A DNA stretch of 64,000 bases from NCBI GenBank assembly GCA_037783545.1, contig JBBELK010000574.1, forward strand, positions 124,001-188,000, given 5' to 3'. The translations under genes were made by a program, and so were the position numbers. Origin of the DNA: Henricia sp. BOLD:AAB3569. Its lineage: Eukaryota > Echinodermata > Asteroidea > Spinulosida > Echinasteridae. A model generated the notes under the pieces. The model was not told where the DNA came from. It saw only the letters and a program-made list of their open reading frames with translations, and searched no databases. Shown in pieces: positions 1 through 64,000 of the stretch. Each line of letters begins with the position of its first letter. The stretch's first letter is position 1.

Positions 1-30
1 CTGGGGTGCGTCAACGACAGTCCGAAGGAC

Positions 31-42
31 TGAGCATGCGCA
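31..42. promoter_or_regulatory. NRF1-like palindromic site in the monomer (one example of about 200)
   Basis: The 12 bases TGAGCATGCGCA match the NRF1 consensus YGCGCAYGCGCR at 11 of 12 positions (A in place of C at position 3). The same block is present in nearly every monomer, one per 295 bp. A few monomers change it, for example GCATGCACAC near 12737, AGAGCATGCG near 12136 and 15385, and GCATGCGAAC near 50807. Binding is not shown; the match could be chance fixed by satellite homogenisation. Confidence 0.3.
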
Positions 43-295
43 CGACTCAGGACTACACCAAAGAGGTGTGTACAGACAGCCACGGTTTGCGTGAGCAGTC
101 AGGAAGCCCCAACCCAGTTTTCCCTAAACTTTGAAATTTCTCTGCCATTTCCCGGCGAAAGTCTGTCAATTTTTTAAGACAAGTGCGCAATATAGAGAGT
201 TTGGAGCATGCAAAATTTGAAATTCGTCGGAACATTTTTCTACCTCCAAATTTGCCGACGTTTGGACCACACTTTGACCAAATTGCCGAGCCAAA

Positions 296-590
296 CTGGG
301 GTGCGTCAACGACAGTCCGAAGGACTGAGCATGCGCACGACTCAGGAGTACACCAAAGAGGTGTGTACAGACAGCCACGGTTTGCGTGAGCAGTCAGGAA
401 GCCCCAACCCAGTTTTCCCTAAACTTTGAAATTTCTCTGCCATTTCCCGGCGAAAGTCTGTCAATTTTTTAGGACAAGTGCGCAATATAGAGAGTTTGGA
501 GCATGCAAAATTTGAAGTTCGTCGGAAAATTGTTCGACCTCCAAATTTGCCGACGTTTGGACCACACTTTGACCAAATTGCCGAGCCAAA
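296..590 (+). repeat. Representative 295-bp satellite monomer
   Basis: Chosen as a clean example of the unit. By hand count a typical monomer holds 72 C, 71 G and 16 CpG. It contains several short inverted repeats near its start: CAGTCC-GAA-GGACTG, then CTGAG...CTCAG, then ACACC-AAAGA-GGTGT. Near its end it carries a degenerate internal direct repeat, CCAAATTTGCCGA and CCAAATTGCCGA about 30 bp apart, which hints that the monomer itself grew by local duplication. It has no pol III B box and no convincing similarity to a transposon end. Confidence 0.9.
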
Positions 591-896
591 CTGGGGTGCG
601 TCAACGACAGTCCGAAGGACTGAGCATGCGCACGACTCAGGAGTACACCAAAGAGGTGTGTACAGACAGCCACGGTTTGCGTGAGCAGTCAGGAAGCCCC
701 AACCCAGTTTTCCCTAAACTTTGAAATTTCTCTGCCATTTCCCGGCGAAAGTCTGTCCATTTTTTAGGACAAGTGCGCAATATAGAGAGTTTGGAGCATG
801 CAAAATTTGAAGTTCGTCGGAACATTTTTCGACCTCCAAATTTGCCGACGTTTGGACCACACTTTGACCAAATTGCCGAGCCAAACTGGGGTGCGT

Positions 897-1181
897 TGTT
901 GTTGTTGTTGTATATTTTATGGCATCTTCGGCAACTAAGGCCCTTTATGCCATCAACTATACGGTTTTAGCTTTAACTATACTATATTAGTTACTTGAGA
1001 TGAGGAAGAAGGAGTTGCAGTTTTAGAAGTGGGAGGAAAACTCCCAGAGAAATGCCCCAGGGGAAAACCCACGCGGTCAAGTAGGGACTGCAAACCCAAT
1101 CCACATACACGCCCCGGATTCGAACCCGGGACCCCAGAGGTGAAAGGCGAGGAAAGAACCCGTACGCCAACCCGACCGCCC
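897..1181 (-). mobile_element. tRNA-derived SINE with Nin-DC-like domain, copy 1
   Basis: On the minus strand the element starts GGGCGGTCGGGTTGGCG, has an A-box-like segment (complement of 1159-1169) and a perfect pol III B box GGTTCGAATCC (complement of 1116-1126). A central block follows, GTGGGTTTTCCCC...GTTTTCCTCCCAC...AAAACTGC, resembling the Nin-DC domain of eumetazoan SINEs. It ends in a (CAA)n tail, read as TTG repeats at 897-911. The 12-bp direct repeat ACTGGGGTGCGT at 885-896 and 1182-1193 is the target-site duplication within the satellite monomer. There is no protein; such elements are moved by a partner LINE. The Nin-DC assignment is from memory of the motif. Confidence 0.88.
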
Positions 1182-2963
1182 ACTGGGGTGCGTCAACGAC
1201 AGTCCGAAGGACTGAGCATGCGCACGACTCAGGAGTACACCAAAGAGGTGTGTACAGACAGCCACGGTTTGCGTGAGCAGTCAGGAAGCCCCAACACAGT
1301 TTTCCCTAAACTTTGAAATTTCTCTGCCATTTCCCGGCGAAAGTCTGTCAATTTTTTAGGACAAGTGCGCAATATAGAGAGTTTGGAGCATGCAAAATTT
1401 GAAGTTCGTCGGAACATTTTTCGACCTCCAAATTTGCCGACGTTTGGACCACACTTTGACCAAATTGCCGAGCCAAACTGGGGTGCGTCAACGACAGTCC
1501 GAAGGACTGAGCATGCGCACGACTCAGGAGTACACCAAAGAGGTGTGTACAGACAGCCACGGTTTGCGTGAGCAGTCAGGAAGCCCCAACCCAGTTTTCC
1601 CTAAACTTTGAAATTTCTCTGCCATTTCCCGGCGAAAGTATGTCAATTTTTTAGGACAAGTGCGCAATATAGAGAGTTTGGAGCATGCAAAATTTGAAGT
1701 TCGTCGGAAAATTGTTCGACCTCCAAATTTGCCGACGTTTGGACCACACTTTGACCAAATTGCCGAGCCAAACTGGGGTGCGTCAACGACAGTCCGAAGG
1801 ACTGAGCATGCGCACGACTCAGGACTACACCAAAGAGGTGTGTACAGACAGCCACGGTTTGCGTGAGCAGTCAGGAAGCCCCAACCCAGTTTTCCCTAAA
1901 CTTTGAAATTTCTCTGCCATTTCCCGGCGAAAGTCTGTCAATTTTTTAAGACAAGTGCGCAATATAGAGAGTTTGGAGCATGCAAAATTTGAAATTCGTC
2001 GGAACATTTTTATACCTCCAAATTTGCCGACGTTTGGACCACACTTTGACCAAATTGCCGAGCCAAACTGGGGTGCGTCAACGACAGTCCGAAGGACTGA
2101 GCATGCGCACGACTCAGGAGTACACCAAAGAGGTGTGTACAGACAGCCACGGTTTGCGTGAGCAGTCAGGAAGCCCCAACCCAGTTTTCCCTAAACTTTG
2201 AAATTTCTCTGCCATTTCCCGGCGAAAGTCTGTCAATTTTTTAGGACAAGTGCGCAATATAGAGAGTTTGGAGCATGCAAAATTTGAAGTTCGTCGGAAA
2301 ATTGTTCGACCTCCAAATTTGCCGACGTTTGGACCACACTTTGACCAAATTGCCGAGCCAAACTGGGGTGCGTCAACGACAGTCCGACGGACTGAGCATG
2401 CGCACGACTCAGGAGTACACCAAAGAGGTGTGTACAGACAGCCACGGTTTGCGTGAGCAGTCAGGAAGCCCCAACCCAGTTTTCCCTAAACTTTGAAATT
2501 TCTCTGCCATTTCCCGGCGAAAGTCTGTCAATTTTTTAGGACAAGTGCGCAATATAGAGAGTTTGGAGCATGCAAAATTTGAAGTTCGTCGGAAAATTGT
2601 TCGACCTCCAAATTTGCCGACGTTTGGACCACACTTTGACCAAATTGCCGAGCCAAACTGGGGTGCGTCAACGACAGTCCGAAGGACTGAGCATGCGCAC
2701 GACTCAGGAGTACACCAAAGAGGTGTGTACAGACAGCCACGGTTTGCGTGAGCAGTCAGGAAGCCCCAACCCAGTTTTCCCTAAACTTTGAAATTTCTCT
2801 GCCATTTCCCGGCGAAAGTCTGTCCATTTTTTAGGACAAGTGCGCAATATAGAGAGTTTGGAGCATGCAAAATTTGAAGTTCGTCGGAACATTTTTCGAC
2901 CTCCAAATTTGCCGACGTTTGGACCACACTTTAACCAAATTGCCGAGCCAAACTGGGGTGCGT

Positions 2964-3248
2964 TGTTGTTGTTGTTGTATATTTTATGGCATCTTCGGCA
3001 ACTAAGGCCCTTTATGCCATCAACTATACGGTTTTAGCTTTAACTATACTATATTAGTTACTTGAGATGAGGAAGAAGGAGTTGCAGTTTTAGAAGTGGG
3101 AGGAAAACTCCCAGAGAAATGCCCCAGGGGAAAACCCACGCGGTCAAGTAGGGACTGCAAACCCAATCCACATACACGCCCCGGATTCGAACCCGGGACC
3201 CCAGAGGTGAAAGGCGAGGAAAGAACCCGTACGCCAACCCGACCGCCC
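2964..3248 (-). mobile_element. tRNA-derived SINE, copy 2
   Basis: Same 285-bp sequence, same insertion point and same 12-bp flanking repeats as the copy at 897-1181. Its upstream flank has CTTTAACCAAATTG instead of CTTTGACCAAATTG, a mark shared with the copy at 5919-6203, so these two descend from one amplified unit. Confidence 0.88.
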
Positions 3249-4146
3249 ACTGGGGTGCGTCAACGACAGTCCGAAGGACTGAGCATGCGCACGACTCAGG
3301 AGTACACCAAAGAGGTGTGTACAGACAGCCACGGTTTGCGTGAGCAGTCAGGAAGCCCCAACACAGTTTTCCCTAAACTTTGAAATTTCTCTGCCATTTC
3401 CCGGCGAAAGTCTGTTAATTTTTTTAGGACAAGTGCGCAATATAGAGAGTTTGGAGCATGCAAAATTTGAAATTCGTCGGAACATTTTTCTACCTCCAAA
3501 TTTGCCGACGTTTGGACCACACTTTGACCAAATTGCCGAGCCAAACTGGGGTGCGTCAACGACAGTCCGAAGGACTGAGCATGCGCACGACTCAGGAGTA
3601 CACCAAAGAGGTGTGTACAGACAGCCACGGTTTGCGTGAGCAGTCAGGAAGCCCCAACCCAGTTTTCCCTAAACTTTGAAATTTCTCTGCCATTTCCCGG
3701 CGAAAGTCTGTCAATTTTTTAGGACAAGTGCGCAATATAGAGAGTTTGGAGCATGCAAAATTTGAAGTTCGTCGGAAAATTGTTCGACCTCCAAATTTGC
3801 CGACGTTTGGACCACACTTTGACCAAATTGCCGAGCCAAACTGGGGTGCGTCAACGACAGTCCGAAGGACTGAGCATGCGCACGACTCAGGAGTACACCA
3901 AAGAGGTGTGTACAGACAGCCACGGTTTGCGTGAGCAGTCAGGAAGCCCCAACCCAGTTTTCCCTAAACTTTGAAATTTCTCTGCCATTTCCCGGCGAAA
4001 GTCTGTCCATTTTTTAGGACAAGTGCGCAATATAGAGAGTTTGGAGCATGCAAAATTTGAAGTTCGTCGGAACATTTTTCGACCTCCAAATTTGCCGACG
4101 TTTGGACCACACTTTGACCAAATTGCCGAGCCAAACTGGGGTGCGT

Positions 4147-4431
4147 TGTTGTTGTTGTTGTATATTTTATGGCATCTTCGGCAACTAAGGCCCTTTATGC
4201 CATCAACTATACGGTTTTAGCTTTAACTATACTATATTAGTTACTTGAGATGAGGAAGAAGGAGTTGCAGTTTTAGAAGTGGGAGGAAAACTCCCAGAGA
4301 AATGCCCCAGGGGAAAACCCACGCGGTCAAGTAGGGACTGCAAACCCAATCCACATACACGCCCCGGATTCGAACCCGGGACCCCAGAGGTGAAAGGCGA
4401 GGAAAGAACCCGTACGCCAACCCGACCGCCC
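4147..4431 (-). mobile_element. tRNA-derived SINE, copy 3
   Basis: Same sequence, orientation and flanks as the copy at 897-1181, from which it is displaced by 3250 bp. The neighbouring monomers match at the same offset (478/3728, 1365/4615, 1660/4910), so the SINE moved as part of a larger satellite block. Confidence 0.88.
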
Positions 4432-5918
4432 ACTGGGGTGCGTCAACGACAGTCCGAAGGACTGAGCATGCGCACGACTCAGGAGTACACCAAAGAGGTG
4501 TGTACAGACAGCCACGGTTTGCGTGAGCAGTCAGGAAGCCCCAACACAGTTTTCCCTAAACTTTGAAATTTCTCTGCCATTTCCCGGCGAAAGTCTGTCA
4601 ATTTTTTAGGACAAGTGCGCAATATAGAGAGTTTGGAGCATGCAAAATTTGAAGTTCGTCGGAACATTTTTCGACCTCCAAATTTGCCGACGTTTGGACC
4701 ACACTTTGACCAAATTGCCGAGCCAAACTGGGGTGCGTCAACGACAGTCCGAAGGACTGAGCATGCGCACGACTCAGGAGTACACCAAAGAGGTGTGTAC
4801 AGACAGCCACGGTTTGCGTGAGCAGTCAGGAAGCCCCAACCCAGTTTTCCCTAAACTTTGAAATTTCTCTGCCATTTCCCGGCGAAAGTATGTCAATTTT
4901 TTAGGACAAGTGCGCAATATAGAGAGTTTGGAGCATGCAAAATTTGAAGTTCGTCGGAAAATTGTTCGACCTCCAAATTTGCCGACGTTTGGACCACACT
5001 TTGACCAAATTGCCGAGCCAAACTGGGGTGCGTCAACGACAGTCCGAAGGACTGAGCATGCGCACGACTCAGGACTACACCAAAGAGGTGTGTACAGACA
5101 GCCACGGTTTGCGTGAGCAGTCAGGAAGCCCCAACCCAGTTTTCCCTAAACTTTGAAATTTCTCTGCCATTTCCCGGCGAAAGTCTGTCAATTTTTTAGG
5201 ACAAGTGCGCAATATAGAGAGTTTGGAGCATGCAAAATTTGAAGTTCGTCGGAAAATTGTTCGACCTCCAAATTTGCCGACGTTTGGACCACACTTTGAC
5301 CAAATTGCCGAGCCAAACTGGGGTGCGTCAACGACAGTCCGACGGACTGAGCATGCGCACGACTCAGGAGTACACCAAAGAGGTGTGTACAGACAGCCAC
5401 GGTTTGCGTGAGCAGTCAGGAAGCCCCAACCCAGTTTTCCCTAAACTTTGAAATTTCTCTGCCATTTCCCGGCGAAAGTCTGTCAATTTTTTAGGACAAG
5501 TGCGCAATATAGAGAGTTTGGAGCATGCAAAATTTGAAGTTCGTCGGAAAATTGTTCGACCTCCAAATTTGCCGACGTTTGGACCACACTTTGACCAAAT
5601 TGCCGAGCCAAACTGGGGTGCGTCAACGACAGTCCGAAGGACTGAGCATGCGCACGACTCAGGAGTACACCAAAGAGGTGTGTACAGACAGCCACGGTTT
5701 GCGTGAGCAGTCAGGAAGCCCCAACCCAGTTTTCCCTAAACTTTGAAATTTCTCTGCCATTTCCCGGCGAAAGTCTGTCCATTTTTTAGGACAAGTGCGC
5801 AATATAGAGAGTTTGGAGCATGCAAAATTTGAAGTTCGTCGGAACATTTTTCGACCTCCAAATTTGCCGACGTTTGGACCACACTTTAACCAAATTGCCG
5901 AGCCAAACTGGGGTGCGT

Positions 5919-6203
5919 TGTTGTTGTTGTTGTATATTTTATGGCATCTTCGGCAACTAAGGCCCTTTATGCCATCAACTATACGGTTTTAGCTTTAACT
6001 ATACTATATTAGTTACTTGAGATGAGGAAGAAGGAGTTGCAGTTTTAGAAGTGGGAGGAAAACTCCCAGAGAAATGCCCCAGGGGAAAACCCACGCGGTC
6101 AAGTAGGGACTGCAAACCCAATCCACATACACGCCCCGGATTCGAACCCGGGACCCCAGAGGTGAAAGGCGAGGAAAGAACCCGTACGCCAACCCGACCG
6201 CCC
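5919..6203 (-). mobile_element. tRNA-derived SINE, copy 4
   Basis: Same 285-bp sequence and insertion point as the other copies. It carries the CTTTAACC flank mark of copy 2, from which it is displaced by 2955 bp together with the two preceding monomers. Confidence 0.88.
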
Positions 6204-7985
6204 ACTGGGGTGCGTCAACGACAGTCCGAAGGACTGAGCATGCGCACGACTCAGGAGTACACCAAAGAGGTGTGTACAGACAGCCACGGTTTGCGTGAGC
6301 AGTCAGGAAGCCCCAACACAGTTTTCCCTAAACTTTGAAATTTCTCTGCCATTTCCCGGCGAAAGTCTGTCAATTTTTTAGGACAAGTGCGCAATATAGA
6401 GAGTTTGGAGCATGCAAAATTTGAAGTTCGTCGGAACATTTTTCGACCTCCAAATTTGCCGACGTTTGGACCACACTTTGACCAAATTGCCGAGCCAAAC
6501 TGGGGTGCGTCAACGACAGTCCGAAGGACTGAGCATGCGCACGACTCAGGAGTACACCAAAGAGGTGTGTACAGACAGCCACGGTTTGCGTGAGCAGTCA
6601 GGAAGCCCCAACCCAGTTTTCCCTAAACTTTGAAATTTCTCTGCCATTTCCCGGCGAAAGTATGTCAATTTTTTAGGACAAGTGCGCAATATAGAGAGTT
6701 TGGAGCATGCAAAATTTGAAGTTCGTCGGAAAATTGTTCGACCTCCAAATTTGCCGACGTTTGGACCACACTTTGACCAAATTGCCGAGCCAAACTGGGG
6801 TGCGTCAACGACAGTCCGAAGGACTGAGCATGCGCACGACTCAGGACTACACCAAAGAGGTGTGTACAGACAGCCACGGTTTGCGTGAGCAGTCAGGAAG
6901 CCCCAACCCAGTTTTCCCTAAACTTTGAAATTTCTCTGCCATTTCCCGGCGAAAGTCTGTCAATTTTTTAAGACAAATGCGCAATATAGAGAGTTTGGAG
7001 CATGCACAATTTGAAATTCGTCGGAACATTTTTCTACCTCCAAATTTGCCGACGTTTGGACCACACTTTGACCAAATTGCCGAGCCAAACTGGGGTGCGT
7101 CAACGACAGTCCGAAGGACTGAGCATGCGCACGACTCAGGAGTACACCAAAGAGGTGTGTACAGACAGCCACGGTTTGCGTGAGCAGTCAGGAAGCCCCA
7201 ACCCAGTTTTCCCTAAACTTTGAAATTTCTCTGCCATTTCCCGGCGAAAGTCTGTCAATTTTTTAGGACAAGTGCGCAATATAGAGAGTTTGGAGCATGC
7301 AAAATTTGAAGTTCGTCGGAAAATTGTTCGACCTCCAAATTTGCCGACGTTTGGACCACACTTTGACCAAATTGCCGAGCCAAACTGGGGTGCGTCAACG
7401 ACAGTCCGAAGGACTGAGCATGCGCACGACTCAGGAGTACACCAAAGAGGTGTGTACAGACAGCCACGGTTTGCGTGAGCAGTCAGGAAGCCCCAACCCA
7501 GTTTTCCCTAAACTTTGAAATTTCTCTGCCATTTCCCGGCGAAAGTCTGTCAATTTTTTAGGACAAGTGCGCAATATAGAGAGTTTGGAGCATGCAAAAT
7601 TTGAAGTTCGTCGGAAAATTGTTCGACCTCCAAATTTGCCGACGTTTGGACCACACTTTGACCAAATTGCCGAGCCAAACTGGGGTGCGTCAACGACAGT
7701 CCGAAGGACTGAGCATGCGCACGACTCAGGAGTACACCAAAGAGGTGTGTACAGACAGCCACGGTTTGCGTGAGCAGTCAGGAAGCCCCAACCCAGTTTT
7801 CCCTAAACTTTGAAATTTCTCTGCCATTTCCCGGCGAAAGTCTGTCCATTTTTTAGGACAAGTGCGCAATATAGAGAGTTTGGAGCATGCAAAATTTGAA
7901 GTTCGTCGGAACATTTTTCGACCTCCAAATTTGCCGACGTTTGGACCACACTTTGACCAAATTGCCGAGCCAAACTGGGGTGCGT

Positions 7986-8270
7986 TGTTGTTGTTGTTGT
8001 ATATTTTATGGCATCTTCGGCAACTAAGGCCCTTTATGCCATCAACTATACGGTTTTAGCTTTAACTATACTATATTAGTTACTTGAGATGAGGAAGAAG
8101 GAGTTGCAGTTTTAGAAGTGGGAGGAAAACTCCCAGAGAAATGCCCCAGGGGAAAACCCACGCGGTCAAGTAGGGACTGCAAACCCAATCCACATACACG
8201 CCCCGGATTCGAACCCGGGACCCCAGAGGTGAAAGGCGAGGAAAGAACCCGTACGCCAACCCGACCGCCC
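7986..8270 (-). mobile_element. tRNA-derived SINE, copy 5
   Basis: Same sequence, orientation and target-site flanks as the other four. It is the last copy; none occurs from 8271 to 64000. The following monomers at about 8370-9290 keep the CCCCAACACAG variant that immediately follows every SINE copy, so the SINE-linked haplotype extends three monomers further here. Confidence 0.88.
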
Positions 8271-9633
8271 ACTGGGGTGCGTCAACGACAGTCCGAAGGA
8301 CTGAGCATGCGCACGACTCAGGAGTACACCAAAGAGGTGTGTACAGACAGCCACGGTTTGCGTGAGCAGTCAGGAAGCCCCAACACAGTTTTCCCTAAAC
8401 TTTGAAATTTCTCTGCCATTTCCCGGCGAAAGTCTGTCAATTTTTTAGGACAAGTGCGCAATATAGAGAGTTTGGAGCATGCAAAATTTGAAGTTCGTTG
8501 GAACATTTTTCGACCTCCAAATTTGCCGACGTTTGGACCACACTTTGACCAAATTGCCGAGCCAAACTGGGGTGCGTCAACGACAGTCCGAAGGACTGAG
8601 CATGCGCACGACTCAGGAGTACACCAAAGAGGTGTGTACAGACAGCCACGGTTTGCGTGAGCAGTCAGGAAGCCCCAACACAGTTTTCCCTAAACTTTGA
8701 AATTTCTCTGCCATTTCCCGGCGAAAGTCTGTCAATTTTTTAGGACAAGTGCGCAATATAGAGAGTTTGGAGCATGCAAAATTTGAAGTTCGTCGGAACA
8801 TTTTTCGACCTCCAAATTTGCCGACGTTTGGACCACACTTTGACCAAATTGCCGAGCCAAACTGGGGTGCGTCAACGACAGTCCGAAGGACTGAGCATGC
8901 GCACGACTCAGGACTACACCAAAGAGGTGTGTACAGACAGCCACGGTTTGCGTGAGCAGTCAGGAAGCCCCAACACAGTTTTCCCTAAACTTTGAAATTT
9001 CTCTGCCATTTCCCGGCGAAAGTCTGTCAATTTTTTAGGACAAGTGCGCAATATAGAGAGTTTGGAGCATGCAAAATTTGAAGTTCGTCGGAACATTTTT
9101 CGACCTCCAAATTTGCCGACGTTTGGACCACACTTTGACCAAATTGCCGAGCCAAACTGGGGTGCGTCAACGACAGTCCGAAGGACTGAGCATGCGCACG
9201 ACTCAGGAGTACACCAAAGAGGTGTGTACAGACAGCCACGGTTTGCGTGAGCAGTCAGGAAGCCCCAACACAGTTTTCCCTAAACTTTGAAATTTCTCTG
9301 CCATTTCCCGGCGAAAGTCTGTCAATTTTTTAGGACAAGTGCGCAATATAGAGAGTTTGGAGCATGCAAAATTTGAAGTTCGTCGGAACATTTTTCGACC
9401 TCCAAATTTGCCGACGTTTGGACCACACTTTGACCAAATTGCCGAGCCAAACTGGGGTGCGTCAACGACAGTCCGAAGGACTGAGCATGCGCACGACTCA
9501 GGACTACACCAAAGAGGTGTGTACAGACAGCCACGGGTTGCGTGAGCAGTCAGGAAGCCCCAACCCAGTTTTCCCTAAACTTTGAAATTTCTCTGCCATT
9601 TCCCGGCGAAAGTCTGTCAATTTTTTAGGACAA

Positions 9634-12600
9634 GTGCGCAATATAGAGAGTTTGGAGCATGCAAAATTTGAAATTCGTCGGAACATTTTTCTACCTCCAA
9701 ATTTGCCGACGTTTGGACCACACTTTGACCAAATTGCCGAGCCAAACTGGGGTGCGTCAACGACAGTCCGAAGGACTGAGCATGCGCACGACTCAGGAGT
9801 ACACCAAAGAGGTGTATACAGACAGCCACGGTTTGCGTGAGCAGTCAGGAAGCCCCAACCCAGTTTTCCCTAAACTTTGAAATTTCTCTGCCATTTCCCG
9901 GCGAAAGTATGTCAATTTTTTAGGACAAGTGCGCAATATAGAGAGTTTGGAGCATGCAAAATTTGAAGTTCGTCGGAAAATGTTTCGACCTCCAAATTTG
10001 CCGACGTTTGGACCACACTTTGACCAAATTGCCGAGCCAAACTGGGGTGCGTCAACGACAGTCCGAAGGACTGAGCATGCGCACGACTCAGGAGTACACC
10101 AAAGAGGTGTGTACAGACAGCCACGGTTTGCGTGAGCAGTCAGGAAGCCCCAACCCAGTTTTCCCTAAACTTTGAAATTTCTCTGCCATTTCCCGGCGAA
10201 AGTATGTCAATTTTTTAGGACAAGTGCGCAATATAGAGAGTTTGGAGCATGCAAAATTTGAAGTTCGTCGGAAAATGTTTCGACCTCCAAATTTGCCGAC
10301 GTTTGGACCACACTTTGACCAAATTGCCGAGCCAAACTGGGGTGCGTCAACGACAGTCCGAAGGACTGAGCATGCGCACGACTCAGGACTACACCAAAGA
10401 GGTGTGTACAGACAGCCACGGTTTGCGTGAGCAGTCAGGAAGCCCCAACCCAGTTTTCTCTAAACTTTGAAATTTCTCTGCCATTTCCCGGCGAAAGTCT
10501 GTAAATTTTTTAGGACAAGTGCGCAATATAGAGAGTTTGGAGCATGCAAAATTTGAAGTTCGTCGGAACATTGTTCGACCTCCAAATTTGCCGACGTTTG
10601 GACCACACTTTGACCAAATTGCCGAGCCAAACTGGGGTGCGTCAACGACAGTCCGAAGGACTGAGCATGCGCACGACTCAGGAGTACACCAAAGAGGTGT
10701 GTACAGACAGCCACGGTTTGCGTGAGCAGTCAGGAAGCCCCAACCCAGTTTTCCCTAAACTTTGAAATTTCTCTGCCATTTCCCGGCGAAAGTCTGTCAA
10801 TTTGTTAGGACAAGTGCGCAATATAGAGAGTTTGGAGCATGCAAAATTTGAAGTTCGTCGGAACATTTTTCGACCTACAAATTTGCCGACGTTTGGACCA
10901 CACTTTGACCAAATTGCCGAGCCAAACTGGGGTGCGTCAACGACAGTCCGAAGGACTGAGCATGCGCACGACTCAGGAGTACACCAAAGAGGTGTGTACA
11001 GACAGCCACGGTTTGCGTGAGCAGTCAGGAAGCCCCAACCCAGTTTTCCCTAAACTTTGAAATTTCTCTGCCATTTCCCGGCGAAAGTATGTCAATTTTT
11101 TAGGACAAGTGCGCAATATAGAGAGTTTGGAGCATGCAAAATTTGAAGTTCGTCGGAAAATTTTTCGACCTCCAAATTTGCCGACGTTTGGACCACACTT
11201 TGACCAAATTGCCGAGCCAAACTGGGGTGCGTCAACGACAGTCCGAAGGACTGAGCATGCGCACGACTCAGGACTACACCAAAGAGGTGTGTACAGACAG
11301 CCACAGTTTGCGTGAGCAGTCAGGAAGCCCCAACCCAGTTTTCTCTAAACTTTGAAATTTCTCTGCCATTTCCCGGCGAAAGTCTGTAAATTTTTTAGGA
11401 CAAGTGCGCAATATAGAGAGTTTGGAGCATGCAAAATTTGAAGTTCGTCGGAACATTGTTCGACCTCCAAATTTGCCGACGTTTGGACCACACTTTGACC
11501 AAATTGCCGAGCCAAACTGGGGTGCGTCAACGACAGTCCGAAGGACTGAGCATGCGCACGACTCAGGAGTACACCAAAGAGGTGTGTACAGACAGCCACG
11601 GTTTGCGTGAGCAGTCAGGAAGCCCCAACCCAGTTTTCCCTAAACTTTGAAATTTCTCTGCCATTTCCCGGCGAAAGTATGTCAATTTTTTAGGACAAGT
11701 GCGCAATATAGAGAGTTTGGAGCATGCAAAATTTGAAGTTCGTCGGAAAATGTTTCGACCTCCAAATTTGCCGACGTTTGGACCACACTTTGACCAAATT
11801 GCCGAGCCAAACTGGGGTGCGTCAACGACAGTCCGAAGGACTGAGCATGCGCACGACTCAGGACTACACCAAAGAGGTGTGTACAGACAGCCACGGTTTG
11901 CGTGAGCAGTCAGGAAGCCCCAACCCAGTTTTCCCTAAACTTTGAAATTTCTCTGCCATTTCCCGGCGAAAGTCTGTCAATTTTTTAAGACAAGTGCGCA
12001 ATATAGAGAGTTTGGAGCATGCACAATTTGAAGTTCGTCGGAAAATGTTTCGACCTCCAAATTTGCCGACGTTTGGACCACACTTTGACCAAATTGCCGA
12101 GCCAAACTGGGGTGCGTCAACGACAGTCCGAAGGACAGAGCATGCGCACGACTCAGGAGTACACCAAAGAGGTATGTACAGACAGCCACGGTTTGCGTGA
12201 GCAGTCAGGAAGCCCCAACCCAGTTTTCCCTAAACTTTGAAATTTCTCTGCCATTTCCCGGCGAAAGTCTGTCAATTTGTTAGGACAAGTGCGCAATATA
12301 GAGAGTTTGGAGCATGCAAAATTTGAAGTTCGTCGGAACATTTTTCGACCTACAAATTTGCCGACGTTTGGACCACACTTTGACCAAATTGCCGAGCCAA
12401 ACTGGGGTGCGTCAACGACAGTCCGAAGGACTGAGCATGCGCACGACTCAGGAGTACACCAAAGAGGTGTGTACAGACAGCCACGGTTTGCGTGAGCAGT
12501 CAGGAAGCCCCAACCCAGTTTTCCCTAAACTTTGAAATTTCTCTGCCATTTCCCGGCGAAAGTATGTCAATTTTTTAGGACAAGTGCGCAATATAGAGAG

Positions 12601-12882
12601 TTTGGAGCATGCAAAATTTGAAGTTCGTCGGAAAATTGTTCGACCTCCAAATTTGCCGACGTTTGGACCACACTTTGACCAAATTGCCGAGCCAAACTGG
12701 GTGGGGTGCGTCAACGACAGTCCGAAGGACTGAGCATGCACACGACTCAGGACTACACCAAAGAGGTGTGTACAGACAGCCACGGTTTGCGTGAGCAGTC
12801 AGGAAGCCCCAACCCAGTTTTCCCTAAACTTTTTAATTTCTCTGCCATTTCCCGGCGAAAGTCTGTCAATTTTTAAGGACAA
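9634..12882 (+). repeat. 11-monomer higher-order repeat, copy A
   Basis: Eleven successive monomers here match, variant by variant, those starting 3249 bp further on. Marks include GTCTGTAAAT, GACCTACAAATTT, CCACAGTTTGCG, GCATGCACAATTT with AGGACAGAGC, and CCCTAAACTTTTTAATTTC. The length is 11 x 295 plus 4 because of a 4-bp GGGT-type insertion near 12699, present only in this copy. Confidence 0.85.
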
Positions 12883-15800
12883 GTGCGCAATATAGAGAGT
12901 TTGGAGCATGCAAAATTTGAAATTCGTCGGAACATTTTTCTACCTCCAAATTTGCCGACGTTTGGACCACACTTTGACCAAATTGCCGAGCCAAACTGGG
13001 GTGCGTCAACGACAGTCCGAAGGACTGAGCATGCGCACGACTCAGGAGTACACCAAAGAGGTGTGTACAGACAGCCACGGTTTGCGTGAGCAGTCAGGAA
13101 GCCCCAACCCAGTTTTCCCTAAACTTTGAAATTTCTCTGCCATTTCCCGGCGAAAGTATGTCAATTTTTTAGGACAAGTGCGCAATATAGAGAGTTTGGA
13201 GCATGCAAAATTTGAAGTTCGTCGGAAAATGTTTCGACCTCCAAATTTGCCGACGTTTGGACCACACTTTGACCAAATTGCCGAGCCAAACTGGGGTGCG
13301 TCAACGACAGTCCGAAGGACTGAGCATGCGCACGACTCAGGAGTACACCAAAGAGGTGTGTACAGACAGCCACGGTTTGCGTGAGCAGTCAGGAAGCCCC
13401 AACCCAGTTTTCCCTAAACTTTGAAATTTCTCTGCCATTTCCCGGCGAAAGTATGTCAATTTTTTAGGACAAGTGCGCAATATAGAGAGTTTGGAGCATG
13501 CAAAATTTGAAGTTCGTCGGAAAATGTTTCGACCTCCAAATTTGCCGACGTTTGGACCACACTTTGACCAAATTGCCGAGCCAAACTGGGGTGCGTCAAC
13601 GACAGTCCGAAGGACTGAGCATGCGCACGACTCAGGACTACACCAAAGAGGTGTGTACAGACAGCCACGGTTTGCGTGAGCAGTCAGGAAGCCCCAACCC
13701 AGTTTTCTCTAAACTTTGAAATTTCTCTGCCATTTCCCGGCGAAAGTCTGTAAATTTTTTAGGACAAGTGCGCAATATAGAGAGTTTGGAGCATGCAAAA
13801 TTTGAAGTTCGTCGGAACATTGTTCGACCTCCAAATTTGCCGACGTTTGGACCACACTTTGACCAAATTGCCGGGCCAAACTGGGGTGCGTCAACGACAG
13901 TCCGAAGGACTGAGCATGCGCACGACTCAGGAGTACACCAAAGAGGTGTGTACAGACAGCCACGGTTTGCGTGAGCAGTCAGGAAGCCCCAACCCAGTTT
14001 TCCCTAAACTTTGAAATTTCTCTGCCATTTCCCGGCGAAAGTCTGTCAATTTGTTAGGACAAGTGCGCAATATAGAGAGTTTGGAGCATGCAAAATTTGA
14101 AGTTCGTCGGAACATTTTTCGACCTACAAATTTGCCGACGTTTGGACCACACTTTGACCAAATTGCCGAGCCAAACTGGGGTGCGTCAACGACAGTCCGA
14201 AGGACTGAGCATGCGCACGACTCAGGAGTACACCAAAGAGGTGTGTACAGACAGCCACGGTTTGCGTGAGCAGTCAGGAAGCCCCAACCCAGTTTTCCCT
14301 AAACTTTGAAATTTCTCTGCCATTTCCCGGCGAAAGTATGTCAATTTTTTAGGACAAGTGCGCAATATAGAGAGTTTGGAGCATGCAAAATTTGAAGTTC
14401 GTCGGAAAATTTTTCGACCTCCAAATTTGCCGACGTTTGGACCACACTTTGACCAAATTGCCGAGCCAAACTGGGGTGCGTCAACGACAGTCCGAAGGAC
14501 TGAGCATGCGCACGACTCAGGACTACACCAAAGAGGTGTGTACAGACAGCCACAGTTTGCGTGAGCAGTCAGGAAGCCCCAACCCAGCTTTCTCTAAACT
14601 TTGAAATTTCTCTGCCATTTCCCGGCGAAAGTCTGTAAATTTTTTAGGACAAGTGCGCAATATAGAGAGTTTGGAGCATGCAAAATTTGAAGTTCGTCGG
14701 AACATTGTTCGACCTCCAAATTTGCCGACGTTTGGACCACACTTTGACCAAATTGCCGAGCCAAACTGGGGTGCGTCAACGACAGTCCGAAGGACTGAGC
14801 ATGCGCACGACTCAGGAGTACACCAAAGAGGTGTGTACAGACAGCCACGGTTTGCGTGAGCAGTCAGGAAGCCCCAACCCAGTTTTCCCTAAACTTTGAA
14901 ATTTCTCTGCCATTTCCCGGCGAAAGTAAGTCAATTTTTTAGGACAAGTGCGCAATATAGAGAGTTTGGAGCATGCAAAATTTGAAGTTCGTCGGAAAAT
15001 GTTTCGACCTCCAAATTTGCCGACGTTTGGACCACACTTTGACCAAATTGCCGAGCCAAACTGGGGTGCGTCAACGACAGTCCGAAGGACTGAGCATGCG
15101 CACGACTCAGGACTACACCAAAGAGGTGTGTACAGACAGCCACGGTTTGCGTGAGCAGTCAGGAAGCCCCAACCCAGTTTTCCCTAAACTTTGAAATTTC
15201 TCTGCCATTTCCCGGCGAAAGTCTGTCAATTTTTTAAGACAAGTGCGCAATATAGAGAGTTTGGAGCATGCACAATTTGAAGTTCGTCGGAAAATGTTTC
15301 GACCTCCAAATTTGCCGACGTTTGGACCACACTTTGACCAAATTGCCGAGCCAAACTGGGGTGCGTCAACGACAGTCCGAAGGACAGAGCATGCGCACGA
15401 CTCAGGAGTACACCAAAGAGGTGTGTACAGACAGCCACGGTTTGCGTGAGCAGTCAGGAAGCCCCAACCCAGTTTTCCCTAAACTTTGAAATTTCTCTGC
15501 CATTTCCCGGCGAAAGTCTGTCAATTTGTTAGGACAAGTGCGCAATATAGAGAGTTTGGAGCATGCAAAATTTGAAGTTCGTCGGAACATTTTTCGACCT
15601 ACAAATTTGCCGACGTTTGGACCACACTTTGACCAAATTGCCGAGCCAAACTGGGGTGCGTCAACGACAGTCCGAAGGACTGAGCATGCGCACGACTCAG
15701 GAGTACACCAAAGAGGTGTGTACAGACAGCCACGGTTTGCGTGAGCAGTCAGGAAGCCCCAACCCAGTTTTCCCTAAACTTTGAAATTTCTCTGCCATTT

Positions 15801-16127
15801 CCCGGCGAAAGTATGTCAATTTTTTAGGACAAGTGCGCAATATAGAGAGTTTGGAGCATGCAAAATTTGAAGTTCGTCGGAAAATTGTTCGACCTCCAAA
15901 TTTGCCGACGTTTGGACCACACTTTGACCAAATTGCCGAGCCAAACTGGGGTGCGTCAACGACAGTCCGAAGGACTGAGCATGCGCACGACTCAGGACTA
16001 CACCAAAGAGGTGTGTACAGACAGCCACGGTTTGCGTGAGCAGTCAGGAAGCCCCAACCCAGTTTTCCCTAAACTTTTTAATTTCTCTGCCATTTCCCGG
16101 CGAAAGTCTGTCAATTTTTAAGGACAA
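12883..16127 (+). repeat. 11-monomer higher-order repeat, copy B
   Basis: Second copy of the block at 9634-12882. It lacks the 4-bp insertion near 12699 and has small private changes, for example CCGGGCCAAAC at 13872 and CCCAGCTTTC at 14583. Its final six monomers (from about 15243) are echoed again 2655 bp later, at 17898-19560. Confidence 0.85.
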
Positions 16128-17897
16128 GTGCGCAATATAGAGAGTTTGGAGCATGCAAAATTTGAAATTCGTCGGAACATTTTTCTACCTCCAAATTTGC
16201 CGACGTTTGGACCACACTTTGACAAAATTGCCGAACCAAACTGGGGTGCGTCAACGACAGTCCGAAGGACTGAGCATGCGCACGACTCAGGAGTACACCA
16301 AAGAGGTGTGTACAGACAGCCACGGTTTGCGTGAGCAGTCAGGAAGCCCCAACCCAGTTTTCCCTAAACTTTGAAATTTCTCTGCCATTTCCCGGCGAAA
16401 GTATGTCAATTTTTTAGGACAAGTGCGCAATATAGAGAGTTTGGAGCATGCAAAATTTGAAGTTCGTCGGAAAATATTTCGACCTCCAAATTTGCCGACG
16501 TTTGGACCACACTTTGACCAAATTGCCGAGCCAAACTGGGGTGCGTCAACGACAGTCCGAAGGACTGAGCATGCGCACGACTCAGGACTACACCAAAGAG
16601 GTGTGTACAGACAGCCACGGTTTGCGTGAGCAGTCAGGAAGCCCCAACCCAGTTTTCCCTAAACTTTGAAATTTCTCTGCCATTTCCCGGCGAAAGTCTG
16701 TCAATTTTTTAGGACAAGTGCGCAATATAGAGAGTTTGGAGCATGCAAAATTTGAAATTCGTCGGAACATTTTTCTACCTCCAAATTTGCCGACGTTTGG
16801 ACCACACTTTGACCAAATTACCGAGCCAAACTGGGGTGCGTCAACGACAGTCCGAAGGACTGAGCATGCGCACGACTCAGGACTACACCAAAGAGGTGTG
16901 TACAGACAGCCACAGTTTGCGTGAGCAGTCAGGAAGCCCCAACCCAGTTTTCTCTAAACTTTGAAATTTCTCTGCCATTTCCCGGCGAAAGTCTGTAAAT
17001 TTTTTAGGACAAGTGCGCAATATAGAGAGTTTGGAGCATGCAAAATTTGAAGTTTGTCGGAACATTGTTCGACCTCCAAATTTGCCGACGTTTGGACCAC
17101 ACTTTGACCAAATTGCCGAGCCAAACTGGGGTGCGTCAACGACAGTCCGAAGGACTGAGCATGCGCACGACTCAGGAGTACACCAAAGAGGTGTGTACAG
17201 ACAGCCACGGTTTGCGTGAGCAGTCAGGAAGCCCCAACCCAGTTTTCCCTAAACTTTGAAATTTCTCTGCCATTTCCCGGCGAAAGTATGTCAATTTTTT
17301 AGGACAAGTGCGCAATATAGAGAGTTTGGAGCATGCAAAATTTGAAGTTCGTCGGAAAATGTTTCGACCTCCAAATTTGCCGACGTTTGGACCACACTTT
17401 GACCAAATTGCCGAGCCAAACTGGGGTGCGTCAACGACAGTCCGAAGGACTGAGCATGCGCACGACTCAGGACTACACCAAAGAGGTGTGTACAGACAGC
17501 CACGGTTTGCGTGAGCAGTCAGGAAGCCCCAACCCAGTTTTCCCTAAACTTTGAAATTTCTCTGCCATTTCCCGGCGAAAGTCTGTCAATTTTTTAAGAC
17601 AAGTGCGCAATATAGAGAGTTTGGAGCATGCAAAATTTGAAATTCGTCGGAACATTTTTCTACCTCCAAATTTGCCGACGTTTGGACCACACTTTGACCA
17701 AATTGCCGAGCCAAACTGGGGTGCGTCAACGACAGTCCGAAGGACTGAGCATGCGCACGACTCAGGAGTACACCAAAGAGGTGTGTACAGACAGCCACGG
17801 TTTGCGTGAGCAGTCAGGAAGCCCCAACCCAGTTTTCCCTAAACTTTGAAATTTCTCTGCCATTTCCCGGCGAAAGTATGTCAATTTTTTAGGACAA

Positions 17898-19560
17898 GTG
17901 CGCAATATAGAGAGTTTGGAGCATGCACAATTTGAAGTTCGTCGGAAAATGTTTCGACCTCCAAATTTGCCGACGTTTGGACCACACTTTGACCAAATTG
18001 CCGAGCCAAACTGGGGTGCGTCAACGACAGTCCGAAGGACAGAGCATGCGCACGACTCAGGAGTACACCAAAGAGGTGTGTACAGACAGCCACGGTTTGC
18101 GTGAGCAGTCAGGAAGCCCCAACCCAGTTTTCCCTAAACTTTGAAATTTCTCTGCCATTTCCCGGCGAAAGTCTGTCAATTTGTTAGGACAAGTGCGCAA
18201 TATAGAGAGTTTGGAGCATGCAAAATTTGAAGTTCGTCGGAACATTTTTCGACCTACAAATTTGCCGACGTTTGGACCACACTTTGACCAAATTGCCGAG
18301 CCAAACTGGGGTGCGTCAACGACAGTCCGAAGGACTGAGCATGCGCACGACTCAGGAGTACACCAAAGAGGTGTGTACAGACAGCCACGGTTTGCGTGAG
18401 CAGTCAGGAAGCCCCAACCCAGTTTTCCCTAAACTTTGAAATTTCTCTGCCATTTCCCGGCGAAAGTATGTCAATTTTTTAGGACAAGTGCGCAATATAG
18501 AGAGTTTGGAGCATGCAAAATTTGAAGTTCGTCGGAAAATTGTTCGACCTCCAAATTTGCCGACGTTTGGACCACACTTTGACCAAATTGCCGAGCCAAA
18601 CTGGGGTGCGTCAACGACAGTCCGAAGGACTGAGCATGCGCACGACTCAGGACTACACCAAAGAGGTGTGTACAGACAGCCACGGTTTGCGTGAGCAGTC
18701 AGGAAGCCCCAACCCAGTTTTCCCTAAACTTTTTAATTTCTCTGCCATTTCCCGGCGAAAGTCTGTCAATTTTTAAGGACAAGTGCGCAATATAGAGAGT
18801 TTGGAGCATGCAAAATTTGAAATTCGTCGGAACATTTTTCTACCTCCAAATTTGCCGACGTTTGGACCACACTTTGACAAAATTGCCGAACCAAACTGGG
18901 GTGCGTCAACGACAGTCCGAAGGACTGAGCATGCGCACGACTCAGGAGTACACCAAAGAGGTGTGTACAGACAGCCACGGTTTGCGTGAGCAGTCAGGAA
19001 GACCCAACCCAGTTTTCCCTAAACTTTGAAATTTCTCTGCCATTTCCCGGCGAAAGTATGTCAATTTTTTAGGACAAGTGCGCAATATAGAGAGTTTGGA
19101 GCATGCAAAATTTGAAGTTCGTCGGAAAATATTTCGACCTCCAAATTTGCCGACGTTTGGACCACACTTTGACCAAATTGCCGAGCCAAACTGGGGTGCG
19201 TCAACGACAGTCCGAAGGACTGAGCATGCGCACGACTCAGGACTACACCAAAGAGGTGTGTACAGACAGCCACGGTTTGCGTGAGCAGTCAGGAAGCCCC
19301 AACCCAGTTTTCCCTAAACTTTGAAATTTCTCTGCCATTTCCCGGCGAAAGTCTGTCAATTTTTTAGGACAAGTGCGCAATATAGAGAGTTTGGAGCATG
19401 CAAAATTTGAAATTCGTCGGAACATTTTTCTACCTCCAAATTTGCCGACGTTTGGACCACACTTTGACCAAATTACCGAGCCAAACTGGGGTGCGTCAAC
19501 GACAGTCCGAAGGACTGAGCATGCGCACGACTCAGGAGTACACCAAAGAGGTGTGTACAG
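17898..19560 (+). repeat. Partial third copy of the 11-monomer block, 2655 bp (9 monomers) from its source
   Basis: Six monomers match those at 15243-16905. Shared rare marks are AGGACAGAGCATGC, GTCAATTTGTTAGG, CCCTAAACTTTTTAATTTC, GACAAAATTGCCGAACC, GGAAAATATTTCG and CCAAATTACCGAG. The match then fails, so this is a segmental echo, not a complete tandem unit. Confidence 0.8.
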
Positions 19561-21430
19561 ACAGCCACGGTTTGCGTGAGCAGTCAGGAAGCCCCAACCC
19601 AGTTTTCCCTAAACTTTGAAATTTCTCTGCCATTTCCCGGCGAAAGTATGTCAATTTTTTAGGACAAGTGCGCAATATAGAGAGTTTGGAGCATGCAAAA
19701 TTTTAAGTTCGTCGGAAAATGTTTCGACCTCCAAATTTGCCGACGTTTGGACCACACTTTGACCAAATTGCCGAGCCAAACTGGGGTGCGTCAACGACAG
19801 TCCGAAGGACTGAGCATGCGCACGACTCAGGACTACACCAAAGAGGTGTGTACAGACAGCCACGGTTTGCGTGAGCAGTCAGGAAGCCCCAACCCAGTTT
19901 TCCCTAAACTTTGAAATTTCTCTGCCATTTCCCGGCGAAAGTCTGTCAATTTTTTAAGACAAGTGCGCAATATAGAGAGTTTGGAGCATGCAAAATTTGA
20001 AATTCGTCGGAACATTTTTCTACCTCCAAATTTGCCGACGTTTGGACCACACTTTGACCAAATTGCCGAGCCAAACTGGGGTGCGTCAACGACAGTCCGA
20101 AGGACTGAGCATGCGCACGACTCAGGAGTACACCAAAGAGGTGTGTACAGACAGCCACGGTTTGCGTGAGCAGTCAGGAAGCCCCAACCCAGTTTTCCCT
20201 AAACTTTGAAATTTCTCTGCCATTTCCCGGCGAAAGTATGTCAATTTTTTAGGACAAGTGCGCAATATAGAGAGTTTGGAGCATGCAAAATTTGAAGTTC
20301 GTCGGAAAATATTTCGACCTCCAAATTTGCCGACGTTTGGACCACACTTTGACCAAATTGCCGAGCCAAACTGGGGTGCGTCAACGACAGTCCGAAGGAC
20401 TGAGCATGCGCACGACTCAGGACTACACCAAAGAGGTGTGTACAGACAGCCACGGTTTGCGTGAGCAGTCAGGAAGCCCCAACCCAGTTTTCCCTAAACT
20501 TTGAAATTTCTCTGCCATTTCCCGGCGAAAGTCTGTCAATTTTTTAGGACAAGTGCGCAATATAGAGAGTTTGGAGCATGCAAAATTTGAAATTCGTCGG
20601 AACATTTTTCTACCTCCAAATTTGCCGACGTTTGGACCACACTTTGACCAAATTACCGAGCCAAACTGGGGTGCGTCAACGACAGTCCGAAGGACTGAGC
20701 ATGCGCACGACTCAGGAGTACACCAAAGAGGTGTGTACAGACAGCCACGGTTTGCGTGAGCAGTCAGGAAGCCCCAACCCAGTTTTCCCTAAACTTTGAA
20801 ATTTCTCTGCCATTTCCCGGCGAAAGTATGTCAATTTTTTAGGACAAGTGCGCAATATAGAGAGTTTGGAGCATGCAAAATTTGAAGTTCGTCGGAAAAT
20901 GTTTCGACCTCCAAATTTGCCGACGTTTGGACCACACTTTGACCAAATTGCCGAGCCAAACTGGGGTGCGTCAACGACAGTCCGAAGGACTGAGCATGCG
21001 CACGACTCAGGACTACACCAAAGAGGTGTGTACAGACAGCCACGGTTTGCGTGAGCAGTCAGGAAGCCCCAACCCAGTTTTCCCTAAACTTTGAAATTTC
21101 TCTGCCATTTCCCGGCGAAAGTCTGTCAATTTTTTAAGACAAGTGCGCAATATAGAGAGTTTGGAGCATGCAAAATTTGAAATTCGTCGGAACATTTTTC
21201 TACCTCCAAATTTGCCGACGTTTGGACCACACTTTGACCAAATTGCCGAGCCAAACTGGGGTGCGTCAACGACAGTCCGAAGGACTGAGCATGCGCACGA
21301 CTCAGGAGTACACCAAAGAGGTGTGTACAGACAGCCACGGTTTGCGTGAGCAGTCAGGAAGCCCCAACCCAGTTTTCCCTAAACTTTGAAATTTCTCTGC
21401 CATTTCCCGGCGAAAGTATGTCAATTTTTT
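19078..21430 (+). repeat. 4-monomer (1180-bp) higher-order repeat, two copies
   Basis: Monomers at 19078, 19373, 19668 and 19963 match those at 20258, 20553, 20848 and 21143. The diagnostic pair is GGAAAATATTTCG followed by CCAAATTACCGAG. The copy at 19668 has a private TTTTAAGTTCG change (near 19703) absent from 20848. Confidence 0.8.
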
Positions 21431-24385
21431 AGGACAAGTGCGCAATATAGAGAGTTTGGAGCATGCAAAATTTGAAGTTCGTCGGAAAATGTTTCGACCT
21501 CCAAATTTGCCGACGTTTGGACCACACTTTGACCAAATTGCCGAGCCAAACTGGGGTGCGTCAACGACAGTCCGAAGGACTGAGCATGCGCACGACTCAG
21601 GACTACACCAAAGAGGTGTGTACAGACAGCCACGGTTTGCGTGAGCAGTCAGGAAGCCCCAACCCAGTTTTCTCTAAACTTTGAAATTTCTCTGCCATTT
21701 CCCGGCGAAAGTCTGTAATTTTTTTAGGACAAGTGCGCAATATAGAGAGTTTGGAGCATGCAAAATTTGAAGTTCGTCGGAACATGTTCGACCTCCAAAT
21801 TTGCCGACGTTTGGACCACATTTTCACCAAATTGCCGAGCCAAACTGGGGTGCGTCAACGACAGTCCGAAGGACTGAGCATGCGCACGACTCAGGAGTAC
21901 ACCAAAGAGGTGTGTACAGACAGCCACGGTTTGCGTGAGCAGTCAGGAAGCCCCAACCCAGTTTTCCCTAAACTTTGAAATTTCTCTGCCATTTCCCGGC
22001 GAAAGTATGTCAATTTTTTAGGACAAGTGCGCAATATAGAGAGTTTGGAGCATGCAAAATTTGAAGTTCGTCGGAAAATTTTTCGACCTCCAAATTTGCC
22101 GACGTTTGGACCACACTTTGACCAAATTGCCGAGCCAAACTGGGGTGCGTCAACGACAGTCCGAAGGACTGAGCATGCGCACGACTCAGGACTACACCAA
22201 AGAGGTGTGTACAGACAGCCACGGTTTGCGTGAGCAGTCAGGAAGCCCCAACCCAGTTTTCCCTAAACTTTGAAATTTCTCTGCCATTTCCCGGCGAAAG
22301 TCTGTCAATTTTTAAGGACAAGTGCGCAATATAGAGAGTTTGGAGCATGCAAAATTTGAAATTCGTCGGAACATTTTTCTACCTCCAAATTTGCCGACGT
22401 TTGGACCACACTTTGACCAAATTGCCGAGCCAAACTGGGGTGCGTCAACGACAGTCCGAAGGACTGAGCATGCGCACGACTCAGGAGTACACCAAAGAGG
22501 TGTGTACAGACAGCCACGGTTTGCGTGAGCAGTCAGGAAGCCCCAACCCAGTTTTCCCTAAACTTTGAAATTTCTCTGCCATTTCCCGGCGAAAGTCTGT
22601 CAATTTTTTAAGACAAGTGCGCAATATAGAGAGTTTGGAGCATGCAAAATTTGAAGTTCGTCGGAAAATGTTTCGACCTCCAAATTTGCCGACGTTTGGA
22701 CCACACTTTGACCAAATTGCCGAGCCAAACTGGGGTGCGTCAACGACAGTCCGAAGGACTGAGCATGCGCACGACTCAGGACTACACCAAAGAGGTGTGT
22801 ACAGACAGCCACGGTTTGCGTGAGCAGTCAGGAAGCCCCAACCCAGTTTTCCCTAAACTTTGAAATTTCTCTGCCATTTCCCGGCGAAAGTCTGTCAATT
22901 TTTTAAGACAAGTGCGCAATATAGAGAGTTTGGAGCATGCAAAATTTGAAATTCGTCGGAACATTTTTCTACCTCCAAATTTGCCGACGTTTGGACCACA
23001 CTTTGACCAAATTGCCGAGCCAAACTGGGGTGCGTCAACGACAGTCCGAAGGACTGAGCATGCGCACGACTCAGGAGTACACCAAAGAGGTGTGTACAGA
23101 CAGCCACGGTTTGCGTGAGCAGTCAGGAAGCCCCAACCCAGTTTTCCCTAAACTTTGAAATTTCTCTGCCATTTCCCGGCGAAAGTATGTCAATTTTTTA
23201 GGACAAGTGCGCAATATAGAGAGTTTGGAGCATGCAAAATTTGAAGTTCGTCGGAAAATGTTTCGACCTCCAAATTTGCCGACGTTTGGACCACACTTTG
23301 ACCAAATTGCCGAGCCAAACTGGGGTGCGTCAACGACAGTCCGAAGGACTGAGCATGCGCACGACTCAGGACTACACCAAAGAGGTGTGTACAGACAGCC
23401 ACGGTTTGCGTGAGCAGTCAGGAAGCCCCAACCCAGTTTTCTCTAAACTTTGAAATTTCTCTGCCATTTCCCGGCGAAAGTCTGTAATTTTTTTAGGACA
23501 AGTGCGCAATATAGAGAGTTTGGAGCATGCAAAATTTGAAGTTCGTCGGAACATGTTCGACCTCCAAATTTGCCGACGTTTGGACCACATTTTCACCAAA
23601 TTGCCGAGCCAAACTGGGGTGCGTCAACGACAGTCCGAAGGACTGAGCATGCGCACGACTCAGGAGTACACCAAAGAGGTGTGTACAGACAGCCACGGTT
23701 TGCGTGAGCAGTCAGGAAGCCCCAACCCAGTTTTCCCTAAACTTTGAAATTTCTCTGCCATTTCCCGGCGAAAGTATGTCAATTTTTTAGGACAAGTGCG
23801 CAATATAGAGAGTTTGGAGCATGCAAAATTTGAAGTTCGTCGGAAAATTTTTCGACCTCCAAATTTGCCGACGTTTGGACCACACTTTGACCAAATTGCC
23901 GAGCCAAACTGGGGTGCGTCAACGACAGTCCGAAGGACTGAGCATGCGCACGACTCAGGACTACACCAAAGAGGTGTGTACAGACAGCCACGGTTTGCGT
24001 GAGCAGTCAGGAAGCCCCAACCCAGTTTTCCCTAAACTTTGAAATTTCTCTGCCATTTCCCGGCGAAAGTCTGTCAATTTTTAAGGACAAGTGCGCAATA
24101 TAGAGAGTTTGGAGCATGCAAAATTTGAAATTCGTCGGAACATTTTTCTACCTCCAAATTTGCCGACGTTTGGACCACACTTTGACCAAATTGCCGAGCC
24201 AAACTGGGGTGCGTCAACGACAGTCCGAAGGACTGAGCATGCGCACGACTCAGGAGTACACCAAAGAGGTGTGTACAGACAGCCACGGTTTGCGTGAGCA
24301 GTCAGGAAGCCCCAACCCAGTTTTCCCTAAACTTTGAAATTTCTCTGCCATTTCCCGGCGAAAGTCTGTCAATTTTTTAAGACAA
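20848..24385 (+). repeat. 6-monomer (1769-bp) higher-order repeat, two copies
   Basis: Monomers at 21143, 21438, 21733, 22027 and 22322 match those at 22912, 23207, 23502, 23796 and 24091. The clearest shared mark is a 294-bp monomer with GGAACATGTTCGACC and CACATTTTCACC, at 21733 and 23502. Confidence 0.82.
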
Positions 24386-25860
24386 GTGCGCAATATAGAG
24401 AGTTTGGAGCATGCAAAATTTGAAATTCGTCGGAACATTTTTCTACCTCCAAATTTGCCGACGTTTGGACCACACTTTGACCAAATTGCCGAGCCAAACT
24501 GGGGTGCGTCAACGACAGTCCGAAGGACTGAGCATGCGCACGACTCAGGAGTACACCAAAGAGGTGTGTACAGACAGCCACGGTTTGCGTGAGCAGTCAG
24601 GAAGCCCCAACCCAGTTTTCCCTAAACTTTGAAATTTCTCTGCCATTTCCCGGCGAAATTATGTCAATTTTTTAGGACAAGTGCGCAATATAGAGAGTTT
24701 GGAGCATGCAAAATTTGAAGTTCGTCGGAAAATTTTTCGACCTCCAAATTTGCCGACGTTTGGACCACACTTTGACCAAATTGCCGAGCCAAACTGGGGT
24801 GCGTCAACGACAGTCCGAAGGACTGAGCATGCGCACGACTCAGGACTACACCAAAGAGGTGTGTACAGACAGCCACGGTTTGCGTGAGCAGTCAGGAAGC
24901 CCCAACCCAGTTTTCCCTAAACTTTGAAATTTCTCTGCCATTTCCCGGCGAAAGTCTGTCAATTTTTAAGGACAAGTGCGCAATATAGAGAGTTTGGAGC
25001 ATGCAAAATTTGAAATTCGTCGGAACATTTTTCTACCTCCAAATTTGCCGACGTTTGGACAACACTTTGACCAAATTGCCGAGCCAAACTGGGGTGCGTC
25101 AACGACAGTCCGAAGGACTGAGCATGCGCACGACTCAGGAGTACACCAAAGAGGTGTGTACAGACAGCCACGGTTTGCGTGAGCAGTCAGGAAGCCCCAA
25201 CCCAGTTTTCCCTAAACTTTGAAATTTCTCTGCCATTTCCCGGCGAAAGTCTGTCAATTTTTTAAGACAAGTGCGCAATATAGAGAGTTTGGAGCATGCA
25301 AAATTTGAAATTCGTCGGAACATTTTTCTACCTCCAAATTTGCCGACGTTTGGACCACACTTTGACCAAATTGCCGAGCCAAACTGGGGTGCGTCAACGA
25401 CAGTCCGAAGGACTGAGCATGCGCACGACTCAGGAGTACACCAAAGAGGTGTGTACAGACAGCCACGGTTTGCGTGAGCAGTCAGGAAGCCCCAACCCAG
25501 TTTTCCCTAAACTTTGAAATTTCTCTGCCATTTCCCGGCGAAAGTATGTCAATTTTTTAGGACAAGTGCGCAATATAGAGAGTTTGGAGCATGCAAAATT
25601 TGAAGTTCGTCGGAAAATGTTTCGACCTCCAAATTTGCCGACGTTTGGACCACACTTTGACCAAATTGCCGAGCCAAACTGGGGTGCGTCAACGACAGTC
25701 CGAAGGACTGAGCATGCGCACGACTCAGGACTACACCAAAGAGGTGTGTACAGACAGCCACGGTTTGCGTGAGCAGTCAGGAAGCCCCAACCCAGTTTTC
25801 TCTAAACTTTGAAATTTCTCTGCCATTTCCCGGCGAAAGTCTGTAAATTTTTTAGGACAA
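24091..25860 (+). repeat. 3-monomer (885-bp) higher-order repeat, two copies
   Basis: The order of variants at 24091, 24386 and 24681 repeats at 24976, 25271 and 25566: two AAATTCGTCGG-type monomers followed by one of the GGACTACACC class. The last monomers differ (GGAAAATTTTT versus GGAAAATGTTT), so homogenisation is incomplete. Confidence 0.65.
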
Positions 25861-28800
25861 GTGCGCAATATAGAGAGTTTGGAGCATGCAAAATTTGAAG
25901 TTCGTCGGAACATGTTCGACCTCCAAATTTGCCGACGTTTGGACCACACTTTGACCAAATTGCCGAGCCAAACTGGGGTGCGTCAACGACAGTCCGAAGG
26001 ACTGAGCATGCGCACGACTCAGGAGTACACCAAAGAGGTGTGTACAGACAGCCACGGTTTGCGTGAGCAGTCAGGAAGCCCCAACCCAGTTTTCCCTAAA
26101 CTTTGAAATTTCTCTGCCATTTCCCGGCGAAAGTCTGTCAATTTGTTAGGACAAGTGCGCAATATAGAGAGTTTGGAGCATGCAAAATTTGAAGTTCGTC
26201 GGAACATTTTTCGACCTACAAATTTGCCGACGTTTGGACCACACTTTGACCAAATTGCCGAGCCAAACTGGGGTGCGTCAACGACAGTCCGAAGGACTGA
26301 GCATGCGCACGACTCAGGAGTACACCAAAGAGGTGTGTACAGACAGCCACGGTTTGCGTGAGCAGTCAGGAAGCCCCAACCCAGTTTTCCCTAAACTTTG
26401 AAATTTCTCTGCCATTTCCCGGCGAAAGTCTGTCAATTTTTTAGGACAAGTGCGCAATATAGAGAGTTTGGAGCATGCAAAATTTGAAATTCGTCGGAAC
26501 ATTTTTCTACCTCCAAATTTGCCGACGTTTGGACCACACTTTGACCAAATTGCCGAGCCAAACTGGGGTGCGTCAACGACAGTCCGAAGGACTGAGCATG
26601 CGCACGACTCAGGAGTACACCAAAGAGGTGTGTACAGACAGCCACGGTTTGCGTGAGCAGTCAGGAAGCCCCAACCCAGTTTTCCCTAAACTTTGAAATT
26701 TCTCTGCCATTTCCCGGCGAAAGTATGTCAATTTTTTAGGACAAGTGCGCAATATAGAGAGTTTGGAGCATGCAAAATTTGAAGTTCGTCGGAAAATGTT
26801 TCGACCTCCAAATTTGCCGACGTTTGGACCACACTTTGACCAAATTGCCGAGCCAAACTGGGGTGCGTCAACGACAGTCCGAAGGACTGAGCATGCGCAC
26901 GACTCACGACTCAGGACTACACCAAAGAGGTGTGTACAGACAGCCACGGTTTGCGTGAGCAGTCAGGAAGCCCCAACCCAGTTTTCTCTAAACTTTGAAA
27001 TTTCTCTGCCATTTCCCGGCGAAAGTCTGTAAATTTTTTAGGACAAGTGCGCAATATAGAGAGTTTGGAGCATGCAAAATTTGAAGTTCGTCGGAACATG
27101 TTCGACCTCCAAATTTGCCGACGTTTGGACCACACTTTGACCAAATTGCCGAGCCAAACTGGGGTGCGTCAACGACAGTCCGAAGGACTGAGCATGCGCA
27201 CGACTCAGGAGTACACCAAAGAGGTGTGTACAGACAGCCACGGTTTGCGTGAGCAGTCAGGAAGCCCCAACCCAGTTTTCCCTAAACTTTGAAATTTCTC
27301 TGCCATTTCCCGGCGAAAGTCTGTCAATTTGTTAGGACAAGTGCGCAATATAGAGAGTTTGGAGCATGCAAAATTTGAAGTTCGTCGGAACATTTTTCGA
27401 CCTACAAATTTGCCGACGTTTGGACCACACTTTGACCAAATTGCCGAGCCAAACTGGGGTGCGTCAACGACAGTCCGAAGGACTGAGCATGCGCACGACT
27501 CAGGACTACACCAAAGAGGTGTGTACAGACAGCCACGGTTTGCGTGAGCAGTCAGGAAGCCCCAACCCAGTTTTCCCTAAACTTTGAAATTTCTCTGCCA
27601 TTTCCCGGCGAAAGTCTGTCAATTTTTTAAGACAAGTGCGCAATATAGAGAGTTTGGAGCATGCAAAATTTGAAATTCGTCGGAACATTTTTCTACCTCC
27701 AAATTTGCCGACGTTTGGACCACACTTTGACCAAATTGCCGAGCCAAACTGGGGTGCGTCAACGACAGTCCGAAGGACTGAGCATGCGCACGACTCAGGA
27801 GTACACCAAAGAGGTGTGTACAGACAGCCACGGTTTGCGTGAGCAGTCAGGAAGCCCCAACCCAGTTTTCCCTAAACTTTGAAATTTCTCTGCCATTTCC
27901 CGGCGAAAGTCTGTCAATTTTTTAGGACAAGTGCGCAATATAGAGAGTTTGGAGCATGCAAAATTTGAAATTCGTCGGAACATTTTTCTACCTCCAAATT
28001 TGCCGACGTTTGGACCACACTTTGACCAAATTGCCGAGCCAAACTGGGGTGCGTCAACGACAGTCCGAAGGACTGAGCATGCGCACGACTCAGGAGTACA
28101 CCAAAGAGGTGTGTACAGACAGCCACGGTTTGCGTGAGCAGTAAGGAAGCCCTAACCCAGTTTTCCCTAAACTTTGAAATTTCTCTGCCATTTCCCGGCG
28201 AAAGTATGTCAATTTTTTAGGACAAGTGCGCAATATAGAGAGTTTGGAGCATGCAAAATTTGAAATTCGTCGGAACATTTTTCTACCTCCAAATTTGCCG
28301 ACGTTTGGACCACACTTTGACCAAATTGCCGAGCCAAACTGGGGTGCGTCAACGACAGTCCGAAGGACTGAGCATGCGCACGACTCAGGAGTACACCAAA
28401 GAGGTGTGTACAGACAGCCACGGTTTGCGTGAGCAGTCAGGAAGCCCCAACCCAGTTTTCCCTAAACTTTGAAATTTCTCTGCCATTTCCCGGCGAAAGT
28501 ATGTCAATTTTTTAGGACAAGTGCGCAATATAGAGAGTTTGGAGCATGCAAAATTTGAAGTTCGTCGGAAAATTTTTCGACCTCCAAATTTGCCGACGTT
28601 TGGACCACACTTTGACCAAATTGCCGAGCCAAACTGGGGTGCGTCAACGACAGTCCGAAGGACTGAGCATGCGCACGACTCAGGACTACACCAAAGAGGT
28701 GTGTACAGACAGCCACGGTTTGCGTGAGCAGTCAGGAAGCCCCAACCCAGTTTTCCCTAAACTTTGAAATTTCTCTGCCATTTCCCGGCGAAAGTCTGTC

Positions 28801-29648
28801 AATTTTTTAGGACAAGTGCGCAATATAGAGAGTTTGGAGCATGCAAAATTTGAAATTCGTCGGAACATTTTTCTACCTCCAAATTTGCCGACGTTTGGAC
28901 CACACTTTGACCAAATTGCCGAGCCAAACTGGGGTGCGTCAACGACAGTCCGAAGGACTGAGCATGCGCACGACTCAGGAGTACACCAAAGAGGTGTGTA
29001 CAGACAGCCACGGTTTGCGTGAGCAGTCAGGAAGCCCCAACCCAGTTTTCCCTAAACTTTGAAATTTCTCTGCCATTTCCCGGCGAAAGTATGTCAATTT
29101 TTTAGGACAAGTGCGCAATATAGAGAGTTTGGAGCATGCAAAATTTGAAGTTCGTCGGAAAATGTTTCGACCTCCAAATTTGCCGACGTTTGGACCACAC
29201 TTTGACCAAATTGCCGAGCCAAACTGGGGTGCGTCAACGACAGTCCGAAGGACTGAGCATGCGCACGACTCAGGACTACACCAAAGAGGTGTGTACAGAC
29301 AGCCACGGTTTGCGTGAGCAGTCAGGAAGCCCCAACCCAGTTTTCCCTAAACTTTGAAATTTCTCTGCCATTTCCCGGCGAAAGTCTGTCAATTTTTTAA
29401 GACAAGTGCGCAATATAGAGAGTTTGGAGCATGCAAAATTTGAAATTCGTCGGAACATTTTTCTACCTCCAAATTTGCCGACGTTTGGACCACACTTTGA
29501 CCAAATTGCCGAGCCAAACTGGGGTGCGTCAACGACAGTCCGAAGGACTGAGCATGCGCACGACTCAGGAGTACACCAAAGAGGTGTGTACAGACAGCCA
29601 CGGTTTGCGTGAGCAGTCAGGAAGCCCCAACCCAGTTTTCCCTAAACT
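25726..29648 (+). repeat. 3923-bp segmental tandem duplication, copy 1
   Basis: This block recurs immediately at 29649-33571. All marker variants repeat at an offset of exactly 3923 bp: a 7-bp GACTCAC duplication near 26905 and 30828, GCAGTAAGGAAGCCCTAACC near 28140 and 32063, and 293-bp monomers with GGAACATGTTCG. The length is 13 monomers plus 88 bp, so the junction does not respect the monomer register. Confidence 0.92.
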
Positions 29649-32600
29649 CAGGACTACACCAAAGAGGTGTGTACAGACAGCCACGGTTTGCGTGAGCAGT
29701 CAGGAAGCCCCAACCCAGTTTTCTCTAAACTTTGAAATTTCTCTGCCATTTCCCGGCGAAAGTCTGTAAATTTTTTAGGACAAGTGCGCAATATAGAGAG
29801 TTTGGAGCATGCAAAATTTGAAGTTCGTCGGAACATGTTCGACCTCCAAATTTGCCGACGTTTGGACCACACTTTGACCAAATTGCCGAGCCAAACTGGG
29901 GTGCGTCAACGACAGTCCGAAGGACTGAGCATGCGCACGACTCAGGAGTACACCAAAGAGGTGTGTACAGACAGCCACGGTTTGCGTGAGCAGTCAGGAA
30001 GCCCCAACCCAGTTTTCCCTAAACTTTGAAATTTCTCTGCCATTTCCCGGCGAAAGTCTGTCAATTTGTTAGGACAAGTGCGCAATATAGAGAGTTTGGA
30101 GCATGCAAAATTTGAAGTTCGTCGGAACATTTTTCGACCTACAAATTTGCCGACGTTTGGACCACACTTTGACCAAATTGCCGAGCCAAACTGGGGTGCG
30201 TCAACGACAGTCCGAAGGACTGAGCATGCGCACGACTCAGGAGTACACCAAAGAGGTGTGTACAGACAGCCACGGTTTGCGTGAGCAGTCAGGAAGCCCC
30301 AACCCAGTTTTCCCTAAACTTTGAAATTTCTCTGCCATTTCCCGGCGAAAGTCTGTCAATTTTTTAGGACAAGTGCGCAATATAGAGAGTTTGGAGCATG
30401 CAAAATTTGAAATTCGTCGGAACATTTTTCTACCTCCAAATTTGCCGACGTTTGGACCACACTTTGACCAAATTGCCGAGCCAAACTGGGGTGCGTCAAC
30501 GACAGTCCGAAGGACTGAGCATGCGCACGACTCAGGAGTACACCAAAGAGGTGTGTACAGACAGCCACGGTTTGCGTGAGCAGTCAGGAAGCCCCAACCC
30601 AGTTTTCCCTAAACTTTGAAATTTCTCTGCCATTTCCCGGCGAAAGTATGTCAATTTTTTAGGACAAGTGCGCAATATAGAGAGTTTGGAGCATGCAAAA
30701 TTTGAAGTTCGTCGGAAAATGTTTCGACCTCCAAATTTGCCGACGTTTGGACCACACTTTGACCAAATTGCCGAGCCAAACTGGGGTGCGTCAACGACAG
30801 TCCGAAGGACTGAGCATGCGCACGACTCACGACTCAGGACTACACCAAAGAGGTGTGTACAGACAGCCACGGTTTGCGTGAGCAGTCAGGAAGCCCCAAC
30901 CCAGTTTTCTCTAAACTTTGAAATTTCTCTGCCATTTCCCGGCGAAAGTCTGTAAATTTTTTAGGACAAGTGCGCAATATAGAGAGTTTGGAGCATGCAA
31001 AATTTGAAGTTCGTCGGAACATGTTCGACCTCCAAATTTGCCGACGTTTGGACCACACTTTGACCAAATTGCCGAGCCAAACTGGGGTGCGTCAACGACA
31101 GTCCGAAGGACTGAGCATGCGCACGACTCAGGAGTACACCAAAGAGGTGTGTACAGACAGCCACGGTTTGCGTGAGCAGTCAGGAAGCCCCAACCCAGTT
31201 TTCCCTAAACTTTGAAATTTCTCTGCCATTTCCCGGCGAAAGTCTGTCAATTTGTTAGGACAAGTGCGCAATATAGAGAGTTTGGAGCATGCAAAATTTG
31301 AAGTTCGTCGGAACATTTTTCGACCTACAAATTTGCCGACGTTTGGACCACACTTTGACCAAATTGCCGAGCCAAACTGGGGTGCGTCAACGACAGTCCG
31401 AAGGACTGAGCATGCGCACGACTCAGGAGTACACCAAAGAGGTGTGTACAGACAGCCACGGTTTGCGTGAGCAGTCAGGAAGCCCCAACCCAGTTTTCCC
31501 TAAACTTTGAAATTTCTCTGCCATTTCCCGGCGAAAGTCTGTCAATTTTTTAAGACAAGTGCGCAATATAGAGAGTTTGGAGCATGCAAAATTTGAAATT
31601 CGTCGGAACATTTTTCTACCTCCAAATTTGCCGACGTTTGGACCACACTTTGACCAAATTGCCGAGCCAAACTGGGGTGCGTCAACGACAGTCCGAAGGA
31701 CTGAGCATGCGCACGACTCAGGAGTACACCAAAGAGGTGTGTACAGACAGCCACGGTTTGCGTGAGCAGTCAGGAAGCCCCAACCCAGTTTTCCCTAAAC
31801 TTTGAAATTTCTCTGCCATTTCCCGGCGAAAGTCTGTCAATTTTTTAGGACAAGTGCGCAATATAGAGAGTTTGGAGCATGCAAAATTTGAAATTCGTCG
31901 GAACATTTTTCTACCTCCAAATTTGCCGACGTTTGGACCACACTTTGACCAAATTGCCGAGCCAAACTGGGGTGCGTCAACGACAGTCCGAAGGACTGAG
32001 CATGCGCACGACTCAGGAGTACACCAAAGAGGTGTGTACAGACAGCCACGGTTTGCGTGAGCAGTAAGGAAGCCCTAACCCAGTTTTCCCTAAACTTTGA
32101 AATTTCTCTGCCATTTCCCGGCGAAAGTATGTCAATTTTTTAGGACAAGTGCGCAATATAGAGAGTTTGGAGCATGCAAAATTTGAAATTCGTCGGAACA
32201 TTTTTCTACCTCCAAATTTGCCGACGTTTGGACCACACTTTGACCAAATTGCCGAGCCAAACTGGGGTGCGTCAACGACAGTCCGAAGGACTGAGCATGC
32301 GCACGACTCAGGAGTACACCAAAGAGGTGTGTACAGACAGCCACGGTTTGCGTGAGCAGTCAGGAAGCCCCAACCCAGTTTTCCCTAAACTTTGAAATTT
32401 CTCTGCCATTTCCCGGCGAAAGTATGTCAATTTTTTAGGACAAGTGCGCAATATAGAGAGTTTGGAGCATGCAAAATTTGAAGTTCGTCGGAAAATTTTT
32501 CGACCTCCAAATTTGCCGACGTTTGGACCACACTTTGACCAAATTGCCGAGCCAAACTGGGGTGCGTCAACGACAGTCCGAAGGACTGAGCATGCGCACG

Positions 32601-33571
32601 ACTCAGGACTACACCAAAGAGGTGTGTACAGACAGCCACGGTTTGCGTGAGCAGTCAGGAAGCCCCAACCCAGTTTTCCCTAAACTTTGAAATTTCTCTG
32701 CCATTTCCCGGCGAAAGTCTGTCAATTTTTTAGGACAAGTGCGCAATATAGAGAGTTTGGAGCATGCAAAATTTGAAATTCGTCGGAACATTTTTCTACC
32801 TCCAAATTTGCCGACGTTTGGACCACACTTTGACCAAATTGCCGAGCCAAACTGGGGTGCGTCAACGACAGTCCGAAGGACTGAGCATGCGCACGACTCA
32901 GGAGTACACCAAAGAGGTGTGTACAGACAGCCACGGTTTGCGTGAGCAGTCAGGAAGCCCCAACCCAGTTTTCCCTAAACTTTGAAATTTCTCTGCCATT
33001 TCCCGGCGAAAGTATGTCAATTTTTTAGGACAAGTGCGCAATATAGAGAGTTTGGAGCATGCAAAATTTGAAGTTCGTCGGAAAATGTTTCGACCTCCAA
33101 ATTTGCCGACGTTTGGACCACACTTTGACCAAATTGCCGAGCCAAACTGGGGTGCGTCAACGACAGTCCGAAGGACTGAGCATGCGCACGACTCAGGACT
33201 ACACCAAAGAGGTGTGTACAGACAGCCACGGTTTGCGTGAGCAGTCAGGAAGCCCCAACCCAGTTTTCCCTAAACTTTGAAATTTCTCTGCCATTTCCCG
33301 GCGAAAGTCTGTCAATTTTTTAAGACAAGTGCGCAATATAGAGAGTTTGGAGCATGCAAAATTTGAAATTCGTCGGAACATTTTTCTACCTCCAAATTTG
33401 CCGACGTTTGGACCACACTTTGACCAAATTGCCGAGCCAAACTGGGGTGCGTCAACGACAGTCCGAAGGACTGAGCATGCGCACGACTCAGGAGTACACC
33501 AAAGAGGTGTGTACAGACAGCCACGGTTTGCGTGAGCAGTCAGGAAGCCCCAACCCAGTTTTCCCTAAACT
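29649..33571 (+). repeat. 3923-bp segmental tandem duplication, copy 2
   Basis: At its left edge the sequence jumps from CCCTAAACT straight to CAGGACTACACC, dropping most of a monomer. The trinucleotide ACT is shared by both sides of the junction. Copy 2 differs from copy 1 at very few positions, for example GGAGTACACC near 31428 against GGACTACACC near 27505, so the event is recent. Confidence 0.92.
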
Positions 33572-34803
33572 TTGAAATTTCTCTGCCATTTCCCGGCGAA
33601 AGTATGTCAATTTTTTAGGACAAGTGCGCAATATAGAGAGTTTGGAGCATGCAAAATTTGAAGTTCGTCGGAAAATGTTTCGACCTCCAAATTTGCCGAC
33701 GTTTGGACCACACTTTGACCAAATTGCCGAGCCAAACTGGGGTGCGTCAACGACAGTCCGAAGGACTGAGCATGCGCACGACTCAGGACTACACCAAAGA
33801 GGTGTGTACAGACAGCCACGGTTTGCGTGAGCAGTCAGGAAGCCCCAACCCAGTTTTCTCTAAACTTTGAAATTTCTCTGCCATTTCCCGGCGAAAGTCT
33901 GTAAATTTTTTAGGACAAGTGCGCAATATAGAGAGTTTGGAGCATGCACAATTTGAAGTTCGTCGGAACATTGTTCGACCTCCAAATTTGCCGACGTTTG
34001 GACCACACTTTGACCAAATTGCCGAGCCAAACTGGGGTGCGTCAACGACAGTCCGAAGGACTGAGCATGCGCACGACTCAGGAGTACACCAAAGAGGTGT
34101 GTACAGACAGCCACGGTTTGCGTGAGCAGTCAGGAAGCCCCAACCCAGTTTTCCCTAAACTTTGAAATTTCTCTGCCATTTCCCGGCGAAAGTCTGTCAA
34201 TTTGTTAGGACAAGTGCGCAATATAGAGAGTTTGGAGCATGCAAAATTTGAAGTTCGTCGGAACATTTTTCGACCTACAAATTTGCCGACGTTTGGACCA
34301 CACTTTGACCAAATTGCCGAGCCAAACTGGGGTGCGTCAACGACAGTCCGAAGGACTGAGCATGCGCACGACTCAGGAGTACACCAAAGAGGTGTGTACA
34401 GACAGCCACGGTTTGCGTGAGCAGTCAGGAAGCCCCAACCCAGTTTTCCCTAAACTTTGAAATTTCTCTGCCATTTCCCGGCGAAAGTATGTCAATTTTT
34501 TAGGACAAGTGCGCAATATAGAGAGTTTGGAGCATGCAAAATTTGAAGTTCGTCGGAAAATTTTTCGACCTCCAAATTTGCCGACGTTTGGACCACACTT
34601 TGACCAAATTGCCGAGCCAAACTGGGGTGCGTCAACGACAGTCCGAAGGACTGAGCATGCGCACGACTCAGGAGTACACCAAAGAGGTGTGTACAGACAG
34701 CCACGGTTTGCGTGAGCAGTCAGGAAGCCCCAACCCAGTTTTCCCTAAACTTTGAAATTTCTCTGCCATTTCCCGGCGAAAGTATGTCAATTTTTTAGGA
34801 CAA

Positions 34804-37370
34804 GTGCGCAATATAGAGAGTTTGGAGCATGCAAAATTTGAAGTTCGTCGGAAAATGTTTCGACCTCCAAATTTGCCGACGTTTGGACCACACTTTGACC
34901 AAATTGCCGAGCCAAACTGGGGTGCGTCAACGACAGTCCGAAGGACTGAGCATGCGCACGACTCAGGACTACACCAAAGAGGTGTGTACAGACAGCCACG
35001 GTTTGCGTGAGCAGTCAGGAAGCCCCAACCCAGTTTTCCCTAAACTTTGAAATTTCTCTGCCATTTCCCGGCGAAAGTCTGTCAATTTGTTAGGACAAGT
35101 GCGCAATATAGAGAGTTTGGAGCATGCAAAATGTGAAGTTCGTCGGAACATTTTTCGACCTACAAATTTGCCGACGTTTGGACCACACTTTGACCAAATT
35201 GCCGAGCCAAACTGGGGTGCGTCAACGACAGTCCGAAGGACTGAGCATGCGCACGACTCAGGAGTACACCAAAGAGGTGTGTACAGACAGCCACGGTTTG
35301 CGTGAGCAGTCAGGAAGCCCCAACCCAGTTTTCCCTAAACTTTGAAATTTCTCTGCCATTTCCCGGCGAAAGTCTGTCAATTTGTTAGGACAAGTGCGCA
35401 ATATAGAGAGTTTGGAGCATGCAAAATTTGAAATTCGTCGGAACATTTTTCTACCTCCAAATTTGCCGACGTTTGGACCACACTTTGACCAAATTGCCGA
35501 GCCAAACTGGGGTGCGTCAACGACAGTCCGAAGGACTGAGCATGCGCACGACTCAGGAGTACACCAAAGAGGTGTGTACAGACAGCCACGGTTTGCGTGA
35601 GCAGTCAGGAAGCCCCAACCCAGTTTTCCCTAAACTTTGAAATTTCTCTGCCATTTCCCGGCGAAAGTATGTCAATTTTTTAGGACAAGTGCGCAATATA
35701 GAGAGTTTGGAGCATGCAAAATTTGAAGTTCGTCGGAAAATGTTTCGACCTCCAAATTTTCCGACGTTTGGACCACACTTTGACCAAATTGCCGAGCCAA
35801 ACTGGGGTGCGTCAACGACAGTCCGAAGGACTGAGCATGCGCACGACTCAGGACTACACCAAAGAGGTGTGTACAGACAGCCACGGTTTGCGTGAGCAGT
35901 CAGGAAGCCCCAACCCAGTTTTCCCTAAACTTTGAAATTTCTCTGCCATTTCCCGGCGAAAGTCTGTCAATTTTTTAAGACAAGTGCGCAATATAGAGAG
36001 TTTGGAGCATGCAAAAATTGAAATTCGTCGGAACATTTTTCTACCGCCAAATTTGCCGACGTTTGGACCACACTTTGACCAAATTGCCGAGCCAAACTGG
36101 GGTGCGTCAACGACAGTCCGAAGGACTGAGCATGCGCACGACTCAGGACTACACCAAAGAGGTGTGTACAGACAGCCACGGTTTGCGTGAGCAGTCAGGA
36201 AGCCCCAACCCAGTTTTCCCTAAACTTTGAAATTTCTCTGCCATTTCCCGGCGAAAGTCTGTCAATTTGTTAGGACAAGTGCGCAATATAGAGAGTTTGG
36301 AGCATGCAAAATGTGAAGTTCGTCGGAACATTTTTCGACCTACAAATTTGCCGACGTTTGGACCACACTTTGACCAAATTGCCGAGCCAAACTGGGGTGC
36401 GTCAACGACAGTCCGAAGGACTGAGCATGCGCACGACTCAGGAGTACACCAAAGAGGTGTGTACAGACAGCCACGGTTTGCGTGAGCAGTCAGGAAGCCC
36501 CAACCCAGTTTTCCCTAAACTTTGAAATTTCTCTGCCATTTCCCGGCGAAAGTCTGTCAATTTGTTAGGACAAGTGCGCAATATAGAGAGTTTGGAGCAT
36601 GCAAAATTTGAAATTCGTCGGAACATTTTTCTACCTCCAAATTTGCCGACGTTTGGACCACACTTTGACCAAATTGCCGAGCCAAACTGGGGTGCGTCAA
36701 CGACAGTCCGAAGGACTGAGCATGCGCACGACTCAGGAGTACACCAAAGAGGTGTGTACAGACAGCCACGGTTTGCGTGAGCAGTCAGGAAGCCCCAACC
36801 CAGTTTTCCCTAAACTTTGAAATTTCTCTGCCATTTCCCGGCGAAAGTATGTCAATTTTTTAGGACAAGTGCGCAATATAGAGAGTTTGGAGCATGCAAA
36901 ATTTGAAGTTCGTCGGAAAATGTTTCGACCTCCAAATTTTCCGACGTTTGGACCACACTTTGACCAAATTGCCGAGCCAAACTGGGGTGCGTCAACGACA
37001 GTCCGAAGGACTGAGCATGCGCACGACTCAGGACTACACCAAAGAGGTGTGTACAGACAGCCACGGTTTGCGTGAGCAGTCAGGAAGCCCCAACCCAGTT
37101 TTCCCTAAACTTTGAAATTTCTCTGCCATTTCCCGGCGAAAGTCTGTCAATTTTTTAAGACAAGTGCGCAATATAGAGAGTTTGGAGCATGCAAAAATTG
37201 AAATTCGTCGGAACATTTTTCTACCTCCAAATTTGCCGACGTTTGGACCACACTTTGACCAAATTGCCGAGCCAAACTGGGGTGCGTCAACGACAGTCCG
37301 AAGGACTGAGCATGCGCACGACTCAGGAGTACACCAAAGAGGTGTGTACAGACAGCCACGGTTTGCGTGA
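34804..37370 (+). repeat. 4-monomer (1180-bp) higher-order repeat, two copies
   Basis: Monomers at 35099, 35394, 35689 and 35984 match those at 36279, 36574, 36869 and 37164. Shared rare marks are GCAAAATGTGAAG, CCAAATTTTCCGACG and GCAAAAATTGAAATTCG. CTACCGCCAAA near 36042 is private to the first copy. Confidence 0.85.
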
Positions 37371-39446
37371 GCAGTCAGGAAGCCCCAACCCAGTTTTCCC
37401 TAAACTTTGAAATTTCTCTGCCATTTCCCGGCGAAAGTATGTCAATTTTTTAGGACAAGTGCGCAATATAGAGAGTTTGGAGCATGCACAATTTGAAGTT
37501 CGTCGGAAAATGTTTCGACCTCCAAATTTGCCGACGTTTGGACCACACTTTGACCAAATTGCCGAGCCAAACTGGGGTGCGTCAACGACAGTCCGAAGGA
37601 CTGAGCATGCGCACGACTCAGGACTACACCAAAGAGGTGTGTACAGACAGCCACGGTTTGCGTGAGCAGTCAGGAAGCCCCAACCCAGTTTTCTCTAAAC
37701 TTTGAAATTTCTCTGCCATTTCCCGGCGAAAGTCTGTAAACTTTTTAGGACAAGTGCGCAATATAGAGAGTTTGGAGCATGCAAAATTTGAAGTTCGTCG
37801 GAACATTGTTCGACCTCCAAATTTGCCGACGTTTGGACCACACTTTGACCAAATTGCCGAGCCAAACTGGGGTGCGTCAACGACAGTCCGAAGGACTGAG
37901 CATGCGCACGACTCAGGAGTACACCAAAGAGGTGTGTACAGACAGCCACGGTTTGCGTGAGCAGTCAGGAAGCCCCAACCCAGTTTTCCCTAAACTTTGA
38001 AATTTCTCTGCCATTTCCCGGCGAAAGTCTGTCAATTTGTTAGGACAAGTGCGCAATATAGAGAGTTTGGAGCATGCGAAATTTGAAGTTCGTCGGAACA
38101 TTTTTCGACCTACAAATTTGCCGACGTTTGGACCACACTTTGACCAAATTGCCGAGCCAAACTGGGGTGCGTCAACGACAGTCCGTAGGACTGAGCATGC
38201 GCACGACTCAGGAGTACACCAAAGAGGTGTGTACAGACAGCCACGGTTTGCGTGAGCAGTCAGGAAGCCCCAACCCAGTTTTCCCTAAACTTTGAAATTT
38301 CTCTGCCATTTCCCGGCGAAAGTATGTCAATTTTTTAGGACAAGTGCGCAATATAGAGAGTTTGGAGCATGCAAAATTTGAAGTTCGTCGGAAAATTTTT
38401 CGACCTCCAAATTTGCCGACGTTTGGACCACACTTTGACCAAATTGCCGAGCCAAACTGGGGTGCGTCAACGACAGTCCGAAGGACTGAGCATGCGCACG
38501 ACTCAGGACTACACCAAAGAGGTGTGTACAGACAGCCACGGTTTGCGTGAGCAGTCAGGAAGCCCCAACCCAGTTTTCCCTAAACTTTGAAATTTCTCTG
38601 CCATTTCCCGGCGAAAGTCTGTTAATTTTTTTAGGACAAGTGCGCAATATAGAGAGTTTGGAGCATGAAAAATTTGAAATTCGTCGGAACATTTTTCTAC
38701 CTCCAAATTTGCCGACGTTTGGACCACACTTTGACCAAATTGCCGAGCCAAACTGGGGTGCGTCAACGACAGTCCGAAGGACTGAGCATGCGCACGACTC
38801 AGGAGTACACCAAAGAGGTGTGTACAGACAGCCACGGTTTGCGTGAGCAGTCAGGAAGCCCCAACCCAGTTTTCCCTAAACTTTGAAATTTCTCTGCCAT
38901 TTCCCGGCGAAAGTATGTCAATTTTTTAGGACAAGTGCGCAATATAGAGAGTTTGGAGCATGCAAAATTTGAAGTTCGTCGGAAAATGTTTCGACCTCCA
39001 AATTTGCCGACGTTTGGACCACACTTTGACCAAATTGCCGAGCCAAACTGGGGTGCGTCAACGACAGTCCGAAGGACTGAGCATGCGCACGACTCAGGAC
39101 TACACCAAAGAGGTGTGTACAGACAGCCACGGTTTGCGTGAGCAGTCAGGAAGCCCCAACCCAGTTTTCCCTAAACTTTGAAATTTCTCTGCCATTTCCC
39201 GGCGAAAGTCTGTCAATTTTTTAAGACAAGTGCGCAATATAGAGAGTTTGGAGCATGCACAATTTGAAATTCGTCGGAACATTTTTCTACCTCCAAATTT
39301 GCCGACGTTTGGACCACACTTTGACCAAATTGCCGAGCCAAACTGGGGTGCGTCAACGACAGTCCGAAGGACTGAGCATGCGCACGACTCAGGAGTACAC
39401 CAAAGAGGTGTGTACAGACAGCCACGGTTTGCGTGAGCAGTCAGGA

Positions 39447-39741
39447 TATGGGCGGCCAACAGGGCAAAAAAAGACAACGCGGCAGGCAAAAAAAGACAAC
39501 GCGGCAGGCCAAAAGGACAACGCGGCAGGCCCAAAGGACAACGCGGCAGGCCGAAAGGACAACGCGGCAGGCCGAAAGAACAACGCGGCAGGCCGAAAGA
39601 ACAACGCGGCAGGCCGAAAGAACAACGCGGCAGGCCGAAAGAACAACGCGGCAGGCCGAAAGAACAACGCGGCAGGCCAAAAGAACAACGCGGCAGGCCG
39701 AAAGGACAACGCGGCAAGCCAAAAAGACACACCTTGCGCAC
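39447..39741 (+). repeat. Left terminal inverted repeat built of about twelve 21-bp units
   Basis: After the terminal bases the sequence is a tandem array of a 21-bp unit with invariant core GACAACGCGGCAGGCC or AACAACGCGGCAGGCC and a variable A-rich spacer. Because 21 is seven codons, several frames stay open and give long heptad-repeat peptides (for example TTRQAER) on both strands. These are consequences of the repeat length, not evidence of a gene. The array ends in AAAAAGACACACCTTGCGC, echoed in inverted form at the inner end of the right array. Confidence 0.88.
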
Positions 39742-39833
39742 GCCGGACTATACAACGTGAAATGAAATGGACGGGAAGCCATCAACAGACAACGCCGAAC
39801 GAACTAAAGACAACGCCGTACAAACAAAGAACA
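39742..39833 (+). other. Left-arm sequence without a counterpart on the right
   Basis: Ninety bases between the 21-bp array and the inner inverted repeat. They hold scattered, decayed echoes of the repeat core (CAGACAACGCCG, AAGACAACGCCG), suggesting degenerate outlying units. Nothing else is recognisable. Confidence 0.5.
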
Positions 39834-39902
39834 GAGGGCGCTGTTTACAGTGCTGTTCCTAGACTGGTTCTTGCTCCACATATTCCACGACTGAATATGA
39901 GG
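39834..39902 (+). repeat. Second-layer inverted repeat, left arm
   Basis: It begins AGGGCGCTGTTTACAG and continues through TAGACTGGTTC and CCACATATTCCAC. It is the reverse complement of about 42451-42527, with several mismatches and a gap of about 10 bases (CTGGCAGG is missing here). With the terminal arrays it extends the inverted ends of the element to roughly 450 bp each. Confidence 0.7.
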
Positions 39903-40098
39903 ACCGGCTACTGTGGTGTTTAAAATAGCACTTTAAAGTTGATTGCCCGTGTTTGAAAGGATTTTAAAAATTAATTAACACAAGCGAACGAATTTAGAAA
40001 GCTTACGTGTCTCTGTAACGAAAAATATCAAAAACTTAAATTTCCTACGTCGGGAATTGGAGATACAAGCCTTTTTCTTGAAACGTGCTTCACATGTT

Positions 40099-40166
40099 GT
40101 ACATGTGCGCGTACGCTCATATGTACATAGTATGTGTACAATGTACACATGTACGCGCACATGTAC
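40099..40166. repeat. Extended palindrome with TACATGTGCGCG-type arms
   Basis: GTACATGTGCGCGTAC at 40099-40114 is the perfect reverse complement of 40151-40166. Inside it, ATGTGTACA at 40132-40140 and TGTACACAT at 40142-40150 form a second stem with a one-base loop. The alternating purine-pyrimidine bases also favour Z-DNA or cruciform extrusion in principle. Confidence 0.8.
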
Positions 40167-40168
40167 AT

Positions 40169-40372
40169 TTACGTCATAACCCTGTCGATTAAATGACCTG
40201 CCAGCCATTTAATCATTTCTTGTTTTTAATCGACTGGCATTAATCCTTGACGGATTTTTACGTTCTTGGTACCAAATGAAAGCTGATAACTTTTTCTATT
40301 CTATAAAAATACCTATTTAACTTTTAAAAAAAATTGTACGCCCAAATCGGCCCAACTTTAAGCATTACGTCA
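40169..40372. promoter_or_regulatory. Two TTACGTCA (CRE/bZIP-like) motifs
   Basis: TTACGTCA occurs at 40169-40176 and 40365-40372, the first just beside the palindrome. Eight-base matches are common by chance in an A/T-rich kilobase, and no gene lies downstream for them to serve. Listed as a motif observation only. Confidence 0.12.
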
Positions 40373-40683
40373 TGCATTTATTTGGCATGAGTGTACAACA
40401 ATTTGTCTGCATCACCCAGTGAGCTCCATATTGTACATGTAGTTTTAATCTGCTGTTGCAATCCCGTAACTATAGCCATTCATACGGTTACCGTAACTAT
40501 AGCCACTGATAGCCACTGCGTAGTTTTAAATCCGTGGCATCACCATACATACACACGCAGCGGCACGCGTACGTGCACGCGACGTCAATTCAAATTCTCG
40601 AAACAATGACGAATTGTACCCGACGATTAATGGTAACGTCCGGACGACCAGACGTGCATTCGGGTAACTTCGGGAACCTTCGG

Positions 40684-40713
40684 AAAATGGCGGAAAATGT
40701 TTTAAAATGGCGG
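40684..40713 (+). promoter_or_regulatory. Paired AAAATGGCGG (YY1-like) motifs
   Basis: AAAATGGCGG occurs twice, at 40684-40693 and 40704-40713, exactly 20 bp apart, followed by further GGCGG runs. This matches the YY1 core AANATGGCGG. YY1-type sites are found in promoters of some mobile elements, but no transcription unit is evident here. Confidence 0.25.
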
Positions 40714-40786
40714 AATTGGCGGCTGCCGGACCATAAATTCAGTCTTGTCAAAAATATTTTGGTCCGGGTACCAGACTACGCTGCTC

Positions 40787-40886
40787 CTGGCAGGCTAGTC
40801 TGGTTCTCGTTCCCTACGTAGTCCCCAGACGTCTTTCAGACGTCGTCGAACTCATGCCTTGATGCAGCACAGTCTGGTTCCCTAAT
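40787..40886 (+). repeat. Nested 100-bp inverted repeat, left arm
   Basis: Starts CTGGCAGGCTAGTCTGG and ends AGTCTGGTTCCCTAAT. Its reverse complement lies at 42050-42149 with 93 of 100 bases identical by hand alignment and no gaps. Within the arm, GACGTC-TTTCA-GACGTC forms a small hairpin. The phrase AGTCTGGTTC occurs at both ends of the arm, so each arm is bounded by a short direct repeat. Confidence 0.88.
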
Positions 40887-41380
40887 ATGAAGATTAGGGC
40901 GTGTTTGTTTCATGCATAGAGTTATGTTTTTTAAAATATATAACTGTATGGTTTCACAATCCGAATCCAGATCCCGAGTTGTTTTACCACGCAGAAACAA
41001 ACGAAATGCACCCAACGAGGATCTCAAGAAAAGTCACGTCACCGTTTCGCACATGTGAAGCAAATGACCACTGCGGACTGGACTGGGTTGCAGCCTGTAA
41101 ACCCTCGGCCTCGATGTCTTGTACACTATACTCACAATAACTTAGGGATATTGTTCTGTTGTCAATTATACATTTGTTTGTTCTTTTCAAATGACTGGTT
41201 TTACCTATTCATGTGACAAGGTACAAACGATCTCTGTTAAGGTTTTGCATGAGAAGATTTTTTTTATCAATTTTTTTTCAGTTGGGTTTCATCTTTTTTT
41301 ACATTTTATTAGAAGTGTTTCATGAACTAAGCAGCACACAATTCGGTGTTAGTGGAAAACTTATGCACCTATCAGTTGTT
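40887..41380. other. Interior of nested element, no recognisable gene
   Basis: Short frames of 60-80 codons only, on both strands, with no motif I recognise. The stretch 41250-41320 is T-rich on the + strand. Confidence 0.5.
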
Positions 41381-41385
41381 TACCC

Positions 41386-41590
41386 CCACCCGGGCTACCC
41401 CACCTAAGAGGTGGGGATTGTCATTTTTTGCGTGACAAAATTCCCACCCCTGGGGAAAATTTAGGTGACAAATCCCCACCCTCAGGTGCAAAACATGCGC
41501 GATTTGCTATTTATGCACAGAAATTTGTATTTAAATGGGTAAAAGTCCCTACCCTGGGGCACGAAAAACGCGACCAAACCCCCACCTAAT
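41386..41590 (+). repeat. Degenerate C-rich repeat tract with 8-bp hairpin
   Basis: The phrase CCCCACC or CCCTACC, usually followed by CTGGGG or a relative, recurs about six times (near 41386, 41398, 41441, 41475, 41549 and 41578). CCCCACCT-AAG-AGGTGGGG at 41398-41416 is a perfect hairpin. The spacing is irregular, so this looks like a decayed minisatellite or part of an unidentified repeat. Confidence 0.5.
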
Positions 41591-41596
41591 GCGGCA

Positions 41597-41663
41597 GGGG
41601 GGTGGGGGGGGGGGGGGGGGGGGGGGGTGTAGGAGAGGGCGGGCGGGCGCGCGCGCGCGCGCG
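41597..41663 (+). repeat. Poly-G tract (24 consecutive G) followed by alternating GC
   Basis: Six G at 41597-41602, one T, then 24 G at 41604-41627. After a short spacer, GGGCGGGC is followed by a (GC)n run at 41647-41663. The G run has quadruplex potential and the GC run Z-DNA potential. Homopolymers of this length are also where read length and consensus errors concentrate, so the exact number of G is unreliable. Confidence 0.9.
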
Positions 41664-41764
41664 GGGGAGTGAAACATTTGACAGGTGCATTATTAACAAG
41701 GGTTCCATTTGAAATATTCATCCGTTGTATATATGGAAGTCACGGGAACAGAGACTAATAATCA

Positions 41765-42007
41765 TTGGCTGGAAGTTTGTGTCCGGACCTATATGCTGTT
41801 GAACTGCCGTACGCTGTTCAATTCCGCGACACTGTCCATAACGGTAAAAATGTAGATCCTGAAACCATTAGCACGCGCGTGTCTCTTATATGTGACAATT
41901 GTTTGTACCGAGTCAAACCTGGGCTAGGGTATACAAAAAATGGGTACACATTTTGTGAAGGTCACCGTTCATATAGTTGGGCCAAGGATACGGATGAAGT
42001 CCAGTAA
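41765..42007 (+). CDS. Possible 80-codon remnant frame with C-x2-C-x17-C-x2-H spacing, function unknown
   Basis: An open frame with no ATG start: its first codon is TTG and an in-frame TAA lies at 41759-41761. It encodes a peptide with Cys43, Cys46, Cys64 and His67 in C-x2-C-x17-C-x2-H spacing, which could bind zinc, preceded by the phrase VSLICDNC. It ends in TAA 42 bp before the inverted arm at 42050. I do not recognise the protein. It could be a captured host exon, a decayed transposase fragment or chance; codon evidence is too short to decide. Confidence 0.15.
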   Translation: MAGSLCPDLYAVELPYAVQFRDTVHNGKNVDPETISTRVSLICDNCLYRVKPGLGYTKNGYTFCEGHRSYSWAKDTDEVQ

Positions 42008-42049
42008 TTTGGCTGAGGTATTTCCCCCGATAACATTGCTAAATTTCTG

Positions 42050-42149
42050 ATTAGGGAACCAGACTGTATTGCATCAAGGCCTGGGTTCGACGATGTCTGA
42101 AAGACGTCTGGGGAATACGTAGGGAACGGGAACCAGACTAGCCTGCCAG
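42050..42149 (-). repeat. Nested 100-bp inverted repeat, right arm
   Basis: Partner of 40787-40886; the pair delimits a 1363-bp internal element (40787-42149). Seven substitutions separate the arms: the copies are old enough to differ, yet no gaps have accumulated. A related but more diverged inverted repeat begins directly at its outer edge (42146). Confidence 0.88.
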
Positions 42150-42504
42150 TAGATTGGTTCCCGATCCTATCGCTTATTGTGAAAATATAAGGATCGGTAA
42201 AGGGTGGCCATGACGGGCAGAAATCTGCCCGTGGTCACGTGGTTATTATTATTATTTTTTAGTACGTGCATATATTTTGCATTGATATTTGTAACCCGGC
42301 CGTGCGTGTCGAACATATCCAAATATAAAATAATGTACATTGCCTGAAGCAATTAAACAAAAGTGCTTCGCCAATTTTTAAATATAAAGCACACAATGCG
42401 CACGCGCAAAGACGACCAATCACCGATCAAAATGAAGCGCCCTTTACCTGTCCTTATATTCTCCTATGTGGAATATGTGGACGGGAACCAGTCTATCCTG
42501 CCAG
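42146..42504. mobile_element. MITE-like 359-bp unit with about 65-bp inverted ends
   Basis: The end at 42146-42207 runs through TAGATTGGTTCCCG, AAAATATAAGGA and GGTAAAGGG. The other end, 42437-42504 in reverse complement, runs through ATAGACTGGTTCCCGT, GAATATAAGGA and GGTAAAGGG. Identity is roughly three quarters. A 7-bp hairpin CGGGCAG-AAAT-CTGCCCG lies at 42214-42231. The outer ends share the CTGGCAGG...CTGGTTCCCG motif with the 100-bp arms at 40787 and 42149, so it is a diverged relative of that family. Confidence 0.6.
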
Positions 42505-42527
42505 AAGCAGCGCTGTAAACAGCGCCC
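42451..42527 (-). repeat. Second-layer inverted repeat, right arm
   Basis: This is the partner of 39834-39902. In reverse complement it reads GGGCGCTGTTTACAGCG, then CTGGCAGGATAGACTGG, then CCACATATTCCACATAG. The sequence TGTAAACAGCG occurs twice here (about 42513 and 42531), a small tandem duplication absent from the left arm. Confidence 0.7.
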
Positions 42528-42540
42528 TCCTGTAAACAGC

Positions 42541-42655
42541 GTTGTCTATTTTTGCCCTGTTGGCAGCCCGCGGCCAACGGGGCAAAAATAGACAACGCGG
42601 CAAGCCAAAAGACAACGCGGCAAGCCAAAAAGACAACGCGGCAAGCAAGGTGTGT
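42541..42655. repeat. Internal head-to-head pair of foldback ends with hairpin
   Basis: The sequence CTATTTTTGCCCTGTTGGC (a right-end type terminus) is followed after a few bases by GGCCAACGGGGCAAAAATAG (a left-end type terminus), making an imperfect hairpin at about 42547-42590. Three 21-bp-type units with AAGCC ends then follow in left-end orientation and abut the right terminal array at 42658. The stretch 42569-42897 could itself be a short foldback element with almost no loop, placed next to the end of another. Confidence 0.65.
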
Positions 42656-42897
42656 ACGTCTTTTTGGCTTGCCGCGTTGTCTTTTTGGCCTGCCGCGTTG
42701 TCCTTTTGGCCTACCGCGTTGTTCTTTCGGCCTGCCGCGTTGTTCTTTCGGCCTGCCGCGTTGTTCTTTCGGCCTGCCGTGTTGTCCTTTCGGCCTGCCG
42801 CGTTGTCCTTTGGGCCTGCCGCGTTGTCCTTTTGGCCTGCCGCGTTGTCTTTTTTTGCCTGCCGCGTTGTCTTTTTTTGCCCTGTTGGCCGCCCATA
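42656..42897 (-). repeat. Right terminal inverted repeat built of about ten 21-bp units
   Basis: This is the reverse complement of the left terminal array, with units of the form GGCCTGCCGCGTTGTCCTTT and the terminus GTTGGCCGCCCATA. Unit variants near the outer edge mirror those of the left end in order (two A/T-rich spacers, then GG, then AA types). The two ends therefore descend from one array. The unit count differs by about two. Confidence 0.88.
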
Positions 42898-44750
42898 TTA
42901 GGAAGCCCCAACCCAGTTTTCCCTAAACTTTGAAATTTCTCTGCCATTTCCCGGCGAAAGTCTGTCAATTTTTTAGGACAAGTGCGCAATATAGAGAGTT
43001 TGGAGCATGCAAAATTTGAAGTTCGTCGGAACATTGTTCGACCTCCAAATTTGCCGACGTTTGGACCACACTTTGACCAAATTGCCGAGCCAAACTGGGG
43101 TGCGTCAACGACAGTCCGAAGGACTGAGCATGCGCACGACTCAGGAGTACACCAAAGAGGTGTGTACAGACAGCCACGGTTTGCGTGAGCAGTCAGGAAG
43201 CCCCAACCCAGTTTTCCCTAAACTTTGAAATTTCTCTGCCATTTCCCGGCGAAAGTATGTCAATTTTTTAGGACAAGTGCGCAATATAGAGAGTTTGGAG
43301 CATGCACAATTTGAAGTTCGTTGGACAATTTTTCGACCTCCAAATTTGCCGACGTTTGGACCACACTTTGACCAAATTGCCGAGCCAAACTGGGGTGCGT
43401 CAACGACAGTCCGAAGGACTGAGCATGCGCACGACTCAGGACTACACCAAAGAGGTGTGTACAGACAGCCACGGTTTGCGTGAGCAGTCAGGAAGCCCCA
43501 ACCCAGTTTTCTCTAAACTTTGAAATTTCTCTGCCATTTCCCGGCGAAAGTCTGTAAATTTTTTAGGACAAGTGCGCAATATAGAGAGTTTGGAGCATGC
43601 ACAATTTGAAGTTCGTCGGAACATGTTCGACCTCCAAATTTGCCGACGTTTGGACCACACTTTGACCAAATTGCCGAGCCAAACTGGGGTGCGTCAACGA
43701 CAGTCCGAAGGACTGAGCATGCGCACGACTCAGGAGTACACCAAAGAGGTGTGTACAGACAGCGACGGTTTGCGTGAGCAGTCAGGAAGCCCCAACCCAG
43801 TTTTCCCTAAACTTTGAAATTTCTCTGCCATTTCCCGGCGAAAGTCTGTCAATTTTTTAGGACAAGTGCGCAATATAGAGAGTTTGGAGCATGCAAAATT
43901 TGAAGTTCGTCGGAACATTTTTCGACCTCCAAATTTGCCGACGTTTGGACCACACTTTGACCAAATTGCCGAGCCAAACTGGGGTGCGTCAACGACAGTC
44001 CGAAGGACTGAGCATGCGCACGACTCAGGAGTACACCAAAGAGGTGTGTACAGACAGCCACGGTTTGCGTGAGCAGTCAGGAAGCCCCAACCCAGTTTTC
44101 CCTAAACTTTGAAATTTCTCTGCCATTTCCCGGCGAAAGTATGTCAATTTTTTAGGACAAGTGCGCAATATAGAGAGTTTGGAGCATGCAAAATTTAAAG
44201 TTCGTCGGAACATTTTTTGACCTCCAAATTTGCCGACGTTTGGACCACACTTTGACCAAATTGCCGAGCCAAACTGGGGTGCGTCAACGACAGTCCGAAG
44301 GACTGAGCATGCGCACGACTCAGGAGTACACCAAAGAGGTGTGTACAGACAGCCACGGTTTGCGTGAGCAGTCAGGAAGCCCCAACCCAGTTTTCCCTAA
44401 ACTTTGAAATTTCTCTGCCATTTCCCGGCGAAAGTCTGTCAATTTTTTAGGACAAGTGCGCAATATAGAGAGTTTGGAGCATGCAAAATTTGAAGTTCGT
44501 CGGAACATTTTTCGACCTCCAAATTTGCCGACGTTTGGACCACACTTTGACCAAATTGCCGAGCCAAACTGGGGTGCGTCAACGACAGTCCGAAGGACTG
44601 AGCATGCGCACGACTCAGGAGTACACCAAAGAGGTGTGTACAGACAGCCACGGTTTGCGTGAGCAGTCAGGAAGCCCCAACCCAGTTTTCCCTAAACTTT
44701 GAAATTTCTCTGCCATTTCCCGGCGAAAGTCTGTCGATTTTTTAGGACAA

Positions 44751-46472
44751 GTGCGCAATATAGAGAGTTTGGAGCATGCAAAATTTAAAGTTCGTCGGAA
44801 CATTTTTCGACCTCCAAATTTGCCGACGTTTGGACCACACTTTGACCAAATTGCCGAGCCAAACTTGGGTGCGTCAACGACAGTCCGAAGGACTGAGCAT
44901 GCGCTCGACTCAGGAGTACACCAAAGAGGTGTGTACAGACAGCCACGGTTTGCGTGAGCAGTCAGGAAGCCCCAACCCAGTTTTCCCTAAACTTTGAAAT
45001 TTCTCTGCCATTTCCCGGCGAAAGTCTGTCAATTTTTTAGGACAAGTGCGCAATATAGAGAGTTTGGAGCATGCAAAATTTGAAGTTCGTCGGAACATTT
45101 TTCGACCTCCAAATTTGCCGACGTTTGGACCACACTTTGACCAAATTGCCGAGCCAAACTGGGGTGGTCAACGACAGTCCGAAGGACTGAGCATGCGCAC
45201 GACTCAGGAGTACACCAAAGAGGTGTGTACAGACAGCCACGGTTTGCGTGAGCAGTCAGGAAGCACCAACCCAGTTTTCCCTAAACTTTGAAATTTCTCT
45301 GCCATTTCCCGGCGAAAGTCTGTCAATTTTTTAGGACAAGTGCGCAATATAGAGAGTTTGGAGCATGCAAAATTTGAAGTTCGTCGGACAATTTTTCGAC
45401 CTCCAAATTTGCCGACGTTTGGACCACACTTTGACCAAATTGCCGAGCCAAACTGGGGTGCGTCAACGACAGTCCGAAGGACTGAGCATGCGCACGACTC
45501 AGGAGTACACCAAAGAGGTGTGTACAGACAGCCACGGTTTGCGTGAGCAGTCAGGAAGCCCCAACCCAGTTTTCCCTAAACTTTGAAATTTCTCTGCCAT
45601 TTCCCGGCGAAAGTCTGTCAATTTTTTAGGACAAGTGCGCAATATAGAGAGTTTGGAGCATGCAAAATTTAAAGTTCGTCGGAACATTTTTCGACCTCCA
45701 AATTTGCCGACGTTTGGACCACACTTTGACCAAATTGCCGAGCCAAACTGGGGTGCGTCAACGACAGTCCGAAGGACTGAGCATGCGCACGACTCTCAGG
45801 AGTACACCAAACAGGTGTGTACAGACAGCCACGGTTTGCGTGAGCAGTCAGGAAGCCCCAACCCAGTTTTCCCTAAACTTTGAAATTTCTCTGCCATTTC
45901 CCGGCGAAAGTCTGTCGATTTTTTAGGACAAGTGCGCAATATAGAGAGTTTGGAGCATGCAAAATTTAAAGTTCGTCGGAACATTTTTCGACCTCCAAAT
46001 TTGCCGACGTTTGGACCACACTTTGACCAAATTGCCGAGCCAAACTTGGGTGCGTCAACGACAGTCCGAAGGACTGAGCATGCGCTCGACTCAGGAGTAC
46101 ACCAAAGAGGTGTGTACAGACAGCCACGGTTTGCGTGAGCAGTCAGGAAGCCCCAACCCAGTTTTCCCTAAACTTTGAAATTTCTCTGCCATTTCCCGGC
46201 GAAAGTCTGTCAATTTTTTAGGACAAGTGCGCAATATAGAGAGTTTGGAGCATGCAAAATTTGAAGTTCGTCGGAACATTTTTCGACCTCCAAATTTGCC
46301 GACGTTTGGACCACACTTTGACCAAATTGCCGAGCCAAACTGGGGTGGTCAACGACAGTCCGAAGGACTGAGCATGCGCACGACTCAGGAGTACACCAAA
46401 GAGGTGTGTACAGACAGCCACGGTTTGCGTGAGCAGTCAGGAAGCACCAACCCAGTTTTCCCTAAACTTTGA
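44751..46472 (+). repeat. 4-monomer (1181-bp) higher-order repeat in the right block
   Basis: The monomers at 44751 and 45046 recur at 45932 and 46227. They share GTCTGTCGAT, AAACTTGGGTGCG, GCATGCGCTCGAC, a 1-bp loss giving GGGGTGGTCAACG, and GGAAGCACCAACC. An extra CT giving GACTCTCAGGAG with AAACAGGTG appears at about 45793, 47573 and 48451. Confidence 0.8.
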
Positions 46473-49400
46473 AATTTCTCTGCCATTTCCCGGCGAAAGT
46501 CTGTCAATTTTTTAGGACAAGTGCGCAATATAGAGAGTTTGGAGCATGCAAAATTTGAAGTTCGTCGGAACATTTTTCGACCTCCAAATTTGCCGACGTT
46601 TGGACCACACTTTGACCAAATTGCCGAGCCAAACTGGGGTGCGTCAACGACAGTCCGAAGGACTGAGCATGCGCACGACTCAGGAGTACACCAAAGAGGT
46701 GTGTACAGACAGCCACGGTTTGCGTGAGCAGTCAGGAAGCCCCAACCCAGTTTTCCCTAAACTTTGAAATTTCTCTGCCATTTCCCGGCGAAAGTCTGTC
46801 AATTTTTTAGGACAAGTGCGCAATATAGAGAGTTTGGAGCATGCAAAATTTGAAGTTCGTCGGACAATTTTTCGACCTACAAATTTGCCGACGTTTGGAC
46901 CACACTTTGACCAAATTGCCGAGCCAAACTGGGGTGCGTCAACGACAGTCCGAAGGACTGAGCATGCGCACGACTCAGGAGTACACCAAAGAGGTGTGTA
47001 CAGACAGCCACGGTTTGCGTGAGCAGTCAGGAAGCCCCAACCCAGTTTTCCCTAAACTTTGAAATTTCTCTGCCATTTCCCGGCGAAAGTCTGTCAATTT
47101 TTTAGGACAAGTGCGCAATATAGAGAGTTTGGAGCATGCAAAATTTGAAGTTCGTCGGAACATTTTTCGACCTCCAAATTTGCCGACGTTTGGACCACAC
47201 TTTGACCAAATTGCCGAGCCAAACTGGGGTGCGTCAACGACAGTCCGAAGGACTGAGCATGCGCACGACTCAGGAGTACACCAAAGAGGTGTGTACAGAC
47301 AGCCACGGTTTGCGTGAGCAGTCAGGAAGCCCCAACCCAGTTTTCCCTAAACTTTGAAATTTCTCTGCCATTTCCCGGCGAAAGTCTGTCAATTTTTTAG
47401 GACAAGTGCGCAATATAGAGAGTTTGGAGCAGGCAAAATTTAAAGTTCGTCGGAACATTTTTCGACCTCCAAATTTGCCGACGTTTGGACCACACTTTGA
47501 CCAAATTGCCGAGCCAAACTGGGGTGCGTCAACGACAGTCCGAAGGACTGAGCATGCGCACGACTCTCAGGAGTACACCAAACAGGTGTGTACAGACAGC
47601 CACGGTTTGCGTGAGCAGTCAGGAAGCACCAACCCAGTTTTCCCTAAACTTTGAAATTTCTCTGCCATTTCCCGGCGAAAGTCTGTCAATTTTTTAGGAC
47701 AAGTGCGCAATATAGAGAGTTTGGAGCATGCAAAATTTGAAGTTCGTCGGACAATTTTTCGACCTCCAAATTTGCCGACGTTTGGACCACACTTTGACCA
47801 AATTGCCGAGCCAAACTGGGGTGCGTCAACGACAGTCCGAAGGACTGAGCATGCGCACGACTCAGGAGTACACCAAAGAGGTGTGTACAGACAGCCACGG
47901 TTTGCGTGAGCAGTCAGGAAGCCCCAACCCAGTTTTCCCTAAACTTTGAAATTTCTCTGCCATTTCCCGGCGAAAGTCTGTCAATTTTTTAGGACAAGTG
48001 CGCAATATAGAGAGTTTGGAGCATGCAAAATTTGAAGTTCGTCGGACAATTTTTCGACCTCCAAATTTGCCGACGTTTGGACCACACTTTGACCAAATTG
48101 CCGAGCCAAACTGGGGTGCGTCAACGACAGTCCGAAGGACTGAGCATGCGCACGACTCAGGAGTACACCAAAGAGGTGTGTACAGACAGCCACGGTTTGC
48201 GTGAGCAGTCAGGAAGCCCCAACCCAGTTTTCCCTAAACTTTGAAATTTCTCTGCCATTTCCCGGCGAAAGTCTGTCAATTTTTTAGGACAAGTGCGCAA
48301 TATAGAGAGTTTGGAGCATGCAAAATTTAAAGTTCGTCGGAACATTTTTCGACCTCCAAATTTGCCGACGTTTGGACCACACTTTGACCAAATTGCCGAG
48401 CCAAACTGGGGTGCGTCAACGACAGTCCGAAGGACTGAGCATGCGCACGACTCTCAGGAGTACACCAAACAGGTGTGTACAGACAGCCACGGTTTGCGTG
48501 AGCAGTCAGGAAGCCCCAACCCAGTTTTCCCTAAACTTTGAAATTTCTCTGCCATTTCCCGGCGAAAGTCTGTCAATTTTTTAGGACAAGTGCGCAATAT
48601 AGAGAGTTTGGAGCATGCAAAATTTGAAGTTCGTCGGAACATTTTTCGACCTCCAAATTTGCCGACGTTTGGACCACACTTTGACCAAATTGCCGAGCCA
48701 AACTGGGGTGCGTCAACGACAGTCCGAAGGACTGAGCATGCGCACGACTCAGGATTACACCAAAGAGGTGTGTACAGACAGCCACGGTTTGCGTGAGCAG
48801 TCAGGAAGCCCCAACCCAGTTTTCCTTAAACTTTGAAATTTCTCTGCCATTTCCCGGCGAAAGTCTGTCATTTTTTTAGGACAAGTGCGCAATATAGAGA
48901 GTTTGGAGCATGCAAAATTTGAAGTTCGTCGGACAATTTTTCGACCTCCAAATTTGCCGACGTTTGGACCACACTTTGACCAAATTGCCGAGCCAAACTG
49001 GGGTGCGTCAACGACAGTCCGAAGGACTGAGCATGCGCACGACTCAGGAGTACACCAAAGAGGTGTGTACAGACAGCCACGGTTTGCGTGAGCAGTCAGG
49101 AAGCCCCAACCCAGTTTTCCCTAAACTTTGAAATTTCTCTGCCATTTCCCGGCGAAAGTCTGTCAATTTTTTAGGACAAGTGCGCAATATAGAGAGTTTG
49201 GAGCATGCAAAATTTAAAGTTCGTCGGAACATTTTTCGACCTCCAAATTTGCCGACGTTTGGACCACACTTTGACCAAATTGCCGAGCCAAACTGGGGTG
49301 CGTCAACGACAGTCCGAAGGACTGAGCATGCGCACGACTCAGGAGTACACCAAAGAGGTGTGTACAGACAGCCACGGTTTACGTGAGCAGTCAGGCAGCC

Positions 49401-52400
49401 CCAACCCAGTTTTCCCTAAACTTTGAAATTTCTCTGCCATTTCCCGGCGAAAGTCTGTCAATTTTTTAGGACAAGTGCGCAATATAGAGAGTTTGGAGCA
49501 TGCAAAATTTGAAGTTCGTCGGAACATTTTTCGACCTCCAAATTTGCCGACGTTTGGACCACACTTTGACCAAATTGCCGAGCCAAACTGGGGTGCGTCA
49601 ACGACAGTCCGAAGGACTGAGCATGCGCACGACTCAGGAGTACACCAAAGAGGTGTGTACAGACAGCCACGGTTTGCGTGAGCAGTCAGGAAGCCCCAAC
49701 CCAGTTTTCCCTAAACTTTGAAATTTCTCTGCCATTTCCCGGCGAAAGTCTGTCATTTTTTTAGGACAAGTGCGCAATATAGAGAGTTTGGAGCATGCAA
49801 AATTTGAAGTTCGTCGGAAAATTTTTCGACCTCCAAATTTGCCGACGTTTGGACCACACTTTGACCAAATTGCCGAGCCAAACTGGGGTGCGTCAACGAC
49901 AGTCCGAAGGACTGAGCATGCGCACGACTCAGGAGTACACCAAAGAGGTGTGTACAGACAGCCACGGTTTGCGTGAGCAGTCAGGAAGCCCCAACCCAGT
50001 TTTCCCTAAACTTTGAAATTTCTCTGCCATTTCCCGGCGAAAGTCTGTAAATTTTTTAGGACAAGTGCGCAATATAGAGAGTTTGGAGCATGCAAAATTT
50101 GAAGTTCGTCGGAACATTTTTCGACCTCCAAATTTGCCGACGTTTGGACCACACTTTGACCAAATTGCCGAGCCAAACTGGGGTGCGTCAACGACAGTCC
50201 GAAGGACTGAGCATGCGCACGACTCAGGAGTACACCAAAGAGGTGTGTACAGACAGCCACGGTTTGCGTGAGCAGTCAGGAAGCCCCAACCCAGTTTTCC
50301 CTAAACTTTGAAATTTCTCTGCCATTTCCCGGCGAAAGACTGTCATTTTTTTAGGACAAGTGCGCAATATAGAGAGTTTGGAGCATGCACAATTTGAAGT
50401 TCGTCGGAACATTTTTCGACCTCCAAATTTGCCGACGTTTGGACCACACTTTGACCAAATTGCCGAGCCAAACTGGGGTGCGTCAACGACAGTCCGAAGG
50501 ACTGAGCATGCGCACGACTCAGGAGTACACCAAAGAGGTGTGTACAGACAGCCACGGTTTGCGTGAGCAGTCAGGAAGCACCAACCCAGTTTTCCCTAAA
50601 CTTTGAAATTTCTCTGCCATTTCCCGGCGAAAGTCTGTCAATTTTTTAGGACAAGTGCGCAATATAGAGAGTTTGGAGCATGCAAAATTTGAAGTTCGTC
50701 GGACAATTTTTCGACCTCCAAATTTGCCGACGTTTGGACCACACTTTGACCAAATTGCCGAGCCAAACTGGGGTGCGTCAACGACAGTCCGAAGGACTGA
50801 GCATGCGAACGACTCAGGAGTACACCAAAGAGGTGTGTACAGACAGCCACGGTTTGCCTGAGCAGTCAGGAAGCCACAACCCAGTTTTTTCTAAACTTTG
50901 AAATTTCTCTGCCATTTCCCGGCGAAAGTCTGTCAATTTGTTAGGACAAGTGCGCAATATAGAGAGTTTGGAGCATGCAAAATTTGAAGTTCGTCGGAAA
51001 ATTGTTCGACCTCCAAATTTGCCGACGTTTGGACCACACTTTGACCAAATTGCCGAGCCAAACTGGGGTGCGTCAACGACAGTCCGAAGGACTGAGCATG
51101 CGCACGACTCAGGAGTACACCAAAGAGGTGTGTACAGACAGCCACGGTTTGCGTGAGCAGTCAGGAAGCCCCAACCCAGTTTTCCCTAAACTTTGAAATT
51201 TCTCTGCCATTTCCCGGCGAAAGTCTGTCAATTTTTTAGGACAAGTGCGCAATATAGAGAGTTTGGAGCATGCAAAATTTGAAGTTCGTCGGAACATTTT
51301 TCGACCTCCAAATTTGCCGACGTTTGGACCACACTTTGACCAAATTGCCGAGCCAAACTGGGGTGCGTCAACGACAGTCCGAAGGACTGAGCATGCGAAC
51401 GACTCAGGAGTACACCAAAGAGGTGTGTACAGACAGCCACGGTTTGCCTGAGCAGTCAGGAAGCCACAACCCAGTTTTTTCTAAACTTTGAAATTTCTCT
51501 GCCATTTCCCGGCGAAAGTCTGTCAATTTTTTAGGACAAGTGCGCAATATAGAGAGTTTGGAGCATGCAAAATTTGAAGTTCGTCGGAACATTTTTCGAC
51601 CTCCAAATTTGCCGACGTTTGGACCACACTTTGACCAAATTGCCGAGCCAAACTGGGGTGCGTCAACGACAGTCCGAAGGACTGAGCATGCGCACGACTC
51701 AGGAGTACACCAAAGAGGTGTGTACAGACAGCCACGGTTTGCGTGAGCAGTCAGGAAGCCCCAACCCAGTTTTCCCTAAACTTTGAAATTTCTCTGCCAT
51801 TTCCCGGCGAAAGTCTGTCAATTTTTTAGGACAAGTGCGCAATATAGAGAGTTTGGAGCATGCACAATTTGAAGTTCGTCGGAAAATTGTTCGACCTCCA
51901 AATTTGCCGACGTTTGGACCACACTTTGACCAAATTGCCGAGCCAAACTGGGGTGCGTCAACGACAGTCCGAAGGACTGAGCATGCGCACGACTCAGGAG
52001 TACACCAAAGAGGTGTGTACAGACAGCCACGGTTTGCGTGAGCAGTCAGGAAGCCCCAACCCAGTTTTCCCTAAACTTTGAAATTTCTCTGCCATTTCCC
52101 GGCGAAAGTCTGTCAATTTGTTAGGACAAGTGCGCAATATAGAGAGTTTGGAGCATGCAAAATTTGAAGTTCGTCGGAACATTTTTCGACCTCCAAATTT
52201 GCCGACGTTTGGACCACACTTTGACCAAATTGCCGAGCCAAACTGGGGTGCGTCAACGACAGTCCGAAGGACTGAGCATGCGCACGACTCAGGAGTACAC
52301 CAAAGAGGTGTGTACAGACAGCCACGGTTTGCGTGAGCAGTCAGGAAGCCCCAACCCAGTTTTCCCTAAACTTTGAAATTTTTCTGCCATTTCCCGGCGA

Positions 52401-53606
52401 AAGTCTGTCAATTTTTTAGGACAAGTGCGCAATATAGAGAGTTTGGAGCATGCAAAATTTGAAGTTCGTCGGAAAATTGTTCGACCTCCAAATTTGCCGA
52501 CGTTTGGACCACACTTTGACCAAATTGCCGAGCCAAACTGGGGTGCGTCAACGACAGTCCGAAGGACTGAGCATGCGCACGACTCAGGAGTACCCCAAAG
52601 AGGTGTGTACAGACAGCCACGGTTTGCGTGAGCAGTCAGGAAGCCCCAACCCAGTTTTCCCTAAACTTTGAAATTTCTCTGCCATTTCCCGGCGAAAGTC
52701 TGTCAATTTTTTAGGACAAGTGCGCAATATAGAGAGTTTGGAGCATGCAAAATTTGAAGTTCGTCGGAACATTTTTCGACCTCCAAATTTGCCGACGTTT
52801 GGACCACACTTTGACCAAATTGCCGAGCCAAACTGGGGTGCGTCAACGACAGTCCGAAGGACTGAGCATGCGCACGACTCAGGAGTACACCAAAGAGGTG
52901 TGTACAGACAACCACGGTTTGCGTGAGCAGTCAGGAAGCCCCAACCCAGTTTTCCCTAAACTTTGAAATTTCTCTGCCATTTCCCGGCGAAAGTCTGTCA
53001 ATTTTTTAGGACAAGTGCGCAATATAGAGAGTTTGGAGCATGCAAAATTTGAGAAGTTCGTCGGAAAATTGTTCGACCTCCAAATTTGCCGACGTTTGGA
53101 CCACACTTTGACCAAATTGCCGAGCCAAACTGGGGTGCGTCAACGACAGTCCGAAGGACTGAGCATGCGCACGACTCAGGAGTACACCAAAGAGGTGTGT
53201 ACAGACAGCCACGGTTTGCGTGAGCAGTCAGGAAGCCCCAACCCAGTTTTCCCTAAACTTTGAAATTTCTCTGCCATTTCCCGGCGAAAGTCTGTCAATT
53301 TTTTAGGACAAGTGCGCAATATACAGAGTTTGGAGCATGCAAAATTTGAAGTTCGTCGGAACATTTTTCGACCTCCAAATTTGCCGACGTTTGGACCACA
53401 CTTTGACCAAATTGCCGAGCCAAACTGGGGTGCGTCAACGACAGTCCGAAGGACTGAGCATGCGCACGACTCAGGAGTACACCAAAGAGGTGTGTACAGA
53501 CAGCCACGGTTTGCGTGAGCAGTCAGGAAGCCCCAACCCAGTTTTCCCTAAACTTTGAAATTTCTCTGCCATTTCCCGGCGAAAGTCTGTCAATTTTTTA
53601 GGACAA

Positions 53607-56550
53607 GTGCGCAATATAGAGAGTTTGGAGCATGCAAAATTTGAAGTTCGTCGGAACATTTTTCGACCTCCAAATTTGCCGACGTTTGGACCACACTTTG
53701 ACCAAATTGCCGAGCCAAACTGGGGTGCGTCAACGACAGTCCGAAGGACTGAGCATGCGCACGACTCAGGAGTACCCCAAAGAGGTGTGTACAGACAGCC
53801 ACGGTTTGCGTGAGCAGTCAGGAAGCCCCAACCCAGTTTTCCCTAAACTTTGAAATTTCTCTGCCATTTCCCGGCGAAAGTCTGTCAATTTTTTAGGACA
53901 AGTGCGCAATATAGAGAGTTTGGAGCATGCAAAATTTGAAGTTCGTCGGAACATTTTTCGACCTCCAAATTTGCCGACGTTTGGACCACACTTTGACCAA
54001 ATTGCCGAGCCAAACTGGGGTGCGTCAACGACAGTCCGAAGGACTGAGCATGCGCACGACTCAGGAGTACACCAAAGAGGTGTGTACAGACAGCCACGGT
54101 TTGCGTGAGCAGTCAGGAAGCCCCAACCCAGTTTTCCCTAAACTTTGAAATTTCTCTGCCATTTCCCGGCGAAAGTCTGTCAATTTGTTAGGACAAGTGC
54201 GCAATATAGAGAGTTTGGAGCATGCAAAATTTGAAGTTCGTCGGAACATTTTTCGACCTCCAAATTTGCCGACGTTTGGACCACACTTTGACCAAATTGC
54301 CGAGCCAAACTGGGGTGCGTCAACGACAGTCCGAAGGACTGAGCATGCGCACGACTCAGGAGTACACCAAAGAGGTGTGTACAGACAGCCACGGTTTGCG
54401 TGAGCAGTCAGGAAGCCCCAACCCAGTTTTCCCTAAACTTTGAAATTTCTCTGCCATTTCCCGGCGAAAGTCTGTCAATTTTTTAGGACAAGTGCGCAAT
54501 ATAGAGAGTTTGGAGCATGCAAAATTTGAAGTTCGTCGGAACATTTTTCGACCTCCAAATTTGCCGACGTTTGGACCACACTTTGACCAAATTGCCGAGC
54601 CAAACTGGGGTGCGTCAACGACAGTCCGAAGGACTGAGCATGCGAACGACTCAGGAGTACACCAAAGAGGTGTGTACAGACAGCCACGGTTTGCCTGAGC
54701 AGTCAGGAAGCCACAACCCAGTTTTTTCTAAACTTTGAAATTTCTCTGCCATTTCCCGGCGAAAGTCTGTCAATTTTTTAGGACAAGTGCGCAATATAGA
54801 GAGTTTGGAGCATGCAAAATTTGAAGTTCGTCGGAAAATTGTTCGACCTCCAAATTTGCCGACGTTTGGACCACACTTTGACCAAATTGCCGAGCCAAAC
54901 TGGGGTGCGTCAACGACAGTCCGAAGGACTGAGCATGCGCACGACTCAGGAGTACACCAAAGAGGTGTGTACAGACAGCCACGGTTTGCGTGAGCAGTCA
55001 GGAAGCCCCAACCCAGTTTTCCCTAAACTTTGAAATTTCTCTGCCATTTCCCGGCGAAAGTCTGTCAATTTTTTAGGACAAGTGCGCAATATAGAGAGTT
55101 TGGAGCATGCAAAATTTGAAGTTCGTCGGAACATTTTTCGACCTCCAAATTTGCCGACGTTTGGACCACACTTTGACCAAATTGCCGAGCCAAACTGGGG
55201 TGCGTCAACGACAGTCCGAAGGACTGAGCATGCGCACGACTCAGGAGTACCCCAAAGAGGTGTGTACAGACAGCCACGGTTTGCGTGAGCAGTCAGGAAG
55301 CCCCAACCCAGTTTTCCCTAAACTTTGAAATTTCTCTGCCATTTCCCGGCGAAAGTCTGTCAATTTTTTAGGACAAGTGCGCAATATAGAGAGTTTGGAG
55401 CATGCAAAATTTGAAGTTCGTCGGAACATTTTTCGACCTCCAAATTTGCCGACGTTTGGACCACACTTTGACCAAATTGCCGAGCCAAACTGGGGTGCGT
55501 CAACGACAGTCCGAAGGACTGAGCATGCGCACGACTCAGGAGTACACCAAAGAGGTGTGTACAGACAGCCACGGTTTGCGTGAGCAGTCAGGAAGCCCCA
55601 ACCCAGTTTTCCCTAAACTTTGAAATTTCTCTGCCATTTCCCGGCGAAAGTCTGTCAATTTGTTAGGACAAGTGCGCAATATAGAGAGTTTGGAGCATGC
55701 AAAATTTGAAGTTCGTCGGAACATTTTTCGACCTCCAAATTTGCCGACGTTTGGACCACACTTTGACCAAATTGCCGAGCCAAACTGGGGTGCGTCAACG
55801 ACAGTCCGAAGGACTGAGCATGCGCACGACTCAGGAGTACACCAAAGAGGTGTGTACAGACAGCCACGGTTTGCGTGAGCAGTCAGGAAGCCCCAACCCA
55901 GTTTTCCCTAAACTTTGAAATTTCTCTGCCATTTCCCGGCGAAAGTCTGTCAATTTTTTAGGACAAGTGCGCAATATAGAGAGTTTGGAGCATGCAAAAT
56001 TTGAAGTTCGTCGGAACATTTTTCGACCTCCAAATTTGCCGACGTTTGGACCACACTTTGACCAAATTGCCGAGCCAAACTGGGGTGCGTCAACGACAGT
56101 CCGAAGGACTGAGCATGCGAACGACTCAGGAGTACACCAAAGAGGTGTGTACAGACAGCCACGGTTTGCCTGAGCAGTCAGGAAGCCACAACCCAGTTTT
56201 TTTCTAAACTTTGAAATTTCTCTGCCATTTCCCGGCGAAAGTCTGTCAATTTTTTAGGACAAGTGCGCAATATAGAGAGTTTGGAGCATGCAAAATTTGA
56301 AGTTCGTCGGAAAATTGTTCGACCTCCAAATTTGCCGACGTTTGGACCACACTTTGACCAAATTGCCGAGCCAAACTGGGGTGCGTCAACGACAGTCCGA
56401 AGGACTGAGCATGCGCACGACTCAGGAGTACACCAAAGAGGTGTGTACAGACAGCCACGGTTTGCGTGAGCAGTCAGGAAGCCCCAACCCAGTTTTCCCT
56501 AAACTTTGAAATTTCTCTGCCATTTCCCGGCGAAAGTCTGTCAATTTTTT
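53607..56550 (+). repeat. 5-monomer (1475-bp) higher-order repeat in the right block
   Basis: Monomers at 53607, 53902, 54197, 54492 and 54787 match 55082, 55377, 55672, 55967 and 56263. Shared marks are GGAGTACCCCAAAG, GTCAATTTGTTAGG, and GCATGCGAACGAC linked to TTTGCCTGAGC and AAGCCACAACCC. A single added T near 56200 makes the last offset 1476. Confidence 0.85.
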
Positions 56551-57494
56551 AGGACAAGTGCGCAATATAGAGAGTTTGGAGCATGCAAAATTTGAAGTTC
56601 GTCGGAAAATTGTTCGACCTCCAAATTTGCCGACGTTTGGACCACACTTTGACCAAATTGCCGAGCCAAACTGGGGTGCGTCAACGACAGTCCGAAGGAC
56701 TGAGCATGCGCACGACTCAGGAGTACACCAAAGAGGGTGTGTACAGACAGCCACGGTTTGCGTGAGCAGTCAGGAAGCCCCAACCCAGTTTTCCCTAAAC
56801 TTTGAAATTTCTCTGCCATTTCCCGGCGAAAGTCTGTCAATTTTTTAGGACAAGTGCGCAATATAGAGAGTTTGGAGCATGCAAAATTTGAAGTTCGTCG
56901 GAACATTTTTCGACCTCCAAATTTGCCGACGTTTGGACCACACTTTGACCAAATTGCCGAGCCAAACTGGGGTGCGTCAACGACAGTCCGAAGGACTGAG
57001 CATGCGAACGACTCAGGAGTACACCAAAGAGGTGTGTACAGACAGCCACGGTTTGCGTGAGCAGTCAGGAAGCCCAACCCAGTTTTCCCTAAACTTTGAA
57101 ATTTCTCTGCCATTTCCCGGCGAAAGTCTGTCAATTTTTTAGGACAAGTGCGCAATATAGAGAGTTTGGAGCATGCAAAATTTGAAGTTCGTCGGAAAAT
57201 TGTTCGACCTCCAAATTTGCCGACGTTTGGACCACACTTTGACCAAATTGCCGAGCCAAACTGGGGTGCGTCAACGACAGTCCGAAGGACTGAGCATGCG
57301 CACGACTCAGGAGTACACCAAAGAGGTGTGTACAGACAGCCACGGTTTGCGTGAGCAGTCAGGAAGCCCAACCCAGTTTTCCCTAAACTTTGAAATTTCT
57401 CTGCCATTTCCCGGCGAAAGTCTGTCAATTTTTTAGGACAAGTGCGCAATATAGAGAGTTTGGAGCATGCAAAATTTGAAGTTCGTCGGAACAT
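56541..57494 (-). other. Read-through frame across 294-bp monomers, not a gene
   Basis: Two successive monomers have lost one C (AAGCCCAACCC near 57072 and 57366), making them 294 bp, a multiple of three. With a nearby one-base gain (AAGAGGGTG near 56734) this leaves a 317-codon minus-strand frame spanning more than three monomers. It translates the satellite as a repeated peptide. The frame is explained by indels in the repeat and has no features of a protein. Confidence 0.85.
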
Positions 57495-60400
57495 TTTTCG
57501 ACCTCCAAATTTGCCGACGTTTGGACCACACTTTGACCAAATTGCCGAGCCAAACTGGGGTGCGTCAACGACAGTCCGAAGGACTGAGCATGCGAACGAC
57601 TCAGGAGTACACCAAAGAGGTGTGTACAGACAGCCACGGTTTGCCTGAGCAGTCAGGAAGCCACAACCCAGTTTTTTCTAAACTTTGAAATTTCTCTGCC
57701 ATTTCCCGGCGAAAGTCTGTCAATTTTTTAGGACAAGTGCGCAATATAGAGAGTTTGGAGCATGCAAAATTTGAAGTTCGTCGGAAAATTGTTCGACCTC
57801 CAAATTTGCCGACGTTTGGACCACACTTTGACCAAATTGCCGAGCCAAACTGGGGTGCGTCAACGACAGTCCGAAGGACTGAGCATGCGCACGACTCAGG
57901 AGTACCCCAAAGAGGTGTGTACAGACAGCCACGGTTTGCGTGAGCAGTCAGGAAGCCCCAACCCAGTTTTCCCTAAACTTTGAAATTTCTCTGCCATTTC
58001 CCGGCGAAAGTCTGTCAATTTTTTAGGACAAGTGCGCAATATAGAGAGTTTGGAGCATGCAAAATTTGAAGTTCGTCGGAACATTTTTCGACCTCCAAAT
58101 TTGCCGACGTTTGGACCACACTTTGACCAAATTGCCGAGCCAAACTGGGGTGCGTCAACGACAGTCCGAAGGACTGAGCATGCGCACGACTCAGGAGTAC
58201 ACCAAAGAGGTGTGTACAGACAGCCACGGTTTGCGTGAGCAGTCAGGAAGCCCCAACCCAGTTTTCCCTAAACTTTGAAATTTCTCTGCCATTTCCCGGC
58301 GAAAGTCTGTCAATTTTTTAGGACAAGTGCGCAATATAGAGAGTTTGGAGCATGCAAAATTTGAAGTTCGTCGGAAAATTGTTCGACCTCCAAATTTGCC
58401 GACGTTTGGACCACACTTTGACCAAATTGCCGAGCCAAACTGGGGTGCGTCAACGACAGTCCGAAGGACTGAGCATGCGCACGACTCAGGAGTACACCAA
58501 AGAGGTGTGTACAGACAGCCACGGTTTGCGTGAGCAGTCAGGAAGCCCCAACCCAGTTTTCCCTAAACTTTGAAATTTCTCTGCCATTTCCCGGCGAAAG
58601 TCTGTCAATTTTTTAGGACAAGTGCGCAATATAGAGAGTTTGGAGCATGCAAAATTTGAAGTTCGTCGGAACATTTTTCGACCTCCAAATTTGCCGACGT
58701 TTGGACCACACTTTGACCAAATTGCCGAGCCAAACTGGGGTGCGTCAACGACAGTCCGAAGGACTGAGCATGCGCACGACTCAGGAGTACACCAAAGAGG
58801 TGTGTACAGACAGCCACGGTTTGCGTGAGCAGTCAGGAAGCCCCAACCCAGTTTTCCCTAAACTTTGAAATTTCTCTGCCATTTCCCGGCGAAAGTCTGT
58901 CAATTTTTTAGGACAAGTGCGCAATATACAGAGTTTGGAGCATGCAAAATTTGAAGTTCGTCGGAACATTTTTCGACCTCCAAATTTGCCGACGTTTGGA
59001 CCACACTTTGACCAAATTGCCGAGCCAAACTGGGGTGCGTCAACGACAGTCCGAAGGACTGAGCATGCGCACGACTCAGGAGTACACCAAAGAGGTGTGT
59101 ACAGACAGCCACGGTTTGCGTGAGCAGTCAGGAAACCCCAACCCAGTTTTCCCTAAACTTTGAAATTTCTCTGCCATTTCCCGGCGAAAGTCTGTCAATT
59201 TTTTAGGACAAGTGCGCAATATAGAGAGTTTGGAGCATGCAAAATTTGAAGTTCGTCGGAACATATTTCGACCTCCAAATTTGCCGACGTTTGGACCACA
59301 CTTTGACCAAATTGCCGAGCCAAACTGGGGTGCGTCAACGACAGTCCGAAGGACTGAGCATGCGCACGACTCAGGAGTACACCAAAGAGGTGTGTACAGA
59401 CAGCCACGGTTTGCGTGAGCAGTCAGGAAGCCCCAACCCAGTTTTCCCTAAACTTTGAAATTTCTCTGCCATTTCCCGGCGAAAGTCTGTCAATTTTTTA
59501 GGACAAGTGCGCAATATAGAGAGTTTGGAGCATGCAACATTTGAAGTTCGTCGGACAATTTTTCGACCTCCAAATTTGCCGACGTTTGGACCACACTTTG
59601 ACCAAATTGCCGACCCAAACTGGGGTGCGTCAACGACAGTCCGAAGGACTGAGCATGCGCACGACTCAGGAGTACACCAAAGAGGTGTGTACAGACAGCC
59701 ACGGTTTGCGTGAGCAGTCAGGAAGCCCCAACCCAGTTTTCCCTAAACTTTGAAATTTCTCTGCCATTTCCCGGCGAAAGTCTGTCAATTTTTTAGGACA
59801 AGTGCGCAATATAGAGAGTTTGGATCATGCAAAATTTGAAGTTCGTCGGAACATTTTTCGACCTCCAAATTTGCCGACGTTTGGACCACACTTTGACCAA
59901 ATTGCCGAGCCAAACTGGGGTGCGTCAACGACAGTCCGAAGGACTGAGCATGCGCACGACTCAGGAGTACACCAAAGAGGTGTGTACAGACAGCCACGGT
60001 TTGCGTGAGCAGTCAGGAAGCCCCAACCCAGTTTTCCCTAAACTTTGAAATTTCTCTGCCATTTCCCGGCGAAAGTCTGTCAATTTTTTAGGACAAGTGC
60101 GCAATATAGAGAGTTTGGAGCATGCAAAATTTAAAGTTCGTCGGAACATTTTTCGACCTCCAAATTTGCCGACGTTTGGACCACACTTTGACCAAATTGC
60201 CGAGCCAAACTGGGGTGCGTCAACGACAGTCCGAAGGACTGAGCATGCGCACGACTCAGGAGTACACCAAAGAGGTGTGTACAGACAGCCACGGTTTGCG
60301 TGAGCAGTCAGGAAGCCCCAACCCAGTTTTCCCTAAACTTTGAAATTTCTCTGCCATTTCCCGGCGAAAGTCTGTCAATTTTTTAGACAAGTGCGCAATA

Positions 60401-63400
60401 TAGAGAGTTTGGAGCATGCAAAATTTGAAGTTCGTCGGAACATTTTTCGACCTCCAAATTTGCCGACGTTTGGACCACACTTTGACCAAATTGCCGAGCC
60501 AAACTGGGGTGCGTCAACGACAGTCCGAAGGACTGAGCATGCGCACGACTCAGGAGTACACCAAAGAGGTGTGTACAGACAGCCACGGTTTGCGTGAGCA
60601 GTCAGGAAGCCCCAACCCAGTTTTCCCTAAACTTTGAAATTTCTCTGCCATTTCCCGGCGAAAGTCTGTCAATTTTTTAGGACAAGTGCGCAATATAGAG
60701 AGTTTGGAGCATGCAAAATTTGAAGTTCGTCGGAACATTTTTCGACCTCCAAATTTGCCGACGTTTGGACCACACTTTGACCAAATTGCCGAGCCAAACT
60801 GGGGTGCGTCAACGACAGTCCGAAGGACTGAGCATGCGCACGACTCAGGAGTACACCAAAGAGGTGTGTACAGACAGCCACGGTTTGCGTGAGCAGTCAG
60901 GAAGCCCCAACCCAGTTTTCCCTAAACTTTGAAATTTCTCTGCCATTTCCCGGCGAAAGTCTGTCAATTTTTCAGGACAAGTGCGCAATATAGAGAGTTT
61001 GGAGCATGAAAAATTTAAAGTTCGTCGGAACATTTTTCGACCTCCAAATTTGCCGACGTTTGGACCACACTTTGACCAAATTGCCGAGCCAAACTGGGGT
61101 GCGTCAACGACAGTCCGAAGGACTGAGCATGCGCACGACTCAGGAGTACACCAAAGAGGTGTGTACAGACAGCCACGGTTTGCGTGAGCAGTCAGGAAGC
61201 CCCAACCCAGTTTTCCCTAAACTTTGAAATTTCTCTGCCATTTCCCGGCGAAAGTCTGTCAATTTTTTTTAGACAAGTGCGCAATATAGAGAGTTTGGAG
61301 CATGCAAAATTTGAAGTTCGTCGGAACATTTTCGACCTCCAAATTTGCCGACGTTTGGACCACACTTTGACCAAATTGCCGAGCCAAACTGGGGTGCGTC
61401 AACGACAGTCCGAAGGACTGAGCATGCGCACGACTCAGGAGTACACCAAAGAGGTGTGTACAGACAGCCACGGTTTGCGTGAGCAGTCAGGAAGCCCCAA
61501 TCCAGTTTTCCCTAAACTTTGAAATTTCTCTGCCATTTCCCGGCGAAAGTCTGTCAATTTTTTAGGACAAGTGCGCAATATAGAGAGTTTGGAGCATGCA
61601 AAATTTGAAGTTCGTCGGAAAATTGTTCGACCTCCAAATTTGCCGACGTTTGGACCACACTTTGACCAAATTGCCGAGCCAAACTGGGGGTGCGTCAACG
61701 ACAGTCCGAAGGACTGAGCATGCGCACGACTCAGGAGTACACCAAAGAGGTGTGTACAGACAGCCACGGTTTGCGTGAGCAGTCAGGAAGCCCCAACCCA
61801 GTTTTCCCTAAACTTTGAAATTTCTCTGCCATTTCCCGGCGAAAGTCTGTAAATTTTTTAGGACAAGTGCGCAATATAGAGAGTTTGGAGCATGCAAAAT
61901 TTGAAGTTCGTCGGAACATTTTTCAACCTCCAAATTTGCCGACGTTTGGACCACACTTTGACCAAATTGCCGAGCCAAACTGGGGTGCGTCAACGACAGT
62001 CCGAAGGACTGAGCATGCGCACGACTCAGGAGTACACCAAAGAGGTGTGTACAGACAGCCACGGTTTGCGTGAGCAGTCAGGAAGCCCCAACCAAGTTTT
62101 CCCTAAACTTTGAAATTTCTCTGCCATTTCCCGGCGAAAGTCTGTCAATTTTTTAGGACAAGTGCGCAATATAGAGAGTTTGGAGCATCCAAAATTTGAA
62201 GTTCGTCGGAACATTTTTCGACCTCCAAATTTGCCGACGTTTGGACCACACTTTGACCAAATTGCCGAGCCAAACTGGGGTGCGTCAACGACAGTCCGAA
62301 GGACTGAGCATGCGCACGACTCAGGAGTACACCAAAGAGGTGTGTACAGACAGCCACGGTTTGCGTGAGCAGTCAGGAAGCCCCAACCCAGTTTTCCCTA
62401 AACTTTGAAATTTCTCTGCCATTTCCCGGCGAAAGTCTGTCATTTTTTTAGGACAAGTGCGCAATATAGAGAGTTTGGAGCATGCAAAATTTGAAGTTCG
62501 TCGGAACATTTTTCGACCTCCAAATTTGCCGACGTTTGGACCACACTTTGACCAAATTGCCGAGCCAAACTGGGGTGCGTCAACGACAGTCCGAAGGACT
62601 GAGCATGCGCACGACTCGGGAGTACACCAAAGAGGTGTGTACAGACAGCCACGGTTTGCGTGAGCAGTCAGGAAGCCCCAACCCAGTTTTCCCTAAACTT
62701 TGAAATTTCTCTGCCATTTCCCGGCGAAAGTCTGTCATTTTTTTAGGACAAGTGCGCAATATAGAGAGTTTGGAGCATGCAAAATTTGAAGTTCGTCGGA
62801 ACATTTTTCGACCTCCAAATTTGCCGACGTTTGGACCACACTTTGACCAAATTGCCGAGCCAAACTGGGGTGCGTCAACGACAGTCCGAAGGACTGAGCA
62901 TGCGCACGACTCGGGAGTACACCAAAGAGGTGTGTACAGACAGCCACGGTTTGCGTGAGCAGTCAGGAAGCCCCAACCCAGTTTTCCCTAAACTTTGAAA
63001 TTTCTCTGCCATTTCCCGGCGAAAGTCTGTCAATTTTTTAGGACAAGTGCGCAATATAGAGAGTTTGGAGCATGCAAAATTTGAAGTTCGTCGGAAAATT
63101 GTTCGACCTCCAAATTTGCCGACGTTTGGACCACACTTTGACCAAATTGCCGAGCCAAACTGGGGTGCGTCAACGACAGTCCGAAGGACTGAGCATGCGC
63201 ACGACTCAGGAGTACACCAAAGAGGTGTGTACAGACAGCCACGGTTTGCGTGAGCAGTCAGGAAGCCCCAACCCAGTTTTCCCTAAACTTTGAAATTTCT
63301 CTGCCATTTCCCGGCGAAAGTCTGTCAATTTTTTAGACAAGTGCGCAATATAGAGAGTTTGGAGCATGCAAAATTTGAAGTTCGTCGGAACATTTTTCGA

Positions 63401-64000
63401 CCTCCAAATTTGCCGACGTTTGGACCACACTTTGACCAAATTGCCGAGCCAAACTGGGGTGCGTCAACGACAGTCCGAAGGACTGAGCATGCGCACGACT
63501 CAGGAGTACACCAAAGAGGTGTGTACAGACAGCCACGGTTTGCGTGAGCAGTCAGGAAGCCCCAACCCAGTTTTCCCTAAACTTTGAAATTTCTCTGCCA
63601 TTTCCCGGCGAAAGTCTGTCAATTTTTTAGGACAAGTGCGCAATATAGAGAGTTTGGAGCATGCAAAATTTGAAGTTCGTCGGAAAATTGTTCGACCTCC
63701 AAATTTGCCGACGTTTGGACCACACTTTGACCAAATTGCCGAGCCAAACTGGGGTGCGTCAACGACAGTCCGAAGGACTGAGCATGCGCACGACTCAGGA
63801 GTACACCAAAGAGGTGTGTACAGACAGCCACGGTTTGCGTGAGCAGTCAGGAAGCCCCAACCCAGTTTTCCCTAAACTTTGAAATTTCTCTGCCATTTCC
63901 CGGCGAAAGTCTGTCAATTTTTTAGGACAAGTGCGCAATATAGAGAGTTTGGAGCATGCAAAATTTGAAGTTCGTCGGAACATTTTCGACCTCCAAATTT

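Follow-up and report, generated by a model that had tools for sequence, protein, structure and literature searches.

In the 64-kb stretch of Henricia DNA analysed here (the window), a SINE has very probably inserted once into a 295-bp satellite and then been co-amplified with it, and nothing that we saw contradicts a single insertion. Amplification of a SINE inside a satellite unit is an already known kind of event, of which this locus is a clear new example. The first-pass annotation had proposed one retroposition followed by satellite-driven amplification, and its proposal is supported by a shared junction, linked flank variants, 2067-bp units that differ at five bases and chimeric monomers.

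The satellite 12-mer is matched 200 times in the window with at most one mismatch, compared with a mean of 0.29 in shuffled sequence, and 170 of the 199 intervals between successive 12-mer anchors are exactly 295 bp. This period is close to two nucleosome cores. The consensus monomer lacks any clear internal repeat (shifted identity 0.32 at best) and no meaningful similarity to the SINE (longest match 9 bp). A satellite probe gave 0 matches among viral contigs, little being expected of a virus collection.

Five 285-bp SINE copies occur on the reverse strand, at 897..1181 (copy 1, the reference for comparison), 2964..3248, 4147..4431, 5919..6203 and 7986..8270, and they are identical letter for letter, tail included. 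The window holds no further copy: blastn at E<=1 returns the same five, and eighteen 15-mers spanning 270 of the 285 bp each occur exactly five times, with 0 occurrences on the other strand. All five are flanked on both sides by ACTGGGGTGCGT, a 12-bp target duplication read on the forward strand at 885..896 and 1182..1193 around copy 1, and from 2952, 4135, 5907 and 7974 (left) and 3249, 4432, 6204 and 8271 (right) around the others. The same satellite base is split each time, with junction letters GGGGTGCGT/TGTTGTTG on the left and CCGCCC/ACTGGGG on the right, and beyond the right-hand duplication every copy is followed by the normal monomer continuation CAACGACAG. The same monomer base, duplication and orientation, as first reported, were thus seen in 5/5 copies. 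Under random insertion, the odds that five independent insertions share one base of the 295 and one orientation are (1/590)^4 ~ 8e-12, a figure computed before the linked flank variants are counted.

The Pol III consensus strings are TRGCNNAGYGG for the A box and GGTTCGANTCC for the B box. Copy 1 carries an A-box-like stretch, TGGCGTACGGG, at 1159..1169 (reverse strand, 9/11 matches, SINE position 13) and an exact B box, GGTTCGAATCC, at 1116..1126 (reverse strand, SINE position 56), the internal promoter of a tRNA-derived SINE. The tail ACAACAACAACAACA on the minus strand and the exact 12-bp duplication are likewise those of a SINE. ARAGORN found 0 tRNA genes over the window, which rules out reading the element as a tRNA gene; divergence of the SINE head can account for the lack of a full tRNA. 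The single Rfam match over 800-1300, anti-hemB, was taken as chance, being far under the gathering score (15.1 vs 49.5 bits, E 0.66). The stretch GTGGGTTTTCCCC...TTTTCCTCCCAC is presumably reminiscent of the conserved central domain of Deu/Meta-like SINEs, which we take as a lead. Viral contigs, searched with two SINE probes, and genome contigs, searched with one, gave 0 matches, which was to be expected, the collections being of viruses and prokaryotes.

The flanks are linked to the insertion. GTCTGTCCAT occurs five times in the window, always in the monomer immediately left of a SINE, the alternative GTCTGTCAAT occurring 125 times, while CCCCAACACAG is present eight times against 177 for CCCCAACCCAG, with 5/8 immediately right of a SINE and the remaining three (8673, 8968 and 9263) in later monomers without a SINE between. 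Of the two linked variants noted initially, the left marker is therefore exclusive to the SINE flank in the window, whereas the right marker is not, given the three extra monomers. The presence of the right-flank marker, C115A, in three more, SINE-free monomers indicates that the local history also includes single-monomer duplication; four C115A monomers, instead of a-b-c-d-e-f, come after copy 5. Right flanks are less uniform than left flanks, that of copy 2 diverging after 167 bp, at a chimeric monomer, and that of copy 5 after 228 bp, with more differences at 409 and 458.

The composite higher-order block covers 1..9450 of the window (forward strand), its left end lying beyond the window and its right end being approximate, so that the limits of 591..8565 given at first pass were too narrow. 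It is already underway at base 1, where the first monomer is of type c and c-d-f lie ahead of copy 1, and its split from the next array is best placed at 9451 (gain 83.4), followed by 9746 (82.2). The higher-order unit, SINE-a-b-c-d-e-f, is 2067 bp long and was deduced from variants, not from offset identity: when monomers were compared for identity at different offsets, no sharp unit period emerged in the block because the SINE-to-SINE intervals differ in length. These measure 297 bp plus 6, 3, 5 and 6 monomers, the second being one base longer still. The five SINEs bound four complete units, and the block continues off the window's left end. Site, orientation, duplication and flanks are common to 5/5 copies, as in a TE-bearing composite unit, and to speak of a new composite satellite unit in the making is justified only locally, for these five SINEs and four complete units.

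Two versions of the unit alternate along the block as X-Y-X-Y-X. Copies 1 (preceded by f), 3 and 5 (the last in the block) are of type X, and copies 2 (preceded by f' with G277A) and 4 (with G277A) are of type Y; exact A27C and G277A strings are confined to the two Y units, at 2380/5335 and 2931/5886, respectively. The 2067-bp unit SINE1-a-b-c-d-e-f' (897..2963, forward strand) has 5 differences over 2067 bp from the unit SINE4-a-b-c-d-d-f (5919..7985, forward strand). Two shorter units contain chimeric monomers, both read on the forward strand. In the 1183-bp unit, a 296-bp a/c chimera (3249..3544) joins C115A in its 5' part to G223A and G242T in its 3' part, and also has its own C168T and one inserted T; in the 1772-bp unit, a c/d chimera (5022..5316) joins G54C in its 5' part to C234A and T238G in its 3' part. 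Such chimeras are what the loss of whole monomers in register leaves behind, although the third missing monomer of the 1183-bp unit has no visible chimera. Alternating units and chimeras together are signs that misaligned monomers have undergone homologous exchange.

From these patterns we infer the enzyme of retroposition, the mechanism of exchange and the sequence in which events took place. The SINE, tRNA-derived and with a (CAA)n tail, would have retroposed once into one 295-bp monomer by target-primed reverse transcription, leaving a 12-bp duplication of the target. Homologous exchange between monomers out of alignment would then have doubled the b-c-d-e-f-SINE-a segment as a single block, unequal sister-chromatid exchange and recombination-dependent replication being equivalent routes. 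One block copy may have acquired A27C and G277A before the X and Y pair was duplicated again, and in-register deletions may have shortened two SINE-to-SINE intervals. Amplification probably proceeded by exchange within the array rather than by excised circles. Similar units could also arise through rolling-circle reinsertion or through break-induced replication.

Excised circles, amplified by rolling-circle replication and reinserted, would involve the same single insertion and are a variant of the favoured explanation. In their favour, circles derived from satellite repeats are the subject of a survey in plants (PMC2543021), a passage of PMC8122249 proposes that satellites amplify by rolling circle, and a two-unit circle could give the X-Y alternation. 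Exchange alone, however, explains the unequal unit lengths and in-register chimeras with no circle required, and we regard the circle route as unlikely.

Gene conversion, by which a SINE inserted once was copied to the same site in neighbouring monomers of a pre-existing higher-order array, would likewise yield identical copies, one site and one duplication. Yet the linked variants span whole units, two of them collinear over 2067 bp with 5 differences, the f marker is absent from the window outside SINE flanks, and no SINE-free a-b-c-d-e-f order exists among the labelled 295-bp monomers (irregular monomers being unlabelled). Whole-unit collinearity disfavours pure gene conversion, and as the origin of the block it is quite improbable; conversion may have homogenised the SINE copies later. 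The copies have 0 variable sites, as against 5 over 6195 bp of position-matched flanking monomers; flank diversity predicts about 1.06 in the SINE (P(0)=0.35), an approximate figure for which the copies are taken as a sample. By this measure, SINE and flanks fit one age. SINE copies more diverged than their flanks, and other insertion points, had been named in advance as evidence against a single insertion; the former pattern was not seen, and the 64-kb window yielded no other insertion points.

Tandem arrays are error-prone, and mis-assembly might have multiplied one SINE-bearing unit and so altered the copy number. A plain assembly echo would give exact repeats, so the inexactness of the units, which differ by A27C, G277A, G184A, C241A, A214C, C229T and monomer number and contain chimeras, counts against such an artefact and leaves it very improbable. 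LINE endonucleases can show site preference, so that independent insertions of one SINE family at a preferred monomer site are conceivable, but zero differences among five 285-bp copies, the rare monomer f on the left in 5/5, the window's ~190 other, unoccupied copies of the site and the ~8e-12 odds under random insertion rule them out for practical purposes.

With one insertion followed by co-amplification, the locus is an early and unusually readable case of a satellite taking a retroposon as cargo: within 9 kb one can read the founding junction, the duplicated target, two rounds in which units were duplicated and the chimeras left by recombination. It offers a worked example for timing satellite turnover, because insertion and expansion could each be given a date. 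The SINE and its 12-mer add 297 bp, only 2 bp more than the 295-bp period, and account for 5/9 of the 297-bp intervals between anchors; the other four (from 45747, 47518, 48405 and 52832) have no SINE match. That its monomer-like size is why the SINE was tolerated and amplified, exchange register and nucleosome phasing being nearly kept, is a very doubtful post-hoc reading of a single case. If true, it would make the SINE an honorary monomer that brings a Pol III B box to each unit.

Several known systems resemble this block. ATHILA copies in Arabidopsis centromere arrays were duplicated after integration, and bovine satellites contain inserted sequences; these are likewise transposons in a satellite copied with their flanks, but the inserts are LTR-type elements, not SINEs. 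In Donax trunculus, a full-length SINE, RUDI, precisely splits a DTHS3 satellite monomer, as in Henricia, although the passage cited concerns one cloned fragment in which the target duplication was not found, and does not describe composite amplification (PMC5139131). Tabulated TE-derived satellites, including Hydromantes Hy/Pol III and Xenopus Satellite 1, share with Henricia a SINE sequence that becomes tandemly repeated, but in the cited part of that source the TE is itself the source of the satellite, whereas in Henricia the SINE is cargo in a satellite that already existed (PMC9659126). In an Arabidopsis relative, a 500-bp satellite unit is believed to combine a partly duplicated pAL1 repeat with a foreign element, similarly an insert incorporated in a longer unit, though the passage cited neither names it a SINE nor describes a shared target duplication (PMC8122249). 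A further case is the male-specific 2.47-kb tandem unit of human satellite I, each repeat of which contains one Alu (Frommer et al. 1984, via PMC9909926), and HSAT 1 is described with an AluSc within a tripartite structure (PMC7767330); as far as these excerpts go, each multi-part satellite unit contains one SINE, which is amplified along with it. Host, SINE and satellite are all different in Henricia. Frommer's human unit corresponds to present-day HSat1B/DYZ2. Compared with human satellite I, the Henricia block has five copies, an intact target duplication and zero SINE divergence, and its founding event is still readable.

A satellite with a 295-bp monomer fills most of the window (1-39446 and 42900-64000). 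Its 12-bp anchor, ACTGGGGTGCGT, has 200 matches, spaced by exactly 295 bp in 170 of 199 intervals, and the 170 monomers of that length show a mean pairwise difference of 0.0180. In the first 9.45 kb, this satellite is broken by five 285-bp SINE copies on the minus strand (SINE1 to SINE5: 897-1181, 2964-3248, 4147-4431, 5919-6203 and 7986-8270), which are identical in sequence and have orientation and monomer base of insertion in common. Each copy is bracketed by two copies of ACTGGGGTGCGT, a stretch native to the satellite monomer. Further SINE copies or fragments were not found in the window by blastn (E<=1) or with eighteen 15-mers spanning 270 of the 285 bp; because the composite block continues beyond the window edge, five copies are a lower limit.

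The SINE has a tRNA-like head at the 5' end of the minus-strand reading, with GGTTCGAATCC at position 56 matching the B box exactly and the A-box-like TGGCGTACGGG at position 13 matching at 9 of 11 bases, and ends 3' in (CAA)n. ARAGORN reported no complete tRNA and Rfam gave no match above threshold. Its middle part may resemble the central domains that are conserved in some SINE superfamilies of animals.

We lettered the monomers by diagnostic changes from the consensus, few in each monomer: a (C115A), b (C164A, C234A, T238G), c (G54C, G178A, G223A, G242T), d (C234A, T238G), e (d plus A27C), f (A169C) and f' (f plus G277A). With S for SINE, the block reads c-d-f-S-a-b-c-d-e-f'-S-(a/c)-d-f-S-a-b-(c/d)-e-f'-S-a-b-c-d-d-f-S-a-a-a-a, followed by ordinary array; a second labelling agrees in order, minus the first c and the chimeras. 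A complete SINE-bearing unit is 2067 bp, and each of the SINE-to-SINE spacings of 2067, 1183, 1772 and 2067 bp comprises the 297 bp of the SINE and its 12-mer, to which 6, 3 (and a single additional base), 5 and 6 monomers, respectively, are added. All five occurrences of the f marker in the window lie to the left of a SINE. The right marker, C115A, is not exclusive to the SINE flank: its flanking string occurs eight times, five right of a SINE and three in the subsequent SINE-free monomers. To the right of SINE2 and SINE5, the flanking sequence diverges from that of the other copies after 167 and 228 bp, respectively.

The common site, target duplication, orientation and f flank point to a single insertion as the source of all five copies. 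SINEs 1, 3 and 5 follow f, and SINEs 2 and 4 follow e-f', with A27C strings at 2380 and 5335 and G277A strings at 2931 and 5886. In the simplest order, the unit would have been duplicated, one copy mutated and the resulting pair duplicated again. Monomers 3249 (5' part a, 3' part c) and 5022 (c, then d) are chimeric. Each marks an in-register loss of entire monomers of the kind that misaligned homologous exchange produces; no visible chimera accompanies the loss of the third monomer from the 1183-bp unit. SINE5 is followed by a-a-a-a instead of a-b; this would be the flank that originally lay right of the insertion, the duplicated piece then probably being b-c-d-e-f-SINE-a.

The flank classes hold 5 segregating sites in 6195 bp across 21 monomers. 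Not among these are the truncated first c, whose readable part matches the c pattern exactly, the chimeric monomers at 3249 and 5022, and three a monomers without a SINE: 8566, 8861 (with one additional change, G54C) and 9156. Flank diversity scaled to five SINEs predicts 1.06 variable SINE sites against 0 observed (P=0.35), so the counts agree with a single age for SINE and flanks. Monomers at the same unit position differ pairwise by 0.0013 on average, against 0.0114 for the 25 monomers in the block that are 295 bp long.

The middle array (9451-39342) has its own recurring monomer-type orders, unlike the SINE unit (e.g. near 9746-12106 and 12995-15355). Two 301-bp monomers about 3.9 kb apart (26857-27157 and 30780-31080) have similar neighbourhoods, which suggests a further, larger duplication, and a 377-bp interval (29518-29894) contains a direct duplication of 82-83 bp. 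At 61093-61387, a monomer at 295-bp spacing carries many consensus differences at positions from about 177 to 236, as could arise from two small indels compensating each other.

A foldback-type DNA element at 39447-42899 has 237-bp inverted ends (96.6% identity), both with tandem 21-bp repeats, and AGGA on either side, with two extra T at its right end. Monomer bases 102-105 are duplicated around it, so the satellite stays in phase and the element has genuinely inserted, with a 4-bp duplication. Its listed ORFs reach 222 aa only by running through repeats and satellite. A two-composition split of the 170 full-length monomers is best at 43094, where the first monomer beyond the element's right end lies (log-likelihood gain 219.7, against 218.3 for the runner-up at 43683), and C164A occurs in 39/92 middle-array monomers versus 2/53 right of the split. 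The element could mark a barrier to homogenisation, or be its cause.

It is unusual that the SINE with its duplication (297 bp) is nearly as long as one monomer (295 bp), which may be coincidence. SINEs within satellite units are an already reported kind, which the Henricia composite satellite joins. Human satellite I includes a tandem unit, specific to males, in which each repeat holds one Alu (Frommer et al., 1984, via PMC9909926), HSAT 1 includes AluSc within a tripartite structure (PMC7767330), a clam satellite monomer is split by a SINE (PMC5139131) and SINE-derived satellites have been tabulated (PMC9659126). The freshness and legibility of the present case are unusual too.
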